Of a DNA stretch of 64,000 nt, positions 1 through 64,000 are shown piece by piece. Position 1 is the stretch's first letter. The number at the start of each line of letters is the position of its first letter. The stretch covers positions 124,001 through 188,000 of the forward strand of contig NZ_JACHOT010000005.1 in assembly GCF_014200015.1 (NCBI RefSeq), read 5' to 3'. The position numbers were made by a program, and so were the translations under genes. The notes under the pieces are model-generated. The model did not search any database. It was not told the DNA's origin and saw only the letters and a list, made by a program, of their open reading frames with translations. The DNA comes from Aminobacter niigataensis (GTDB lineage: Bacteria > Pseudomonadota > Alphaproteobacteria > Rhizobiales > Rhizobiaceae).

Positions 1-320
<320 letters not shown>

Positions 321-1766
321 TCAGGCATCCCTTTTTGAGAGAAGCATGCGGTAAAGTGCGGCATATTTCTGGGCGCTTCGATCCCAGGACACATCCGCCT
401 TCATGCCTTGCCTCTGCAACGACGCCCAGGCAGCCGGGTCGGCGTAAAGCGCGTTGGCCCTGAGGATGGCATGGTGGAAATCGCCCGCATTCTCCGGCGC
501 GAACTGAAAACCGGTGGCAACACCGGCCGCGACCGCGGCCTCGTTGGCGTCGATGACGGTGTCCGCCAGGCCGCCGGTTCGCGCTACGATCGGCACGCAG
601 CCATAGCGCAGGCCATAGAGCTGGGTCAGGCCGCAAGGCTCGAAGCGCGACGGGATCAGGATGCCGTCGGCACCGCCCTGCAACTGATGGGAAAGTCCCT
701 CGTCGTAGCCGATGACGACGCCCACCCGGCCACGATGGCGCGCGGCGGCAGCCAAAAGCGCGCCTTCCAACCCGGCGTCGCCCGAACCCAGGATCGCCAG
801 CCGGGCACCGGAGGCCACCACCGGGTCGATGATCGACGCCAGAATATCGATGCCTTTCTGCCAGGTCAGGCGGCTGACCACGCAGTAGATCGGCCCATCG
901 TCGCGGTCGAGCGTCATGCGCTCTTCGATGGCGCGCTTGTTGGCCTTGCGCCCCTTCAGGCTCTTCGCCGTGTACGTCGCGGCCAGATGCTTGTCCGTCT
1001 CAGGGTTCCAGATATCGTCGTCAATACCGTTGACGATGCCGTGGAGTTCGGCTGCGCGCAGGTTGATCAGCCCGTCGAGCCCCATGCCGAATGCCGGTGT
1101 GCGGATTTCCTGGGCGTAGGTCGGGCTGACAGTGGTGATCGCCCAGGCCGCCTGCAGGCCGGCCTTGAGGAAGCCGACACCGCCGTAATATTCGATCCCG
1201 TCCAGCGCCATCGCCTGCTGCGGCAGACCAAGGCCCGCGAAGATGCTGGCCCCGAATTGGCCCTGGAAGGCCAGGTTGTGCACCGTCATCACCGACGGCA
1301 CCTTTGCCGCCTCGCCGTAGCGCATGTAGGCCAGCGTCATCGCCGATTGCCAGTCATGGGCGTGGACGATATCGGGCTTGTAGTCCTTGACCACGCCGGC
1401 GGCGATGTCGGCGCCGACACGGCCAAGTGCCGCGAAGCGCCGCCAATTGTCCTGCCAGTCGGCCCCGGTGGCGTCGCCATAAGGGCCACCCGGCCGGTCG
1501 AACAGGTGCGGCGCGTCGAGCACCAGCATATCCAGCCCGCCGATCTCGGCCGCATGGAGTGCTGCCTTGCCGCCTTGCAGGGCGGTGTATAGATGAACCG
1601 CCTTTTTCTTCTTCAGCGCGCTCATCACGACGGGATAACCCGGCACCAGGCTGCGCGTGCCGACGCCGAGCCCGGCAAGCGCCTCCGGAAGCGCGCCGGT
1701 GACGTCGGCCAGCCCGCCGGTCTTGATCAGCGGAAAAATCTCGGGCGTGACCGAAAGCACCTGCAC
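321..1766 (-). CDS. glgA: Glycogen synthase (ADP-glucose type)
   Basis: Transfers glucose from ADP-glucose to the non-reducing end of alpha-1,4-glucan. The protein has 481 residues, the usual length for bacterial GlgA. The ADP-glucose-binding KTGGL motif is at residues 15-19, and the C-terminal GT-B catalytic segment FEPCGL, with its conserved glutamate at about residue 376, is intact, followed by RTGGLADTV. The start lies only 3 bases after the glgC stop, as expected in an operon (glgP-glgB-glgC-glgA-pgm). Both Rossmann halves appear complete and no frameshift is seen. Confidence 0.97.
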
Positions 1767-1769
1767 CAG

Positions 1770-3032
1770 TTACAGCTCCAGCCTGTTAATCATGTCCTGG
1801 GTGATCAGGCAGATACCCTTCTCCGAGACGCGGAAGCGCTTGGCGTCCAGCACCGGGTCTTCGCCGACGACCAGCCCTTCGGGGATGTGTACGCCGTGAT
1901 CGATGACAACGCGCTTGAGGCTGGCGTTGCGACCGACATGGCAGGCCGGCAGCATCACCACATCCTCGAGCGTGGAGTAAGAATTGATCCGTGCGCCGGT
2001 GAAGATCAGGCTGCGCTTGAGCGAAGCACCCGAGACGATGCAATCGCCCGACACCAGCGATGATACCGCCGAGCCCCGCCGGCCATCCTCGTCATGGACG
2101 AACTTCGCAGGCGGCGTCAGCTCGGAATAGGTCCAGATCGGCCAGTCGCGGTCGTAGAGGTCGAGCTCGGGCGTGATGTCGGTCAGGTCGATGTTGGCTT
2201 CCCAATAGGCATCGACCGTTCCGACATCGCGCCAATAGGCCTCGGCCTCGGTGCTCGAGCGTACGCAGGACTTGGCGAAGCGATGCGCCACCGCTTTGCC
2301 GTGCTGGACGATGTAGGGAATGATGTCCTTGCCGAAGTCGCGGCTCGATTCCGGCTCATTGGCGTCGCGGCGCAACTGCTCCATCAGGAACTTGGTCTTG
2401 AAGACATAGATGCCCATCGAGGCCAGCGCGTAGTCGGGCTTGTCGGGAATGCCGGGCGGGTCGGCGGGCTTTTCGATGAAGGAGATGATGTTGTCCTTCT
2501 TGTCGACATGCATCACGCCGAAGCCCACCGCTTCCATGCGCGGCACCTCGAGGCAGCCAACGGTGACGTCGGCGCCCGCGTCGACGTGCTGGCGCAGCAT
2601 CAGTTCGTAATCCATCTTGTAGATGTGGTCGCCGGCAAGGATGACCATGTATTCGGGGCCATAGGCCTCGATGATGTCGATGTTCTGGTAGACCGCGTCG
2701 GCGGTGCCTTCGTACCACTGCGTTTCCGACACGCGCTGGCTTGCCGGCAGGATGTCGAAACTCTCGTTTCGCTCCGGCCTGAGGAAGTTCCAGCCCCGCT
2801 GCAGGTGGCGGATCAGCGAATGCGCCTTGTACTGGGTGGCGACCCCGAGACGACGGATGCCTGAGTTCAAGGCATTGGACAGCGCAAAGTCGATGATACG
2901 CGTCTTGCCGCCGAAATAGACGGCGGGCTTGGCGCGCCGGTCGGTCAGCTCCTTCAGGCGGCTGCCCCGGCCGCCGGCAAGCACATAGGCCATGGCATCG
3001 CGCGCCAGCGGCTGGTTTCTCTTCAGTTCCAT
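1770..3032 (-). CDS. glgC: Glucose-1-phosphate adenylyltransferase (ADP-glucose pyrophosphorylase)
   Basis: Makes ADP-glucose from glucose-1-phosphate and ATP, the committed and allosterically controlled step of bacterial glycogen synthesis. The 420-residue length is normal. The nucleotide-binding loop LAGGRGSRL lies near residues 18-26, followed by [19 protein letters not shown], the family signature around the activator site. The C-terminal part has the left-handed beta-helix character of GlgC (SGDCIVSGA and [16 protein letters not shown] segments). The stop is 3 bases from the glgA start and the gene begins 14 bases after the glgB stop. Confidence 0.97.
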
Positions 3033-3046
3033 GCCATCCTCCCTGC

Positions 3047-5263
<2,217 letters not shown>

Positions 5264-5317
5264 GTTTCGGTGTCCCCTCCCAGGGTTTCTTCGGCGAGGT
5301 CAGTTCATGCAATCACA

Positions 5318-7813
5318 TCAGGCCGGTACGTTCCAGATTTCTTTGGCATATTGGCGGATGGTGCGGTCTGAAGAGAACCAGCCGACACGCGCCACGTTGC
5401 GAATGGCGCGTGCGTACCAGCCCGGGCTGTCGCGCCACACCGCATCGACCTGCCGTTGCGCCGCGGCATAGGAGTCGAAATCGGCTGCGACCATGAACCA
5501 GTCGTGCTGATAGAGCCCGTCCATCAATTCGCGGTAGCGGGCCGGATCGTCAGGCGAGAATACGCCGGAAGAGATGGCGGCAACCGCCTGCTTGAGCTCA
5601 GGCGAACCGTCGATCACAGAACCCGGCTCGTAGCCGCTGCTGCGGCGCTGGGCGACCTCCTCGGTGGTCAGGCCGAAAATGAAGATATTGTCGTCGCCGA
5701 CATGCTCCTTGAGCTCGACATTGGCGCCGTCGAGCGTGCCGATGGTGAGTGCGCCGTTGAGCGCGAATTTCATGTTGCCGGTGCCCGAGGCTTCCATGCC
5801 CGCCGTCGAGATCTGCTCCGACAGGTCGGCGGCCGGCATCAGGATTTCGGCGGCACTGACATTGTAGTTGGGTACAAAAACGACCTTGAGCAGCCCGCGC
5901 ACCGATGGGTCGCTGTTGATCACCCTGGCGACATCGTTGGCCAGTTTGATGATCAGCTTGGCGTTGTGGTAGCTCGGCGCCGCCTTGCCGCCGAAGAACT
6001 TGACCCGCGGCATCCATTCGCGTTCCGGATGCGAGCGGATCTGGTCGTACAACGCCACCGCCTCGATGATGTTGAGCAGCTGGCGCTTGTATTCGTGGAT
6101 GCGCTTGATCTGGATGTCGAATAGCGCCGACGGATCGACCCTGATGCCGAGCCGTTCGCCGACGAGGTTGGACAGCCGCTCCTTGTTGACGCGTTTGACG
6201 CGGGCAAACTTCTCACGGAACGCCGCGTCCTCGGCAAAGCCGTCGAGTTCGCGGATCGCCTCGATATCGTCGAGGAAGCGGTCGCCGATCGCCTCGCGCG
6301 CCAGGCCGGTCAGGCCGGGATTGCACTGGATCAGCCAGCGGCGCGGCGTGATGCCGTTGGTCTTGTTGTTGATGCGGTCGGGATAGAGGCTGTGCAGGTC
6401 GGCGAACACCGTTTCCTTCATCAATTCGGTATGCAGAGCCGACACGCCGTTGACGCTGTGGGAGCCGACAAAAGCCAGGTTGCCCATGCGGACGCGGCGC
6501 TCGCCGTTCTCCTGGATCAGCGAGATGCGGCTGATCTGCTCGCCGCTGAAGCGGCCTGTCGCCCGGGCCTCCAGCAACACCTCGGCATTGATCGCGTAGA
6601 CGATCTGCATGTGGCGCGGCAGGAGCCGCTCGAACAGCGGCACCGGCCAGCTTTCCAGCGCCTCGGGCAACAGCGTGTGGTTGGTGTAGGCAAAGGTCCG
6701 CTTGGTGATGCCCCAGGACGTGTCGAAGTCCATGCCATGCACGTCCATCAGCAGGCGCATCAGTTCAGGGACGGCGACAGCGGGATGGGTGTCGTTGAGG
6801 TGGATCGCCGCCTTGTCGGGCAATGACGGCAGATCGCCATACTTGCTGATGTGGCGCTGCAGGATGTCCTGCAGCGAGGCAGTCGAGAAGAAGTACTCCT
6901 GACGCAGCCGAAGCTCCTGGCCGGCCTTATGGGAATCTGCGGGATAGAGCACGCGCGACAGCGCGTCAGCCTTGTTGCTCTCGGCGAGCGCGCCGATGTG
7001 GTCGCCGGCGTTGAATTTGTCGAGCAGGATTGGGTCGAGCGGCATGCCCGACCAGAGCCGCAGCGTGTTGACGCGAGTGCCGCGCCAGCCGACCACGGGG
7101 GTATCATAGGCAACGGCCAGGACGCGGTCGGTGGGCTTCCAGACGTGGCGTTCGAGCCGGCCATCCGCCGCGGTGATCGATTCGACCGATCCGCCGAAGC
7201 CAACCTCGAAGGCACGCTCGCGACGCTCGAATTCCCAGGGATTGCCATGTTCGAGCCAGGTTTCGGGAAGCTCGACCTGCCAGCCGTCATGGATTTCCTG
7301 GCGGAACATGCCGTTGGCGTAGCGAATGCCGTAACCGTGCGCGGGAATGTCGACTGTCGCCATGCTCTCCATGAAGCATGCGGCGAGACGGCCAAGGCCG
7401 CCATTGCCGAGCGCTGCATCGGGCTCCAGCTTGGCAATCACGTCGAACTCGACGCCGAGCGAGGCGAGTGCCTGGCGCATCGCATCCATCAGGCCGAGAT
7501 TGGAGAAGGCGTCGCGCATCAGGCGGCCGATCAGGAACTCCAGCGAGAGGTAATAGACCCGCTTGGCGCTCTGGTCGTAGGCTTCCTTGGTCGAGGAAAT
7601 CCACTCGTCGACGATGCGGTCGCGCACGACCTTGATCGACGCAGTCAGCCAGTCATAGTCGGTGGCAACGGTGGCGTCCTTGCCGAGCCGATATTTCAGC
7701 GCGCTCAGGATTTCGGCAGCCAATGCCTCGGGACTGGTGTCGCCAAGCGGCGGCTGGGGGATATTCGGGGTCACTGCGCGGGTCATGTCGCCTCTCGCAT
7801 CCTGTTCGGCCAC
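5318..7813 (-). CDS. glgP: Glycogen/alpha-glucan phosphorylase
   Basis: Releases glucose-1-phosphate from glycogen by phosphorolysis. The protein has about 831 residues, normal for GT35. The pyridoxal-phosphate region EASGTGNMKFALNGALTIGT is intact, with the Schiff-base lysine in GNMKF, as is the N-terminal LGNGGLGRLAACFMES stretch. Two starts are possible: a GTG at 7813 preceded by AGGGAGG, and an ATG at 7786 preceded by GAGAGG; I kept the longer form but the ATG is equally good. It is the first gene of the glycogen operon. The 131 bases upstream hold the terminator of the preceding frc operon and presumably the glg promoter. Confidence 0.96.
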   Translation of the reverse strand: MAEQDARGDMTRAVTPNIPQPPLGDTSPEALAAEILSALKYRLGKDATVATDYDWLTASIKVVRDRIVDEWISSTKEAYDQSAKRVYYLSLEFLIGRLMRDAFSNLGLMDAMRQALASLGVEFDVIAKLEPDAALGNGGLGRLAACFMESMATVDIPAHGYGIRYANGMFRQEIHDGWQVELPETWLEHGNPWEFERRERAFEVGFGGSVESITAADGRLERHVWKPTDRVLAVAYDTPVVGWRGTRVNTLRLWSGMPLDPILLDKFNAGDHIGALAESNKADALSRVLYPADSHKAGQELRLRQEYFFSTASLQDILQRHISKYGDLPSLPDKAAIHLNDTHPAVAVPELMRLLMDVHGMDFDTSWGITKRTFAYTNHTLLPEALESWPVPLFERLLPRHMQIVYAINAEVLLEARATGRFSGEQISRISLIQENGERRVRMGNLAFVGSHSVNGVSALHTELMKETVFADLHSLYPDRINNKTNGITPRRWLIQCNPGLTGLAREAIGDRFLDDIEAIRELDGFAEDAAFREKFARVKRVNKERLSNLVGERLGIRVDPSALFDIQIKRIHEYKRQLLNIIEAVALYDQIRSHPEREWMPRVKFFGGKAAPSYHNAKLIIKLANDVARVINSDPSVRGLLKVVFVPNYNVSAAEILMPAADLSEQISTAGMEASGTGNMKFALNGALTIGTLDGANVELKEHVGDDNIFIFGLTTEEVAQRRSSGYEPGSVIDGSPELKQAVAAISSGVFSPDDPARYRELMDGLYQHDWFMVAADFDSYAAAQRQVDAVWRDSPGWYARAIRNVARVGWFSSDRTIRQYAKEIWNVPA

Positions 7814-7893
7814 CGTTCACTTGCCTCCCTTGCCGACACCTGTCCTCCCGCATTCATTTTAGCCATCCCGAATGCGATCTCAATCGATTTAAA

Positions 7894-7923
7894 TCTCCGC
7901 GTCAATATCTCGCGACGCGGAGA
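7894..7923 (-). terminator. Intrinsic terminator of the frcB-frcC-frcA operon
   Basis: A perfect 10-base inverted repeat (TCTCCGCGTC at 7894-7903 and its complement at 7914-7923) with a 10-base loop lies just downstream of the frcA stop. On the minus strand it is followed by an AT-rich tract (ATTTAAAT). It separates the transporter operon from glgP, which lies in the same orientation. Confidence 0.7.
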
Positions 7924-7944
7924 CCTAAGGTTGTGGCCGGCCGG

Positions 7945-8727
7945 TCAGGCAGCGATTGCAGCCTCCGGAGGTGCCTTGGCTCCGGTCATGAACGCCACCG
8001 CATCCGACATGGTGTACTCCTTCGGGTCGATGACCGTCAGCCTGCGGCCGAGGCGGTGGATATGGATCCGGTCGGCGACTTCGAAGACATGCGGCATATT
8101 GTGCGAAATGAGCACGATCGGCAGGCCACGGCGCTTCACGTCGAGGATCAGTTCGAGCACGCGGCGCGATTCCTTGACGCCCAAGGCGGCTGTCGGCTCG
8201 TCCATGATGACGACCTTCGAGCCAAAAGCCGCGGCTCGTGCCACCGCCACGCCCTGGCGCTGGCCGCCGGAAAGTGTTTCGACAGCCTGGCTGATGTTCT
8301 GGATGGTCATCAGGCCAAGTTCGGTCAGCTTTTCGCGGGCCCGCTTTTCCATCGCGCCTCGGTCGAGCATACGGAACCAGTTGCCCATGATGCCGGGCTT
8401 CCGGATTTCGCGGCCGAGGAACATGTTGTCGGCGATCGACAGCGCCGGCGACAGAGCGAGGTTCTGGTAGACCGTCTCGATGCCAGCGTCGCGGGCCTCC
8501 ATCGGCGCCTTGAAGTTCACCACCTTGCCTTCGAGGCGGATTTCGCCTTCGTCAGGGGTGATGGCTCCCGAGATCGCCTTGATGAGCGACGATTTGCCGG
8601 CGCCGTTGTCGCCGATCACAGCCAGGATTTCGCCGGGATAGAGGTCGAAATCGGCCTGATCGAGGGCGGTGACGCGGCCATATCGCTTGACTAGGCCGCG
8701 TGCGGTGAGAAGAGGTTCGGTAGCCAT
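7945..8727 (-). CDS. frcA: Fructose-type sugar ABC transporter, ATP-binding protein
   Basis: The ATPase that powers a CUT2-family sugar importer. The 260-residue protein has a single ABC domain, unlike the double-domain RbsA/XylG proteins, as known for FrcA of Sinorhizobium. Walker A is GDNGAGKSS, the signature is LSGGQRQGV and Walker B is VVIMDEPTAA. The ATG at 8727 overlaps the frcC stop by one base (TGATG), so it is translationally coupled to the permease gene. A longer in-frame extension upstream was rejected because it reads through the end of frcC. Confidence 0.92.
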   Translation of the reverse strand: MATEPLLTARGLVKRYGRVTALDQADFDLYPGEILAVIGDNGAGKSSLIKAISGAITPDEGEIRLEGKVVNFKAPMEARDAGIETVYQNLALSPALSIADNMFLGREIRKPGIMGNWFRMLDRGAMEKRAREKLTELGLMTIQNISQAVETLSGGQRQGVAVARAAAFGSKVVIMDEPTAALGVKESRRVLELILDVKRRGLPIVLISHNMPHVFEVADRIHIHRLGRRLTVIDPKEYTMSDAVAFMTGAKAPPEAAIAA

Positions 8728-9809
8728 CAGCCTGCAACCTTTCTGATCCACTGGTCGATTGCGACCGCGATGATGATGAGCGTGCCGATCAGCAGGTAGG
8801 TCCACTGCGGGTCGGTGCCGATGAGCCGAAGGCCGAGCTGGAACACGCCGACGATCAGCGCGCCGAACAGCATGCCGAGGATCGAGCCACGCCCGCCGAA
8901 CAGCGAGATGCCGCCGATCACCACCGCGGTGATGGATTCGATATTGGCGAACTGGCCTGCTGTCGGAGAAACCGAACCGATGCGGCCGATGAGCATCCAC
9001 CCACCGAGAGCACAGATCAGGCCGGAGATGACATAGACAGAGATGAGAACCCTGTTGACGCGCACGCCGGAAAGCTGGGCCGCCTCGGGATCATCGCCGA
9101 TGGCATAGACATGCCGGCCCCAGGCGGTGTGGTTCAGGATGTACCAGAGTACCGCCACAAGCAGCACCATGGCGACGACGCCGTAGGTAAACACGGCATT
9201 CCCGAGGCGGAAATTGGCGCCGAAGAACTGGAGGATCGGTGCCTGCGTCTCGATATCCTGGGCACGGATCGTCTCGTTGGCCGAGTAGAGGAAGTTCGTT
9301 GCCAGCACGATCTGCCACGTGCCGAGCGTGACGATGAACGGCGGCAGCTTCATGTAGGAGACGAGCACACCATTGATCCAGCCACAGAAAGCGCCGACGG
9401 CGAACCCGCACAGGACCGCGAGCGACGGCGGCAGGCCGTAGCGGAAGGTGAATTGCCCCATCACTACCGACGACAGCACCATGATGGCGCCGACGGACAG
9501 GTCGATGCCGGCGGTCAGGATGACCAGGGTCTGGGCGGCGCCGATGATGCCGGTGATCGCCACCTGCTGCAGGATCAGCGTCATCGAGAAGGCCGAGAAG
9601 AACTTGCCGCCGATGATCACGCCGAAAAGCGCGATTGAGGCAACCAGCACGATCAGCGGTACCGCGGCCGGATTGGAATGCAGGAAATGCTGGATCTTCT
9701 CGATCGGCGAACGTGCATGCGTGTCGAAGCTGGCCACTGACGTGTCGCTGGCCGAGAGAACCTTCTCGAATTCCTGCGGCCGCCTGGCATCTGCCGAAGC
9801 GTCGGTCAT
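8727..9809 (-). CDS. frcC: Fructose-type sugar ABC transporter, permease
   Basis: The inner-membrane permease of the CUT2-family importer, 360 residues. It has a hydrophilic N-terminus of about 50 residues followed by roughly ten hydrophobic segments. The conserved stretch AQTLVILTAGIDLSVGAIM is the hallmark of RbsC/FrcC permeases. It lies 102 bases downstream of frcB and overlaps frcA by one base. The sequence fits rhizobial FrcC better than ribose permeases because of the long N-terminal extension and its frcB and frcA neighbours. The substrate is inferred from the locus. Confidence 0.9.
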   Translation of the reverse strand: MTDASADARRPQEFEKVLSASDTSVASFDTHARSPIEKIQHFLHSNPAAVPLIVLVASIALFGVIIGGKFFSAFSMTLILQQVAITGIIGAAQTLVILTAGIDLSVGAIMVLSSVVMGQFTFRYGLPPSLAVLCGFAVGAFCGWINGVLVSYMKLPPFIVTLGTWQIVLATNFLYSANETIRAQDIETQAPILQFFGANFRLGNAVFTYGVVAMVLLVAVLWYILNHTAWGRHVYAIGDDPEAAQLSGVRVNRVLISVYVISGLICALGGWMLIGRIGSVSPTAGQFANIESITAVVIGGISLFGGRGSILGMLFGALIVGVFQLGLRLIGTDPQWTYLLIGTLIIIAVAIDQWIRKVAG

Positions 9810-9849
9810 GTCGATTTCCTCCCATGAGGGATTTTTATCCCCCTTGCGG

Positions 9850-9875
9850 GAAGGGCGACCAAGGGGCCGCCCTTC
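9850..9875 (-). promoter_or_regulatory. Intercistronic hairpin between frcB and frcC
   Basis: A perfect 8-base inverted repeat (GAAGGGCG at 9850-9857 with CGCCCTTC at 9868-9875, 10-base loop) lies in the frcB-frcC gap. It has no T-run on the minus strand. Such structures after a binding-protein gene usually stabilise its message or partly terminate, giving more binding protein than permease. That role is inferred. Confidence 0.55.
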
Positions 9876-9911
9876 GTCTGCAAGAGAGTGTCACGCCGTC
9901 AGGCGGTCAGA

Positions 9912-10943
9912 TCAACCCCAGCACTTCTCCAGGCCGGTCTTGACGTCGATGGATTCCACACCGGTTGCCGGCTTGTCGGTCACCAGCGAAACGCCGGTGT
10001 CGAAGAAATCCTTGCCTTCGGTCGGCTTGGGCTTCTCGCCGCTGTCGGCGAATTTCTTGATCGCTTCCATGCCAAGGGCTGCCATCATCAGCGGATATTG
10101 CTGCGAAGTCGCGCCGATGACACCATCCTGGACGTTCTTGACACCCGGGCAGCCGCCATCGACCGAGACGATCAGCACGTTCTTTTCCATACCGACGGCT
10201 TTGAGCGCCTCATAGGCACCGGCGGCGGCGGGCTCGTTGATCGTGTGCACGACGGTGATGCCGGGATCCTTCTGGAGCAAGTTCTCCATCGCCTTGCGGC
10301 CACCCTCTTCGTTGCCGTTGGTGACGTCGTGACCGACGATGCGGGCATCGTCCTCGTCGCCGATCTTGTTGGCGTCCTTCACGTCGATGCCGAAGCCCAT
10401 CATGAAGCCCTGGTCGCGCAAGACGTCGACGGTCGGCTGCGACGGCGTCAAGTCGAGGAAGGCAACCTTGGCATCCTTGGCCTTGTCGCCGAGAGTCGCT
10501 GCAGCCCACTGGCCGATCAGCTTGCCGGCGAGCAGGTTATCGGTGGCGAAGGTGGCGTCCGCAGAGTCAGCCGGCTCAAGCGGCGTGTCGAGCGCGATGA
10601 CCAGAATGCCGGCGTCGCGCGCCTTCTTGATCGTGGGCACGATGCCCTTGGTGTCGGATGCAGTGATCAGGATGCCCTTGGCACCATCGGCGATGCAGGT
10701 CTCGATCGCCGCGACCTGGCTTTCGCTGTCGCCGTCGATCTTGCCGGCATAGCTCTTCAGCGTCATGCCGAGTTCTGTCGCCTTGGCGGTTGCACCCTCC
10801 TTCATCTTGACGAAGAAGGGATTGGTGTCGGTCTTCGTGATCAGGCATGCGCCGACTTCGGCAGCCGATGCAGGTGCAGCAATGCTTGCGAGCGCGGCAA
10901 CGGCCGCACCAAAGACAGTCGTCTTCAGAACTGAAAATTTCAT
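9912..10943 (-). CDS. frcB: Fructose-type sugar ABC transporter, periplasmic binding protein
   Basis: The periplasmic sugar receptor of the importer, 343 residues. A Sec signal peptide ([20 protein letters not shown], ending near ASAAEV) precedes a type I periplasmic-binding fold. Segments such as [37 protein letters not shown] and ALDTPLEP match my memory of Sinorhizobium FrcB closely. The ATG at 10943 was chosen because GGAGGA sits just upstream and the signal peptide starts there; a longer frame upstream lacks both. It is the first gene of the operon, transcribed away from the ROK regulator. Confidence 0.93.
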
Positions 10944-11059
10944 CAGGAACTCCTCCCAAAACCAAACCATGCGAGCCCGATCAGCGGGCATCGCCCCGGA
11001 TACTCGTGCACTCTTCCCAGTCGAGTATCCGGCCCTGACGAAACACCAATCAGGACCGG

Positions 11060-11097
11060 CTGTCAATAATTAAATCACTCTTATTTATTATTGACAG
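11060..11097. promoter_or_regulatory. Symmetric operator with outward-facing -35 boxes between frcB and the ROK gene
   Basis: A perfect 11-base inverted repeat, CTGTCAATAAT at 11060-11070 and ATTATTGACAG at 11087-11097, is separated by 16 AT-rich bases. Each arm contains TTGACA facing outward: 11066-11061 towards frcB and 11091-11096 towards the ROK gene. A dimeric repressor bound here would cover both promoters. AT-rich palindromes of this kind suit ROK-family regulators such as the one encoded next door. The matching -10 boxes are weak by eye. Confidence 0.65.
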
Positions 11098-11178
11098 GAT
11101 TGCAGTCGACCCGCATTCTGTCCCAAAAGAAAATTGCGGATCTTGAGAGAAAACCGCGCAAATTACGGGAGGAAGCCG

Positions 11179-12405
11179 GTGGAGGCCGGAAGTTCGAGGT
11201 ACGGTTCGCCGGAAGCAGCTGAAAGCCAGCAACTGCGTGGCACCAACCAGAGCGGCATGCGCGATCACAACGAACGGCTGGTGCTGTCGCTGGTGCGGCA
11301 GAGCGGTGCGCTGGCCAAGTCCGACATTGCGCGCATGACCGGCCTGTCGGCACAGACTGTCTCGGTGATCATGCGCGAGTTGGAGGTCGAAGGGCTTTTG
11401 CTGCGCCAGGAGCCTGTCCGCGGCAAGATCGGCCAGCCCTCGATCCCGATGGCGCTCAATCCCGAGGGCGCCTTCTTCATCGGCCTCAAGATCGGCCGGC
11501 GCAGCGCCGAGCTCGTGCTCATCGACTTCCTCGGCAACTCGCGCGCAATGCTGCAGAACTCGTATGGCTACCCGACCCCGCGCGACACGATCGACTTCGT
11601 CAAGTCGGGCATTGCCGAGATGCGCGCCAGCCTGACACGAGAGCAGGACAAGCGCATCGCCGGGCTCGGCGTCGCCATGCCGTTCGAACTCTGGAACTGG
11701 GTCGATACGGCGGGCGCGCCGCGCGAGATCATGGACGAATGGCGCAACCGCGACATACGCGCCGATCTGCAGGCTTTGTTTTCCTTCCCGGTCTACGTGC
11801 AGAACGATGCCACCTCGGCCTGCGGCGCCGAACTGGTGTTCGGCGACATCGGCACGTTGCGCGACTTCGTCTATTTCTACATCGGCGCCTTTGCCGGCGG
11901 CGGCGTCGTGCTGAACGGCAGGCTCTACAGCGGCCCGACCGGCAATGCCGGTGCGCTTGGCTCGATGCCGGTGCCCGGCCCGGGCGGCAGGCCGACGCAG
12001 CTCATCGACGTCGCCTCGATCGCGGTACTCGAGAAGTCGCTGAACGCGAAAGGGATCGAGGCGTCATATCTCTGGACCTCGCCCGAGGAATGGAGCGATC
12101 TGGGCCCTGAACTCGACAGCTGGATAGCGACCGCGTCGGACGCGCTGGCCTACGCCATCGTCGCATCGGCATCGGTCATCGACTTCGAAAGCGCCGTCAT
12201 CGACGGCTGGATGCCACCTGCCATCCGCGCCCGCATGGTGCAGGCCGTACAGTCGGCCATCGGCAAGATCGACGTCGAGGGCTTGCGTATCCCAAGCGTG
12301 CGCGAAGGCACAGTGGGCATCCACGCACGTGCCATGGGTGGTGCCAGCCTGCCGCTGTCGGAGCGCTTCCTCATCGGTTCGACGGCACCGTCGCGAGGGG
12401 TCTGA
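11179..12405 (+). CDS. frcR: ROK-family transcriptional regulator, probably controls the frc genes
   Basis: A 408-residue ROK repressor with an N-terminal winged helix-turn-helix (about residues 25-80, with SDIARMTGLSAQTVSVIMREL) and a C-terminal sugar-kinase-like domain (GLGVAMPFEL, VQNDATSACGAELVFG, GPTGNAGALGSMP). The GTG at 11179 is preceded at ideal spacing by GGGAGGA, which favours it over a TTG 45 bases upstream that has no ribosome binding site. It is divergent from frcB and is followed at once by the mutarotase and kinase genes. This suggests it senses the sugar or sugar phosphate and controls both transcription units. Confidence 0.85.
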   Translation: MEAGSSRYGSPEAAESQQLRGTNQSGMRDHNERLVLSLVRQSGALAKSDIARMTGLSAQTVSVIMRELEVEGLLLRQEPVRGKIGQPSIPMALNPEGAFFIGLKIGRRSAELVLIDFLGNSRAMLQNSYGYPTPRDTIDFVKSGIAEMRASLTREQDKRIAGLGVAMPFELWNWVDTAGAPREIMDEWRNRDIRADLQALFSFPVYVQNDATSACGAELVFGDIGTLRDFVYFYIGAFAGGGVVLNGRLYSGPTGNAGALGSMPVPGPGGRPTQLIDVASIAVLEKSLNAKGIEASYLWTSPEEWSDLGPELDSWIATASDALAYAIVASASVIDFESAVIDGWMPPAIRARMVQAVQSAIGKIDVEGLRIPSVREGTVGIHARAMGGASLPLSERFLIGSTAPSRGV

Positions 12406-12407
12406 TC

Positions 12408-12854
12408 GTGCTCATCGGCATTCCTTCCCTGCTCGGTCCGGATCTGCTGTTCACGCTGCGCGCCATGGGCCACGGCGACGAGATCGCCATCGTCGACGGC
12501 AATTACCCCGCGCTCGAGCATGGCCGCCGCGTCATCCGCGCCGATGGGCTTGACCTGATCCCGGTGCTCGACGCCGTACTCCAGGTGCTGCCCGTCGACG
12601 ATTTCGTGCCGCAGGCGATTTTCCGCTCTTCGGTCAAGGGCGACCCTGAACTGTCCGACCAGGTGCATGACGAGATCGAAGCGGTCTGCGCCGGTCGAGC
12701 GCCCGGCTTCACTGTCGTGCCGCTCGCCGGCGACGCCTTCTACAGCCGCGTCAAGGCGGCCCACACCATCATTGCCACCAGCGAACCAAGGCTCTACGCC
12801 AACGTTATCGTGCGCAAGGGCGTCATCTATCCAAAGGGAACCGGCAAGCCATGA
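12408..12854 (+). CDS. RbsD/FucU-family sugar mutarotase
   Basis: Probably speeds the interconversion of sugar anomers or ring forms before phosphorylation. The 148-residue protein opens with LIGIPSLLGPDLLFTLRAMGHGDEI and contains the catalytic-type histidine of the GHGDEI segment and ends with YANVIVRKGVIYP, which are FucU/RbsD hallmarks. It begins with GTG two bases after the ROK gene stop and overlaps the next gene by 4 bases (ATGA), so the three genes form one unit. The substrate is inferred to be the sugar imported by FrcABC. Confidence 0.85.
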   Translation: MLIGIPSLLGPDLLFTLRAMGHGDEIAIVDGNYPALEHGRRVIRADGLDLIPVLDAVLQVLPVDDFVPQAIFRSSVKGDPELSDQVHDEIEAVCAGRAPGFTVVPLAGDAFYSRVKAAHTIIATSEPRLYANVIVRKGVIYPKGTGKP

Positions 12855-13774
12855 TCCTGTGCTGCGGCGAAGCGCTCATCGACATGCTGCCCCGGCAGAG
12901 TTCGGCCGGCGAACCATCCTTCGCTCCCTATGCCGGCGGCGCGATCTTCAACTCGGCGATAGCGCTCGGCCGCCTCGGCGTGCCCACCGAATTCTTCTCC
13001 GGCCTGTCGTCCGATCTGTTCGGCCAGCAGATCCGCGAGGTGCTTGCCGCAAGCGACGTCGGCTCGCGCTATGCCAATCTGTCTGGCCGCCCGACGACGC
13101 TGGCCTTCGTCCGGCTCGACAACGGCCATGCCACCTACACCTTTTATGACGAAAACACCGCCGGGCGGATGCTGACCGAGGCCGACCTGCCCGCGCTGGG
13201 CGACGACATCGACGCCCTGCTGTTCGGGGCGATCAGCCTGATCCCGGAACCCTGCGGTTCGGCCTATGAAGCGCTGATGAAGCGCGAGCACGGGCACCGG
13301 GTGACGATGCTCGACCCGAACATCCGGCCGGGCTTCATCCAGGACAAGCAGGCGCACCTCCAACGGATGCAGCGGATGCTCGCCATGGCCGATATCGTCA
13401 AGCTTTCCGACGAAGACCTGGCCTGGTTCGGCGAGACCGGCAGCCATGAAGAGATCGCGGCTGACTGGCTGCGCAAGGGACCCAAGCTGGTGATCGTCAC
13501 CAAGGGCAGCAAGGGCGCCACCGCCTACAGCGCCCGGCACACCGTCTCGGTGACACCCGAAAAGGTAACCGTGGTCGATACGGTCGGCGCCGGAGACACC
13601 TTCAACGCCGGCGTGCTTGCTGCCCTGCACGCGCAGGATGCCCTGACCAAGAGCGCTGTCGCCGAGCTTTCGGAATCAGCCATCGAAGCAGCACTTTCGC
13701 TCGGTGCGCGGGCTGCGGCCGTGACCGTGTCGAGAGCTGGCGCAAACCCGCCGTGGCGGCGCGAACTGGCCTGA
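12851..13774 (+). CDS. frcK: PfkB-family carbohydrate kinase (fructokinase)
   Basis: Phosphorylates the imported sugar, most likely fructose. The 307-residue protein has the PfkB fold with the substrate-binding start LCCGEALIDMLP, an FAPYAGGAIFNSAIALGRLG segment, and the C-terminal VDTVGAGDTFNAGV signature, whose GAGD carries the catalytic aspartate. It overlaps the mutarotase gene by 4 bases. Its position in the ROK-mutarotase-kinase unit opposite frcBCA parallels the frc locus of Sinorhizobium, where a kinase gene accompanies the transporter. Fructokinase is favoured, but related ketose kinases cannot be excluded. Confidence 0.85.
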   Translation: MILCCGEALIDMLPRQSSAGEPSFAPYAGGAIFNSAIALGRLGVPTEFFSGLSSDLFGQQIREVLAASDVGSRYANLSGRPTTLAFVRLDNGHATYTFYDENTAGRMLTEADLPALGDDIDALLFGAISLIPEPCGSAYEALMKREHGHRVTMLDPNIRPGFIQDKQAHLQRMQRMLAMADIVKLSDEDLAWFGETGSHEEIAADWLRKGPKLVIVTKGSKGATAYSARHTVSVTPEKVTVVDTVGAGDTFNAGVLAALHAQDALTKSAVAELSESAIEAALSLGARAAAVTVSRAGANPPWRRELA

Positions 13775-14008
13775 AACAGGCGTTTTCCGGCGATTTCGCC
13801 GATCACTTTATGTTTCGCATCGCCAAGCCGGCTCAACGGGCAGCGCGGGAAATCCCATGTTTTCCGCCAATTTGAGCGCGAAATTGCTGCAACCGAAAGT
13901 AACAAGAACCGCAGCCGCGCCATGGATGCCGCAGGGGGCTCGGCTTTTTCGGACTCATCAACTCTGCTATCAGCGGCCCGAAGAAAACGATTGGGTTTTG
14001 GGGCCATC

Positions 14009-15151
14009 ATGCAGTTCATCGATCTCGGCGCGCAGCGCGAACGAATCCGCGACCGTCTGAAGGCGGCTATCGACAAGGTCGTCGACGAGGGCCGCTACAT
14101 TCTTGGGCCTGAAGTCACCGAATTCGAGAACCAGCTCGCCAAGTATGTCGGCGTCAAGCACGTCATCGCCTGCGCCAACGGTACCGACGCGCTTCTGTTG
14201 CCGCTGCTGGCCTCCGGCATTGGCCCGGGCGATGCGGTGTTCGTGCCGAGCTTCACCTTTGCCGCGACCGCCGAGGTCGTGGCGCTTGCCAAGGCCGAGC
14301 CGGTCTTCGTCGACATCGAACCCGACACCTACAACATCTCGATCGAGAGCCTCGAAGCGGCGATCGCCATGGTCAAGGCGGAAGGCCGCCTCAAGCCCAG
14401 GGCGATCATCCCCGTCGACCTGTTCGGCATCGCCGCCGACTATGCGGCGATCGACGCCATCGCCAAGCGCGAAAATCTCCTCGTCATCGAGGACGCCGCC
14501 CAGTCGATCGGCGGCTCGCAGGACGGCAAGATGTGCGGCGCCTACGGTCATGTCGCCGCCACCAGCTTCTATCCGGCCAAGCCGCTCGGCTGCTACGGCG
14601 ACGGTGGCGCGATGTTCACCAACGACGACGAATTCGCCGCGCGGCTGCGCTCCTTCGCCTTCCACGGCAAGGGCGAGACCCAGTACGACAACATCCATGT
14701 CGGCCTGAACTCGCGCCTCGACACACTGCAGGCGGCGATCCTGATCGAGAAGCTGGCGATCCTCGAAGACGAGATGCAGGCCCGCGCCACCATCGCCAAG
14801 CGCTACGCTGACGGCCTCGGCGATGTGGTGAAAGCCTCACGCGCGCCAACCGCTGGCCGCTCCGCTTGGGCGCAGTATGCCATCGAGACCGCCGACCGTG
14901 ACGGGCTGAAGGCGCATCTGCAGGCGCAGGGCATCCCGTCGGTCATCTACTACGTGAAGCCGCTGCATGTGCAGGTGGCCTATAGCCACTACCCGCGTGT
15001 GCCGGGCGGCCTGCCGGTCTCCGACGCAGTCCCAGGCACCATCCTGTGCCTGCCAATGCATCCCTATCTCAGCGAAGCCGACCAGGACCGGATCATCACC
15101 ACGATCCGCAATTATGTCGGCTCGAACTCGGCCAAGATCGCGGCCGAGTAA
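14009..15151 (+). CDS. DegT/DnrJ/EryC1-family PLP-dependent sugar aminotransferase
   Basis: Probably transfers an amino group to a nucleotide-linked keto sugar for LPS or exopolysaccharide. The protein has 380 residues. Family features: MQFIDLGAQRERI at the N-terminus, YILGPEVTEFE, CANGTDALLLPLLA, VPSFTFAATAE, VIEDAAQSIGG and SFYPAKPLGCYGDGGA with the Schiff-base lysine at about residue 191. The ATG at 14009 matches the usual start of the family; an in-frame upstream extension looks non-coding. It stands alone in the plus direction between the fructokinase gene and cysQ, and a sugar epimerase lies about 5 kb away. The actual substrate cannot be read from the sequence. Confidence 0.88.
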   Translation: MQFIDLGAQRERIRDRLKAAIDKVVDEGRYILGPEVTEFENQLAKYVGVKHVIACANGTDALLLPLLASGIGPGDAVFVPSFTFAATAEVVALAKAEPVFVDIEPDTYNISIESLEAAIAMVKAEGRLKPRAIIPVDLFGIAADYAAIDAIAKRENLLVIEDAAQSIGGSQDGKMCGAYGHVAATSFYPAKPLGCYGDGGAMFTNDDEFAARLRSFAFHGKGETQYDNIHVGLNSRLDTLQAAILIEKLAILEDEMQARATIAKRYADGLGDVVKASRAPTAGRSAWAQYAIETADRDGLKAHLQAQGIPSVIYYVKPLHVQVAYSHYPRVPGGLPVSDAVPGTILCLPMHPYLSEADQDRIITTIRNYVGSNSAKIAAE

Positions 15152-15165
15152 GACGCCACTTCCGA

Positions 15166-16020
15166 TCAGAACATGAAGGCCGGGTCGAGGATCCGGCCTG
15201 TCGAGACGAAGTGCGGGTTGGCGAAATCCTCGTCGTCGGCCTGGTTGCGCTTGCCATAAACGAGCGGCGCGCCGTCCAGGGTGTGGGTGATCCCGCCGGC
15301 CGCGCGCAGCACGGCATCGCCTGCCGCGGTATCCCATTCCATCGTCCGGCCGAAGCGCGGATAGATGTCCGCCTCGCCGGCAGCCACCAAACAAAACTTC
15401 AACGACGAACCGACAGACACGATCTCGGCTGCCGCGACCTTCTTGATGAAGGCATCGGTTTCGGGCGTCCGGTGAGAACGGCTGGCAACGATGGTCAGCG
15501 GCTGGCGGCCCTCGCGCACATGAACGCGACGGCGTTCCGAGACGGCAAGGCCGTCTCGGGCCTCGAAGGCTACCGCCTTGCCCGGCCGGCCTGAGAAGAA
15601 GCGCCCCGTGCACGGCGCATAGACCACGCCGATTTCCGGTGCGCCGCCCCTGATCAGCGCGATGTTGACGGTGAAATCGGTATGGCGCCTGACGAATTCC
15701 TTGGTGCCGTCGAGCGGATCGACCAGGAAGAAAACCTGGCCGAGCTCGGGCGGAACGATGCCCTCGGCGACCTCTTCCTCGGCAACGCACGGCACATCGG
15801 GAAACGCTGCGCGCAAGCCCTCGAGGATCACGCGTTCCGCGGCACGATCGGCCTGGGTGACGGGCGAGGCATCTGCCTTGTCCGTCACTTTGATTTCCGA
15901 ATGAAAAACCTCCATGACCGCCCGCCCGGCATCCAGGGCCAGGCGCTCGATCACTTCGAGGATGGCCTCGTCAGATGCCGCCGCCGTCGTCGTATTGGTG
16001 TTCTGCAATGTCTCGCTCAT
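15166..16020 (-). CDS. cysQ: 3'(2'),5'-bisphosphate nucleotidase
   Basis: Removes the 3'-phosphate of adenosine 3',5'-bisphosphate, the by-product of PAPS-dependent sulfate metabolism. The 284-residue protein has the inositol-monophosphatase fold with metal motifs [10 protein letters not shown] and [16 protein letters not shown], and the EEE acidic loop after PDVPCVA. The ATG at 16020 gives a 50-base overlap with the end of cysNC. No later start keeps the conserved N-terminal helix, so the overlap seems real. It is the third gene of the cysD-cysNC-cysQ operon. Confidence 0.93.
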
Positions 16021-17908
16021 TCAGCCAGGCCTCGACCGCCTCGACCATCTCTTCAGGGGTCTTGCCGAGGGTCTGGAGATGAATCTCAGGATTCTCCGGC
16101 GTTTCATAGGGCGAATCGACACCGGTGAAATTCTTGATCGCACCGGCAAGAGCCCGCGCATAGAGACCCTTCGGGTCGCGCTTGGCGCATTCCTCGAACG
16201 GCGTGTCGACAAACACCTCGACGAACTCGCCCTGCCCCATCAGTTCGCGCGCCATGCGGCGCTCGGCACGGAAGGGCGAGATGAACGAGACGATGACGAT
16301 CAGACCGGCGTCGGCCATCAACTTGGCAACCTCGGCGACGCGGCGGATGTTCTCGACGCGGTCCTCATCGGTGAAGCCGAGATCGCGGTTGAGCCCGTGG
16401 CGAACGTTGTCGCCGTCCAGCACGTAGGTATGGCGCCCGGTGGCGTGCAGCTTCTTTTCCAGCAGGTTGGCAACCGTCGACTTGCCGGAGCCCGACAGGC
16501 CGGTGAACCACAATACCGCCGGGCGCTGGTTCTTGAGGTCGGCACGGGCGTGACGGGTCACGTCGAGCGACTGCCAGTGGATGTTCTCCGACCGGCGCAG
16601 CGGATGCAGGATCATGCCGGCGCCGACGGTGGCGTTGCTGATCCGGTCGATCAGGATGAAGGCGCCGGTGGTGCGGTTGTCGGCGAAGCTGTCGAAGGCA
16701 ACAGGCGACTGGGCCGATATGTTGCAGACGCCGACCTCGTTCATCTCCAGCGACTTCGCCGCCTCATGGGCGAAGTCATTGACGTTGATCCGATACTTGA
16801 GGTCGGTGACGGTGGCGCTGGCCTGGTCGGTCTCGGTGCGCAGGATGTAAGAACGCCCTGGCAGCAGCGCCTGTTCGTCGAACCAGACGACATTGGCAGC
16901 GAACTGGTCGGCGACATGCGGCCGTGCCGCAGGCGCCACCAGCAGGTTACCGCGGGAAACCTCGACCTCGTCTTCGAGCACGATGGTGATCGCCTGGCCG
17001 GCGACCGCCGTGCGCAGGTCTCCGCCCTGGGCGACGATACGCTTGACCGTGGACGGCTTACCCGATTTGGCGACGACGATCTCGTCGCCCTGCGAGATCG
17101 AGCCTGAGGCGATGGTGCCGGCGAAGCCGCGGAAATCGAGATTGGGCCGGTTCACATATTGCACCGGAAAGCGGAACGGGCGCTCGACCGCCTCTTCCTC
17201 GACGACCGCGGATTCGAGGTGCTCGATCAGGGTCGGGCCCGAATACCAGCCCATCTTTTCCGAACGCCGGGTCACGTTGTCCCCAAAGCGCGCCGACATG
17301 GGGATCGGCACGACAGACTTGAAGCCCAGGCTCTCGGCGAAGGCGGCGTATTCAGCGGTGATGCGGTCAAACACCTTCTGGTCGAAGCCGACAAGGTCGA
17401 TCTTGTTGACCGCGACGACGATGTTCCTGATGCCGAGCAGCGAAGCGATGATCGAATGCCGCCGCGTCTGGCGCAGCACGCCCTGGCGCGCGTCGACCAG
17501 CACGATGGCGAGGTCAGCCGTCGAGGCACCGGTCGCCATGTTGCGCGTGTATTGCTCATGACCGGGGGTGTCGGCGACGATGAACTTGCGCTTCGGCGTG
17601 GCGAAAAAGCGGTAGGCGACGTCGATGGTGATGCCTTGCTCGCGCTCGGCTTCCAGCCCGTCGACCAGCAGCGCGAAGTCGACGTCCTCGCCCGTGGTGC
17701 CATGCTTGCGGGAATCGCGCTCCAGCGCGGCAAGCTGATCCTCGAAGATCTGCTTGGTATCGGACAACAGGCGGCCGATCAGCGTCGACTTGCCGTCATC
17801 GACCGACCCGCAGGTCAGGAAGCGCAGGAGCGACTTCTGCTCCTGGCCGGCGAGATATTCGCGGACGCTTTCTGCAGCCTCGACCTTGTTTGCCAGTGCG
17901 TGGCGCAT
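15971..17908 (-). CDS. cysNC: Bifunctional sulfate adenylyltransferase large subunit / APS kinase (CysN-CysC fusion)
   Basis: Activates sulfate: the GTPase half drives APS formation with CysD, and the kinase half makes PAPS. The 645-residue protein has an EF-Tu-like GTPase domain (P-loop [15 protein letters not shown] near residue 30, [20 protein letters not shown]), beta-barrel domains, then an APS kinase domain from about residue 440 with the P-loop [15 protein letters not shown]. The fusion is normal in rhizobia (CysN/NodQ type). The ATG at 17908 lies 2 bases after the cysD stop; a longer upstream frame runs inside cysD and was rejected. Confidence 0.95.
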
Positions 17909-17910
17909 GC

Positions 17911-18816
17911 TCAGAAATACCCTTCGCGCTTCTTCTTTTCCATCGAGCCGGCTTCGTCGCGGTCGATGAGGCGTCCCTGCCGCTCGGAGGTGCGAGCGGT
18001 CAGCATTTCGCTGACGATGCCTTCGAGGCTGTCGGCATCGGATTCGATGGCACCGGTGAGCGGGTAGCAGCCCAGCGTGCGGAAGCGCACCAGCCGGTTC
18101 TCCACCACCTCGCCCGGATGGAGCTTCATGCGATCGTCGTCGCGCAGGATCAGCATGCCGTCGCGCTCGACCACCGGGCGATGCTTGGCGAAATAGAGCG
18201 GCACGATCGGGATGTCTTCCTGCAGGATGTACTGCCAGATATCGAGCTCGGTCCAATTGGACAGCGGGAAGACGCGGATCGATTCACCTGCGGCCACGCG
18301 GGTGTTGAAGATCTTCCACATCTCCGGGCGCTGGTTCTTCGGGTCCCAGGCATGCTGGGCGTTGCGGAACGAGAAGATGCGCTCCTTGGCGCGCGACTTC
18401 TCCTCGTCGCGACGAGCACCACCGAAGGCCGCATCGAAGCCGTATTTGTCGAGCGCCTGGCGCAGGCCGACCGTCTTCATCACATGCGTATGGGTGTTCG
18501 AGCCATGGTCGAACGGATTGATGTTGTCGCGGACGCCGTCCGGGTTGACGTGGACCAGAAGATCGAAGCCGAGCTCGCGCGCCATGGTGTCGCGGAACTC
18601 GATCATCTCGCGGAACTTCCATGTGGTGTCGACATGGAGGAACGGGAATGGCGGCTTGGCCGGGTAGAAGGCTTTCATCGCCAGATGCAGCAGGACCGAG
18701 GAATCCTTCCCAACGGAATAGAGCATTACCGGCTTGGAAAAAGTGGCTGCGACCTCACGGAAGATGTGGATCGCCTCCGCCTCGAGACGGTCCAGGTGAG
18801 TCAGTCTGGCAAGCAT
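17911..18816 (-). CDS. cysD: Sulfate adenylyltransferase small subunit
   Basis: The catalytic subunit of ATP sulfurylase, forming APS from ATP and sulfate together with CysN. The 301-residue length is standard. The PAPS-reductase-like nucleotide-binding loop [17 protein letters not shown] is at about residues 30-46, followed by [16 protein letters not shown] and the YPLTGA segment near the C-terminus. The start at 18816 opens with [18 protein letters not shown], the usual CysD N-terminus. It is the first gene of the cys operon, and its promoter lies in the 271 bases shared with the divergent DUF2793 gene. Confidence 0.96.
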
Positions 18817-19087
18817 TGAAAAGCCTTCGGAAAACGTTCCTTGGCCGCGGCTTTGGAGCCGAAACGACCTGATGCGCGCATTGTCCCTGCAAGCAGGAGG
18901 CGCCTCAAGCAGTGCAAGACCAAATTTCGCGGCCTGCCAAGTCAGATTTGCCCCACGCGTCACATCTTCAGGAATGCAATTCCACCGCATGCCTGAAGGG
19001 GCTCGAGACGTGGATAGACGCGCCCGCTTTTCCACCCCCTTCCGGCCGGCCCTATCATGGCGCAAGAGCCAACGACAGGAGCCCGCC

Positions 19088-20539
19088 TTGGAACAGACGA
19101 CCAACCTGAAAATGCCCTTCATCATGCCGTCGCAGGCACAGAAGCACGTCACCCACAACGAAGCGCTGCAGGCGCTCGATATCGTCGTGCAGCTCTCGGT
19201 GCTCGACCGGCATCTGGCGGCGCCCCCTGCTGTACCTGCCGAGGGTGATCGCTACATCGTCGCCGCTGCTGCAACGGGCGGCTGGGTCGGCAAGGTCGGC
19301 CAGGTCGCCGCCTGGCAGGACGGCGACTGGGCCTTCCACATCCCGGTCAAGGGTTGGCTCACCTGGGTCGCCGACGAGCAGCGCATCCTTGCCCATGACG
19401 GCAGCGGCTGGGTCGACACCATCGCGCTCGGCATCAACCCGGCGGCCATGGTCGGCGTCAACACGACAGCCGACACCACCAACCGACTGTCTGTAAAGAG
19501 CCAGGCGGTGCTGTTCGACAATCTCGGCGCCGGCCAGCAGGTCAAGATCAACAAGGCCGCCGCAGGCGACAACGCCTCGCTGCTGTTTCAGACCGGCTAT
19601 TCGGGCCGCGCCGAGTTCGGTCTTGCTGGCGACGACGACTGGCACCTCAAGGTTTCAGCAGATGGCGGCGCCTGGACGGAGGCTTTGAAGGTCAGCCGTT
19701 CAGACGGGCGCGTGCTTTTGCCGGCTGGCCTCACCCTGACCGACCCGAACCAGGCGACGGCCAAGCGCCATATCCGCGAATCGCTCGCCGCCAACCGGAG
19801 CTATTTCGTCCGAACGGACGGTTCGGATACCAATAACGGGCTGGGGGACACCAGCGGCGGAGCCTTCCTGACCATTCAGAAGGCGCTCGATGTCGCCGCG
19901 AGCCTCGACATGGCAGGTTTCACGGTCACCATCCAGGTCGCTGATGGCACCTACAGCGGCGCGATCGTCGTTCCGGCGATGACCGGCCAGGCTGCCCCAT
20001 CGGCGCTTGTCATTGCCGGCAACAGCGGAGCACCGGCCAATGTGATCGTCTCGACCAACAATGCGAACGCCATCAACGCACCTTCCGGCACGGGTTGTTT
20101 GGTCAAGGACATGGAGATCCGGACGACAGCCAGCGGCTTCGGCCTCAACGCCGACGGCGGCACGCTCCAGTTCCAGAACGTCCGTTTCGGCGCCTGCGCC
20201 CAGGCACACATCCTGTGCCAGAACAATGGCGCGGCGGCCGCTACCGGCAACTACGCCATTTCAGGCGCATCGCCGATGCATTGGTCGGCGCAGACTGGCG
20301 GGTTCATCAACACCGAAGGCCGGACGGTCACGCTGGTAGGTACGCCCGCTTTCTCGACCGCCTTTGCCTCCTGCCGGCATGGCGACATCGCCTGCGCCGG
20401 CATGACATTCAGCGGCAGCGCGACCGGCCAGCGCTACAGTGCGACACTCAACGGGGTCATCGATACCGCTGGCGGCGGCGCAAGCTATCTTCCTGGAAGT
20501 GTGGCCGGCAGTACTGCGACCGGAGGCCAGTATGCCTGA
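19088..20539 (+). CDS. DUF2793-domain protein with beta-helix C-terminus, phage tail-fibre-like
   Basis: A 483-residue protein with an N-terminal DUF2793-type domain ([20 protein letters not shown], then repeated [17 protein letters not shown] and [15 protein letters not shown] elements) and a right-handed parallel beta-helix-like C-terminus that begins at [23 protein letters not shown]2793 is known mainly from alphaproteobacterial phage tail or gene-transfer-agent proteins. The TTG at 19088 was chosen because AGGAG lies about 7 bases upstream. No other phage gene is nearby: the neighbours are cysD and a sugar epimerase. It could be a surface or receptor-binding protein of a relic or a dispersed tail-like element. 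Its role is unknown. Confidence 0.8.
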
Positions 20540-20548
20540 ATGCCTCGG

Positions 20549-21556
20549 TTATTGGACGCGGTAGTACCTGCCGTACCAATCGACGAAGCGAACCAATCCC
20601 TCTTCGATCGGCGTGTGCGGAAGCTCGCCGATCAATGCCTCGAGGTCGCTCACATCGGCCCACGTGCTGAGCACGTCGCCCGGCTGCAGCGGCATGAAGT
20701 TCTTCACCGCCTCGCGACCGGTCGCACGCTCGAGAATGCGGATCATCTCCATCAGATGCTCCTTGCGGCGGTTGCCGATGTTCATGACGCGATGCGGCGC
20801 CCAACTTCCAGAGGCGCCGCCGGTGGCGATGTCATAGTCGGGATCGGCCTTAGGCGGCAGGTCGATGAGGCGCACGACGCCTTCGACGATGTCGTCGACA
20901 TAGGTGAAGTCGCGGTACATATCGCCATTGTTGTAGATGTCGATGGGCTCGCCGGCGAAGATGGCGCGGGTGAACTTGTAGTAGGCCATGTCGGGCCGCC
21001 CCCATGGACCGTAGACGGTAAAGAAGCGCAAGCCGGTGGCCGGCACGCCAAACAGATGGCTGTAGGTATGCGCCATCAATTCGTTGGCCTTCTTCGTCGC
21101 CGCGTAGAGGCTGACCGGGTGATCGACGCCGTCGCGCGGCGAATAGGGCTGCTTCTTGTTGCCGCCGTAGACCGAACTCGACGAGGCGTAGATCAGGTGC
21201 TTCGGCTGCGTTGCGCGGCAGTTCTCCAGGATGTTCAGAAAGCCGGTGACATTGGCATCGACATAGGCTTGCGGGTTGTCGAGCGAATAGCGCACCCCGG
21301 CCTGCGCGGCGAGGTTGATGACTACCTCCGGGCGGCATTCGAAGGCCGATTTTACCGCTGCCGCATCGGCGAGATCGGCCCGGATGAAGCGGAAATCGCT
21401 GCTTTCCGCCAGGATTTCCAGCCGCGAACGCTTGAGCGAGGTGTCGTAGTAGTCGGTGACGCTGTCGAAGCCGACAACGTCGTACCCCTCCGCCAGAAGC
21501 CGCCTGGCGACGTGGAAACCGATGAACCCGGCCGTGCCCGTAACAAGAACAGTCAT
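20549..21556 (-). CDS. NAD-dependent epimerase, probably UDP-glucuronate 4-epimerase
   Basis: Likely converts UDP-glucuronate to UDP-galacturonate for LPS or capsule synthesis. The 335-residue extended short-chain dehydrogenase has the NAD-binding loop VTGTAGFIGFHVA at residues 4-16, the catalytic SSSSVYGGN and the YAATKKANE (YxxxK) motif, and RPDMAYYKFTRAI, which is characteristic of UDP-glucuronate epimerases such as LpsL. The start at 21556 is preferred to a TTG 18 bases upstream because GGGAT precedes it. The gene converges with the DUF2793 gene, with only 9 bases between the stops. Confidence 0.88.
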   Translation of the reverse strand: MTVLVTGTAGFIGFHVARRLLAEGYDVVGFDSVTDYYDTSLKRSRLEILAESSDFRFIRADLADAAAVKSAFECRPEVVINLAAQAGVRYSLDNPQAYVDANVTGFLNILENCRATQPKHLIYASSSSVYGGNKKQPYSPRDGVDHPVSLYAATKKANELMAHTYSHLFGVPATGLRFFTVYGPWGRPDMAYYKFTRAIFAGEPIDIYNNGDMYRDFTYVDDIVEGVVRLIDLPPKADPDYDIATGGASGSWAPHRVMNIGNRRKEHLMEMIRILERATGREAVKNFMPLQPGDVLSTWADVSDLEALIGELPHTPIEEGLVRFVDWYGRYYRVQ

Positions 21557-21580
21557 GATCCCAATGCTCTTCAAATGCAG

Positions 21581-21611
21581 AACGCCCCGGCCTTTCTAGA
21601 GCCGGGGCGTT
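21581..21611 (-). terminator. Strong hairpin downstream of bioY
   Basis: A perfect 11-base inverted repeat (AACGCCCCGGC at 21581-21591 with GCCGGGGCGTT at 21601-21611, 9-base loop) lies between the bioY stop and the epimerase start, both minus strand. The T-run after it is short, so it is either an imperfect intrinsic terminator or an RNA-stabilising hairpin. Confidence 0.6.
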
Positions 21612-21640
21612 GCTAAAACCAGCATGCGGTTGTCGGCCGA

Positions 21641-22234
21641 TCAGCCCTTCTTGGGAAGCAGCGCCCAGATCGCCGGAACGGCTGCGGCAGCGAGCGCCAC
21701 CTTGATCAGGTCCGGCACGATGAACGGCACGACGCCGAACTGCCACGACTTCTCGGCGCCGATCAGCAGCGACAGCCACGAGAAGCCCATCGCCATCATC
21801 ACGACTTCGGCGACGAGCATGGCGCCGAGCATCTTGACGATGCTGCGGCCCCAGCCGCGGTCCACGGCCCAGCCGACGATCGCCACCATGGCGACGAAAC
21901 CGGCGAGATAGCCACCGGTCGAGCCGAGCATGTAGGCAATGCCGAGGCCCTTCTCGGGCGTGCTCTGGAACACCGGATAACCCATGGCGCCCTGGGCCAT
22001 GTAGAGCAGGATCGTTGCAAGGCCGAGACGCAGGCCATAGGCTGCGGCTATGCCGAGGACGGCGAGCGTCTGCAGCGACATGTCGACGGGTCCGAGCATG
22101 ACCTTGGTCTTCGCCGAGGCGATGAGCAGCAGCGAACCGGCAACGGCCAGAAGAAGCTGAGTCGCCAAGCGCGTCGCGCCCTTTTCGGGCAATGCCGCAG
22201 AGATAAGCGCGGTGGAACTGCTGGATACGGACAT
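21641..22234 (-). CDS. bioY: Biotin transporter BioY
   Basis: The substrate-binding membrane subunit of the biotin transporter. The 197-residue protein has about six hydrophobic segments and the BioY landmarks VMLGPVDMSLQTLAVLG, LYMAQGAMGYPVF and GSTGGYLAGFVAM. The ATG at 22234 is preceded by AAGGGGAT. No bioM or bioN gene (ATPase, coupling subunit) is in the window, so it acts alone, with partners encoded elsewhere, or with a shared ECF module. An inverted repeat overlaps a candidate promoter upstream. Confidence 0.93.
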   Translation of the reverse strand: MSVSSSSTALISAALPEKGATRLATQLLLAVAGSLLLIASAKTKVMLGPVDMSLQTLAVLGIAAAYGLRLGLATILLYMAQGAMGYPVFQSTPEKGLGIAYMLGSTGGYLAGFVAMVAIVGWAVDRGWGRSIVKMLGAMLVAEVVMMAMGFSWLSLLIGAEKSWQFGVVPFIVPDLIKVALAAAAVPAIWALLPKKG

Positions 22235-22307
22235 GTAAATCCCCTTGTAATGCGCGTGCCTGGACACGTCAGTCGTGGTTTTCCCTATATTGTCTTCCGT
22301 GCTAAGC

Positions 22308-22323
22308 GGCAAACGAATTTGCC
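22308..22323. promoter_or_regulatory. Inverted repeat overlapping the presumed bioY promoter
   Basis: GGCAAA and TTTGCC, separated by CGAA, form a 6-base inverted repeat. Reading the minus strand, TTGCCG from its left end can serve as a -35 box, with TATAGG 17 bases later as a -10 box, so a bound protein would block bioY. It does not resemble the known BioR site. It could equally serve the divergent hydrolase gene. Confidence 0.35.
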
Positions 22324-22357
22324 ACTGGCTCCTCGAACTCACAGATATCGGCCGGCC

Positions 22358-23266
22358 ATGTCCCTCGACCTCGATACACGCTTCGACCCCGCCTACGGCG
22401 AGCCAGTCCCGATCGCCGAGGGCGTCGTACGGATAACCGCCAACAATCCTGGCGCCTTCACCTTCCACGGCACCAACACATACATCATCGGCCACGACAC
22501 GTTGGCAGTCCTCGATCCCGGCCCGGCCGACGACGCCCACCTGGAGGCGTTGATCCATGCCATCGCCGGGCGGCCCGTCAGCCATATCTTCGTCAGCCAC
22601 ACGCATCGCGACCACTCGCCGCTCGCAGCGCGCCTCAAGGCCCTGACTGGCGCAATCACCGTTGCCGAAGGGCCGCACCGGTCGGCGCGGCCGCTGCGGA
22701 TCGGCGAAGTCGCCCCGCTCGATGCCAGCAGCGATACCGACTTCGTCCCCGATCTCGTCACGGCAGACGGCCAGCTTGTCGATGGCGACGGCTGGCGCAT
22801 GCGAACGGTGCTGACGCCGGGTCACGCCGCAAATCACGCCGCCTTTGCGCTCGAAGGCACCGGCATCTTGTTTTCGGCCGACCACGTCATGGCCTGGTCG
22901 ACCTCGATCGTCGCCCCGCCAGATGGCGCAATGTCCGACTACATGGCGTCGCTCGACAAGCTGATCGCGCGCGACGACCGCACCTACCTGCCCGGCCATG
23001 GCGGCCCGGTGGTGTCGCCACAGCAATTCGTGCGCGGGCTCAAGACCCACCGCATGATGCGCGAGCGGGCCATCCTCGAACGGCTCGACAAGGGCGACAG
23101 CTCGATTCCAGACATCGTGCGCGCGATCTATCGCGACACCGATCCCCGGCTCTACGGCGCAGCGGGGCTATCGGTCCTCGCCCATCTCGAAGATCTGGTC
23201 GGGCGCGGCAAGGCCATCAGCAACGAGGCCCCGGCAATCGACAGCATCTATTCGCCGGCCAGATAG
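22358..23266 (+). CDS. Metallo-beta-lactamase-fold hydrolase (LACTB2-like)
   Basis: A cytoplasmic zinc hydrolase of unassigned substrate, 302 residues. The metal-binding motif SHTHRDHS (HxHxDH) lies near residue 87, followed by TPGHAANH and FSADHVMAW, giving the remaining ligands, and LPGHGGPV. The C-terminal 80 residues form the winged helix-like tail seen in LACTB2-type proteins (HRMMRERAILERL). The ATG at 22358 begins with MSLDLDTRFDP; it was preferred over an upstream GTG in a non-conserved extension. It is convergent with the DUF1499 gene, with the two stops one base apart. Confidence 0.88.
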   Translation: MSLDLDTRFDPAYGEPVPIAEGVVRITANNPGAFTFHGTNTYIIGHDTLAVLDPGPADDAHLEALIHAIAGRPVSHIFVSHTHRDHSPLAARLKALTGAITVAEGPHRSARPLRIGEVAPLDASSDTDFVPDLVTADGQLVDGDGWRMRTVLTPGHAANHAAFALEGTGILFSADHVMAWSTSIVAPPDGAMSDYMASLDKLIARDDRTYLPGHGGPVVSPQQFVRGLKTHRMMRERAILERLDKGDSSIPDIVRAIYRDTDPRLYGAAGLSVLAHLEDLVGRGKAISNEAPAIDSIYSPAR

Positions 23267-23267
23267 G

Positions 23268-24095
23268 TTACTGCGTGGGGTTTGCGGGGATTGCGGTGGT
23301 AGCCGTGCCTGCCTGGGCGGCAATCTCCTGGTCGAGCTCGGCCAGGAACGCCGTTATGCGCTCGGCATTGTCACCGAGATCGTGACGGCCGTAGCGCGAG
23401 GCGGAGCGCATGTCGACGAAGGTCGAATCGCCGTCATCCACCAGCCGAATCGCCACGTCCGACGGCAGGGCCAGAACGAAGGTCCGCGCCACGGCCTCGA
23501 TATCGACCTCGCCGCTGGCCTGCTCGGTAGCCGGCGGCGGCACGACGACCTCCCAGCCCTGTCGACCCAGGATGACCGCGACGCTCTCCAGGACCCGGTC
23601 GAGCGACAGGTCGTAACGCCGCCCTGCGACCAGCGGATAGGCCTGGGCCTGCAAGGCGCGCTCACCGGCTGAGGGCAATTCCAGACTGTTCATCACAGGC
23701 GTTCGCAACGACACAGCCGCAGTCAGCGCCGGCGGAACCTCGGCATCTGTCGAGATGTCGCGCAACATCGGCAAGGTGGCGATCTGATAAGCGACGAAGC
23801 CAAACGGCGCGAGAACTGCAAGCCCCAGCAAGGCGCCGGCGGTCAGGTCGTGGCCGCCGCGATCGCCAAACTTCCACAGCCGCGAAAAGGCAAAGCCGGA
23901 TAGCAGCAGCGCGAAGGCCGCAAGCAGTGCGACGATGCCAAGCACCCAGAAGAACGCCGTGGTTTCTACCAGGCCGCGGCGATGGCCAAGCACGGCGGTG
24001 ATCAGCAGCACCGCGGCGAAGGACGCCATGCCGCGCGAAAGCCCGGCCGAACGCGTGGTGCGCTGCTCATGATATCTCGACTGGAACTCGACCAT
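23268..24095 (-). CDS. DUF1499-family membrane protein
   Basis: A 275-residue protein of unknown function. Three hydrophobic segments occupy roughly residues 22-110 (MASFAAVLLITAVLGH, FWVLGIVALLAAFALLLSG, AGALLGLAVLAPFGFVAY). The C-terminal 130 residues form the soluble DUF1499 domain (RRYDLSLDRVLESVAVILGRQGWEV, FVDMRSASRYGRHDLGDNAERI). Such proteins are common in rhizobia and often sit alone. The gene is convergent with the hydrolase on its left, and its start lies in a 137-base gap next to the ligase gene. Confidence 0.8.
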   Translation of the reverse strand: MVEFQSRYHEQRTTRSAGLSRGMASFAAVLLITAVLGHRRGLVETTAFFWVLGIVALLAAFALLLSGFAFSRLWKFGDRGGHDLTAGALLGLAVLAPFGFVAYQIATLPMLRDISTDAEVPPALTAAVSLRTPVMNSLELPSAGERALQAQAYPLVAGRRYDLSLDRVLESVAVILGRQGWEVVVPPPATEQASGEVDIEAVARTFVLALPSDVAIRLVDDGDSTFVDMRSASRYGRHDLGDNAERITAFLAELDQEIAAQAGTATTAIPANPTQ

Positions 24096-24232
24096 GGAAC
24101 CCCGTACCCACCTGCAATGTCACAGCATTGCCGTCCCCACGGCGAAAATTGCTGCTGGTGCAAACTAGAGGGTTTCATGCCCCGGTTGAAGCGGAAAGGC
24201 GACGCTTGCCGCCGTCCCGCACATGAACCTGC

Positions 24233-25870
24233 TCATCCGGCGGTGTCGGATGGCAGCCGATAGTCCTTGAACCTCTCGCGCAACGCCATCTTCTGGATCT
24301 TGCCGGTTGCCGTGTGCGGGATCTCGTCGACGAAAGCGACATCGTCCGGCATCCACCATTTGGCGACCTTGCCGTTGAGGAAAGCCAATATGTCGGCCTT
24401 CTCAGGCTCCCTGCCCGGCTTGCGCACGACAACCATCAGCGGACGCTCGTCCCAGCGCGAATGCTTGACCCCGATGACCGCCGCTTCCTGGACATCGGGA
24501 TGCCCGAGGGCGAGATTTTCGAGTTCGATCGAGGAAATCCACTCGCCACCGGACTTGATCACATCCTTGGAGCGATCGGTGATCTGCATGTAGCCGTTGA
24601 TGTCGATATGGGCGACGTCGCCGGTGTCGAACCAATCGTCGGCATCGAACTGCTCGGCGCTGGCGCCACCGAAATAAGAGCCGGAGACCGCCGGGCCGCG
24701 CACCTTGAGCCTGCCGAACGTCTTGCCGTCCCAGGGCAGTTCATTGTTGTCGTCGTCGGTGATCTTCATCTCGACGCCGAAAGGCGTATAGCCCTGCTTC
24801 TGCTGGAGGTTCAGCCGGTCGTTGCCTTCAAGATCGTCATATTCCGGCTTGATCGTGCACAAGGTGCCCAGCGGCGACATCTCGGTCATGCCCCAGGCGT
24901 GGATGACCTCGACGCCGTAGTTGCGCTCGAACTTCTCGGTGACCGTGCGTGGGCAGGCCGAGCCGCCGATCACCACCTTGTTGAGATGCGGTAGTTTCTT
25001 GCCGGTCTCTTCGAGATGCTGCAGCAGCATCAGCCACACCGTCGGCACGGCAGCGGTGAAAGTCACGCGTTCGGTGTCGAGCATTTCGTAGATCGAGGCG
25101 CCGTCCATCTTGCCACCGGGCATGACGAATTTCGCGCCGACCATCGGCGTGCTCTGGGCAAGGCCCCAGGCATTGGCATGGAACATCGGCACCACAGGCA
25201 TGACCACGTCGCGCACCGAAATGCCCATCGCGTCCGGCATCACCGCGATCATGGCGTGGAGCACGTTGGAACGGTGGCTGTAGACGACGCCCTTGGGATC
25301 GCCGGTCGTGCCCGAGGTATAGCACATGCCGGCTGCCGCATGCTCGTCGAGCGCCTTCCAGGCATAGTCGCCATCGGCCTCTGCCAGCCACTCCTCGTAG
25401 GCCGTGACATTCGGCAACGTCGTCTGCGGCAGGTGGGCGGCGTCGGTCAGGACGATGATGCGCTTGAGCGAAGGCACCTGTGACGCGATCTTTTCGACCA
25501 GTGGCACGAAGGTCAGGTCGACGAACAGCGCCTGGTCCTGGGCATGGTTCATGATCCAAACCAGTTGCTCGGGAAAAAGGCGCGGGTTGAGCGTGTGGTA
25601 GACCGCGCCCATGCCCATGATGCCGTACCACGCCTCCATGTGCCGCGCGGAGTTCCACGCCAGCGTAGCGATGCGGTCGCCTGTCTTGTAGCCATCGCGC
25701 TCCAGCCGTTGCGCAACCTTCAGGGACCGCGTGCGCAGCTCGGCATAGTTGGTGCGGACGATAGGCCCCTCGATCGACCGCGACACGATCTCCCGGTGCG
25801 GGTGCTGCCGTGCGGCATGGTCAATGATCTTGTGGCACAGCAGCGGCCATTCCTGCATCAGTCCAAGCAT
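24233..25870 (-). CDS. Fatty-acid/acyl-CoA ligase (AMP-forming)
   Basis: Activates a carboxylic acid to its CoA thioester through an acyl-AMP intermediate. The 545-residue protein has the adenylation motifs [35 protein letters not shown] and [15 protein letters not shown], and a C-terminal catalytic lysine in [17 protein letters not shown]. The overall pattern fits medium/long-chain ligases of the AlkK group, which also contains the methylmercaptopropionate ligase DmdB; the substrate cannot be told apart here. The ATG at 25870 is preceded by AGGAT and begins [11 protein letters not shown], the usual family start. Confidence 0.9.
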
Positions 25871-26039
25871 GCGGATCCTCCCAGATCGTATGCGGCCATT
25901 CTGGTCGCAATGGCGCGATTGTCCAGCCTGACCACCGCCAAGCCGAGCCGGCAAAATGCCGGCGGCCACATTGCGGCCACGGTCCCGGTTAACCTTTATT
26001 ACCGGCTGGTGTGGTGGGTAGAGTAATGTGAGGGATCAC

Positions 26040-26759
26040 ATGGATACGCAGCCGCGCGCGGAGGACGAAGTCCTGCCGCAGACCGACACACAATCTGAAC
26101 AGACAGTAGCGCCTGAACAGCCGGATGCCAGTGTGCAAGTGGCCGCCGGCGAGACGGTTGCCCCGGTCGAAGAGGCAGAGGTCGAAGCTGATTCCCAGCC
26201 GGAAGTCGGCGAACCAGCCATGGAAGCGACGGAACCTCTCGAACTGTCGGCGGAAGAAACGCCCGGCATGATCGAACCCGAGATCTTCGAAGCCGAGGTA
26301 TTCGAAGCCGAGCAATCGCCGGAGACGACAGCGACCGAGGTGCAGGAGCCGATGGCAGAGGGTTCCACTGAACTTGAAACTGTCGCGCTGTCGCCCGAAG
26401 ACCTCGCGCCCGAACCCGGCAACGCGGACGACGAGGCGATCGAACCAACACCTGCCGAAGGCCTGGAAATCGCTGCCACCAGCGTGACGGAGGAAGAATT
26501 CACGCAGCTCGTGGACGACGCCCTCGAGGCTGTTGGCGGTATCCTGCTCTTCAAGATGCGCATCGACGACGACGGCGAAGACAGGCATGTCGCGGCCGCC
26601 TCGATCGGCGACGGTGCGCGCCGCCAGTTCCTGCTGCTTTCGCTTCCCGTCAGTGGCGGCAGGCTGAAGGTCGAGTCGGCATCGCGCAGCACTAGCCCGC
26701 TGGCAAAGCTCGCTGAAGCCTATGTCGGCGTGGTCGAGGCATTCCGCGCCGCAGCCTGA
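26040..26759 (+). CDS. Acidic low-complexity hypothetical protein
   Basis: A 239-residue protein with no recognised function. Residues 1 to about 150 are strongly acidic and low in complexity, rich in Glu, Pro, Ala and Thr, with short near-repeats such as EIFEAEVFEAEQ. The last 85 residues look folded (EEEFTQLVDDALEAVGGILL, FLLLSLPVSGG, SPLAKLAEAYVGVVEAF). There is no signal peptide or membrane segment. The ATG at 26040 was chosen over a GTG 12 bases upstream because AGGGA lies at the right distance. It is convergent with ppdK across a shared terminator. Confidence 0.65.
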   Translation: MDTQPRAEDEVLPQTDTQSEQTVAPEQPDASVQVAAGETVAPVEEAEVEADSQPEVGEPAMEATEPLELSAEETPGMIEPEIFEAEVFEAEQSPETTATEVQEPMAEGSTELETVALSPEDLAPEPGNADDEAIEPTPAEGLEIAATSVTEEEFTQLVDDALEAVGGILLFKMRIDDDGEDRHVAAASIGDGARRQFLLLSLPVSGGRLKVESASRSTSPLAKLAEAYVGVVEAFRAAA

Positions 26760-26801
26760 GGCCGCATCGCACAGCGAGCTGCCGAGATCACCTGATCCAG
26801 C

Positions 26802-26835
26802 CGGCTATGCCCAATTTGCGGATTGGGTATAGCCG
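26802..26835. terminator. Bidirectional terminator between the acidic-protein gene and ppdK
   Basis: A 14-base stem (CGGCTATGCCCAAT at 26802-26815 against 26822-26835, with one G-T position) and a 6-base loop lies in the 101-base gap between the convergent genes. AT-rich sequence flanks it on the ppdK side. Its position suits termination of both transcripts. Confidence 0.65.
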
Positions 26836-26860
26836 AATTGATTCAATCAGTTGGCAGTTC

Positions 26861-29527
<2,667 letters not shown>

Positions 29528-29733
29528 GCCTTCTCCTCGCCGACTGAGTGTGGAACAGGGCGGTGGCCGCCGCCCGCTTCTGGGCCGAGCGATATGATGC
29601 TGCGCTGCGAAAGGCAAGGCGCAGTTCCGCCACCTGATGTCCTACAATCGATTAATGAACCGGCGTAGCCAGAAGCTTGCGGCAGCCATTCACCTCGTAT
29701 AGAACATATCAAGAACATATTCTGGAGACGACA

Positions 29734-30069
29734 ATGAGAAAAACCGGCAAGCTCGACTACATCGAAATGGCAGCGGTCGGCGGCACGCTCGACCATGTCA
29801 AATCCTTCTACAGCGCGGCCTTCGGCTGGACCTTCACCGACTACGGCCCGGGCTATTCGGCCTTTGCCGAAGGCCTCGACGGGGGTTTCCAGGCCGAAGT
29901 GGCGGCCAAGCCGCTGCCGATCCTCTATTCCGAGTCGCTGGAACAAACGCTGGCCGCGGTCGAAGACGCCGGCGGCACGGTCGTCAAGCCGATCTTCTCG
30001 TTCCCGGGCGGCCGGCGCTTCCACTTCGTCGATCCGGCAGGCAACGAGCTCGCCGTGTGGGGCGAATAA
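29734..30069 (+). CDS. VOC (glyoxalase/bleomycin-resistance) family protein
   Basis: A small 111-residue vicinal-oxygen-chelate protein. The one-module length, DHVKSFYSAAFGW near the N-terminus, YSESLEQTLAAVEDAGG and the closing FHFVDPAGNELAVW are typical. Its substrate is unknown; many such proteins are enzymes or binders of small hydrophobic molecules. The ATG at 29734 is preceded by GGAG. It stands alone between ppdK and tRNA-Gln. Confidence 0.85.
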   Translation: MRKTGKLDYIEMAAVGGTLDHVKSFYSAAFGWTFTDYGPGYSAFAEGLDGGFQAEVAAKPLPILYSESLEQTLAAVEDAGGTVVKPIFSFPGGRRFHFVDPAGNELAVWGE

Positions 30070-30189
30070 CAGGCACTTTTGGCAGAGGAAAAGCGGCAAA
30101 GGCGCGATTGTGCTTTTGCCGCGCACTGAATATAAGGCGGCGGTCGATTGACTCGCCTGCGGCTCGATAATTGCAAGCCTGCGGCCTGT

Positions 30190-30264
30190 TGGGGCGTCGC
30201 CAAGCGGTAAGGCATCGGTTTTTGGTACCGACATTCCCAGGTTCGAATCCTGGCGCCCCAGCCA
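30190..30264 (+). tRNA. tRNA-Gln (anticodon TTG)
   Basis: A complete cloverleaf. The acceptor TGGGGCG (30190-30196) pairs with CGCCCCA (30254-30260). The D-arm contains AAGCGGTAAGGC. The anticodon stem TCGGT/ACCGA encloses the loop TTTTGGT, giving anticodon TTG. The T-arm CCAGG-TTCGAAT-CCTGG is canonical. Discriminator G is followed by an encoded CCA (30262-30264). The seven acceptor pairs are all intact. Confidence 0.97.
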
Positions 30265-30601
30265 TCCTATCCACAAGCCATTGAATCAACCGCAGATCAG
30301 ATACTTGCGAATCCTTACTCCGACGTCCGTTCGAGAAGGTGCACGAAACTGAGGCGCCGGGCCGAGGCACGTTTGATAGCGAACCCCACGGCAATCGCCT
30401 CCGGCCTGCACAATCCCAATGGCGGTCAACCCGCCAAACATGGCGCGCATCGGGATCCCCGAAGCCGAAGCAGGCATGCTGTTCGCATTGTGCCCTGACA
30501 GTTGTAGGATAGCATCCCGACAGCACCCACAGGCTCAAAGCCTGGGCACAGAACCCACGCGAGCAAATCCTCGGGCTTTTCTCACTGGACGGAGACGGGC
30601 G
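30265..30601. other. Non-coding gap after tRNA-Gln
   Basis: About 340 bases without a convincing gene. Frames crossing it have no ribosome binding site and no recognisable protein. I see no clear terminator or long repeat. It presumably holds the promoter of the SnoaL-like gene at 30602. Confidence 0.5.
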
Positions 30602-30973
30602 ATGGACATTCGGTCGACACTGACGGGGCTATCTGAGGCCTTCAATGCGCACGATCTTGACCGCATCATGGAGTTCTTTTCCGACGACTGCATCCTGGAG
30701 ATGCCGAGGGGAAGCAAGCGTTGGGGCTCCCGCTTCGAGGGCAAGCCGACTGTGCGAAACGCGCTGGCAACACGCTTCGAAGGCTTGCCTGATGTCCACT
30801 ACGGCAACGTGGAGCATTTCGTAGATGCGACGGCAGATACCGGCATCTCAAAATGGACCCTCACCGGCACCACCCGCGAGGGAACGGGAATAGAGGTCCA
30901 AGGCTGTGACTTCTACACGTTTCGCAACGGCAAGGTGTTCCGCAAGGACTCCTACTGGAAAATCGTTGAGTAG
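30602..30973 (+). CDS. SnoaL/NTF2-like fold protein
   Basis: A 123-residue protein of the nuclear-transport-factor-2-like superfamily. LTGLSEAFNAHDLDRIMEFFSDDCILEMPRG near the N-terminus and GIEVQGCDFYTFRNGKVFRKDSYWK at the end are the typical helix and sheet elements lining the cavity. These proteins include ketosteroid isomerase-like enzymes and binders, and no substrate can be named. The ATG at 30602 is preceded by GGAG about 8 bases away; a longer frame running back towards the tRNA is not conserved-looking. Confidence 0.8.
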   Translation: MDIRSTLTGLSEAFNAHDLDRIMEFFSDDCILEMPRGSKRWGSRFEGKPTVRNALATRFEGLPDVHYGNVEHFVDATADTGISKWTLTGTTREGTGIEVQGCDFYTFRNGKVFRKDSYWKIVE

Positions 30974-31213
30974 TTGAGCTTCAATTGGCCAGGCAGTTTG
31001 GCCGATGCCCTGCGCGGTCGCAGCCAGCAAACAGCCTCGAGCGACCCTCCGAGCGCCGGGCCGCCGCACATTGCCGCAACGACACTCGAAAACGCCTCTG
31101 GAAGACCGCTGGGACATGGGAAACAGCGCATCAGGTGAGGCCAGGTCCGGCCCTGACATTTTTTGGCTCGCGAGGAACCGGAACCGTCCACCGTCTCCGC
31201 GCATTTTGATCGC

Positions 31214-32029
31214 ATGGACACGCTTACGACAGATTCGGACGGATCGCCGACAGGCTGGACCATCAAGCCGGGAGAATCTCCCGTTGTCGGGACAGCTATC
31301 CATAGTGGCAATGATTTGGGTCGGGCTTGCCAGCCGCTCATATGTCTTGCCGACGCCGACCGGCGGCGAGAGGAAGATCCGTTTACCGAGCGCTTCATCG
31401 CTGATTTCCCAACCCAGATCATCGTTCATCGATCGCGCTTTCAAGTCGACTTGAACCGTGCGCGTGAGGCTGCGGTCTATCTGGCGCCGGAACAATCCTG
31501 GGGTCTGAGAGTCTGGCGAGAGCAGCCGTCCGAGGAGATCGTGACGGAGGCCCGCGCCTTTCACGATGCCTACTACGGCGAGTTGAAGCGTGTGCTCGGG
31601 GAAATAGAGAAGCGCTACGGCAGGTTCGTGCTTGTCGACGTCCACAGCTACAATCACCGGCGCGATGGTCCCGAGGCAATGGCCGCATCGCAAAGAGAGG
31701 CACCCGATATCAACATCGGCACGTTTTCCATGGACCGGGAGCGCTGGGCGCCGGTCGTCGACGCCTTCATCGAGACCCTGCGCAGCCACCCCTTCAATGG
31801 CAAGCCTATCGACGTGCGTGAAAATGTGTCTTTCCAGGGCAAGGGTGAACAAACGCGCTTCGTCCATGCCAACTTTCCCAACACCGGATGCGCCATCGCG
31901 GTCGAGTTCAAGAAGGTTTTCATGGACGAATGGAGCGGTGAGCCCGACCAGGCCGCGATCGACCAGTTGCGCGCCATGCTGGCGTCGACAGTGCCGGTCC
32001 TAGAGGCGGTGCTGCGAGGCATGGGATGA
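31214..32029 (+). CDS. N-formylglutamate amidohydrolase-family protein
   Basis: A hydrolase-like protein of the N-formylglutamate deformylase family (arginase-unrelated, M14-like fold), 271 residues. Likely metal ligands are in VVGTAIHSGNDLG and VDVHSYNHRR; family segments HRSRFQVDLNRAREAAVY and FPNTGCAIAVEFKKVFMDEW are clear. The start is uncertain: the ATG at 31214 and a TTG at 31163 both lack a good ribosome binding site. It overlaps the next gene by 4 bases (ATGA) and forms an operon with the QEGLA-type and ATP-grasp genes. That context argues against histidine catabolism, since no hut gene is near, and for an amino-acid or peptide modification role. Confidence 0.85.
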   Translation: MDTLTTDSDGSPTGWTIKPGESPVVGTAIHSGNDLGRACQPLICLADADRRREEDPFTERFIADFPTQIIVHRSRFQVDLNRAREAAVYLAPEQSWGLRVWREQPSEEIVTEARAFHDAYYGELKRVLGEIEKRYGRFVLVDVHSYNHRRDGPEAMAASQREAPDINIGTFSMDRERWAPVVDAFIETLRSHPFNGKPIDVRENVSFQGKGEQTRFVHANFPNTGCAIAVEFKKVFMDEWSGEPDQAAIDQLRAMLASTVPVLEAVLRGMG

Positions 32030-33894
32030 AGCCTAAGCTCGTCGAACCGGCATCTGTGCTAGCGCACATCGAAGCTGACCTGGACGCGCTGCTGAATGCG
32101 GGAAAACCCATACGCCATGATTTCGCCGATGGCAGCCGTTTGCACATAGACCGGCCGCTACCCTTTCTCTGCGTCTACATAGGACCCGATCACACCGCAG
32201 CATTTGATGCCGCCTCCGCCAACGCCTCCTACTTGGTCACAGGCGATTCAAGCCTTGCCGGCGAAGTAGCCCGGCTGGTGGCGACAAGGATGCGTGGCCG
32301 CTGCGGCGCGTTCCTGGTCATCGACATGGGAGAGTTGGCCGAAGACCGATACCTCACCCACGATGCACCGTTCCTGCCGCCTTTCGAAATTGCGCTGGCC
32401 AGCGGCGACACCGTGGCGGAAAAGGCTGCACTCAAGCGCTTCACTGCGGCTGCCTCCGAACGAGAGGCAAAATATCGGACCCCACGCGTCGGCGACCTCA
32501 ATCCCGTCGCATGCGAAGAACCGTGGCTTTCGGATGTTCTCGGCGACATTGCATGCCTGACCGTGCGCTTTGCGCCGATCTATCGGATGCCTGGCGACAA
32601 GCGTATCTACCCCGCCTTGCGCGATCTTGTGGTGGCCAACATGGTCGATTCCGCGCTGCAGGCGGTCAGCGCTTTCCTCAAGGCGTCGAAGCTGGATCCG
32701 CCGATAACACATCGTTCACTGGGGCGGCGTGTCTTCATTGACGCGGTCGCCCGCGCCGACCGGGACATAGACAAGGTTGCTTCGGCTTTCGATTTCCTGC
32801 TCGCGGTCACACCGATCAATGCCGAGCAGGCCTGGCTGGAATTCGAGGCAGGTGGATTCAAGCGGGCGCCAACGCTGCTGTACAGGCCACTTGAGTTCGA
32901 GGTCACCGCAGAGAAGCGGAAACTCTACTCGGTCTCGCTCGATCATCTCGAAGATCCGCTTCTTGCCGGGCTGCTCTCCGAAAAACAGCAGGAACTCGAC
33001 CTCCAACTGTCGATGCTGGCGGCGCGCGAAACCCCTCGCTTCGCTGAGCTCGGGCGTGCACTCTACGGAAGCGTCGAGCCGGACTTGGCCGCAAGAGCGC
33101 GACGCATTCTCGAAAAGGCGCCTGCCCCCAAGCCGTCGATCAGGCAGAAATGCCTCGGCGCCGACACCGTTGCCACAGCAGCGCGAGACATGATCTCCCG
33201 ATACCGCACTGCCTATCCCGACTTCGAAGCGTCGGTGGAAATCCGCGCGGATCTGCCAGCCGGTCTCCTCGTCTCTCGGAACCGGCTGCTTGTGTCGCGC
33301 GATACCAAGCTCGCACCGGAGCGCCTGATGGCGCTGCTTAGTCACGAGATCGGCGTTCACCTGCTGACCTACTTCAACGGTGACATGCAGGGGCTTGCCA
33401 TCCTGCGCAGCGGCCTCGCCGGTTATGAGGGCATGCAAGAGGGACTGGCCGTATTGGCGGAATATCTCGTCGGCGGCATGACACCGGCACGGTTGAGGCT
33501 GATCGCGGCAAGGGTTCTAGCTTGCCAGGCGATGCTCGGTGGCACGGCGTTCGAAGAAACCTTCCGGTTGCTCCACGAGGATCTCGGGCTCGACCGCCGC
33601 AGCGCCTTTAACGTGGTGTTGCGTGTCTTCCGGGGTGGTGGTTTTGCCAAAGACGCCATCTATTTGCGCGGCGTGATGCAGGTGCTCGATCATCTGAGGA
33701 ACGGCGGCAGCCTGACGCCGTTCTGGATCGGCAAGATCTCCGCCGCCCATTTCGGCGTCATCGAGGAGTTGAGCGCGCGCGGTCTGCTGCGGGCGCCGCG
33801 GCTCGAACCTGCGTTCCTGTCATCCGAGGTGGCAAAGCCGCGCCTCAAGAAGGCGATGGCCGGGATGGATCCGATCGACATGATTGCAACATGA
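32026..33894 (+). CDS. DUF1704 / QEGLA-motif zincin-like protein (TIGR02421 type)
   Basis: A 622-residue protein named in databases as flavohemoglobin expression-modulating QEGLA-motif protein. A metallopeptidase-like motif LLSHEIGVHLLT has H440, E441 and H445 (HExxxH), followed by YEGMQEGLAVLAEYL, with the QEGLA motif at residues 471-475 and a nearby glutamate (E468 or E472) that could be the third zinc ligand. Eukaryotic members of this superfamily (MATCAP) are tyrosine carboxypeptidases of tubulin. The N-terminal 300 residues resemble the domain that precedes it in bacterial members. It overlaps the amidohydrolase gene by 4 bases and is followed by an ATP-grasp ligase gene. Confidence 0.88.
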   Translation: MKPKLVEPASVLAHIEADLDALLNAGKPIRHDFADGSRLHIDRPLPFLCVYIGPDHTAAFDAASANASYLVTGDSSLAGEVARLVATRMRGRCGAFLVIDMGELAEDRYLTHDAPFLPPFEIALASGDTVAEKAALKRFTAAASEREAKYRTPRVGDLNPVACEEPWLSDVLGDIACLTVRFAPIYRMPGDKRIYPALRDLVVANMVDSALQAVSAFLKASKLDPPITHRSLGRRVFIDAVARADRDIDKVASAFDFLLAVTPINAEQAWLEFEAGGFKRAPTLLYRPLEFEVTAEKRKLYSVSLDHLEDPLLAGLLSEKQQELDLQLSMLAARETPRFAELGRALYGSVEPDLAARARRILEKAPAPKPSIRQKCLGADTVATAARDMISRYRTAYPDFEASVEIRADLPAGLLVSRNRLLVSRDTKLAPERLMALLSHEIGVHLLTYFNGDMQGLAILRSGLAGYEGMQEGLAVLAEYLVGGMTPARLRLIAARVLACQAMLGGTAFEETFRLLHEDLGLDRRSAFNVVLRVFRGGGFAKDAIYLRGVMQVLDHLRNGGSLTPFWIGKISAAHFGVIEELSARGLLRAPRLEPAFLSSEVAKPRLKKAMAGMDPIDMIAT

Positions 33895-33905
33895 CTGGAG
33901 CCCCG

Positions 33906-34952
33906 ATGCGCATTGCCCTCTTCGTCAATTCCGTCGAGAAAGAAACTGCCGGCTACACGACGACCACGCTTGCGCTGACAGCAGTTCAGCGCGGACATTC
34001 GGTTGTCTATCTAGAGCCAGGCGACTTCATTCTACGGCCGGATGACAGCCTGGCTGTCAATGGCGTGGTCCTGCCGGCCACTCCCTACAAGACCGCCGAA
34101 AAGCTGCACATTGCCTTGCAGGACGCGAAGAATGAGAAAAAGACCTTTTCGATAAGCGACATCGACATATTGTTCCTGCGCAACGACCCGTCGCTCGACG
34201 CGACCGACCGACCATGGGCCGCCAATGCGGGCATCATGTTCGGGAGGCTTGCCGCGGAACGCGGGGTGATGGTGGTCAACGATCCGGATGGGCTAGCCCA
34301 GGCACAAAACAAGCTCTACCTCCAGGCCTTCCCCGAGGTGGTCAGGCCGGCGACGTTGATATCGCGCAGCATTGCCGAGATCCGCGCCTTCATCGACAAT
34401 CAGCCAAAGGGCTGTATCGTCAAGCCGCTCCAGGGATCGGGCGGCAAGAATGTCTTCCATATCGCGACCCCCGACGATTCCAACCTGAACCAGATCTTCG
34501 AGGCGGCGAGCGGTGACGGCTATCTGATCGCGCAGGCCTACATTCCCGAGGCCAAAGCGGGTGACGTGCGCTTGTTCCTGCTGAACGGCCGGCCGCTTGA
34601 GCGGGATGGTAGTTACGCCGCCTTTCGCCGGGTGCCAGCCAAGGGTGACGTTCGGTCCAACATCCATGCCGCCGGAACCGCGCGCAAGGTCAAGGTAACG
34701 GACAAGATGCTGGCACTCGCCGAGATTGTGCGCCCGAAGCTGGTGAGCGACGGCATGTTCCTCGTCGGGCTCGACATCGTCGGTGACAAACTCCTTGAGA
34801 TCAATGTCTTCACGCCCGGAGGGCTGACAAGGCTATCCGCAATGTACAAGGCGGATTTTGCCGCAACTGTCATCGCCGTTCTGGAAGAGAAGCTGGCGCT
34901 ACGCCGAGCCTACGGAATGACCATATCGAATGCCCGGCTAGCGACGCTTTAA
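33906..34952 (+). CDS. Glutathione synthetase-like ATP-grasp ligase
   Basis: A 348-residue GshB-like ATP-grasp protein that probably joins an amino acid or peptide through an acyl-phosphate. It has an N-terminal pre-ATP domain (MRIALFVNSVEKETAGYTTT), a VNDPDGLAQAQNKLYLQAFPE segment as in glutathione synthetases, ATP-binding IVKPLQGSGGKNVFHI, and the metal-binding LLEINVFTPGGL. No gamma-glutamylcysteine synthetase gene is nearby. The ATG at 33906 with GGAG upstream is preferred; an ATG at 33891 overlapping the previous stop is possible. It is the third gene of the operon with the QEGLA and formylglutamate amidohydrolase-like genes. Confidence 0.88.
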   Translation: MRIALFVNSVEKETAGYTTTTLALTAVQRGHSVVYLEPGDFILRPDDSLAVNGVVLPATPYKTAEKLHIALQDAKNEKKTFSISDIDILFLRNDPSLDATDRPWAANAGIMFGRLAAERGVMVVNDPDGLAQAQNKLYLQAFPEVVRPATLISRSIAEIRAFIDNQPKGCIVKPLQGSGGKNVFHIATPDDSNLNQIFEAASGDGYLIAQAYIPEAKAGDVRLFLLNGRPLERDGSYAAFRRVPAKGDVRSNIHAAGTARKVKVTDKMLALAEIVRPKLVSDGMFLVGLDIVGDKLLEINVFTPGGLTRLSAMYKADFAATVIAVLEEKLALRRAYGMTISNARLATL

Positions 34953-35192
34953 AGGCCTGCGGCTGCCCCGCCGGCAGACTCTGTCGCAGTGGAAACGAGA
35001 TTCCGGGAAGTATTCTCGGCGAGGACGACTGACCTTGGGCGCATGAGATTTCGCCGAATACTCGTGTCATGCGGCAGCTGCTGCACGAACTCGCAGTTGG
35101 TCTAGCTTGGCCTTCCTGTTTCACCCGCCACCGCCAATCTGGCGCGCCCCTGCCGCTGGGTTGGACCCTCCTGGCAGGACCTACGGGCGTTT

Positions 35193-35447
35193 TCAGGCGG
35201 AACCTGGATCGCCGCTTCCATCGGGATTGAGAACGCCGAAATCTTGCGACTTCGCCCCCACGCCCGCTTCCAGGAAACCTTCCGCTGCCAATCCTCGACG
35301 CAACAACTCGCGCACTGCGGAAGCCCGGCTCGGCATCCTGCTTTGGAAACGGAAATCCTCGACAGCCGCCAGTTCATCGGCATTGAGCATTATCTGCAGG
35401 CGTTCGCCTCTCTCAAGCTCAGGCATCGACACCACCTTTTTCGGCAT
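35193..35447 (-). CDS. Ribbon-helix-helix DNA-binding protein
   Basis: An 84-residue protein with a ribbon-helix-helix core at about residues 15-52: a short strand (RLQIMLN), helix A (ADELAAVEDFRFQSR) and helix B (SRASAVRELLRRGL). Such proteins are often antitoxins or plasmid/phage regulators. No toxin gene adjoins it, and the 30-residue C-terminal tail has no clear feature. Upstream lies the short inverted repeat GCTA-7-TAGC (35470-35484) in AT-rich DNA, a possible autoregulatory site. It is isolated and antisense to both flanking genes. Confidence 0.7.
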   Translation of the reverse strand: MPKKVVSMPELERGERLQIMLNADELAAVEDFRFQSRMPSRASAVRELLRRGLAAEGFLEAGVGAKSQDFGVLNPDGSGDPGSA

Positions 35448-35583
35448 AAATGTGCTGAATGAGTAAGTGGCTAAAATATGTAGCTTATCCCAAACCTAGT
35501 CAAGACTGTCATGGTCTAAACCGCTGTCGCATTTTCATTCGGCGGCCAAGCCTAACTATGGCCTCTCCAAGCACTTGCATTAT

Positions 35584-35611
35584 TTGACTAACTATATGAT
35601 TTTGTTATTTA
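35584..35611 (+). promoter_or_regulatory. Candidate promoter in an AT-rich island
   Basis: TTGACT at 35584-35589 and TATTTA at 35606-35611, with a 16-base spacer, lie in a strikingly AT-rich patch (about 35575-35640) in an otherwise GC-rich window. It would serve the small gene starting at 35678. Confidence 0.4.
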
Positions 35612-35677
35612 ATTTGAAGATTTTGTTTGCCAAAACCTCATTCTGGAGCGATGATGCGGTATCAAGGAGACACCCAG

Positions 35678-35950
35678 ATGCGCGCACTGTCCCAGGACCT
35701 GAGAAACAAGATATCGGCGGCCGTCGCAGCCGCCAGATCCGCGAGACCTATCAATGTCGTTGCGATCGCGGAGGAGATCCAAAACCGGAACCCGCACGAG
35801 AACGTGGCGTTCGAGGACATCTTGAGTTGTGTCTTGGATATCGCGCAGTGCACCGGGGAGCCGATATTATTTGAGAGGCGGCCCAGCACTGCTGAAGGCG
35901 CCGAAATCAACGGTCGCGCCACGCGATATGCAGGCTCGATCGACAACTAG
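35678..35950 (+). CDS. Small hypothetical protein
   Basis: A 90-residue protein with no recognised family. The sequence looks helical and alanine-rich at the N-terminus (MRALSQDLRNKISAAVAAAR), with a short NVVAIAEEIQNRNPHENVAFEDI segment that resembles a small helix-turn-helix-like turn but is not diagnostic. AAGGAGA precedes the ATG at 35678 at proper spacing; upstream in-frame ATGs at 35651 and 35654 have a weaker GGAG. It follows the AT-rich promoter candidate and lies near the ribbon-helix-helix gene on the other strand. Confidence 0.55.
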   Translation: MRALSQDLRNKISAAVAAARSARPINVVAIAEEIQNRNPHENVAFEDILSCVLDIAQCTGEPILFERRPSTAEGAEINGRATRYAGSIDN

Positions 35951-36156
35951 CTCCGACGTCGCTGGACCGGCTCCGGAAAGGGCCGAGGACGTCGCCCCCG
36001 TCGCACCCGACCCAGTTGAGATGCTCCCGGTCGGGCCGTTGCCCGCCCTCCACTGCGACCGGTGCCGCCTCCTTCCGTCTTGGCGGCGAATCTATTCCGA
36101 CGGAACCACCATGGACGTCGCGCATTTGTGCCAGGAGAGATCCACAGGAGCGCGAT

Positions 36157-36822
36157 ATGAGACCCCTGCTGATAGCCGTGAGCGGCCTTGGTTTGGCGCT
36201 GGTCATGTTCTTGAGTGGGCTGATTGCTGCCACTGCGTTCTTCACGGCCGAGCCGGAACGACAACTCGCCCTGACCACGGACACACACGGCGTTTGGACC
36301 GACCACCCTGTGAAGGTGAATCCAGCAGCGCAAGCATTTGATCGCCTGGCAGCCCGGTCTGCCTTGCAACAATTGCCCGCCAAAGCCCCAACCCAGGTCG
36401 ACGCGACCAGCGTTGTGGCCGACGTCGCGAATATGGAAGGAGCGTCCCCCTCGATCGAGGCCAGCAACCAATCTCAGGACGGTCTACAGGCCGAGACGAT
36501 TGCAGCCCATTTGGAGTGGTGTTCGGAGCGATACCGTTCTTATCGCGCCGACGACAACAGCTACACTGCCTATAGTGGCGGGCGGCGCGAATGCGTCTCG
36601 CCATATTCCGGTGCGGGCAACGATTCAACGGACGGGTACGGTTACGAGGAAACCACATACCGGCCATCGGCAGGGCGAGTCGAACTGGCCTACGTAAACG
36701 AGAAGGCTGATTACGTCAGCGCCGATCATGCAGAGTCCTGCTTCAGCAGGTATCGTTCATATCGATCCGAAGACAACTCCTACCAGCCTTACGATGGTGG
36801 TCCTCGCAGGCAATGCCGCTGA
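36157..36822 (+). CDS. BA14K-like envelope protein with two repeat units
   Basis: A 221-residue exported or membrane-anchored protein. Residues 4-30 form a signal or anchor segment (LLIAVSGLGLALVMFLSGLI). Two cysteine-flanked units, WCSERYRSYRADDNSYTAYS (near residue 125) and CFSRYRSYRSEDNSYQPYDG (near residue 192), match the BA14K motif (C-x-x-RYRSYDPxxxxYxxYDG-x-C) known from a Brucella immunoreactive protein. The usual BA14K protein has one unit; here there are two. The ATG at 36157 follows AGGAG. The function of the family is not well established. Confidence 0.78.
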   Translation: MRPLLIAVSGLGLALVMFLSGLIAATAFFTAEPERQLALTTDTHGVWTDHPVKVNPAAQAFDRLAARSALQQLPAKAPTQVDATSVVADVANMEGASPSIEASNQSQDGLQAETIAAHLEWCSERYRSYRADDNSYTAYSGGRRECVSPYSGAGNDSTDGYGYEETTYRPSAGRVELAYVNEKADYVSADHAESCFSRYRSYRSEDNSYQPYDGGPRRQCR

Positions 36823-36901
36823 ATGACGGGCCTTACCAGAGCGCGGGTAGGCGCCTGCAGTTCGGTTGACAAGCTTTCGTATTCGCCAACCAAGACCCTG
36901 A

Positions 36902-37612
36902 TCAATCCTCTCCGCCCTGCGGATAAGAAATGATCGACAGGAAGCGGATCGGCAACCGGGTCAGCTGTTCGGGGCCGTGCGGGGTGTCGGCTTCGAAGAA
37001 AAGGCTGTCGCCGGGAGCCATATGGTAGAGGTTCGCGCCGTGCCGGTAGGTGATCTCGCCTTCGAGCAGGTAGAGGAACTCCATTCCCGGGTGCTGGAAC
37101 AGCGGGAAGGTGTCGGTGTCGCTGGCCAGGGTGATGAGGTAGGGCTCGACCGACACTGCGCTGGAGCCGGACCCGATATAGCCGAGGAGGTTGTATTGAT
37201 GGCCCGCCCGCGTGCCGCGCCGCTCGACCCCGACGCCTGCCCCCGCCTTGACGAACACGGCGCTGCGCTCTTCCTCGAAGCTCCTGAGCAGCGCGGTCAT
37301 CGGCACGCCGAGTGCCTGGGACAGGGCCTGCAGCGTGGTCAGCGACGCCGAGATGACGCCGTTTTCGATCTTCGACATCATGCCGACCGAGATGCTTGCG
37401 GCGCTGGCGAGCTCGGTGGCGGTCATGCCGTGGCGTTTGCGGCAGGCCCGCACCTCCCGGCCGATCGCCGCCTGCAGTTCGTTCTCCCCAGGTGCGCGAA
37501 CGGCGTGCGGGTCCTGCTGCAGCGGCAGCGATACGGCTTTCCTGCCGGCACCAGCTCCGACCCGGGGGAACCCGACAGGGCGGGCCTGATGTAGGGGGAC
37601 TGAAATACTCAT
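36902..37612 (-). CDS. XRE-family regulator with C-terminal cupin domain
   Basis: A 236-residue regulator. The helix-turn-helix lies at about residues 48-103 (IGREVRACRKRHGMTATELA, SVGMMSKIENGVISASLTTL), and the cupin at about 160-230 (PGMEFLYLLEGEITYRH, MAPGDSLFFEADTPHG). The cupin presumably binds a small effector. The start at 37612 follows AGGAGG. It is the last minus-strand gene of the urease cluster, 60 bases after the hupE/ureJ-like stop, and is a clear paralogue of the XRE-cupin gene at 59466. Regulation of the nitrogen cluster is inferred from position. Confidence 0.88.
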   Translation of the reverse strand: MSISVPLHQARPVGFPRVGAGAGRKAVSLPLQQDPHAVRAPGENELQAAIGREVRACRKRHGMTATELASAASISVGMMSKIENGVISASLTTLQALSQALGVPMTALLRSFEEERSAVFVKAGAGVGVERRGTRAGHQYNLLGYIGSGSSAVSVEPYLITLASDTDTFPLFQHPGMEFLYLLEGEITYRHGANLYHMAPGDSLFFEADTPHGPEQLTRLPIRFLSIISYPQGGED

Positions 37613-37672
37613 CCTGGCACCTCCTGTCGGGCATACGCGTTGTGCTGCGCTCGCGCAGCGGCAGATGGCTTC

Positions 37673-38275
37673 TCAGACGAGACCGGTCACCACGCCGACA
37701 CCGGCGACAGCCGCCACTGCGCCGAGCGAACGGACAAGCAGCGCGCCCCTCGCCCCGCCCTTGCCGTCGAGCAGCAAGCCGAAGCCGAGGCCCGCCGCAT
37801 GCAGCGTTGCGGTCGCCAGCACAAAGCCCAGGCCATAGACCAGGCCGCTGGCGCTCTCCGGCATCTCGGCGCCGTGGGCATAACCGTGGAAGACCGCAAA
37901 GAAACCGACCAGCGCCATGGCGGCAGCTACTCCGGCCCGCAGGTTGAAGGCGACAACGCCGCCGAGAACGACGATGGACAGGCCGATGCCGAGCTCGACG
38001 AAGGGCACGGCGATGCCGGCAAGGCCAAGCACCCCACCCAGCACCATCACCGCAACGAAGCTCGCCGGCACCAGCCAGCGGGCCCGGCCGCCAAGTTGGG
38101 ACGCGAACAGGCCGACCATGACCATGGCAAGGACGTGGTCGAGCCCGCCCAGCGGATGAGCAAAGCCGTGGGCGAAACCATCGACATGACCGACACCTGT
38201 ATGAGCGTTGGCGAGGCTTGGCGCCAGGGCGAAGGCGGCCAGCGCGGCGGACCTGGCGAGAGACTTGGTGTTCAT
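37673..38275 (-). CDS. ureJ: HupE/UreJ-family membrane protein (urease-linked copy)
   Basis: A 200-residue inner-membrane protein thought to import nickel for urease. A signal-like N-terminus ends near ANAHTGVGH; the His-rich GHVDGFAHGFAHPLGGLDHVLAM stretch contains the family HPxxGxDH motif at about residues 40-47. Six hydrophobic segments follow, with FHGYAHGAE in the middle. It directly follows ureD in the urease operon. A second member lies at 52186 in the hydrolase module. Confidence 0.9.
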   Translation of the reverse strand: MNTKSLARSAALAAFALAPSLANAHTGVGHVDGFAHGFAHPLGGLDHVLAMVMVGLFASQLGGRARWLVPASFVAVMVLGGVLGLAGIAVPFVELGIGLSIVVLGGVVAFNLRAGVAAAMALVGFFAVFHGYAHGAEMPESASGLVYGLGFVLATATLHAAGLGFGLLLDGKGGARGALLVRSLGAVAAVAGVGVVTGLV

Positions 38276-38314
38276 GATCGGCTTTCCTTCACGGTTGCGA
38301 TGTGAGTGCGGTTG

Positions 38315-39193
38315 TCATTTGCGTCGTGGCACTGGCTGGATACCGAAGGCCGCGGCCACGGCGAGCTCGAAAAGGCTTTCGCCGATGCTGCGGGCAGCGA
38401 TCGCATCGGCCGCCAGGCAGCGCAGGCCAAAGCCCGCCCCATTGGCAAGTGCGCTCACCCCTACGATCGCCGAGGCCATATCGTTCAGCGCGACAAGTGC
38501 TTCGGCTGCCGGAAGCCGGGTGGGATCGCCCAACAGCATGAAGTTGGACACGACCTTCCAGCCGCCGATGGGCGAAGCCGGCCCTGCGATATCTGCGCCG
38601 CTCACTTCGAGATTGTCGCGCACGAGCAGCCGGCCTGCCGCGTCGCGGATCGAGACATCGGAGCCAAGCCGGTCGAAGGAACGCAAGCGCCCCTCCGGAT
38701 CGTGGCAGGTAAAGGCATCGGACAATAACAGCACGGCGCCGGGCGCGAGCCGGGCCCGGAGTGTGCTTGAACTGGATGCACCGGGAAACAGCACCAGCGG
38801 ATCGGGCGTCACGGCCAGGAATGCATTCTCTTCCAGGACAATCTCGGTCACTTGGTGCGCCGGCTGGCCATGGCAGTCATGAACGACAGTTGCCGCCTGG
38901 GTGGTGATATGGGCTGCCGCACCGGCACCGAGCTCGTAGCGGCTCGTCAGCCTGTCGTCACGATAAAGCCCGCCCGAGGAAGACTGCTGATAGACCGTCA
39001 GCAGCGAGGGAATGGCTCTATCGAGCGCGAACGGCCGTGTCATGTGGAACGGGTAGCAAACGAACTGGCGGCCCAGATGGGTGCGCGCGCCGTGGCGGGA
39101 GAAGGCGAGCTCGAAACGGCCACAGCGTGCCTCGGCCTGGCGCGGCTGTACCAGAGCGTAGGTAGCAGGCGGTTGGGGCCAATGGCTCGTCAT
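38315..39193 (-). CDS. ureD: Urease accessory protein UreD
   Basis: A scaffold that binds the urease apoenzyme and helps UreF and UreG deliver nickel. The 292-residue protein carries UreD features such as [35 protein letters not shown] and [23 protein letters not shown]. It overlaps ureG by 4 bases (ATGA). Its place at the end of the cluster is unusual compared with the common ureD-ureABC order, but the gene is intact. Confidence 0.93.
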
Positions 39194-39837
39194 CTGAACA
39201 ACACGTCCGAAACGATGCGGTCGGCGATCGCGTCGATCCCGTTATTGCTGCGGCAATTGGTGAGCGCCATCGGCCGGCCAGCCCGCGCGGTTGCGGCTTG
39301 CGCTGCCATCGCCTCGAGATCGACGCCGACATAGGGGGCGAGATCGGTCTTGTTGACCACCAGCAGGTCGCATTTGAGGACGCCGGGACCCTTCTTGCGC
39401 GGAATGTCGTCGCCGCCGGCAACGTCGATGACGAACATCCACCAGTCGACAAGATCGAGCGAGAAGGTAGAGGCGAGATTGTCGCCGCCGCTCTCGATGA
39501 GGATCAGCTCGACATCGGGAAACAGCACTTCCAGATCGTCGGCGGCGGCGATGTTGAGCGTCGGATCCTCGCGGATGACGGTGTGCGGGCAGGCGCCCGC
39601 CTCGACGGCTGCGACGCGAGCCGGGTCGATCAGGCCCGAGCGGCGGATGCGTTCGGCATCCTCGGCCGTCACCAGATCGTTGGTGACGATCGCCAGCGAC
39701 ACGCCGCGCGCGGCAAAGGCCGGGATCAGCCGTTCGATCAGTGCCGTCTTGCCGGAACCGACGGGCCCGCCGATGCCGATGCGGGCAGCCCCCACGCGCG
39801 AGGCTGACGATGTAGCGGAAGAAGTCCTGGCGTCCAT
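39190..39837 (-). CDS. ureG: Urease accessory GTPase UreG
   Basis: The GTPase that powers nickel insertion into urease. The 215-residue protein has P-loop [17 protein letters not shown] (residues 21-37), the nickel-binding CPH motif in [25 protein letters not shown], and the guanine-specificity motif [12 protein letters not shown]. It begins 4 bases after the ureC stop and overlaps ureD. Confidence 0.96.
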
Positions 39838-39841
39838 GATA

Positions 39842-41554
39842 TTACCTCAGCATGTAGCGTTGGGTCAGCGGCAGCTCATGCGCCGGCTCGCAGGTGGCGA
39901 GTTCGCCGTCGACAAAGACATCGAAGGTCTGCGGATCGACGCGAATGTTGGGACAGGCATCGTTGCGCAGCATGTCCTTCTTCGTGAGGCCGCGATTGCC
40001 GCGCGACGGCAGCAGCGCCTTCTTCAGGTCGAGCGTCGCGGCAAGGCCCCGGTCGATGGCAAGCGGATTGACGAAGCAGGCCGAGAGCGCCTGCTTGGCG
40101 CGTCCGAAGGCGCCCCATTGCGGGCGCAGCAACAGCGGCTCGCAGGTCATCAGCGACGCGGCGCTGTCGCCCATGGCACCCCAGGCGATGAAACCGCCCT
40201 TGATCACCAGTTCCGGCTTGATGCCGAAGAAGGCAGGCCGCCAGATCACGATGTCGGCCATCTTGCCGTCTTCGAGCGAACCGACATGCTCGGCGATGCC
40301 GAAGGTGCGGGCTGCATTGATGGTGTATTTGGCGACGTAGCGCTTGATGCGTTCGTTGTCGCCAAAGCGCGTCGCCTCCTCAGGCAGGCGGCCACGCTGC
40401 TTCTTCATCTTGTCGGCAAGTTGCCAAGTGCGGCAGATCACCTCGTTGATGCGGCCCATGCCCTGGCTGTCGGAGCCGAGCATCGAGATCGCGCCGATAT
40501 CGTGCAGGATATCCTCGGCAGCGATGGTCTGGGCGCGGATGCGGCTTTCGGCAAAGGCGACATCCTCGGGGATCGCCGGGTTGAGGTGATGGCACACCAT
40601 CGTCATGTCGAGGTGTTCGTCGAAGGTGTTGACGGTGTAGGGGTTGGTCGGGTTGGTCGAGGACGGCAGGCACCACGGCACGCCGGCGACACTGATGATG
40701 TCCGGCGCGTGGCCACCGCCGGCACCTTCGGTGTGGTACATGTGGATGGTGCGGCCGTTGATGGCGGCGAGCGTATCTTCGAGGAAGCCGGATTCGTTCA
40801 GCGTATCGGTGTGGATCTGGACCGGGAAATCGAGCTGGTCGGCCACCGTCAGGCAGGTGTCGATCGACGCTGGCATGGTGCCCCAGTCCTCATGGAGCTT
40901 GAGGCCAAGGCAACCGGTCTCGATCTGCTCGACCAGAGAGGCCGGCTTGTGCGAATTGCCGCGGCCGAGGAAGCCAAAATTGATCGGCCACTCTTCCGCC
41001 GCCTGCAGCATCTTGCCGACATTGAACGGTCCGCCGCAATCGATGCCGACGGTGATCGGCCCGAGCGAACCGCCGAGCATGGTGGTGATGCCCGAGGCAA
41101 TGGCATGATCGCACAATTGCGCGCTGTCGAAATGCACGTGCACGTCGAGCGCGCCGGCGGTGGCGATCAGGCCTTCGCAGTCGCGCACCGTGGTTGCCGC
41201 CGACACGATCAGTCGCGGGTCGACACCGTCCATGATTGCCGGATTGCCGGCCTTGCCGATGCCGACGATCTTGCCGTCCCGGATGCCGAGATCGCCCTTG
41301 ACGATGCCGACCACGGCATCGATCACGGTGACGTTGCACAACAGGAAGTCGAGCGCGCCCTCGGCACTGGTGACGCCGGCGGCAAGGCCGGCTCCGTCAC
41401 GCAAGGTCTTGCCGCCGCCATGCAGGCATTCGTCGCCATAGACGGCATAGTCCTTTTCGACGACAGCGACGAGCGAGGTGTCGCCGAGACGGAAGCCGTC
41501 GCCGGTGGTCGGGCCATACATTGCCGCATAATCGCGGCGTGACAGGGTTGCCAT
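39842..41554 (-). CDS. ureC: Urease alpha subunit
   Basis: The catalytic subunit, which hydrolyses urea to ammonia and carbamate at a dinickel site. It has 570 residues, normal for UreC. The segment [15 protein letters not shown] contains the carbamylated lysine, with [16 protein letters not shown] and [14 protein letters not shown] (mobile flap with its catalytic histidine), and [12 protein letters not shown] with the last aspartate ligand. All key residues appear intact. It sits between ureAB and ureG. Confidence 0.98.
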
Positions 41555-41568
41555 GATCGTTCCTCCCC

Positions 41569-42264
41569 TCAGGCGCCGCGGAAGCCGCGGGCGCGGGCGT
41601 TATCAAGGGCAGCGGCCTTCACCGCCGCATCGTCGGCCGAGCCGTTCGACAGCCCGTTGAGGCCGGAGAGCTGTTGCTGCCCGCCGAAAGTGGTGAGCGG
41701 CACGTCCTTCTCCTGTCCGGGCTCGAAACGCACCGCCGTGCCGGCGGCAATGTCCAGGCGCATGCCGAAGGCGGCTGCGCGGTCGAAGTCGAGCGCCTTG
41801 TTGACCTCGAAGAAATGGTAATGGCTGCCGATCTGCACCGGACGGTCGCCAGTGTTGACCACCTTCAGAGTGAGCTTGCGGCGCCCGGCGTTCAGCTCGA
41901 TCTCGCCCTCTTCGGTGATGATGGCGCCTGGCTCGAGGTCGTCGGCAACAGCACCGGCGGCCGGTCGCAGCGGCTCATGCACGGTGACCAGCTTGGTGCC
42001 GTCGCGGAACGTCGCCTCGATCTGCAGCATCGGCAGCATCGCCGCCACGCCGGGCATGACGTCAGCCTGGGTCAGGATAGCGGAGCCGATCGACATCATC
42101 TCGGCGACCGAGCGCCCTTCCCTGGCGCCTTCGAGGATCTCGTCGGAAATGAGCGCGACCGCTTCGGGATAGTTGAGCAACAACCCCTTTGCCCGTCGTT
42201 TGCGCGCAAGTTCGGCCGCCGTGTAGATGGTCAGGCGTTCAAGTTCGGTCGGGGTCAGCAACAT
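41569..42264 (-). CDS. ureAB: Fused urease gamma-beta subunit (UreA-UreB)
   Basis: A 231-residue fusion of the two small urease subunits. Residues 1 to about 100 are UreA ([40 protein letters not shown]) and residues 110-215 are UreB ([54 protein letters not shown]). Fusions are known in Helicobacter-type ureases and in some rhizobia. The UreB half carries a C-terminal extension of about 25 residues ([20 protein letters not shown]). It is followed by ureC after a gap of 14 bases. Confidence 0.96.
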
Positions 42265-42279
42265 GGCGTGCGCTCCTCA

Positions 42280-42963
42280 TCAATTCGAAAACAGGCGCTG
42301 GCCGGACACGCCGTGCATGGCGACCGCGATCTCGCAAAGCGGCGTGAACGAACGCAACGCCTCGCCATCGGCGACCGGCCTGCTGCCCGCGGCTTCGATC
42401 GCGGGCAGCGCCCGGGCCATCGAAGCCTGGGCGTCGATGGCCCCGATCAGGCCGAGCCGCACCGCAGCCGTCGCCAACGAGGCGACCATCTGGTAGCCGC
42501 CGATCGCAACGGCAGTCGCCTCGTCGAGGCCGAGCGCCTGCCACACAAGGCCCTGGACGACGGCGAGGTGGCCGCAGGCGCTGCCATTGCGGACCATTCC
42601 GCGATAGGCAGTTGCTCCCTTGGTTCCCAGACGCCCGTGGGTAGTCAGGAGGGCCGTGCCGTTGCGGCGCGAGCCCAACCGCAGCCCCTCGACGAAGGTC
42701 GAGGCCTCGACCTCGCTGTCCAGTTCGGCAAGTGCGTCGAGATCGCCGGCAAGCCGAAACGCCCGCACCAGCGCGACACGGTCCGCGTCCGCCCAGCGGT
42801 GGCGGATCTGGATGTCTACGAAATCGGCGAAATCGAATGCACCCAACCGGTCGGCCAGCGATGACGATGCCTCCAGCCCTTGCGAAAAAGCAAAGCCGCC
42901 TGACGGGAATTGCCCGTCGGCATGCTGCAGGGCGACGAGCAGATTTGTTGCCGAAAGGCTCAT
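42280..42963 (-). CDS. ureF: Urease accessory protein UreF
   Basis: Acts with UreD and UreG to activate urease. The 227-residue, mostly helical protein has the typical N-terminal ALQHADGQFPSGGFAFSQGLE motif at residues 12-32. It overlaps the ureE gene by 4 bases and is followed by ureAB. Nothing unusual is seen. Confidence 0.95.
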   Translation of the reverse strand: MSLSATNLLVALQHADGQFPSGGFAFSQGLEASSSLADRLGAFDFADFVDIQIRHRWADADRVALVRAFRLAGDLDALAELDSEVEASTFVEGLRLGSRRNGTALLTTHGRLGTKGATAYRGMVRNGSACGHLAVVQGLVWQALGLDEATAVAIGGYQMVASLATAAVRLGLIGAIDAQASMARALPAIEAAGSRPVADGEALRSFTPLCEIAVAMHGVSGQRLFSN

Positions 42964-43412
42964 TCGGCCTCCTCCGTCAGCTTGACCCGACCGCCCGAGA
43001 CCAGGGCTTCGATGCGCGCGGCATAGGCCGAGGCCGGCCCATCCTGCGCCACCAGAAGATCCTCGCCGTCGAAACGCACCCGCCAGTGGAGATTGCCGGC
43101 GTGATAGCCGAGTTCCAGCGCATCGCTGGCCGAGTGCGGCGTGATCCTCAGCCAGCGCTGCTCGCCGGCCCTGACGATCACCGCGCGATGGTCGTCGAGC
43201 ACTAGGACAGCACCGTCGTGCAGCTTCTGGTCGCGCGGCAGGGTGATCGCCACCTCTTCGCCCTTGTCCGTCCGCGCCATCAGCCGCCGCCGGTCGAGAT
43301 CGCCGGCCGCGACCGTCACGAACTCGACCGCATGGTGATGTTCGAGATGGTGGATGGCCTCGTGCAAGGCCGGATCGCTTCGGCTGCCTAGAACACTTTC
43401 AACTCGCAGCAT
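42960..43412 (-). CDS. ureE: Urease nickel metallochaperone UreE
   Basis: Delivers nickel to the UreG-UreD-UreF complex. The 150-residue protein has the N-terminal half (LRVESVLGSRSDPALHEA) with a short internal histidine patch HHLEHHHAVEF and the C-terminal metal-binding domain, including LELGYHAGNLHWRVRFDGED with the conserved GYHxGN nickel histidine. It lacks the long His-rich C-terminal tail seen in Klebsiella UreE. It is the first gene of the ure cluster. Confidence 0.93.
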   Translation of the reverse strand: MLRVESVLGSRSDPALHEAIHHLEHHHAVEFVTVAAGDLDRRRLMARTDKGEEVAITLPRDQKLHDGAVLVLDDHRAVIVRAGEQRWLRITPHSASDALELGYHAGNLHWRVRFDGEDLLVAQDGPASAYAARIEALVSGGRVKLTEEAE

Positions 43413-43487
43413 CTCAAAATCCTCTCTGCTCTAGACCATTCGTCGGTGTCATCGGATATCCCGACTGCCAAAAAAGCCACGGCGGCT

Positions 43488-44183
43488 CTAAAGGCTCATA
43501 TGCTTGTGGATCAGCTCGTTGCTGAGGTCGGCGGTTTCGCCAGCTGCAGCGACTTGTCCCTTTTCGAGGATGGCAAATCGATGCGCAGCAGTGCGCGCAA
43601 AGCGTATCTTCTGCTCGACGAGGATGATGGTCAGCCCATGATCCCGGTTGAGCGAAATAATCGCTTTTTCGATGTGCTCGACGATGTTCGGCTGGATGCC
43701 CTCAGTCGGTTCATCGAGGACAAGAATGCTTGGATCCGTAGCGAGTGCCCGTGCAATCGCCAGTTGCTGCTGCTGGCCGCCGGAAAGATTGGTGCCACGT
43801 CGGTTCAGATGATCTTTCAAGAAGGGAAACAGGGTCCAGACCAACGGAGGGACCGACATCTGGCGATCCGTCCGCGCGTTGCAGCCAAGCAGGATATTGT
43901 CGAGCACGCTGAGCCCTGGCACGATTTCACGCCCCTGGGGCACATAACCGATGCCGCGCCGCGCACGTTCATAGGTAAGGTCCCGGCTGATCTCGGTGCC
44001 TTCGAACTCGATCGCGCCCTTGGTCTGCACGGTGATGCCGAGCAGGCTGCGCAACAGGGTCGTCTTGCCTACGCCGTTGCGCCCCATGATGCAGAAGACC
44101 TCGCCCTTGCGGATTTCAAGGTTGAGATCGTGGATGATGTGGCTGGTTCCGTAGAACACGTTGAGGTCTTTGAATTTAAGCAT
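43488..44183 (-). CDS. urtE: Urea/amide ABC transporter, ATP-binding protein UrtE
   Basis: One of two ATPases of the importer, 231 residues, of the LivF/UrtE group. Walker A is GRNGVGKTT, the signature is LSGGQQQQLAIARAL and Walker B is ILVLDEPTEG, followed by IILVEQ, typical for HAAT-family ATPases. The ATG at 44183 was chosen over an upstream frame; it overlaps urtD by 8 bases. The stop is 75 bases before ureE; a weak hairpin (AGCC-5-GGCT at 43475-43487 with a T-run on the minus strand) lies in the gap. Confidence 0.93.
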   Translation of the reverse strand: MLKFKDLNVFYGTSHIIHDLNLEIRKGEVFCIMGRNGVGKTTLLRSLLGITVQTKGAIEFEGTEISRDLTYERARRGIGYVPQGREIVPGLSVLDNILLGCNARTDRQMSVPPLVWTLFPFLKDHLNRRGTNLSGGQQQQLAIARALATDPSILVLDEPTEGIQPNIVEHIEKAIISLNRDHGLTIILVEQKIRFARTAAHRFAILEKGQVAAAGETADLSNELIHKHMSL

Positions 44184-44973
44184 GGCTGAGCGTCGCCGAT
44201 CCAAGATACGCCTCGATCACTGCGGGGTTGCGTTCGATCTCCTCCGCGGTTCCCTCGGCAAGCACTGATCCCTGGTGCATCACGGTAATGGTCCGGCAGA
44301 TGCGGCGGACGAATGCCATGTCGTGTTCGATGACCAGCACCGTGTGTTGGCCTGCAAGGTCGAGCAGCAACTCGGCCGTCTTGTCGGTTTCGGCCGAGGT
44401 CATCCCTGCGGCGGGCTCGTCGAGGAGGATGATCTTGGGGTCCTGGCTCAGGACCATTGCCAGTTCGAGCCATTGCAGTTGGCCGTGCGACAGTTCCGAT
44501 GCCTTGCGCTTCATCGAACCGAGCAAGCCGGTCCTTTCTGCGACGGCGATCTCCTTGTCGCTTGGACCTGATTTCACCCGATCGAACAGGTTCTGGAAGA
44601 CGCGGACGCGGCGGTTGCTGGCAACCTGCAGGTTTTCCAGCACGGTCATGTCCTTGAAAACCGTTGGCGTCTGGAATTTGCGACCAACGCCGCTCCTTGC
44701 AATGGCTGCCTCGCCGATGCCTGTAATGTTGCGGTCATGCAGCCAGATCTCGCCCTCGGACGGCAGCGTCTTGCCGCAAAGGAGGTCCAGCAAGGTCGAC
44801 TTGCCTGCACCGTTGGCGCCGATGATCACCCTGAGCTCGCCGTCGGCGATCGACAGATCGACGTCTCGTACCGCCGGAAATTCGTCGAACCTCACCGTCA
44901 GATTCTGCGTCCGCAGAATGGGCGCAGCCGATGCCAGTGCCGCAGATTGAGATGGCCTGTGAAGGGCATTCAT
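44176..44973 (-). CDS. urtD: Urea/amide ABC transporter, ATP-binding protein UrtD
   Basis: The second ATPase (LivG/UrtD group), 265 residues. Walker A is GANGAGKSTLLDLL, the signature region is ELSHGQLQWLELAMVL (degenerate LSGGQ: SHGQ, as is usual for UrtD), and Walker B is IILLDEPAAGMTSAE. It opens with a 25-residue N-terminal extension. It overlaps urtE by 8 bases and follows urtC by 3 bases. Confidence 0.93.
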   Translation of the reverse strand: MNALHRPSQSAALASAAPILRTQNLTVRFDEFPAVRDVDLSIADGELRVIIGANGAGKSTLLDLLCGKTLPSEGEIWLHDRNITGIGEAAIARSGVGRKFQTPTVFKDMTVLENLQVASNRRVRVFQNLFDRVKSGPSDKEIAVAERTGLLGSMKRKASELSHGQLQWLELAMVLSQDPKIILLDEPAAGMTSAETDKTAELLLDLAGQHTVLVIEHDMAFVRRICRTITVMHQGSVLAEGTAEEIERNPAVIEAYLGSATLSHA

Positions 44974-44976
44974 CGA

Positions 44977-46095
44977 TCATGCCTCCCTTGCGGACAGTTC
45001 GGCCTCGGCGAAGCGCTCGGCCTTGCCGGAGCGTTCGACCAAGGCCTTGAATATCCCGGCAATCCCGTTCGGCATGAACAGGACGACGAAGACAAAAAGC
45101 AGACCCAAAATGATCGGCCAGACCGGCTGGAAGGTCGCGCTTTCGCTGGCCAGGGAGCCGACGAAATTGACGATCAGAGCCCCGATACAGGCGCCGAGCA
45201 GCGATGCGCGGCCACCTGTCGCAGCCCAGATCACCATCGAGATGCTCAATGACGTCGCCATCAGCGACGGCGTGGCGAACTCGGAAGTCAGGGTGAACAG
45301 CATTCCCGCCAGGCCGGCGACACCGGCCGAAACGCAGAAGATGAAGAGCTTGTAGTTCTCGACGTCGTAGCCGAGGTAGCGGGCGCGCGCTTCGTCCTCG
45401 CGAATGGCCTTGAGTATCTGACCTATCCGCCCTGACAGCATGTAGCGTGCCAGGAGGATCACCGCGAGGAGCGTGAGCGCGACGGTGTAGTAGGCACTGG
45501 GGCCATAAGGGTCGAATTCAAAGCCGCCAATGTTCAGCAGCGCAAGGTTGGCGAGGCCGTTGAAGCCGCCGGTGAGCGGCTGGTTGTTGATGATCAGCAA
45601 CTGCCCGATCAAGGCGAAGGCCAGCGTGATGATGCTGACGTAGACGCCGGTCGTCCGTCGCTTGAACATAACATAGCCGATCGCGGCAGCCAAAATGCAC
45701 GGCACGACGATCCCAGCAATCATGCCGACCGTGATGGATCGAAATGGGATCCACAGGAACGAACCGGTGGTGACGCAACACAGATCTCGGACAGCATCCG
45801 GCTCCATGTTGAGAAGCATGAGTTGCGGTACCGGATTGTTTTCCGGCACGGCCAGGGTCAGCGACATCGCCAGCATGTAAGAGCCCATGCCGAAAAAAAG
45901 TCCCTGGCCGAGGCTCAGGATGCCGGCATAACCCCACGACATGCTGATGCCGATCGCGCAGATCGAATAGACAAGGTAGATCGCGACGCGGTTGGTCCAG
46001 AAGCTGTTGAGCACGAGCGGAAGCGCAAGCACAACGGCGAAGAACACTACGTATGCGACTATGGAAGCGGTGCGGTATGTCATGCGCTCGTCCAT
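44977..46095 (-). CDS. urtC: Urea/amide ABC transporter, permease UrtC
   Basis: An inner-membrane permease of the LivM/UrtC group, 372 residues, with about ten hydrophobic segments. GYAGILSLGQGLFFGMGSYMLAM near residue 55 and AIREDEARARYLGYDVENYKL near residue 240 are hallmarks. Two starts are possible, ATG at 46095 and at 46083. It lies 13 bases after urtB. The long loop at about 85-115 (PENNPVPQLMLLNMEPDAV) fits UrtC rather than LivM. Confidence 0.92.
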   Translation of the reverse strand: MDERMTYRTASIVAYVVFFAVVLALPLVLNSFWTNRVAIYLVYSICAIGISMSWGYAGILSLGQGLFFGMGSYMLAMSLTLAVPENNPVPQLMLLNMEPDAVRDLCCVTTGSFLWIPFRSITVGMIAGIVVPCILAAAIGYVMFKRRTTGVYVSIITLAFALIGQLLIINNQPLTGGFNGLANLALLNIGGFEFDPYGPSAYYTVALTLLAVILLARYMLSGRIGQILKAIREDEARARYLGYDVENYKLFIFCVSAGVAGLAGMLFTLTSEFATPSLMATSLSISMVIWAATGGRASLLGACIGALIVNFVGSLASESATFQPVWPIILGLLFVFVVLFMPNGIAGIFKALVERSGKAERFAEAELSAREA

Positions 46096-46108
46096 GTTGC
46101 AGCCAAGC

Positions 46109-46999
46109 TCAGCGGCTCTTGGTGACGAAGAGGCCCTGAGGCTTGAAGAGGAGAATAAGGATCACGACAGTGAACAGGACCGTTCGCCCGTAGACGTCGT
46201 TTGCCCAGGTGGCGACGAAGCTCTGGACTTCGCCGAGAATGCCTGCCGAGGCCATGGTGCCGAGCAGATGGCCAACGCCGCCGGCGACGACGACGAGAAA
46301 GGCATCGACGACATAAGGCGTTCCCATGTCGGGTGACACGGTCTTGAAACCCGACACCAGCACGCCCGCAATGCCCGCAAGTCCGGACCCATAGGCGAAC
46401 GCCAGCATATTGACGCGCTTGTCGTTGATACCGCAGGCGGCCGCTGTATTCCTGGCAACCGAAACGGCTCGAAGCTGGCTGCCGAAACGCGTCTTGAAGA
46501 TCAGCAACCAACTGATGGCGCCCAGTGCCAGGGCGGCCACGAACACGAAGGCCCGATAGACCGGTATGTTAGCGCCGAAAACACGTATGGCCTGCTGCAG
46601 TTCCGCGGGAACCGGGACGTTCTGAAGGTCCGAGCCGAGGCCGTCGATCTCGATGCCGAAGAGCCCGAGCCCAAAGTGAATGCGGATGAGCTGCTGCAGT
46701 ATGAGCGCGATGCCCCATGTCGCCAGCAAGGTATCGAGCAGCCGCCCGTAGAGCCTGCGAACGACAGTTCGCTCGATGATCAGCCCAAAGGTCGCCGTCA
46801 CCAGAAACGCCAGCGGCAGGCAGAGATAGATGTTGAAGCCAAGGTGCTTGGTCGCCAGGACCGTGGTGTAGGCCCCGATCATCACCATCTCGCCATGGGC
46901 CAGATTGATGACGTTCATGGTGCCGTAGATAATCGCCAGGCCAAGGGCGACCATGAAAAGTATCGATGCGATACTCAAGCCAATGACAAATGTTTCCAT
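46109..46999 (-). CDS. urtB: Urea/amide ABC transporter, permease UrtB
   Basis: An inner-membrane permease of the LivH/UrtB group, 296 residues. VALGLAIIYGTMNVINLAHGEMVMIGAY near the N-terminus and VSGFKTVSPDMGTPYVVDAF near residue 215 are typical of UrtB. About eight hydrophobic segments are seen. A strong hairpin lies in the 75-base gap after urtA. It does not carry the long periplasmic N-terminal domain of cyanobacterial UrtB. Confidence 0.92.
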   Translation of the reverse strand: METFVIGLSIASILFMVALGLAIIYGTMNVINLAHGEMVMIGAYTTVLATKHLGFNIYLCLPLAFLVTATFGLIIERTVVRRLYGRLLDTLLATWGIALILQQLIRIHFGLGLFGIEIDGLGSDLQNVPVPAELQQAIRVFGANIPVYRAFVFVAALALGAISWLLIFKTRFGSQLRAVSVARNTAAACGINDKRVNMLAFAYGSGLAGIAGVLVSGFKTVSPDMGTPYVVDAFLVVVAGGVGHLLGTMASAGILGEVQSFVATWANDVYGRTVLFTVVILILLFKPQGLFVTKSR

Positions 47000-47030
47000 G
47001 CCGCTTTCATCCGCGTCTGTCGAGGGATCG

Positions 47031-47056
47031 TGCCGGCGCGAGCATCCGCGCCGGCA
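47031..47056 (-). promoter_or_regulatory. Intercistronic hairpin between urtA and urtB
   Basis: A perfect 10-base inverted repeat (TGCCGGCGCG at 47031-47040 with CGCGCCGGCA at 47047-47056) and a 6-base loop lies between urtA and urtB, without a T-run. It is placed like the frcB-frcC hairpin and probably protects the binding-protein message. On the minus strand its loop reads GATGCT, so it does not satisfy the ANTAR rule (A at position 1). Confidence 0.6.
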
Positions 47057-47074
47057 AAGCTGGCTGATCGGGGA

Positions 47075-48322
47075 CTAGAGCGTCGCCCCGCTTGTCGCGC
47101 AGACCCGCTTCTCTGCCGTCTCGCCGACGCTCGAGTAAGGCAGCGGCACAAGCGGCTCGGCGTACTGATCGACAACGTCGAGCAGGCCGTCGGCACGGGT
47201 CTTGCCGATGCGCGGCGTCAGGTAGCTGTGCAGGTTGTCGGGATCGACCGTGACCTTGCCCTGCGGCGCGTCGAAGGACAGGCCGCCAACACTGGCAACA
47301 ATGGCCTCCGGCGCGAGATCGCCGGCTTTTTCTGCTGCCATTGCCCACATGTTGACGCCGATATACACCGCCTCCATCGCCGCGTGGGTCACAGCGTCAG
47401 CTCCGGCATAGGCCTTGAATGCCTCGACGAAAACCTTGTTCTGCGGCGTGTCGACGGTCTGGAAATAGGGTAGCGAAACGTAGCTTCCCAGCGCGTATTC
47501 AGGACCCATCGCCTTGATCTCGACTTCGGTTGTCGTCGAAGAACACAAGGGGAGCTTGTCGAAATCGTAGCCCTGGTTGCGCAGTTCCCGGTAGAAGGCA
47601 ACGATGGAGTCGCCCACGACGTTGGAGAAGATGACGTCTGCGCCGCTCGAGCCGATCTTTGATACCATCGACGCCCATTCGGTATGCCCGAGCGGGAGGT
47701 ACTCGTCGCCGACAACCTCCATGCCGATCCTTTCGCAGATCGTCTTCGAGGTCTTTGCCATCCCGCGGGGAAAGGCATAGTCGGAGCCGACGATGAAGAC
47801 CTTGTTCTTGCCGAGGCTCTTTTTCAGCCACGGCAGGGAATTTTCCAGCTGCTGGTTGGGCACTGCCGAGCCGGCGTAGAGCACGTTTTTGGAACACTCC
47901 TCGCCCTCGTACCAGGTCGGCCAGACCAGCAGTCCCTTGCGCCGCTCCACCACCGGCAGGACAGCCTTGCGGCTGGCTGTGGTGTAACAGCCGAAGATCA
48001 CCGGAACCTGGTCCTCGATCGTGAGCTTGCGCGCCTTTTCGCTGTATATGCGCGGCTCGGATGCAGGGTCTTCGATGATTGCACGCAGCTGGCGGCCAAG
48101 AACGCCACCCCTGGCGTTGATTTCGGCAATCGCCATCTGGGCGCACTGGTTCATCGATTTCTCGACGATCGCCGTGGTGCCCGTCAGCGAATACATGATG
48201 CCGACAGGAATCTCATTTGCCGCCCAGGCTTTGCCCCCGAGTCGCAGGATTGCCGGAGCTGCCAGTCCGACAGCCGCAAGACCCGATGCTTTAAGAAACG
48301 TACGTCGATCTTGGTTCTTCAT
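47075..48322 (-). CDS. urtA: Urea/short-chain-amide ABC transporter, substrate-binding protein
   Basis: A periplasmic binding protein of 415 residues. A twin-arginine signal is present (QDRRTFLKASGLAAVGLAAP, with the RR at residues 6-7, ending near AWAANE), so it is probably exported folded. The rest is a type I periplasmic fold (IPVGIMYSLTGTTAIVEKSM, VIFGCYTTASRKAVLPVVER, WPTWYEGEECSKNVLYAGSA) of the UrtA/FmdD group; either urea or short amides could be bound. The start follows AGGAGGAACA. Upstream lies a 481-base leader with a terminator and an ANTAR-type hairpin. Confidence 0.9.
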   Translation of the reverse strand: MKNQDRRTFLKASGLAAVGLAAPAILRLGGKAWAANEIPVGIMYSLTGTTAIVEKSMNQCAQMAIAEINARGGVLGRQLRAIIEDPASEPRIYSEKARKLTIEDQVPVIFGCYTTASRKAVLPVVERRKGLLVWPTWYEGEECSKNVLYAGSAVPNQQLENSLPWLKKSLGKNKVFIVGSDYAFPRGMAKTSKTICERIGMEVVGDEYLPLGHTEWASMVSKIGSSGADVIFSNVVGDSIVAFYRELRNQGYDFDKLPLCSSTTTEVEIKAMGPEYALGSYVSLPYFQTVDTPQNKVFVEAFKAYAGADAVTHAAMEAVYIGVNMWAMAAEKAGDLAPEAIVASVGGLSFDAPQGKVTVDPDNLHSYLTPRIGKTRADGLLDVVDQYAEPLVPLPYSSVGETAEKRVCATSGATL

Positions 48323-48685
48323 TGTTCCTCCTGTTCGCCTCTATGTGCGATTTATTTTTAGGAAGCCGCCCCATTCGCGGCCGTGCAGAACGTGTACTAG
48401 AACGATGTGACCATAAACTTTTATTCAGTATCCTTTTTCGCTCTCCTTTTTCTGCAAAAATACATTTAACAATTTCACTCAAACTTTGGAGGAGTGTACT
48501 TAGCTTCTTCGTTTTTATTATTTGACGTTACGATCAAAACGCAGATGCCCTCCCCTTTTTGGACAGCCTAAATTTGGCCAAAGCAATCCCGCGCACGCGT
48601 TCGCACGCGCTAGCCAATGAGCGTCGGTAATCGCTGCAATCTGGACCAACGGCTGCCAACAGCCCTGTCGGGAACAGCCGAAAAC
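48323..48685. other. Long AT-rich 5' leader of urtA, no gene seen
   Basis: About 360 bases between the urtA start and the terminator hairpin. On both strands only short frames without ribosome binding sites occur. The part at 48400-48540 is notably AT-rich, in contrast to the rest of the window, and could hold an additional promoter for urtA. No repeat or second strong terminator was found. Confidence 0.5.
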
Positions 48686-48721
48686 AAAAAAACCCGCCAA
48701 CTCCGTTAGGAGTTTTGCGGG
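48686..48721 (-). terminator. Intrinsic terminator in the amiR-urtA leader
   Basis: On the minus strand, CCCGC (48721-48717) and GCGGG (48697-48693) enclose an inner stem AACTCC/GGAGTT with loop TAAC, followed by seven T residues (48692-48686). This is a textbook terminator placed after amiR and before urtA. It must be overridden for urtA-E to be expressed from the amiC promoter. Confidence 0.85.
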
Positions 48722-48761
48722 CTACACAGCCTGTCGGTGCTGACGACCTTGTCTCGCACCG
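48720..48761 (-). promoter_or_regulatory. Candidate ANTAR antitermination target (two hairpins) before the terminator
   Basis: Hairpin P1 (48761-48735, minus): CGGTGC and GCACCG enclose GAC-AAGGTC-GTC, a hexaloop with A at position 1 and G at position 4, the known ANTAR recognition rule. Hairpin P2 (48731-48720): GGC-TGTGTA-GCC, a hexaloop with G at position 4 but T at position 1. P2 shares two bases with the 5' arm of the terminator, so P2 and the terminator compete. AmiR, encoded just upstream, would stabilise P1-P2 and permit read-through. Confidence 0.65.
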
Positions 48762-48803
48762 TATCGACGCTCAGGCTTCACCCGGCGTCAATTATTTTTC
48801 ATT

Positions 48804-49412
48804 CTAGTCACGCATCTCTTTGAAGGTCAATAGCTCATGTGCATTGATGATCGCGCTCGCCAGATCGTCCATCGGAACGCGCTTTGCCATCGCCTGCCGA
48901 CGAATGTTTTCGTAGGCGTCATGCTCGGTAAGCCCTTGTGTTTCCATCAAAATACTCTTGGCCCGCAGGATCCGGTTGTTTCCGGCCAGCTTTCGCTCGA
49001 GCTTGCGGATTCGCTTGCCCGCATTCTGCCGTTCGAGCCAGAGAGCGCGCGCGATCGTCAGATTGGTCAGCAAACCAAATGGGCGGATCGGCCGCTCGAT
49101 GACTGCCAGCGCACCGCACTCCAGGACCACCTGAAGTGTACTTGGGTCTTCGTAAGTGACCACCGCCACAAGGGCGGGGTCGGACGGCTGCACCGGGCGA
49201 AACAGGCGCAGGATCTTTTCCCGGTTCTCCTGCTCGATCGAGACCAGGACCACCACCGCGGTCGGGCTTATCGCATCCGGCAGCGGCCACGTTGTTTCAC
49301 AGCTGCAGCCAATACGCCGTAGGTGCTCGACCAACGCCAATCCCTCCGGATCTGGCGGATGGATGACTTGAACGCGCAAGCCTTTCAGGTCCTGGAGTAT
49401 CCTGGTTGGCAC
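48804..49412 (-). CDS. amiR: ANTAR-domain transcription antiterminator AmiR
   Basis: An RNA-binding antiterminator, 202 residues. The N-terminal pseudo-receiver (LKGLRVQVIHPPDPEGLALV, RRIGCSCETTWPLPDA) resembles P. aeruginosa AmiR, including the absence of a phospho-acceptor aspartate site. A coiled coil follows at about 125-150 (AGKRIRKLERKLAGNNRI), then a C-terminal ANTAR bundle (AKSILMETQGLTEHDAYENI, RRQAMAKRVPMDDLA). The start is a GTG at 49412, 13 bases after the amiC stop, with a weak ribosome binding site, suggesting coupling to amiC. The target hairpins lie immediately downstream. Confidence 0.92.
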   Translation of the reverse strand: MPTRILQDLKGLRVQVIHPPDPEGLALVEHLRRIGCSCETTWPLPDAISPTAVVVLVSIEQENREKILRLFRPVQPSDPALVAVVTYEDPSTLQVVLECGALAVIERPIRPFGLLTNLTIARALWLERQNAGKRIRKLERKLAGNNRILRAKSILMETQGLTEHDAYENIRRQAMAKRVPMDDLASAIINAHELLTFKEMRD

Positions 49413-49425
49413 CGAAAACGATCCG

Positions 49426-50580
49426 CTATGCTTTGCGTTTCAGTTGATGTGGCTTGTTCATCCAATCATCAAATGACGCGGTGACAAAGTAAGGATCCGG
49501 CCTGACTCTCGTTTCGGATTGCCAGATGACGTCGAACTTGCCTTCCGAATTGACCCGCCCAATCCGCGACCAGAGTTCCGTATGATGATTGTCGGGGTCA
49601 ATCCGTATGCGGCCTTGCGGTGCATCGAATTCCAGCCCGGCCAAGTGTTTGGCCAAAGCCTCCGGCTCATCCGTGCCGGCCAGTTCCAGAGCCTTGGCGT
49701 AGAGATGTACCTGGAAATAGGCGGCCTCGGCACCTGCCGTGACAGGAGCATTGGGGCCAAAACGTTTCTTGTAGGCGGAAACAAACCGCTGCGCCTGTGG
49801 CGTGTCCAGAGTTTCGAAGAACGACGCCGAAGTCAGATGCCCGGCTGCAACCTCGGGCGCCATCTCGGCAACTTCAGCTTCGGTTGTCGTCAGGCTGGCG
49901 ATCGGCATGGTTTCGGCGTCGAAGCCGGCGTCCTTGTAGGCCTCGTAGAGCATAACCGCGCCGGTGCCGACGACCGTCGACACCACGATGTCCGGCTTCA
50001 GCTTCTTGATCTGCTTGATGACCCGGTCGAAATCCTTGCGGTTGGCTTCGACAGGGACGTAGATCTCATCGAGAATGGTCCCGTTGGCTCTCGTCACAAG
50101 ATCCATGACGACACGATTGTACTCGTAGGGGAACACATAATTCGAGCCGACCAGGAGGAAGCGCTTGCCGTAATTCTCTATCAGATACCGCGCGAGCTGG
50201 ACCGCATTCTGGTTCGACGACGAACCCGTATAGAAACAGCGTGTCGAGTACTCGAACCCCTCGTAGAAAGTTGGGTAGAACAGCATTCCCCGGTAGGATT
50301 CTATTTCCGGAAGGACGGCTTTTCTTGCCGATGACATATAGCATCCGAAAATGATCTTGATGCCATCCTCGGCGAGAAGGCGAACGGCGAGTTCCTGGTA
50401 CTTCTTGGCAGAACATTCCGGGTCATAAAAAACAGGCTTGATCAGTCGCCCCCGAACGCCGCCTGCTGCGTTGATCTCTTCTGTTGCCAGGCGTGTCGCG
50501 TTCGCTTCCGCCATCTCGGCCGCAGCAGTGACCCCGCTGCTGGAAAACAAGACGCCAATACGCCAGTCGACATTTGCCAT
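49426..50580 (-). CDS. amiC: Amide/urea sensor protein AmiC
   Basis: A cytoplasmic ligand sensor with a periplasmic-binding fold, 384 residues and no signal peptide (MANVDWRIGVLFSSSGVTAA). It resembles P. aeruginosa AmiC in length and in segments such as FGCYMSSARKAVLPEIE, FYPTFYEGFEYSTRCFYTGS, VSTVVGTGAVMLYEAY and IASLTTTEAEVAEMAPEV. In that system AmiC holds AmiR inactive until an amide is bound. The ligand here could be an amide, urea or a related compound. It starts a transcription unit 255 bases downstream of the GcvT-like gene and is followed by amiR. Confidence 0.92.
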   Translation of the reverse strand: MANVDWRIGVLFSSSGVTAAAEMAEANATRLATEEINAAGGVRGRLIKPVFYDPECSAKKYQELAVRLLAEDGIKIIFGCYMSSARKAVLPEIESYRGMLFYPTFYEGFEYSTRCFYTGSSSNQNAVQLARYLIENYGKRFLLVGSNYVFPYEYNRVVMDLVTRANGTILDEIYVPVEANRKDFDRVIKQIKKLKPDIVVSTVVGTGAVMLYEAYKDAGFDAETMPIASLTTTEAEVAEMAPEVAAGHLTSASFFETLDTPQAQRFVSAYKKRFGPNAPVTAGAEAAYFQVHLYAKALELAGTDEPEALAKHLAGLEFDAPQGRIRIDPDNHHTELWSRIGRVNSEGKFDVIWQSETRVRPDPYFVTASFDDWMNKPHQLKRKA

Positions 50581-50835
50581 GCGATCTATGCCACCTATTG
50601 AGCAGGTCGAAACAAAGTACTCCGGTCATCAGCGTGAGCCGGACAGATTCTGCTTGGGGAGATTTGGGAAACGCCACTGTTTCCGGTGCCATAGAAATAT
50701 CCTGCCGGCCGAAGAAAGGCAACGCGCCTGAACAGCATTACGTATCAGGACCGTCACTCCGTCCGCAGGGGAGACCCGCCCGAGATTGCCAGCGTTGCCG
50801 GCATCAGGCTGATCGATCCCCCGCTACTTCGGATA

Positions 50836-51969
50836 TTACCCCTTTGCGGTCCGCTTTTTCTTTTCCGGATCGTCAAAGGTCAGCGTGTGGGCAACTGCGT
50901 TGGCCCGCAGCGACTTGCCGCGGACTTCCAGCTTGACGCCTTGCCTGGCATAAGGCACATCGAGACGGGCGATCGCCATCGATCGCCTGGTCAGCTTCGA
51001 ATAGGACGGGCAGGTGATGACGCCGACCTTCTTGCCGTCGGCCCAGACCTCGTCGCCGAGATCGGCCATCTTGTCGCCTTCAATCAGCATGCCGAAGATC
51101 TTGAAGCGCTCGTTGCCCTTCTGGCGATAATGCTCTTCCGCACCCCGGAAGCCGGTCTTGCCAGGCGATACCGTGAAGTCGAGGCCGAGTTCCCACAGGC
51201 TGTCACCGACGGGCTGGCCCGGGATCGGGTACATCTGCGAATTGTCGTAGGGATAAAACAGCAGGTAGCTCTCGACGCGCAGCAGGTCGAGCGTGCTGAA
51301 GCAGCATGGGATGATGCCCATATCCTTGCCTTCGGAAAGGATCGTGTCCCAGACCAGCCGCGCATCCTGGCCGCGCACGAAGATCTCGTAGCCGCGCTCG
51401 CCGGTGTAGCCCGTTCGCGAGATCGTCACCGGGGCGCCGAACAGTGTCGTGTGGATGTGGTGGAAATAATTGAGGTCGCGGATTCCGGGCACATGCTTGG
51501 CCAGGAAATCGACCGCCACCGGCCCCTGCAGCGATAGATCGTGAAGATCGTCGTCGAACAGCACGGCACAATTGCGCCCGGCCGCCTGCTTGATGATCTC
51601 TTCATGCGCGGTGCCGGTTCCGCTGACCAGCATCCAGGAATTGGGTCCATTGCGATAGAGCACGCAATCATCGGTCAGGTGGCCGCGCTCGTTGAGGATC
51701 GCGGCATAGACCGAACGGCCCGGCTGGATCTTGGCCACGCTGCGCGTCGTGATGTACTCGAGGATCGCAATCGCGTGCGGCCCGATCAGGTGCATCTTCC
51801 GCAATCCCGAGACGTCCATCAGCCCGGCCTTGGTGCGGATCGCGACGTGCTGGTCAAACGGATCGGCGTCGTAGGTCCAGGCAGTTCCCATGCCGCTCCA
51901 ATCCTCGAGATTGGAGCCCAGTGCGCGATGGCGGTCGCCGAGGGCGGTAAAGCGCCAGCTCAAAGTCAT
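50836..51969 (-). CDS. GcvT-like aminomethyltransferase-family protein
   Basis: A tetrahydrofolate-dependent transferase-like protein of 377 residues. The GcvT fold is shown by RTKAGLMDVSGLRKMHLIGP, ILNERGHLTDDCVLYR, ISRTGYTGERGYEIFVRG and the C-terminal beta-barrel (KMADLGDEVWADGKKVGVIT). No gcvH or gcvP lies nearby. The family also includes demethylases such as DmdA and LigM, so a role in moving a one-carbon group from an N-methylated substrate or product is possible. The gene follows the second HupE gene after a hairpin-rich gap, in the same orientation. Confidence 0.82.
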   Translation of the reverse strand: MTLSWRFTALGDRHRALGSNLEDWSGMGTAWTYDADPFDQHVAIRTKAGLMDVSGLRKMHLIGPHAIAILEYITTRSVAKIQPGRSVYAAILNERGHLTDDCVLYRNGPNSWMLVSGTGTAHEEIIKQAAGRNCAVLFDDDLHDLSLQGPVAVDFLAKHVPGIRDLNYFHHIHTTLFGAPVTISRTGYTGERGYEIFVRGQDARLVWDTILSEGKDMGIIPCCFSTLDLLRVESYLLFYPYDNSQMYPIPGQPVGDSLWELGLDFTVSPGKTGFRGAEEHYRQKGNERFKIFGMLIEGDKMADLGDEVWADGKKVGVITCPSYSKLTRRSMAIARLDVPYARQGVKLEVRGKSLRANAVAHTLTFDDPEKKKRTAKG

Positions 51970-52107
51970 CTTGTTCCTCCGGTCATTTTGGCAAACAGGT
52001 TTCGTGCCGGCGTCGCTTCGCGCGCCAGGGAGCTCATTCGTTCGTCGCTTCGCAGAGAATGCGACAGATCAGGATACGGAGGTTTCAGCCGTGTGGCCGA
52101 AGAGATG

Positions 52108-52135
52108 GGCCTGAGCGCCCTCCAACGCTCAGGCC
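52108..52135 (-). terminator. Hairpin between the HupE-like and GcvT-like genes
   Basis: A perfect 10-base stem (GGCCTGAGCG at 52108-52117 with CGCTCAGGCC at 52126-52135) with an 8-base loop. A second 7-base stem (GGCGGAG/CTCCGCC at 52137-52143 and 52159-52165) is next to it. Neither has a T-run on the minus strand, so partial termination or mRNA protection is more likely than full termination. Confidence 0.45.
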
Positions 52136-52185
52136 GGGCGGAGGCGGCTGGGCGCCGACTCCGCCAATCGCCTGGTTCGACCCGA

Positions 52186-52806
52186 TCAGCCGGCCAGGCC
52201 GGCTGCCAGCACAACGCCTGCGGCGGCGATGCCGCCACCGCCCACCTTGAGCGCGTTGCGCCAGGACAAGCGGGCGACGAAGCTGGCAAGCGAGAAGCCC
52301 AGCGCATGCAGCACAACTGTCGAAGCGACAAACCCCAGCCCATAGAGGAAGGCATTGCTGGCAATCGGCAATTCCTGGCCGTGGGCGAAACCGTGCAGCC
52401 CGCCGAAGGCAACCGTCATCGCAAAGGCCGCGCCGAACGGCACGCGGCTGCCCAGCGCCACGATCGCGCCCAGCAACACCACCGAGCCGGCAATACCCAG
52501 TTCGACAAAGGGAAGCGACAGTCCGGTCATGCCAAAGACCGCGCCGGCGATCATTCCGATGACGAAGCCGAGCGGTAGCCAGCGAAACACCGGCTCATTG
52601 TCTGCATTCTGACCGGCCCAGATGCCGACCCCGGCCATGGCCAGGATGTGATCAAGCCCGGAGAGCGGGTGAGATAACCCAGCGCCGAGACCACCGGCCT
52701 CGGGTAGAAAATGCGCGTAGCTCGGCATCGTCGACGCGGCATATGCAACGGCAACCGCTGCAGCCAACCGCGTGACCTTTGTTGTGTTCGTTGTCGTGTT
52801 CACCAT
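52186..52806 (-). CDS. HupE/UreJ-family membrane protein (hydrolase-linked copy)
   Basis: A 206-residue inner-membrane protein, probably a nickel permease. A signal-like N-terminus ends near SYAHFLPEAGG, followed by the family HPxxGxDH motif (GLSHPLSGLDHILAM) at about residues 50-64 and FGGLHGFAHGQELP later; six hydrophobic segments are seen. It lies 47 bases after the catalytically depleted hydrolase paralogue, in the same operon as hypA and hypB, and is a distant paralogue of the urease-linked copy. The ATG at 52806 was preferred; a longer frame lies inside the hydrolase gene. Confidence 0.88.
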   Translation of the reverse strand: MVNTTTNTTKVTRLAAAVAVAYAASTMPSYAHFLPEAGGLGAGLSHPLSGLDHILAMAGVGIWAGQNADNEPVFRWLPLGFVIGMIAGAVFGMTGLSLPFVELGIAGSVVLLGAIVALGSRVPFGAAFAMTVAFGGLHGFAHGQELPIASNAFLYGLGFVASTVVLHALGFSLASFVARLSWRNALKVGGGGIAAAGVVLAAGLAG

Positions 52807-52853
52807 CAACTCCTGTGGCCGGCCGCAGCCGGCCTTGTCCAAATGGTTGTCTT

Positions 52854-53900
52854 TTACTCTGCGGCGACCAGATCGGTGCGGCGCAGGCTGGCATCGATGA
52901 CGTCGCCATTTTGCGCCGCCAATGACGCCATCAGGCGCATGATGACGCACGCCGCCAGGCGGGCCGCCGTGCCGCTGATGTCGAAGATCGGGCATAGCTC
53001 GGTGAGATCGATGACGCTGACACTGCCGCGCTTTGCGATCATGTCGGCGATGCGCATCATCTCACGCGACTCGATGCCGCCTGGCTCCGTCGAGGTGACG
53101 CCGGGTGCAGCCGACGAATCCATGACGTTGAAATTGAAGCTGAGATACTGCGCGTCGGTATCGCCCCAGACCCGCTCGATCGAGCGCTCGACCAGCGGGT
53201 AGATGCCGCCGTCGAACAGGTCGAACATCGAGTCGTAGTGCAGACCCCGCTCCTTCGACAGGTCGACATGGTCCTTGGGGTTCATGGCGTTGCGGGCGCC
53301 CAGATGCGCGACATTTCTGATGTCGAGATTGGGCAGTTCGGTGATGCGCGCCATGGCGCACGGGGCGAGATTGCGCTCGCCGGCCCAGCTGTCGGCCATA
53401 TCGAGCTGGGCGCTGAAATGCATGTAGCCCATCTTCTTGGAGGCACCGATATGATCGGAAAGAGCGCGTGCCGCCGCAATCGAAATCGAGCGGTCACCGC
53501 CGCAGATGATCGGCGTGAGGCCAGACTTCAGGACTTCGCGGACCGCACGATAGATGCGCTCATGAGCCACCTCGGGGCTGACCTTCGGCATCGAGACGTC
53601 GCCGCAATCGACAGCCTTGCCATGCAGGTCGACATTGTATTCGAACCAGTAGGAGAAATACTCCTGCGAAACGAGGCGGAACTCGCGCGGGCCGTCTTCC
53701 GATCCGGGCTTGCCGACATTGCCTTCGTCGAAAGGCACGCCGACAAAGGCGTATTTGGCACCGCAGGCCCTAAGCGCTTCGGCATTCAGCGGCACGTGGG
53801 CAGACCGCAGGAACGTGATCAGGCCTGGCGCGCGGTAGTTGTCTCCGGCGTCGCCGCCAAGCGGCGAGAACAGGTGGGCGTAGGATTTTGCTGGGTTCAT
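52854..53900 (-). CDS. Arginase-fold paralogue lacking most metal ligands (putative non-catalytic subunit)
   Basis: A 348-residue ureohydrolase-family protein whose metal site is degenerate. Compared with the neighbouring hydrolase, GGDH is GGDR (R137), DxHxD reads SAQLD (S163, Q165, D167) and DxDxxD reads NFNVMD (N256, N258, D261). Five of six canonical ligands are therefore replaced, while flanking segments (GVPFDEGN, YFSYWFEYNVD, VDCGDV, ARNAMNPKD) stay close to the active paralogue. Such a pair of active and inactive subunits is reported for metformin hydrolase. I infer it forms a mixed oligomer with the neighbour. The gap to the upstream hydrolase gene is 25 bases. Confidence 0.88.
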   Translation of the reverse strand: MNPAKSYAHLFSPLGGDAGDNYRAPGLITFLRSAHVPLNAEALRACGAKYAFVGVPFDEGNVGKPGSEDGPREFRLVSQEYFSYWFEYNVDLHGKAVDCGDVSMPKVSPEVAHERIYRAVREVLKSGLTPIICGGDRSISIAAARALSDHIGASKKMGYMHFSAQLDMADSWAGERNLAPCAMARITELPNLDIRNVAHLGARNAMNPKDHVDLSKERGLHYDSMFDLFDGGIYPLVERSIERVWGDTDAQYLSFNFNVMDSSAAPGVTSTEPGGIESREMMRIADMIAKRGSVSVIDLTELCPIFDISGTAARLAACVIMRLMASLAAQNGDVIDASLRRTDLVAAE

Positions 53901-53925
53901 GACTTAATCTCCTCCCTGAGAATTC

Positions 53926-54999
53926 TTACGGTTGCTTGCCCTGCTGGCGCAGGGTCTGGGCACGCGAGCCGAGATAGTGGTAGATCATGTTGACCGTCAT
54001 CTTGGCGCTGATCTGGCTGGAGTCGAAGTACGGGCAGAGCTCGACCACATCGAGGATGTCGCAGCCGTGGCGGCCGGCGATGCGCGCGAACTGGATCGCT
54101 TCCCGCCCCTTGAGGCCATAGCATTCCGGCGAGGTAGAGCCGGGCATGCAGCTCATGTCGATCGAGTCCGTATCCCAGGTGAAGTAGAGCGTATCTGCGT
54201 CCTTCTTCACCCGTTCGAAGATCTCGTTGGCGCACACTTCCAGTCCGCGCTCGATCATCTCGGGCATGGTGACGACACGGATCTCGTTGTCGACGTAGAA
54301 ATCCCACCAGTCCTTGGGATTGAGGCCGTTGCGCGAGCCCATATGCGCCATGTTCCTGGCGTTGCAGTTGGGCAGGTCAAGCGCGCGCGGCGTGCCCGAG
54401 CAGTTGGTGATCAGGTTGCCGGCCCAGTCGGGTCCGGCGTCGAGGTGGCTGTCGACATGCAGGTAGCCCATCTTGCCGCTGCCGGTAAATTTCGACAGCG
54501 CCTTGGCGCCGGGGATCGGCAGGGAGTGATCGCCGCCGAACAGGATCACCTTGGCGCCGCCTTCGAGGCACTCGGTGACGTAGTCGGTGGTGTATTCCTG
54601 CGACTTGATGTTGTTGCCCGGCACCGTCGGCACGTCGCCGCAGTCGACGACACGGAAAAAGCTCAACAGGTCGACGTCGTATTCGAACATGTAGGGAAAA
54701 TACTGCGTCGTCGCCTCGCGCAGCCCCGAAGCGCCTTGCGAGGCGCCGGCGCGCACGATCTGGCCCTGGTCCCATGGAACGGCCAGGAAGCAGATCTTTG
54801 CACCCATTTCGCGAATCTTGTGACGGTCCGGCGGGCAATAGGGCGCGCCCATGAAGGTGGCGAGCCCCCTGGATTTGAACGAGCCGTTATGCAGCTTCGG
54901 AGAGTAGATGTGGTCATTCTCGCCGAACTGCTCGGCGGGGCCACGATGTTGATGTGGCGTGAATTGCCACTTGGCTATGTCTGCTTTTCGATCAAGCAT
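53926..54999 (-). CDS. Ureohydrolase-family enzyme, probable nickel-dependent guanidine-type hydrolase
   Basis: A 357-residue arginase/agmatinase-fold enzyme with all six canonical metal ligands: H158 (GGDHS), D183, H185, D187 (DSHLD), D276 and D278 (WDTDSID, D281 also conserved). The insertion-rich N-terminus (about 1-65) and the DSHLDAGPDW and TWDTDSIDMSCMPG contexts differ from ordinary agmatinases and match what I recall of the guanidine hydrolase (GdmH) and metformin hydrolase group. The adjacent hypA and hypB genes support nickel rather than manganese. The likely reaction is guanidine or a substituted guanidine to urea (or guanylurea) plus ammonia or an amine. The exact substrate is not determinable from sequence. 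Confidence 0.85.
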   Translation of the reverse strand: MLDRKADIAKWQFTPHQHRGPAEQFGENDHIYSPKLHNGSFKSRGLATFMGAPYCPPDRHKIREMGAKICFLAVPWDQGQIVRAGASQGASGLREATTQYFPYMFEYDVDLLSFFRVVDCGDVPTVPGNNIKSQEYTTDYVTECLEGGAKVILFGGDHSLPIPGAKALSKFTGSGKMGYLHVDSHLDAGPDWAGNLITNCSGTPRALDLPNCNARNMAHMGSRNGLNPKDWWDFYVDNEIRVVTMPEMIERGLEVCANEIFERVKKDADTLYFTWDTDSIDMSCMPGSTSPECYGLKGREAIQFARIAGRHGCDILDVVELCPYFDSSQISAKMTVNMIYHYLGSRAQTLRQQGKQP

Positions 55000-55020
55000 G
55001 CTGTTCCTCCCAACAGATAA

Positions 55021-55410
55021 CTACTGAAGTGTTTGCCCAACCGGGGCCAACGCCGGATGTGGAGCTTCTTCCTCAAGCTCGATGTGGGTCAGTTCCATCT
55101 CGCGTCCGGACAGCACCTTGCGCGAAGGCCTCCCGCAGTCCGTGCAGCGAAGATTGGAAAGAGAGAGCGGCGAACGCGCCTCGGCGCAGTGCTCGCAGAA
55201 TATGGTCAGCGGCACTTCCTCGATGTGCAGCTTGGCGCCTTCGCAGAGCGTGCCGCGCGTTGCCGGGCCGAAGCAGAAATACAGCGAGCGGGCGATGCCG
55301 CACATGACGCCGAGACGCACATGCATTCCGGTGACCCGGGCGCGGCCGTTGCGCGCGGCGTGATCGCTGGCAAGGTCGATCAGGCTTGAGGCGATGGTGA
55401 GTTCGTGCAT
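55021..55410 (-). CDS. hypA: HypA-family nickel chaperone
   Basis: A nickel/zinc metallochaperone of 129 residues. The N-terminal nickel site MHE (H2, E3) is intact, and zinc is held by CEHC and CTDC pairs at about residues 72-94. The 20-residue tail beyond the usual end (EEEAPHPALAPVGQTLQ) is unusual. It lies 9 bases after hypB and 21 bases before the hydrolase gene. No hydrogenase or other hyp gene is in the window, so it most likely serves the nickel hydrolase, like the accessory proteins of GdmH. Confidence 0.93.
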   Translation of the reverse strand: MHELTIASSLIDLASDHAARNGRARVTGMHVRLGVMCGIARSLYFCFGPATRGTLCEGAKLHIEEVPLTIFCEHCAEARSPLSLSNLRCTDCGRPSRKVLSGREMELTHIELEEEAPHPALAPVGQTLQ

Positions 55411-55419
55411 GGCGCCACC

Positions 55420-56427
55420 TCAGGCGTGGAGCGTGTTGCGGATGGACTCCACCCGCGCCTGCAGGTCTCGCGCGAGGTCCTGCAGCTGCTGCTGGCGGGC
55501 CCGGACGATCCACTCCAGCCATGCCGTCATCCCGGTGCCATCGCGCGCCGACACGACGATGCTTTCGATCGCCGGGTTGACTTCGCGGGCACGGGCAACG
55601 CAGGCCTCGATGTCGAAATCGCAGTAGGGTGCCAGGTCCGACTTCGAGATGACCAGAAGGTCGGCCGCGGCGAACGCCTCGGGATATTTGACCGGCTTGT
55701 CGTCGCCTTCGGTGACAGACAGAATGACCACCTTGTGGGCTTCGCCAAGGTCGAAGCCGGCCGGGCAGGCAAGGTTGCCGACGTTTTCGATGAACAGGAC
55801 GCCGCCCTGCTGCAGCGAGAGCGATTCAAGCGCACGCTTGATCATGTCTGCGTCCAAGTGGCAGCCCTTGCCGGTATTGATCTGCACCGCCTGGGTGTCC
55901 GTCGCACGAATGCGATCGGCATCGTTGGTCGTCTCCTGATCGCCCTCGATCACCCAGGTCGGGAAGGTGCCCTTCAACCGCTGCAAGGTCTCGACCAGCA
56001 AAGTGGTCTTGCCCGCCCCGGGGCTGGCGATCAGGTTGAGCGCAAGCACGCCATGCCCGCACAGTTCGTCGCGGACGCCGTCGGCAAACATGCCGTTCTT
56101 GGCCAGGATCTCCTGCTCGATCTGCACCAGCCGCTTCTGGCTCATGCCCGGAACATGGGTCTTGGCGGCATCCTTGCCGAAATGCAGATCACCGCCGGCG
56201 CCACCAGCAACGGAATGCTGGTGCTCATGCATGCCGTCGTCGCCATGAACGTGACCGTGGGCGCCGCGGTGATGATGTCCGTCATCGTGGTCGTGGTGAT
56301 GGTGCCCATCATGGTGATGATGATGATCGCCATGATGGTGATGGGCATGCAGGTGCTCGTGGCCATCCCCACCGCTCTTGCCATCAATACGAATGTTCTC
56401 AGGCCCGCAGCCGCATACCTGGCACAT
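55420..56427 (-). CDS. hypB: HypB-family nickel-binding GTPase
   Basis: A GTPase for nickel delivery, 335 residues. The N-terminal high-affinity nickel site CxxCxC is present (MCQVCGCG). Residues 23-71 contain 26 histidines, a nickel-storage stretch. The G domain has NLIASPGAGKTTLL, then EGDQETTNDADRIRA, FIENVGNLACPAGFDLGE and ISKSDLAPY as the specificity motif. It lies 2 bases after the TetR gene stop and 9 bases before hypA, in one operon with the hydrolase pair. Confidence 0.95.
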   Translation of the reverse strand: MCQVCGCGPENIRIDGKSGGDGHEHLHAHHHHGDHHHHHDGHHHHDHDDGHHHRGAHGHVHGDDGMHEHQHSVAGGAGGDLHFGKDAAKTHVPGMSQKRLVQIEQEILAKNGMFADGVRDELCGHGVLALNLIASPGAGKTTLLVETLQRLKGTFPTWVIEGDQETTNDADRIRATDTQAVQINTGKGCHLDADMIKRALESLSLQQGGVLFIENVGNLACPAGFDLGEAHKVVILSVTEGDDKPVKYPEAFAAADLLVISKSDLAPYCDFDIEACVARAREVNPAIESIVVSARDGTGMTAWLEWIVRARQQQLQDLARDLQARVESIRNTLHA

Positions 56428-56429
56428 GG

Positions 56430-57134
56430 CTATCTCCCGCTCTTGGTTGTGGAAGGGCTTTTGGCTGAAGGATCGCCGGCATAGTGCAGCAGTCCCCAGA
56501 CCACCTCCTTGAGGTACCGCATCGCTGCGGGGATCGGCGCGCCATGCGGCATGAAACTGCCGAAGTAGATGCCGTCGATGTTGCGCGAGATGAATGCCGC
56601 CATCTCATCGGGGTCCGGGCAGGCAAACATGCCCACCTCGACGCCCTTGCGGATGCAATCGGCGAGAACCCTCTTTTCGGACTCGTAGAAGTCCTCGACG
56701 AAGCTATCGATGAACTTGGGGCCTGCGTCCTTGGCGCCTCCGGCATTGACGAACATGATGCGCACGAGGCTGCGCAGCGTCTCCGACATCTCGACATTGA
56801 GGTCCAGATAGGCGCTCAGCAACGCGGCCGGGCTCTCATGCCGCGCGACCACCTCGCCATAGTTGGTCATCAGTCGATCAAGCGCGTGAAGCACGGAGGA
56901 CTGGTAGAGCGAGTCTTTGTTCTTGAAGTAATAATAGATAAGCGAATGAGCGACGCCAAGCTTCTTGGCAATAAGCGGAATTGTTACACTCTCAAAATCT
57001 TCTTCGGCAAAGCATTCGAGCGCCGCTTCCAACAACGACTCCGCCCGAACCCCAGGATTGCGGTAGAGGCGATTTTTGGCCCGTTTGACCGATTTCACGC
57101 GATCTTCAAGGTGAATGAGAGCGGCGGATTCCAT
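56430..57134 (-). CDS. TetR-family transcriptional regulator
   Basis: A 234-residue TetR regulator. The helix-turn-helix lies at about residues 33-76 (SLLEAALECFAEEDFESVTI, IAKKLGVAHSLIYYYFKNKD). The C-terminal ligand domain is helical, with no clear ligand hints. ATG at 57134 is preferred because AGGAAG precedes it; an in-frame ATG at 57158 has no ribosome binding site. It is the first gene of the hypB-hypA-hydrolase operon, 2 bases from hypB, and is divergent from the permease genes, so autoregulation and control of both units are likely. Confidence 0.88.
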   Translation of the reverse strand: MESAALIHLEDRVKSVKRAKNRLYRNPGVRAESLLEAALECFAEEDFESVTIPLIAKKLGVAHSLIYYYFKNKDSLYQSSVLHALDRLMTNYGEVVARHESPAALLSAYLDLNVEMSETLRSLVRIMFVNAGGAKDAGPKFIDSFVEDFYESEKRVLADCIRKGVEVGMFACPDPDEMAAFISRNIDGIYFGSFMPHGAPIPAAMRYLKEVVWGLLHYAGDPSAKSPSTTKSGR

Positions 57135-57836
57135 CGATGACTTCCTGACTTTGAGCATTGCCGGAGAAGCGCGACGCGACTGCGTCGGTTCAGCACCTGA
57201 AGTACGGCCAGGCTGCCGCTTCAGATGTCGAGGGCACTGGGTACTCGACTGCACTTTCGAGCTTGACGCTACGTAGCTTTGACACCGCTGTCAACACGCA
57301 TTTTGAACTCCCTTGGCGACTTCGCGAGAAAATGGTTCGTGCCATACGCGGTCATCAGCAACCTCATCGGGAGAAACACAAGCACCTGCCGACAACGATT
57401 AACGCACTGAAATATCTAATTTAATTGCATTGTTGATTTTGATTCCTGTATTTCGTCGGCTCGCCTGAGTGTGGTCGACGGCACATTGTTTTTGCTCATA
57501 TACATGCAAATTCCCTAATGTTTTTACATGCCTGTCAGGAAAATTGTTTGACACAACAATCAAACTGCCGCAACGTAACAGCGTGATGGGTGGCGGCCTC
57601 AAACACGGTGAGAGGCGCGCCGCGCATCCGACGGAACCTTGGGGGTCGATCAGACAGGAGAACCCCGCTTGCACGCCACCCAGCCTCAAACGAACAGATC
57701 GATCGGGCGCGCCCTCGCTCGCATGGGTGCCGCGGCGATTCCGGACTGCCAGGACAACAAGACGATGCCGAACCGGGACTTTGGAGGACAATCAACGCCC
57801 GGATAGGTGTTCATTTAATCTTTGGAGGAGGATGAA
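57135..57836. other. Long divergent regulatory region between TetR and the permease unit
   Basis: A gap of about 700 bases with no convincing gene. It contains a 16-base palindrome-like site TTGACA-CCGC-TGTCAA (57279-57294), close in layout to the RutR site TTGACCA-NN-TGGTCAA, and a second inverted repeat GTTTGA-8-TCAAAC (57546-57565) which embeds TTGACA (57548-57553), a possible -35 box for the permease unit. The section 57410-57550 is AT-rich. The rest, 57590-57830, is GC-rich and would be transcribed as a 5' leader; no known guanidine riboswitch was identified in it. Confidence 0.55.
57279..57294. promoter_or_regulatory. Candidate TetR operator
   Basis: TTGACA and TGTCAA in perfect inversion with a CCGC centre, 145 bases before the TetR start. 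RutR, a TetR-family regulator of pyrimidine use, binds a 16-base site of nearly the same form. The two flanking AGCTT-GAC-like direct repeats (57260-57284) may extend the site. The assignment is by position and symmetry only. Confidence 0.5.
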
Positions 57837-58028
57837 ATGACTATCGCTTCAGAAAATCCAGACAATGAAATGCGTCGGGAACTAAACCGGCGACTGAACA
57901 TCGTTGCGGATCCGAGTTACGGGGATCCAGCGCGTGCGGATATATCGGGCCGGGATCTCGGAATCTGGTTCGCCACGACGGCAGCCATCTTGATTGTCGC
58001 GCTCGCCATGTGGAGCGGAGGCAACTGA
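57837..58028 (+). CDS. Small single-TM protein coupled to the permease
   Basis: A 63-residue protein with a charged N-terminus (ENPDNEMRRELNRRLNIVAD) and one hydrophobic segment near the C-terminus (LGIWFATTAAILIVALAMW). No known family is recognised. A strong GGAGGA ribosome binding site precedes the ATG at 57837. Its stop overlaps the permease start by one base (TGATG), so the two are translationally coupled. It may be an accessory or stabilising peptide of the permease. Confidence 0.7.
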   Translation: MTIASENPDNEMRRELNRRLNIVADPSYGDPARADISGRDLGIWFATTAAILIVALAMWSGGN

Positions 58029-59440
58029 TGGCCGCCGCACCAAAATTCACCGGCGCGAGTGCTGCCTTCGGCACGCTCCCCGTGCTCAAGGAAGAGCGGG
58101 AACTCGGCTTCCTAGATCATTCCTGGATCAATATCGGCCTTGCCATCGCCACATGGGCGTTCCTGCTCGGCGGCAGCACGGCCCTTGTCGTCGGAGCCCG
58201 CGACGGCATCTACGCCATCATCATCGGCAACGTCATCGGCGTTTCGATCATGGCCGTCAGCGTCTGCATCTCGACCGGGAAGTTCGGCATCGAGCAATTC
58301 ACGCTGATGCGCAGCGTCTTCGGACCTGTCGGCATCCTGATCTTGGTCGGATTTTTCCTTGCCATCTACGGCGTCGGCTGGTCGGCAATCCTGTCGATCA
58401 TGTTCGGGCGCGCGATCAGCGGCGTCATGAACCAGGTCGGCGGCACGCAAATCGGCGAAAACGATCTCGGCGTGACGTTCCTTGCCATCCTGGCAATCAC
58501 CATCTCATGGCTTCTGCTCTGGAAAGGGCCAACTGCCGTCAAATGGCTCAACCGCTTCGTCGGGCCGGGCAAGCTCATCCTCTGCTTCGGCATTCTGTTC
58601 CTCATCTTCAGCCACAAGAGCTGGAGCGACATCGCAAACGCAGCTCCGCTCGCGCCGTTCGACGACCGCCGGCTCAATTTCATGATCGCCGTCGAGTTCA
58701 ATCTTGCCGCCGGCTTCGGATGGTGGCCGGTACTGGGCAACATTTCGCGCTTCACCCGCACGCCGCGCGCCGCGCTGTGGCCCAATCTCATCGGTATCTT
58801 CGCGGCCGCCGTTCTCGGTGAACTAGTCGGCTTGTTTGCCGCCCTGAGCCTGGGATCGCATGACCCGACGGCCTGGATGATCCCGCTGGGGGGAGCCTTT
58901 GTCGGCGTGACCGCGCTGCTGTTCGTCGGACTGGCAAACATCACCGCCATCGTCAGCATCTTCTACGGCATGTGCCTGGCGATGCGGCAGGCAGGCGGAC
59001 GCTACTTCGAAGCCCTGCCCTGGGGCCTGCTGACCGGCGCATTGTTTGTTCCGGTGATCGTCATCGCCTTCTTCCCGGGCCAGATCTACGACAACTTCTT
59101 CAAGTTCCTCGCCTGGACCGCACTCGGATTTGCACCGCTCTCCGGCGTGACGGCGATGGACTACCTGGTCCTGCGCAGAGGCCGGATCAAGCAGTGCGAC
59201 GTCTTCAACGACGGTGCCGATTCCGACTACGCCTTCTGGCGCGGCATCAATCCGGCTTCGTTCCTGGCCCTGGCAGGTGGGGGCATCGTCTACTACGCGT
59301 TGTTCGATCCCCAGTCGCTTGCCGCGCATGGTCCATTCGTCTGGATCAGTGCGTCTGTACCTGCCTGTCTCGTGGCAGCGATCCTTCACTACGCTCTGAC
59401 CAAGGCATTGGTGATGCCGGCACGGCGCGGAGGATATTGA
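58028..59440 (+). CDS. NCS1-family permease (cytosine/purine/allantoin type)
   Basis: A membrane transporter of 470 residues with about twelve hydrophobic segments. Family traits: hydrophilic N-terminus, GFLDHSWINIGLAIATWAFLLGG, FGIEQFTLMRSVFGPVGIL and EFNLAAGFGWWPVLGNISRF, which resembles the substrate-binding helix 6 region of cytosine permeases. The substrate is unknown; being divergent from the hydrolase operon, a guanidine-type nitrogen compound is a reasonable inference. It overlaps the 63-residue protein gene by one base and is followed by an XRE-cupin gene 25 bases later. Confidence 0.88.
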   Translation: MAAAPKFTGASAAFGTLPVLKEERELGFLDHSWINIGLAIATWAFLLGGSTALVVGARDGIYAIIIGNVIGVSIMAVSVCISTGKFGIEQFTLMRSVFGPVGILILVGFFLAIYGVGWSAILSIMFGRAISGVMNQVGGTQIGENDLGVTFLAILAITISWLLLWKGPTAVKWLNRFVGPGKLILCFGILFLIFSHKSWSDIANAAPLAPFDDRRLNFMIAVEFNLAAGFGWWPVLGNISRFTRTPRAALWPNLIGIFAAAVLGELVGLFAALSLGSHDPTAWMIPLGGAFVGVTALLFVGLANITAIVSIFYGMCLAMRQAGGRYFEALPWGLLTGALFVPVIVIAFFPGQIYDNFFKFLAWTALGFAPLSGVTAMDYLVLRRGRIKQCDVFNDGADSDYAFWRGINPASFLALAGGGIVYYALFDPQSLAAHGPFVWISASVPACLVAAILHYALTKALVMPARRGGY

Positions 59441-59449
59441 TCTCGGGAT

Positions 59450-59480
59450 CGGGTGATCCGCTCACATGACGGATCACCCG
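59450..59480 (+). promoter_or_regulatory. Perfect hairpin whose loop holds the start codon of the XRE-cupin gene
   Basis: An 11-base inverted repeat (CGGGTGATCCG at 59450-59460 and its exact complement at 59470-59480) has a 9-base loop, CTCACATGA, containing the ATG at 59466. In RNA it would hide the region where the ribosome binding site lies; in DNA it is a good palindromic operator for autorepression. It also lies where a terminator of the permease unit might be, but no T-run follows. Confidence 0.6.
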
Positions 59481-60104
59481 CTTCACGCAACCCCAACCAT
59501 CGATCCAGATCCCAAAGTGAAGCGAGCCAGGGAACCACTGTTGCATAGCGCAATCGGTCGGGAGGTCCGCGCCTTTCGAACCAGGCACGGCATGAAGGTG
59601 ACCGACCTGGCCGCAGCCACGAAACTGTCGGTTGGAATGCTCTCAAAGATCGAGAACGGGGACATTTCGCCTTCCCTTACAACGCTGCAGGCGATATCTC
59701 GCGGCTTGGCTGTGCCCATTACCTGGCTGGTGAGCCGCTTCGAATCCGAACGTACTGCCGTCTTCGTCAAAGCCGGTAGCGAGGTTGCTCCGAACAGCAG
59801 CGCAGCCAGACAGCAATGCGAGCCCCTCGGCCATACAGACCGCAACGCCGATGGACTTGTCGTCGAGCCCCAGCTGATCTCCCTCACCTGCCAGACAGAC
59901 GTCTTTCCGGCAGCCGGCCATCAGGGAACGGTCTTCCTATACCTGCTGCAAGGCGAAATCGTATATCGTCACGGGGCTGACACCTATCGGATGACGCCCG
60001 GGGATAGCCTGTTCTTCGACGCGACAATCCAACATGGTGTCGACGAATTGGCCCAACTGCCCATCCGCTGTTTGTCTGTCATGACCCGCCGTCGAGACAG
60101 ATGA
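59466..60104 (+). CDS. XRE-family regulator with C-terminal cupin domain
   Basis: A 212-residue regulator. The helix-turn-helix is at about residues 28-83 (IGREVRAFRTRHGMKVTDLA, SVGMLSKIENGDISPSLTTL) and the cupin at about 140-205 (FLYLLQGEIVYRHGADTYRM, PGDSLFFDATIQHGVDELAQ). It is paralogous to the regulator at 36902 over the whole length after the N-terminal tail, but the middle section is diverged (APNSSAARQQCEPLGHTDRN). It follows the permease gene and begins inside a hairpin. A role in controlling the permease or hydrolase operon is inferred. Confidence 0.88.
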   Translation: MTDHPLHATPTIDPDPKVKRAREPLLHSAIGREVRAFRTRHGMKVTDLAAATKLSVGMLSKIENGDISPSLTTLQAISRGLAVPITWLVSRFESERTAVFVKAGSEVAPNSSAARQQCEPLGHTDRNADGLVVEPQLISLTCQTDVFPAAGHQGTVFLYLLQGEIVYRHGADTYRMTPGDSLFFDATIQHGVDELAQLPIRCLSVMTRRRDR

Positions 60105-60266
60105 TCCGAAGCCTGGTGAAGACAACCTCCGTGACACCGCCCGCACCGCCTTCCGCCAGTTTCGTGTCGTAACCGTTTGCCTCCGCCCGCGCGGCACCCC
60201 ACAGCAGAACCCGCATGGCGAGCGCGTTGACCTGGTCCGCGCCGTGTATCGCGATGGCCAATAAGA

Positions 60267-60294
60267 AAAGGCCCCGGATCGCTCCGGGGCCTTT
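60267..60294. terminator. Bidirectional intrinsic terminator
   Basis: A perfect 12-base stem (AAAGGCCCCGGA at 60267-60278 with TCCGGGGCCTTT at 60283-60294) and a TCGC loop, with T-rich tracts on both sides. It ends the XRE-cupin transcript from the left and the RND pump transcript from the right. Confidence 0.9.
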
Positions 60295-60314
60295 CTCATT
60301 TCTTATCCATCACC

Positions 60315-63300
60315 TCAGTGATGAGCCGGTTCGGCCATCTGCTTGGCGTCAGGCACCTCGGCATGAGCGGCCAGGTCCTTGCGCGAGATGAAGGTGTAGA
60401 ACATCGGCACCACGAACAGCGTGAACACCGTGCCGACGATCACACCCGAGAAGATCACCAGGCCCATCGAGTAGCGCGCAGCGGCACCCGCACCCGAGGC
60501 GGTGATCAGAGGTACGACGCCGAGCGCCATCGCAGCCGTGGTCATCAGGATCGGCCGCAGGCGAACCTTGGCCGAGGCGATGATCGCCTCGCTGCGCGAC
60601 AGGCCATGCTCCTCGCGTTGCTGGTTGGCGAATTCGACCAGCAGAATACCGTGCTTGGTGATCAGGCCTATCAGCGTGATCAGGCCGACCTGAGTGTAGA
60701 TGTTGAGCGAACCGAGCCCGAGATTGAGCGGCACGATGGCGCCGAAGATCGAAAGTGGCACCGACATCATGATGATGAACGGGTCGCGGAAGCTTTCGAA
60801 CTGTGCCGCCAGCACCAGATAGATCACCACGATGGCAAGTGCGAAGGCAATCAGGATCGTGCTGCCCTGCTCGCTTTCCAGGCGCGACTGGCCGGAGTAG
60901 TCGACAAAGAAGCCGCCCGGCAGCAACGGCCGCGCGATGTCCTCGATCGTCTTCAGGCCGTCGCCGGTGGTCACACCGGGCACCGGCAGTGCCGAGATCG
61001 TCGCCGAATTGAGCTGGTTGAACTGCTCGATCGAGGCCGGCGACGAGTTGGTCTTGATCGTCACGACGGCCGACAGCGGCACCATCTGGCCGTTGACGCT
61101 GCGGACGAAGAATTCGCCGAGCTTCTCGGGATTGTTCCGGTACTCCTCCGGCACCTGCATGATGATGTCGTAGCTGTTGGAATCGCGGTCGAACTCGGCG
61201 ATGGCGCCGCCGCCGACGAGAAGGCTCAGCGTCGAGCCGACATCGCTGACGGACAGGTTGAGCGCTGCGGCACGATCGCGGTCGATGGTCACGGTAACCT
61301 GCGGTGCGTCGAAGGACAGCGAGTTCTGCACGACGATGAAGCGTCCCGAGGCCTGCGCCTTTTCCTTGATCTGCTCGGCCACCTCGTAGACCTGGCTCGG
61401 ATCGCCGGTCGACTGGATGACCATCGAGATTGGCAGCCCGCCGCCGGCGCCCGGCAGCGACGGCGGTGCGAAGACCAGCGCCTGCACGCCGCTGACCTTT
61501 GACAGCCGACCCTGGATATCAGCCTGCAGCTCGGCCTGCGACCGGTCGCGGTCGGCCCAGTCCTTGAACGCCCAGACCGAGAAGCCCGAATTGGTCTCGC
61601 CGCCCATGCCAACGATGGAGAAGTTGGCCTTGAGCTCCGGCAGGTCCTTGGTCAGGTCGCGGATCTGGTCGGCGTAGAGGCTGGTGTACTCCGTCGTCGC
61701 ATAGCGAGGTGCGGTGATCAGCGAGAACAGCGCGCCTGAATCCTCTTCAGGCGCCAGTTCGCTCGACGTCTTGAAGAACATGAAGCCCGTCACCGAAACC
61801 AGTGCGATGACGATCAGCAGCGTCACCGGCCGATACTTGAGCGAGCCGGCGACCAGCCGCTCGTAGCGGTTGGCGACGCGTTCGAAGGTGCGGTCGACGA
61901 ACTGCGCGAAGCGGCTGTGGTTGCCGGCCTTCAGCAGGCGCGCCGACATCATCGGGGTGATGGTCACCGCGATGAAGCCGGAGATGACGACTGCACCTGC
62001 GAGCGTCAGCGCGAATTCGCGGAACAGCGAACCGGTGAGACCGCCCGTGAAGGCGAGCGGGGCAAAGACGGCGGCGAGCGTGATGGTCATGGCGACCACC
62101 GGCGCGAAGATCTCGCGCATGCCCTTGAACGCCGCCTGCATCGGCGTCATGCCCTCTTCCATGTGGCGATGGATATTCTCGACCACCACGATGGCATCGT
62201 CGACGACCAGTCCGATCGCCAGCACCATGGCCAGGAGCGACAGAAGGTTGATCGAATAGCCCATCATCAGAAGGATGAAGCAGACCCCGATCAGCGACAG
62301 CGGGATGGTCACCACCGGCATCAGCACCGAACGGAACGAGCCGAGGAACAGCAGGATGACGACGATGACGATGGCGACGGCTTCGGCAATGGTCTTGAAG
62401 ACCTCTTCGATCGAGGCGCTGATGGTCTCGGTCGAATCATAGACCATGGTGATGGTCATGCCTTCGGGCAGGCTGGCGCTGATGGCCGGCAGTTCGTCGA
62501 TGACGGCTGCTGCGGTGTTCAGCGGGTTGGCCGAAGGCGTCGGGAAGATACCGATGAAGGTGCCCGGCTCGCCGTTGAAATTGACGACCGTGTCGGTGCT
62601 TTCGGCAGCGAGCTCGACATGCGCGACATCGCGCAGCCGGACGACATTGCCGTTCGCCGACTTGAGCGGCAGTTCTGCAAACGACTCGGGTGTCTGCAGC
62701 GTCGACTTCATGGTGATCGAGTAGGCGACGTATTCGTTCTTGGTCTTGCCCGGCGCCGACAGGAAGTTGGAGGCGTTGATGGCTTGCAACACTTCGGCGG
62801 CGGTCAGCCCGCGCGCGGCGAGCTTCACCGGATCTACCCAGACGCGCATCGAATAGTTTGCAGCGCCCAGGACTTGGACTTCGGCGACGCCCTCGATGGT
62901 CGACATGCGCGGACGGATGACGCGCTCGATGTATTCGGTCAGCTCTTCCGAGCTCATGTTCGGGTTCTGCATCGCCAGATACATGATGGCGAACTGCATG
63001 CCCGTGCCCTTGACGATGGTCGGATCCTTGGCGTCGCTCGGCAACTGGCCGCGCACCTGCTGGACCTTGGACATGACCTCCGTCAGCGCCGTATCCGGAT
63101 TGGAGCCAAGCTCCATCTGCACCGTCACGATGCTGGTCGACGGACGGCTCTGCGACGTCACGTAGTCGATGTTTTCGGTGGTCGCCACAGCAGCCGAGAT
63201 CGGCGCGGTGATGAAGCCCTGGATGAGGTCGGCACTGGCGCCGGGATAGACGGTGGTGATGGTGATCACCGTCTCCTCGACCTCCGGATATTGCCGGACC

Positions 63301-63398
63301 GAAAGGTTGAAAAGCCCCTGGAAACCCAGGAGCAGGATCATGAGGGCAACCACCGTCGACAGGACGGGGCGGCGAATGAAGATGTCGGAAAAACTCAT
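60315..63398 (-). CDS. RND-family multidrug efflux pump, inner-membrane protein
   Basis: A proton-driven exporter of the AcrB/MexB superfamily, 1027 residues, full length. The N-terminus FSDIFIRRPVLSTVVALMIL is the usual first helix. In helix 4 the two proton-relay aspartates are present (GLVVDDAIVVVENIHRHME), and helix 10 has the lysine-containing LITKHGILLVEFANQQREE segment. Two large periplasmic loops have the pore and docking domains. It overlaps the membrane-fusion protein gene by 4 bases (ATGA) and is followed by a strong terminator. Substrates cannot be predicted. Confidence 0.95.
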   Translation of the reverse strand: MSFSDIFIRRPVLSTVVALMILLLGFQGLFNLSVRQYPEVEETVITITTVYPGASADLIQGFITAPISAAVATTENIDYVTSQSRPSTSIVTVQMELGSNPDTALTEVMSKVQQVRGQLPSDAKDPTIVKGTGMQFAIMYLAMQNPNMSSEELTEYIERVIRPRMSTIEGVAEVQVLGAANYSMRVWVDPVKLAARGLTAAEVLQAINASNFLSAPGKTKNEYVAYSITMKSTLQTPESFAELPLKSANGNVVRLRDVAHVELAAESTDTVVNFNGEPGTFIGIFPTPSANPLNTAAAVIDELPAISASLPEGMTITMVYDSTETISASIEEVFKTIAEAVAIVIVVILLFLGSFRSVLMPVVTIPLSLIGVCFILLMMGYSINLLSLLAMVLAIGLVVDDAIVVVENIHRHMEEGMTPMQAAFKGMREIFAPVVAMTITLAAVFAPLAFTGGLTGSLFREFALTLAGAVVISGFIAVTITPMMSARLLKAGNHSRFAQFVDRTFERVANRYERLVAGSLKYRPVTLLIVIALVSVTGFMFFKTSSELAPEEDSGALFSLITAPRYATTEYTSLYADQIRDLTKDLPELKANFSIVGMGGETNSGFSVWAFKDWADRDRSQAELQADIQGRLSKVSGVQALVFAPPSLPGAGGGLPISMVIQSTGDPSQVYEVAEQIKEKAQASGRFIVVQNSLSFDAPQVTVTIDRDRAAALNLSVSDVGSTLSLLVGGGAIAEFDRDSNSYDIIMQVPEEYRNNPEKLGEFFVRSVNGQMVPLSAVVTIKTNSSPASIEQFNQLNSATISALPVPGVTTGDGLKTIEDIARPLLPGGFFVDYSGQSRLESEQGSTILIAFALAIVVIYLVLAAQFESFRDPFIIMMSVPLSIFGAIVPLNLGLGSLNIYTQVGLITLIGLITKHGILLVEFANQQREEHGLSRSEAIIASAKVRLRPILMTTAAMALGVVPLITASGAGAAARYSMGLVIFSGVIVGTVFTLFVVPMFYTFISRKDLAAHAEVPDAKQMAEPAHH

Positions 63399-64000
63399 TT
63401 CGCGGTTGCCTGCGCGTTGGCCGAAGTGGTGGGCGAAACGGTGTTGTCGATCTTTACCGGCGTGCCATTGGTCAGCCTGTTCTGCCCGGCAATGACCAGT
63501 TCGTCGCCCGCCGAAACGCCTTCGATGATCTCGACGCGGCCTTCGGAGCGACGACCAACCTTGACGAACACCTGCTTGACGGCAAGAGCCGGCTCAGCCG
63601 CCGCTGGCTGGGCGGGTGCGGCAGCTGCAGCGGCGGGAGCCGCAGCGCCTGCGGCCGCAGCCTTGGCCTCAGCCGGGCGAACGACATAGACATAGTCGCC
63701 ATAGAGGCTGGTGGTCAGCGCCGTCTGCGGCACCGCCAGCACGCCGTCCTCCTCGGGCAGCTCGACGCGAACGCGCACGAACTGGCCGGGGCTCAGATTG
63801 CCTTCCGGATTGGTGATCTTGGCGCGGACAGAGACCAGGCGGCTCTGAGGATCGACCTTGGGATCGATGCCAACCACCGTGCCCTTGAACGGCATGTCGT
63901 CGGCGGCGATGCCGAAGCCAACCGGCTGGCCGATCTTCAACAGGCCAAGCTGCTGCTCGGGAACGGAGAAATCGGCGCGCATCGTTTCGAGATCCTGGAG
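63395..64000 (-). CDS. RND membrane-fusion protein, C-terminal part (cut by window edge)
   Basis: The periplasmic adaptor of the adjacent pump. Only about 200 C-terminal residues are in the window: part of the beta-barrel (MRADFSVPEQQLGLLKIGQP, NLSPGQFVRVRVELP, LAVPQTALTTSLYGDYVYVV) and the membrane-proximal domain (VKVGRRSEGRVEIIEGVSAG, GDELVIAGQNRLTNGTPVKI). Between them is an unusual Ala/Pro-rich linker of about 30 residues, starting at EAKAAAAGAAAP, a region normally short in AcrA-type proteins. The gene continues beyond 64000. Confidence 0.9.
   Translation of the reverse strand, partial: LQDLETMRADFSVPEQQLGLLKIGQPVGFGIAADDMPFKGTVVGIDPKVDPQSRLVSVRAKITNPEGNLSPGQFVRVRVELPEEDGVLAVPQTALTTSLYGDYVYVVRPAEAKAAAAGAAAPAAAAAAPAQPAAAEPALAVKQVFVKVGRRSEGRVEIIEGVSAGDELVIAGQNRLTNGTPVKIDNTVSPTTSANAQATAK

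Follow-up and report, generated by a model that had tools for sequence, protein, structure and literature searches.

A chromosomal Aminobacter operon very probably encoding a two-part nickel dimethylguanidine hydrolase, apparently a cousin of the metformin-degrading enzyme

The window, meaning the whole 64,000-nucleotide stretch of DNA that was analysed, contains an operon that very probably encodes dimethylguanidine hydrolase (DmgH alpha/beta), a two-part, chromosomal nickel enzyme. The type is already known: Sinn et al. 2024 (PMC11399263) expressed and assayed it, gave it its name, and reported that DmgH is nickel-dependent, that it hydrolyses dimethylguanidine and not metformin, and that its activation required HypA/HypB. 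An earlier note made from the sequence had proposed a heteromeric nickel hydrolase, akin to the metformin enzyme, that acts on guanidine or a substituted guanidine; the analysis supports a substituted-guanidine enzyme of this kind, which is the one already published as DmgH (PMC11399263). A system recognised from raw sequence is in this case a characterised one, with a cousin that degrades metformin, a diabetes drug that is among the most used drugs.

Identity of the alpha and beta genes

The catalytic alpha subunit (357 aa) is encoded at 53926..54999 (-) and its partner, the beta subunit (348 aa), at 52854..53900 (-), and both genes were assigned to the arginase family (Pfam PF00491, E 1.5e-47 and 1.2e-53). 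Reading off the residues revealed that alpha keeps all six metal ligands (H158, D183, H185, D187, D276 and D278), whereas the matching positions of beta are occupied by R137, S163, Q165, D167, N256 and N258; alignment to window alpha placed these six beta residues at the six ligand positions. Every residue is as the earlier note had claimed, with five of the six ligands changed in beta, and tandem alpha and beta ureohydrolase genes, the latter with a degenerate metal site, are the arrangement expected of DmgH. The ligand positions were also compared across 26 beta rows, comprising the window, 24 genome loci and pMET-2. In alpha numbering, positions D276 and D278 are each Asn in all 26 rows, H158 is replaced by Arg in 24 and is His in two, D183 is replaced by Gly in 23 and by Ser in three, H185 is kept in 19 and replaced by Gln in seven, and D187 is kept in 25, with a gap in one row from which unread letters had been removed. 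The change of five ligands out of six is the state of window beta, and other beta rows vary.

The best NCBIfam match for both subunits is the agmatinase model (121 and 126 bits), which favours a manganese-dependent agmatinase or guanidinobutyrase, with HypAB and HupE serving urease only. However, both scores fall under the curated cut-off of 174, and in the tree both subunits lie apart from four arginase-family paralogues of the genome, these paralogues being on long branches, such that this explanation is highly improbable.

The DmgH reading is narrowed further by the published specificity sites, at which window alpha has Ser184 and Ser288-Thr289-Ser290, the Aminobacter type of DmgH; the Cys184 and Asn288-Ser289-Ala290 that mark MefH are absent from window alpha and present in pMET-2 alpha. 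Because window alpha has the DmgH specificity residues, the reaction, by homology, would be the conversion of dimethylguanidine to urea and dimethylamine, and Ser184 together with Ser-Thr-Ser at 288-290 would narrow the substrate to N,N-dimethylguanidine. Comparison with the DmgH of Aminobacter niigataensis DSM 7050 (PMC11399263), by published counts and residues, revealed no differences: there are 23 alpha differences from AnMefH alpha, beta is ∼93% identical to that of the metformin enzyme in both, the ligands are alike, Ser184 and Ser-Thr-Ser 288-290 occur in both, and both loci are chromosomal, with hypB-hypA upstream, HupE downstream and urease nearby. The source of the window is an Aminobacter distinct from A. 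anthyllidis, A. carboxidus, A. aganoensis and strain AP02, and presumably belongs to A. niigataensis.

Genomic context of the operon

The genes for the HypA nickel metallochaperone (55021..55410 (-)) and the HypB GTPase, which has a His-rich N-terminal stretch (55420..56427 (-)), lie directly upstream of the pair, as had been noted earlier, and PF01155 has no match in the genome other than this HypA. Downstream is a HupE/UreJ permease, the listed open reading frame of which (52186..52995 (-)) overlaps beta; its true start is probably near 52860, the annotated length in pMET-2 being 224 aa. Together with the nearby urease, this is the context reported for DmgH. Neither the NiFe hydrogenase large subunit (PF00374) nor HypD (PF01924) had a match at E <= 0.001 in the 5.28-Mb genome (26 contigs, completeness 100), hence the previously claimed lack of a hydrogenase gene holds for the whole genome.

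Beyond HupE are a GcvT-like folate protein (50836..51969 (-)), a periplasmic-binding-type protein placed like AmiC (49426-50580 (-)), an AmiR/ANTAR regulator (48804-49412 (-)), a urea-type ABC transporter (43488-48322 (-)) and a urease region (37673..42963 (-)) encoding UreF, fused gamma/beta subunits, the alpha subunit, UreG and UreD, as well as a second HupE/UreJ permease. The GcvT-like protein is 70% identical to a second copy (G000:C7:495-1625) encoded upstream of a DmmA-type (PF11927) gene. On the other side, a TetR family regulator (56430..57254 (-)) occupies the place of the pMET-2 TetR/AcrR regulator, and is followed by an NCS1 permease (58010..59440 (+)), identical at 435/471 positions to the cytosine permease in the metformin cluster of pMET-2, and an XRE-cupin regulator (59466..60104 (+)). 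The description of the pair as lying among housekeeping loci was inexact, since it sits amid urea transport, urease and related genes. The NCS1 permease, HypB/HypA, HupE, the GcvT-like folate protein, which is DmmD-like, the urea-type transporter and urease fit DmgH. A search of the window with Rfam at the gathering score found no guanidine riboswitch, the single match being a tRNA.

A urease with its own HupE/UreJ some ∼10 kb away is the point in favour of HypAB and HupE serving urease only. However, the urease set has its own UreD, UreF and UreG, and among 27 relatives' loci hypA was found together with alpha in 25, compared with three loci containing ureC, the flanks being of unequal length; hypA accompanied beta in 24. 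These relatives were found by searching with six short peptide patterns taken from window alpha, by which more distant pairs are missed, and the bins named COS4, CAR2 and RHO1 among them are presumably those of sponge symbionts.

Proposed pathway and natural substrate

In the proposed pathway the cationic substrate would be imported by the NCS1 permease and nickel taken up by HupE, with HypB and HypA loading two Ni2+ into the alpha subunit, as suggested by the homologues, for which they have to be co-expressed. If assembly follows that shown for metformin hydrolase, one alpha and two metal-free beta subunits would form a trimer, two trimers would pair to give an alpha2beta4 hexamer, and alpha without beta would be inactive; the hexamer has been solved for MefH, which is 93 to 94% identical to the window pair (PMC11399263). 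The dinickel centre would then convert N,N-dimethylguanidine to urea and dimethylamine, as shown for the DSM 7050 homologue. Urea would yield ammonia via urease, and dimethylamine may lose its methyl groups to a DmmABC-like enzyme whose genes lie in another part of the genome, the methyl carbon perhaps passing to folate via the DmmD-like protein beside the hydrolase.

Sinn et al. remark that dimethylguanidine is yet to be identified in any biological system (PMC11399263), and the natural substrate may therefore be another compound. That it is a different dialkylated guanidine, for which dimethylguanidine is a stand-in, is favoured also by the DmgH kinetics (KM 2.6 mM in HEPES, kcat 0.9 per second; PMC11399263) and by the lack of an NCS1 match in the stretch examined for 23 of the 27 relatives' loci. 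This is nevertheless considered fairly unlikely, given that dimethylguanidine supports growth of the type strain, DSM 7050, as its only source of carbon, nitrogen and energy (PMC11399263), and that the genome carries genes for both dimethylguanidine products.

Comparison with metformin hydrolase and GdmH

The subunits of metformin hydrolase (MefH / MetCaCb / MfmAB; PDB 8ryi, 8x3g, 8snf, 8snk and 8sp2) are ∼93 to 94% identical to those of the window. Window alpha shows 22 to 24 differences, over ∼357 positions, from the alphas of metformin hydrolase (335/357 identical to 8x3g, 333/357 to pMET-2), the 23 differences from the A. niigataensis MD1 alpha (8ryi_B) being the 22 seen against 8x3g plus position 322; window beta is identical to that of 8ryi at 324/348 positions (24 differences). 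The operon core and the alpha ligands are as in the window and the beta site is similarly degraded, with Gly in MefH beta where window beta has Ser163. The hypB-hypA-alpha-beta-hupE order and the TetR and NCS1 genes are common to the window and pMET-2; GcvT-like, urea transporter and urease genes were not found near the metformin enzyme in the 19.6 kb of pMET-2 examined.

The ∼93% identity in both subunits, the shared gene order and the trace metformin activity reported for two homologous pairs would suit a pair that is itself a metformin hydrolase. However, window alpha has Ser184 and Ser-Thr-Ser in place of Cys184 and Asn-Ser-Ala, the DSM 7050 DmgH with those same residues had no detectable metformin activity (PMC11399263), and, perhaps owing to its level of expression, the DSM 7050 NCS1 homologue did not enable a transporter mutant to use metformin again, all of which makes it scarcely credible that the pair is anything of the kind. 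AcMetCaCb, the alpha subunit of which is 93.8% identical to MetCa, hydrolyses metformin ∼20,000-fold more slowly than MetCaCb (Li et al.), and trace metformin activity of the window pair is therefore possible. Manganese agmatinase, metformin hydrolase and urease-only nickel supply were rejected on residues, scores, the tree and the relatives' loci.

The next-best solved relatives after metformin hydrolase are PDB 7esr and 9fek (135 and 130 bits to alpha), listed as agmatinase 2, which we take to be of the guanidine hydrolase (GdmH) kind. GdmH, which was compared by bit scores only, shares the arginase family with the window pair, but is understood to be a single gene acting on guanidine, unlike the two-gene pair. 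Nickel and nickel chaperones have been reported for GdmH (PMC11399263).

Origin of the drug enzyme

Sinn et al. 2024 (PMC11399263) proposed DmgH as the predecessor of metformin hydrolase. A seemingly new qualification is that the copy in the window appears to be a cousin of the drug enzyme and not its ancestor; the natural Aminobacter copies supply silent-site and outgroup evidence on the rise of that enzyme. The suggestion that the window lies near the natural ancestor stands in so far as the window has, of five natural Aminobacter copies, the smallest silent-site distance to the pMET-2 copy in alpha; it does not stand in the protein tree, where the alpha of the drug enzyme lies outside all five (99/91), nor in amino-acid differences, since A. 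aganoensis equals the window in its distance from pMET-2 alpha (24 each) and is nearer in beta (19 against 24). The truncated loci L027 and L028 were left out of the tree, and unread letters (X) were removed from rows before alignment, as seen in L009 beta. Silent divergence between the window and the drug enzyme is 0.23 for alpha, 0.34 for beta and 0.16 for hypB; beta comparisons with L006 and hupE comparisons with L003 were dropped, as the wrong pieces had been aligned.

Judged from codons, the drug enzyme alpha shows an excess of amino-acid change, its unique codons comprising nine replacement to 10 silent, compared with 0 to 52 in the five natural Aminobacter copies. There is perhaps an even chance that the drug enzyme is not the product of a handful of recent substitutions in a window-like enzyme. 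On this view its lineage would have parted from the five sampled Aminobacter copies of DmgH well before the drug, retained older states (Thr268, Leu304 and probably Cys184) and later gained amino-acid changes in alpha in a burst, and the direct ancestor would be a DmgH outside the sample that may have carried Cys184. In places the outgroup signal is mixed. Cys184, the state of the drug enzyme, is present in 20 of 21 outgroup alphas, and Asn288 is the only one of the four published specificity residues that none of the 21 has. The drug enzyme may thus descend from a form with Cys184, whereas mutagenesis in the published work started from Ser184.

Gene layout and nickel supply

The locus is transcribed from the minus strand in the order TetR regulator gene (56430-57254), hypB (55420-56427), hypA (55021-55410), the gene for the arginase-family alpha subunit, with its metal site intact (53926-54999), a second arginase-family gene for the beta subunit, with a degraded metal site (52854-53900), a HupE/UreJ permease gene and a GcvT-like gene (50836-51969). 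The ligand residues listed for both proteins in the earlier note agreed exactly with those read off here. An NCS1 permease gene and an XRE-cupin regulator gene (59466-60104) are divergent from the hyp-alpha-beta genes, while genes for a periplasmic-binding-type protein, an AmiR/ANTAR regulator and a urea-type ABC transporter lie farther along from the GcvT-like gene, with urease structural and accessory genes (UreE being outside the search) in the same region as the transporter. Three XRE-type regulators, encoded at 36902-37612 and 59466-60104 in the window and at 2508-3242 of locus L042, are alike by eye; their neighbours are urease/HupE genes, an NCS1 permease gene and a DmmA-type gene, and perhaps the three jointly regulate genes for methylated nitrogen compounds.

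The window genome contains a single HypA match, and a search of the whole genome returned no match to the NiFe hydrogenase large subunit or to HypD. HypA and HypB therefore have no hydrogenase to serve, and the absence of a hydrogenase gene that had been claimed extends genome-wide. Sinn et al. (PMC11399263) describe HypA and HypB as required to activate both the dimethylguanidine hydrolase DmgH and metformin hydrolase. In the same source, metformin hydrolase structures are alpha2beta4, with nickel in alpha only, and singly expressed subunits are reported inactive; the MetCaCb (PMC11271267) and MfmAB (PMC11647477) papers likewise describe a heteromeric enzyme with its subunits in unequal numbers.

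The GcvT-like protein shares 70% identity with the product of a gene at 495-1625 on another contig of the window genome (C7), upstream of a ferredoxin-reductase-like ORF, as judged by eye, and a PF11927 (HODM/DmmA-type) gene at 3390-4226; a second PF11927 match is on contig C8. The C7 gene set resembles dmmDABC, in which DmmD has a folate-binding GcvT domain with a proposed role in lessening formaldehyde toxicity (PMC5520151, in part). A DmmD-like paralogue adjoining a dimethylamine-releasing hydrolase is in keeping with the proposed products. The GcvT-like gene accompanies the alpha-beta pair at each of the four loci from other Aminobacter; no such gene turned up within the stretch fetched of pMET-2, the P. 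mendocina plasmid with the metformin cluster.

Identity of the pair

The nearest solved structures to window alpha and beta are metformin hydrolase subunits. Window alpha differs from the alphas of 8x3g at 22 of 357 positions, of 8snf at 24 of 356 and of pMET-2 at 24 of 357, and window beta from that of 8ryi at 24 of 348; the 23 differences from 8ryi_B alpha are the 22 found with 8x3g plus position 322, the last read from the printed alignment. According to Sinn et al. (PMC11399263), the A. niigataensis DSM 7050 pair shares approximately 93% identity with metformin hydrolase, the alphas differing at 23 positions, is Ni-dependent, and hydrolyses dimethylguanidine but not metformin. The specificity residues given there are Ser184 and Ser288-Thr289-Ser290 in DmgH alpha, as in window alpha, against Cys184 and Asn-Ser-Ala in metformin hydrolase. 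The window pair is an already known system, to which a modest evolutionary qualification is added here; the overall reading in the earlier note, of a heteromeric nickel hydrolase for guanidine or a substituted guanidine, was correct and well argued.

Published accounts are not uniform. Metformin hydrolase activity on dimethylguanidine is ∼20-fold below that on metformin in Sinn et al. (PMC11399263), but absent in Li et al. (PMC11271267). With metformin, the latter saw traces of activity in two homologous pairs but not in a third, whereas the former saw none in DmgH. Additionally, a transporter mutant did not regain the ability to use metformin when given the DSM 7050 NCS1 homologue (PMC13390362, in part).

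Divergence from the drug enzyme

Silent divergence between window and pMET-2 (NG86, own script) is 0.23 for alpha, 0.34 for beta, 0.27 for hypA, 0.16 for hypB and for hupE, 0.47 for NCS1 and 0.56 for TetR, values that, as judged from sequence, seem much too high to have built up within decades. When window alpha is compared with the natural alphas of the four other Aminobacter, it ranges from 0.34 to 0.40. The window is the natural copy nearest to pMET-2 at silent sites in six of seven genes (hupE without L003), the exception being TetR, for which A. aganoensis is nearer (0.37). Amino-acid differences show the opposite trend, natural alphas being 5 to 7 positions from the window and pMET-2 alpha 24; A. 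aganoensis alpha is equally distant from pMET-2 (24), and for beta the differences are 19 (A. aganoensis), 21 (strain AP02) and 24 (window). Codons unique to one of the six taxa were counted only where the other five are identical, with recombination ignored. In alpha, pMET-2 accounts for 9 replacement and 10 silent ones and the five natural copies together for 0 and 52 (Fisher p 1.2e-6); for beta the figures are 2 and 8 versus 1 and 75 (p 0.035). The test was chosen after the identities were seen, and it does not distinguish the drug-enzyme branch from the stem shared by the natural copies. Unique amino-acid positions in alpha number 19 in pMET-2, one each in the window and AP02, and none in the other three. 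The codon counts support an acceleration of amino-acid replacement on the way to the drug enzyme. In a search of an open-paper library, four papers were listed, and the three of them that treat this subject contain no word beginning with 'synonymous'.

At those 19 positions, at which pMET-2 departs from a residue common to all five natural copies, states were compared with 21 outgroup alphas. The outgroup majority sides with the natural copies at positions 92, 95, 301, 321 and 331, and pMET-2 is therefore the changed one there. Conversely, pMET-2 shares the majority state at four: Cys184 (20/21), Ala189 (19/21), Thr268 (18/21) and Leu304 (14/21). The nearest outgroup, L006, is mixed: its Thr268, Leu304 and Ile282 are as in pMET-2, its Gly189 and Ser-Thr-Ser 288-290 as in the window, and position 184 is Ala, unlike either. 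Given the outgroup majority and these mixed states, Thr268 and Leu304 in pMET-2 alpha are best read as retained, Cys184 is probably retained and Ala189 is possibly a back-change. Asn288 occurs in no outgroup, and Ser289 (10/21) and Ala290 (9/21) never occur together in one.

In a midpoint-rooted protein tree of 57 rows, none of them GdmH, alpha and beta form two groups (support 97/96 and 100/99), together separate (98/97) from four window-genome paralogues on very long branches; Li et al. (PMC11271267) and Sinn et al. (PMC11399263) give the same two-clade picture. The order of pMET-2 and natural betas is not settled by the tree. The earlier suggestion that the locus may be close to the natural ancestor of drug-degrading versions is right only in part: at silent sites the window is the nearest natural copy in most of the genes compared, but at the amino-acid level it has no such closeness, and pMET-2 alpha branches outside the five natural Aminobacter alphas (99/91). 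The window copy looks like a cousin, not an ancestor, of the drug enzyme. Against this cousin reading, PMC9699525 (in part), in which strain MD1, which has metformin hydrolase, and DSM 7050 are one species with synteny conserved around the cluster, already suggests recent evolution via a limited number of mutations.

Distribution

A survey that took one genome for each species found relatives of alpha at 27 loci, 22 of these loci being from MAGs; identity to window alpha ranges from 62 to 99%, and the loci come from 25 assemblies, two of which have two each. Nearby were hypA (25/27), hypB (23/27) and beta (24/27), some misses being contig ends; all six alpha ligands are kept in the 25 fully readable loci, as are the four readable ones in the remaining two. 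The gene is held by 5 of 10 Aminobacter genomes at E <= 1e-60, the window genome being one of the five, and 5 of 394 genomes in a family-wide sample match at E <= 1e-90, four of these being Aminobacter. Among 72,556 plasmid records, three, all Pseudomonas, hold most of hypB-hypA-alpha-beta at 92 to 93% DNA identity; their alphas are 1 to 3 bases apart, hypA and hypB are without difference, and beta is identical in the two compared.

Some divergent betas were also seen: that of L024 (9120-10184) has a long branch and 56% identity to window beta, and in those of L009 and L018 the residue at the H158 position is still His. MAG KW1-S11_145 (L011, L015) has two alpha-type genes, just one of which is accompanied by beta and hypBA within the stretch that was fetched. 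In MAG OFTM97 (L017, L020) there are two alpha-beta pairs, both accompanied by hypB and hypA, which differ at 288-290 (Thr-Thr-Ala and Thr-Ser-Cys) and perhaps act on two substrates. Pairs L013, L016 and L019 have Cys184 and Thr-Ser-Cys; going by the bin names, their MAGs may be from marine invertebrate symbionts.
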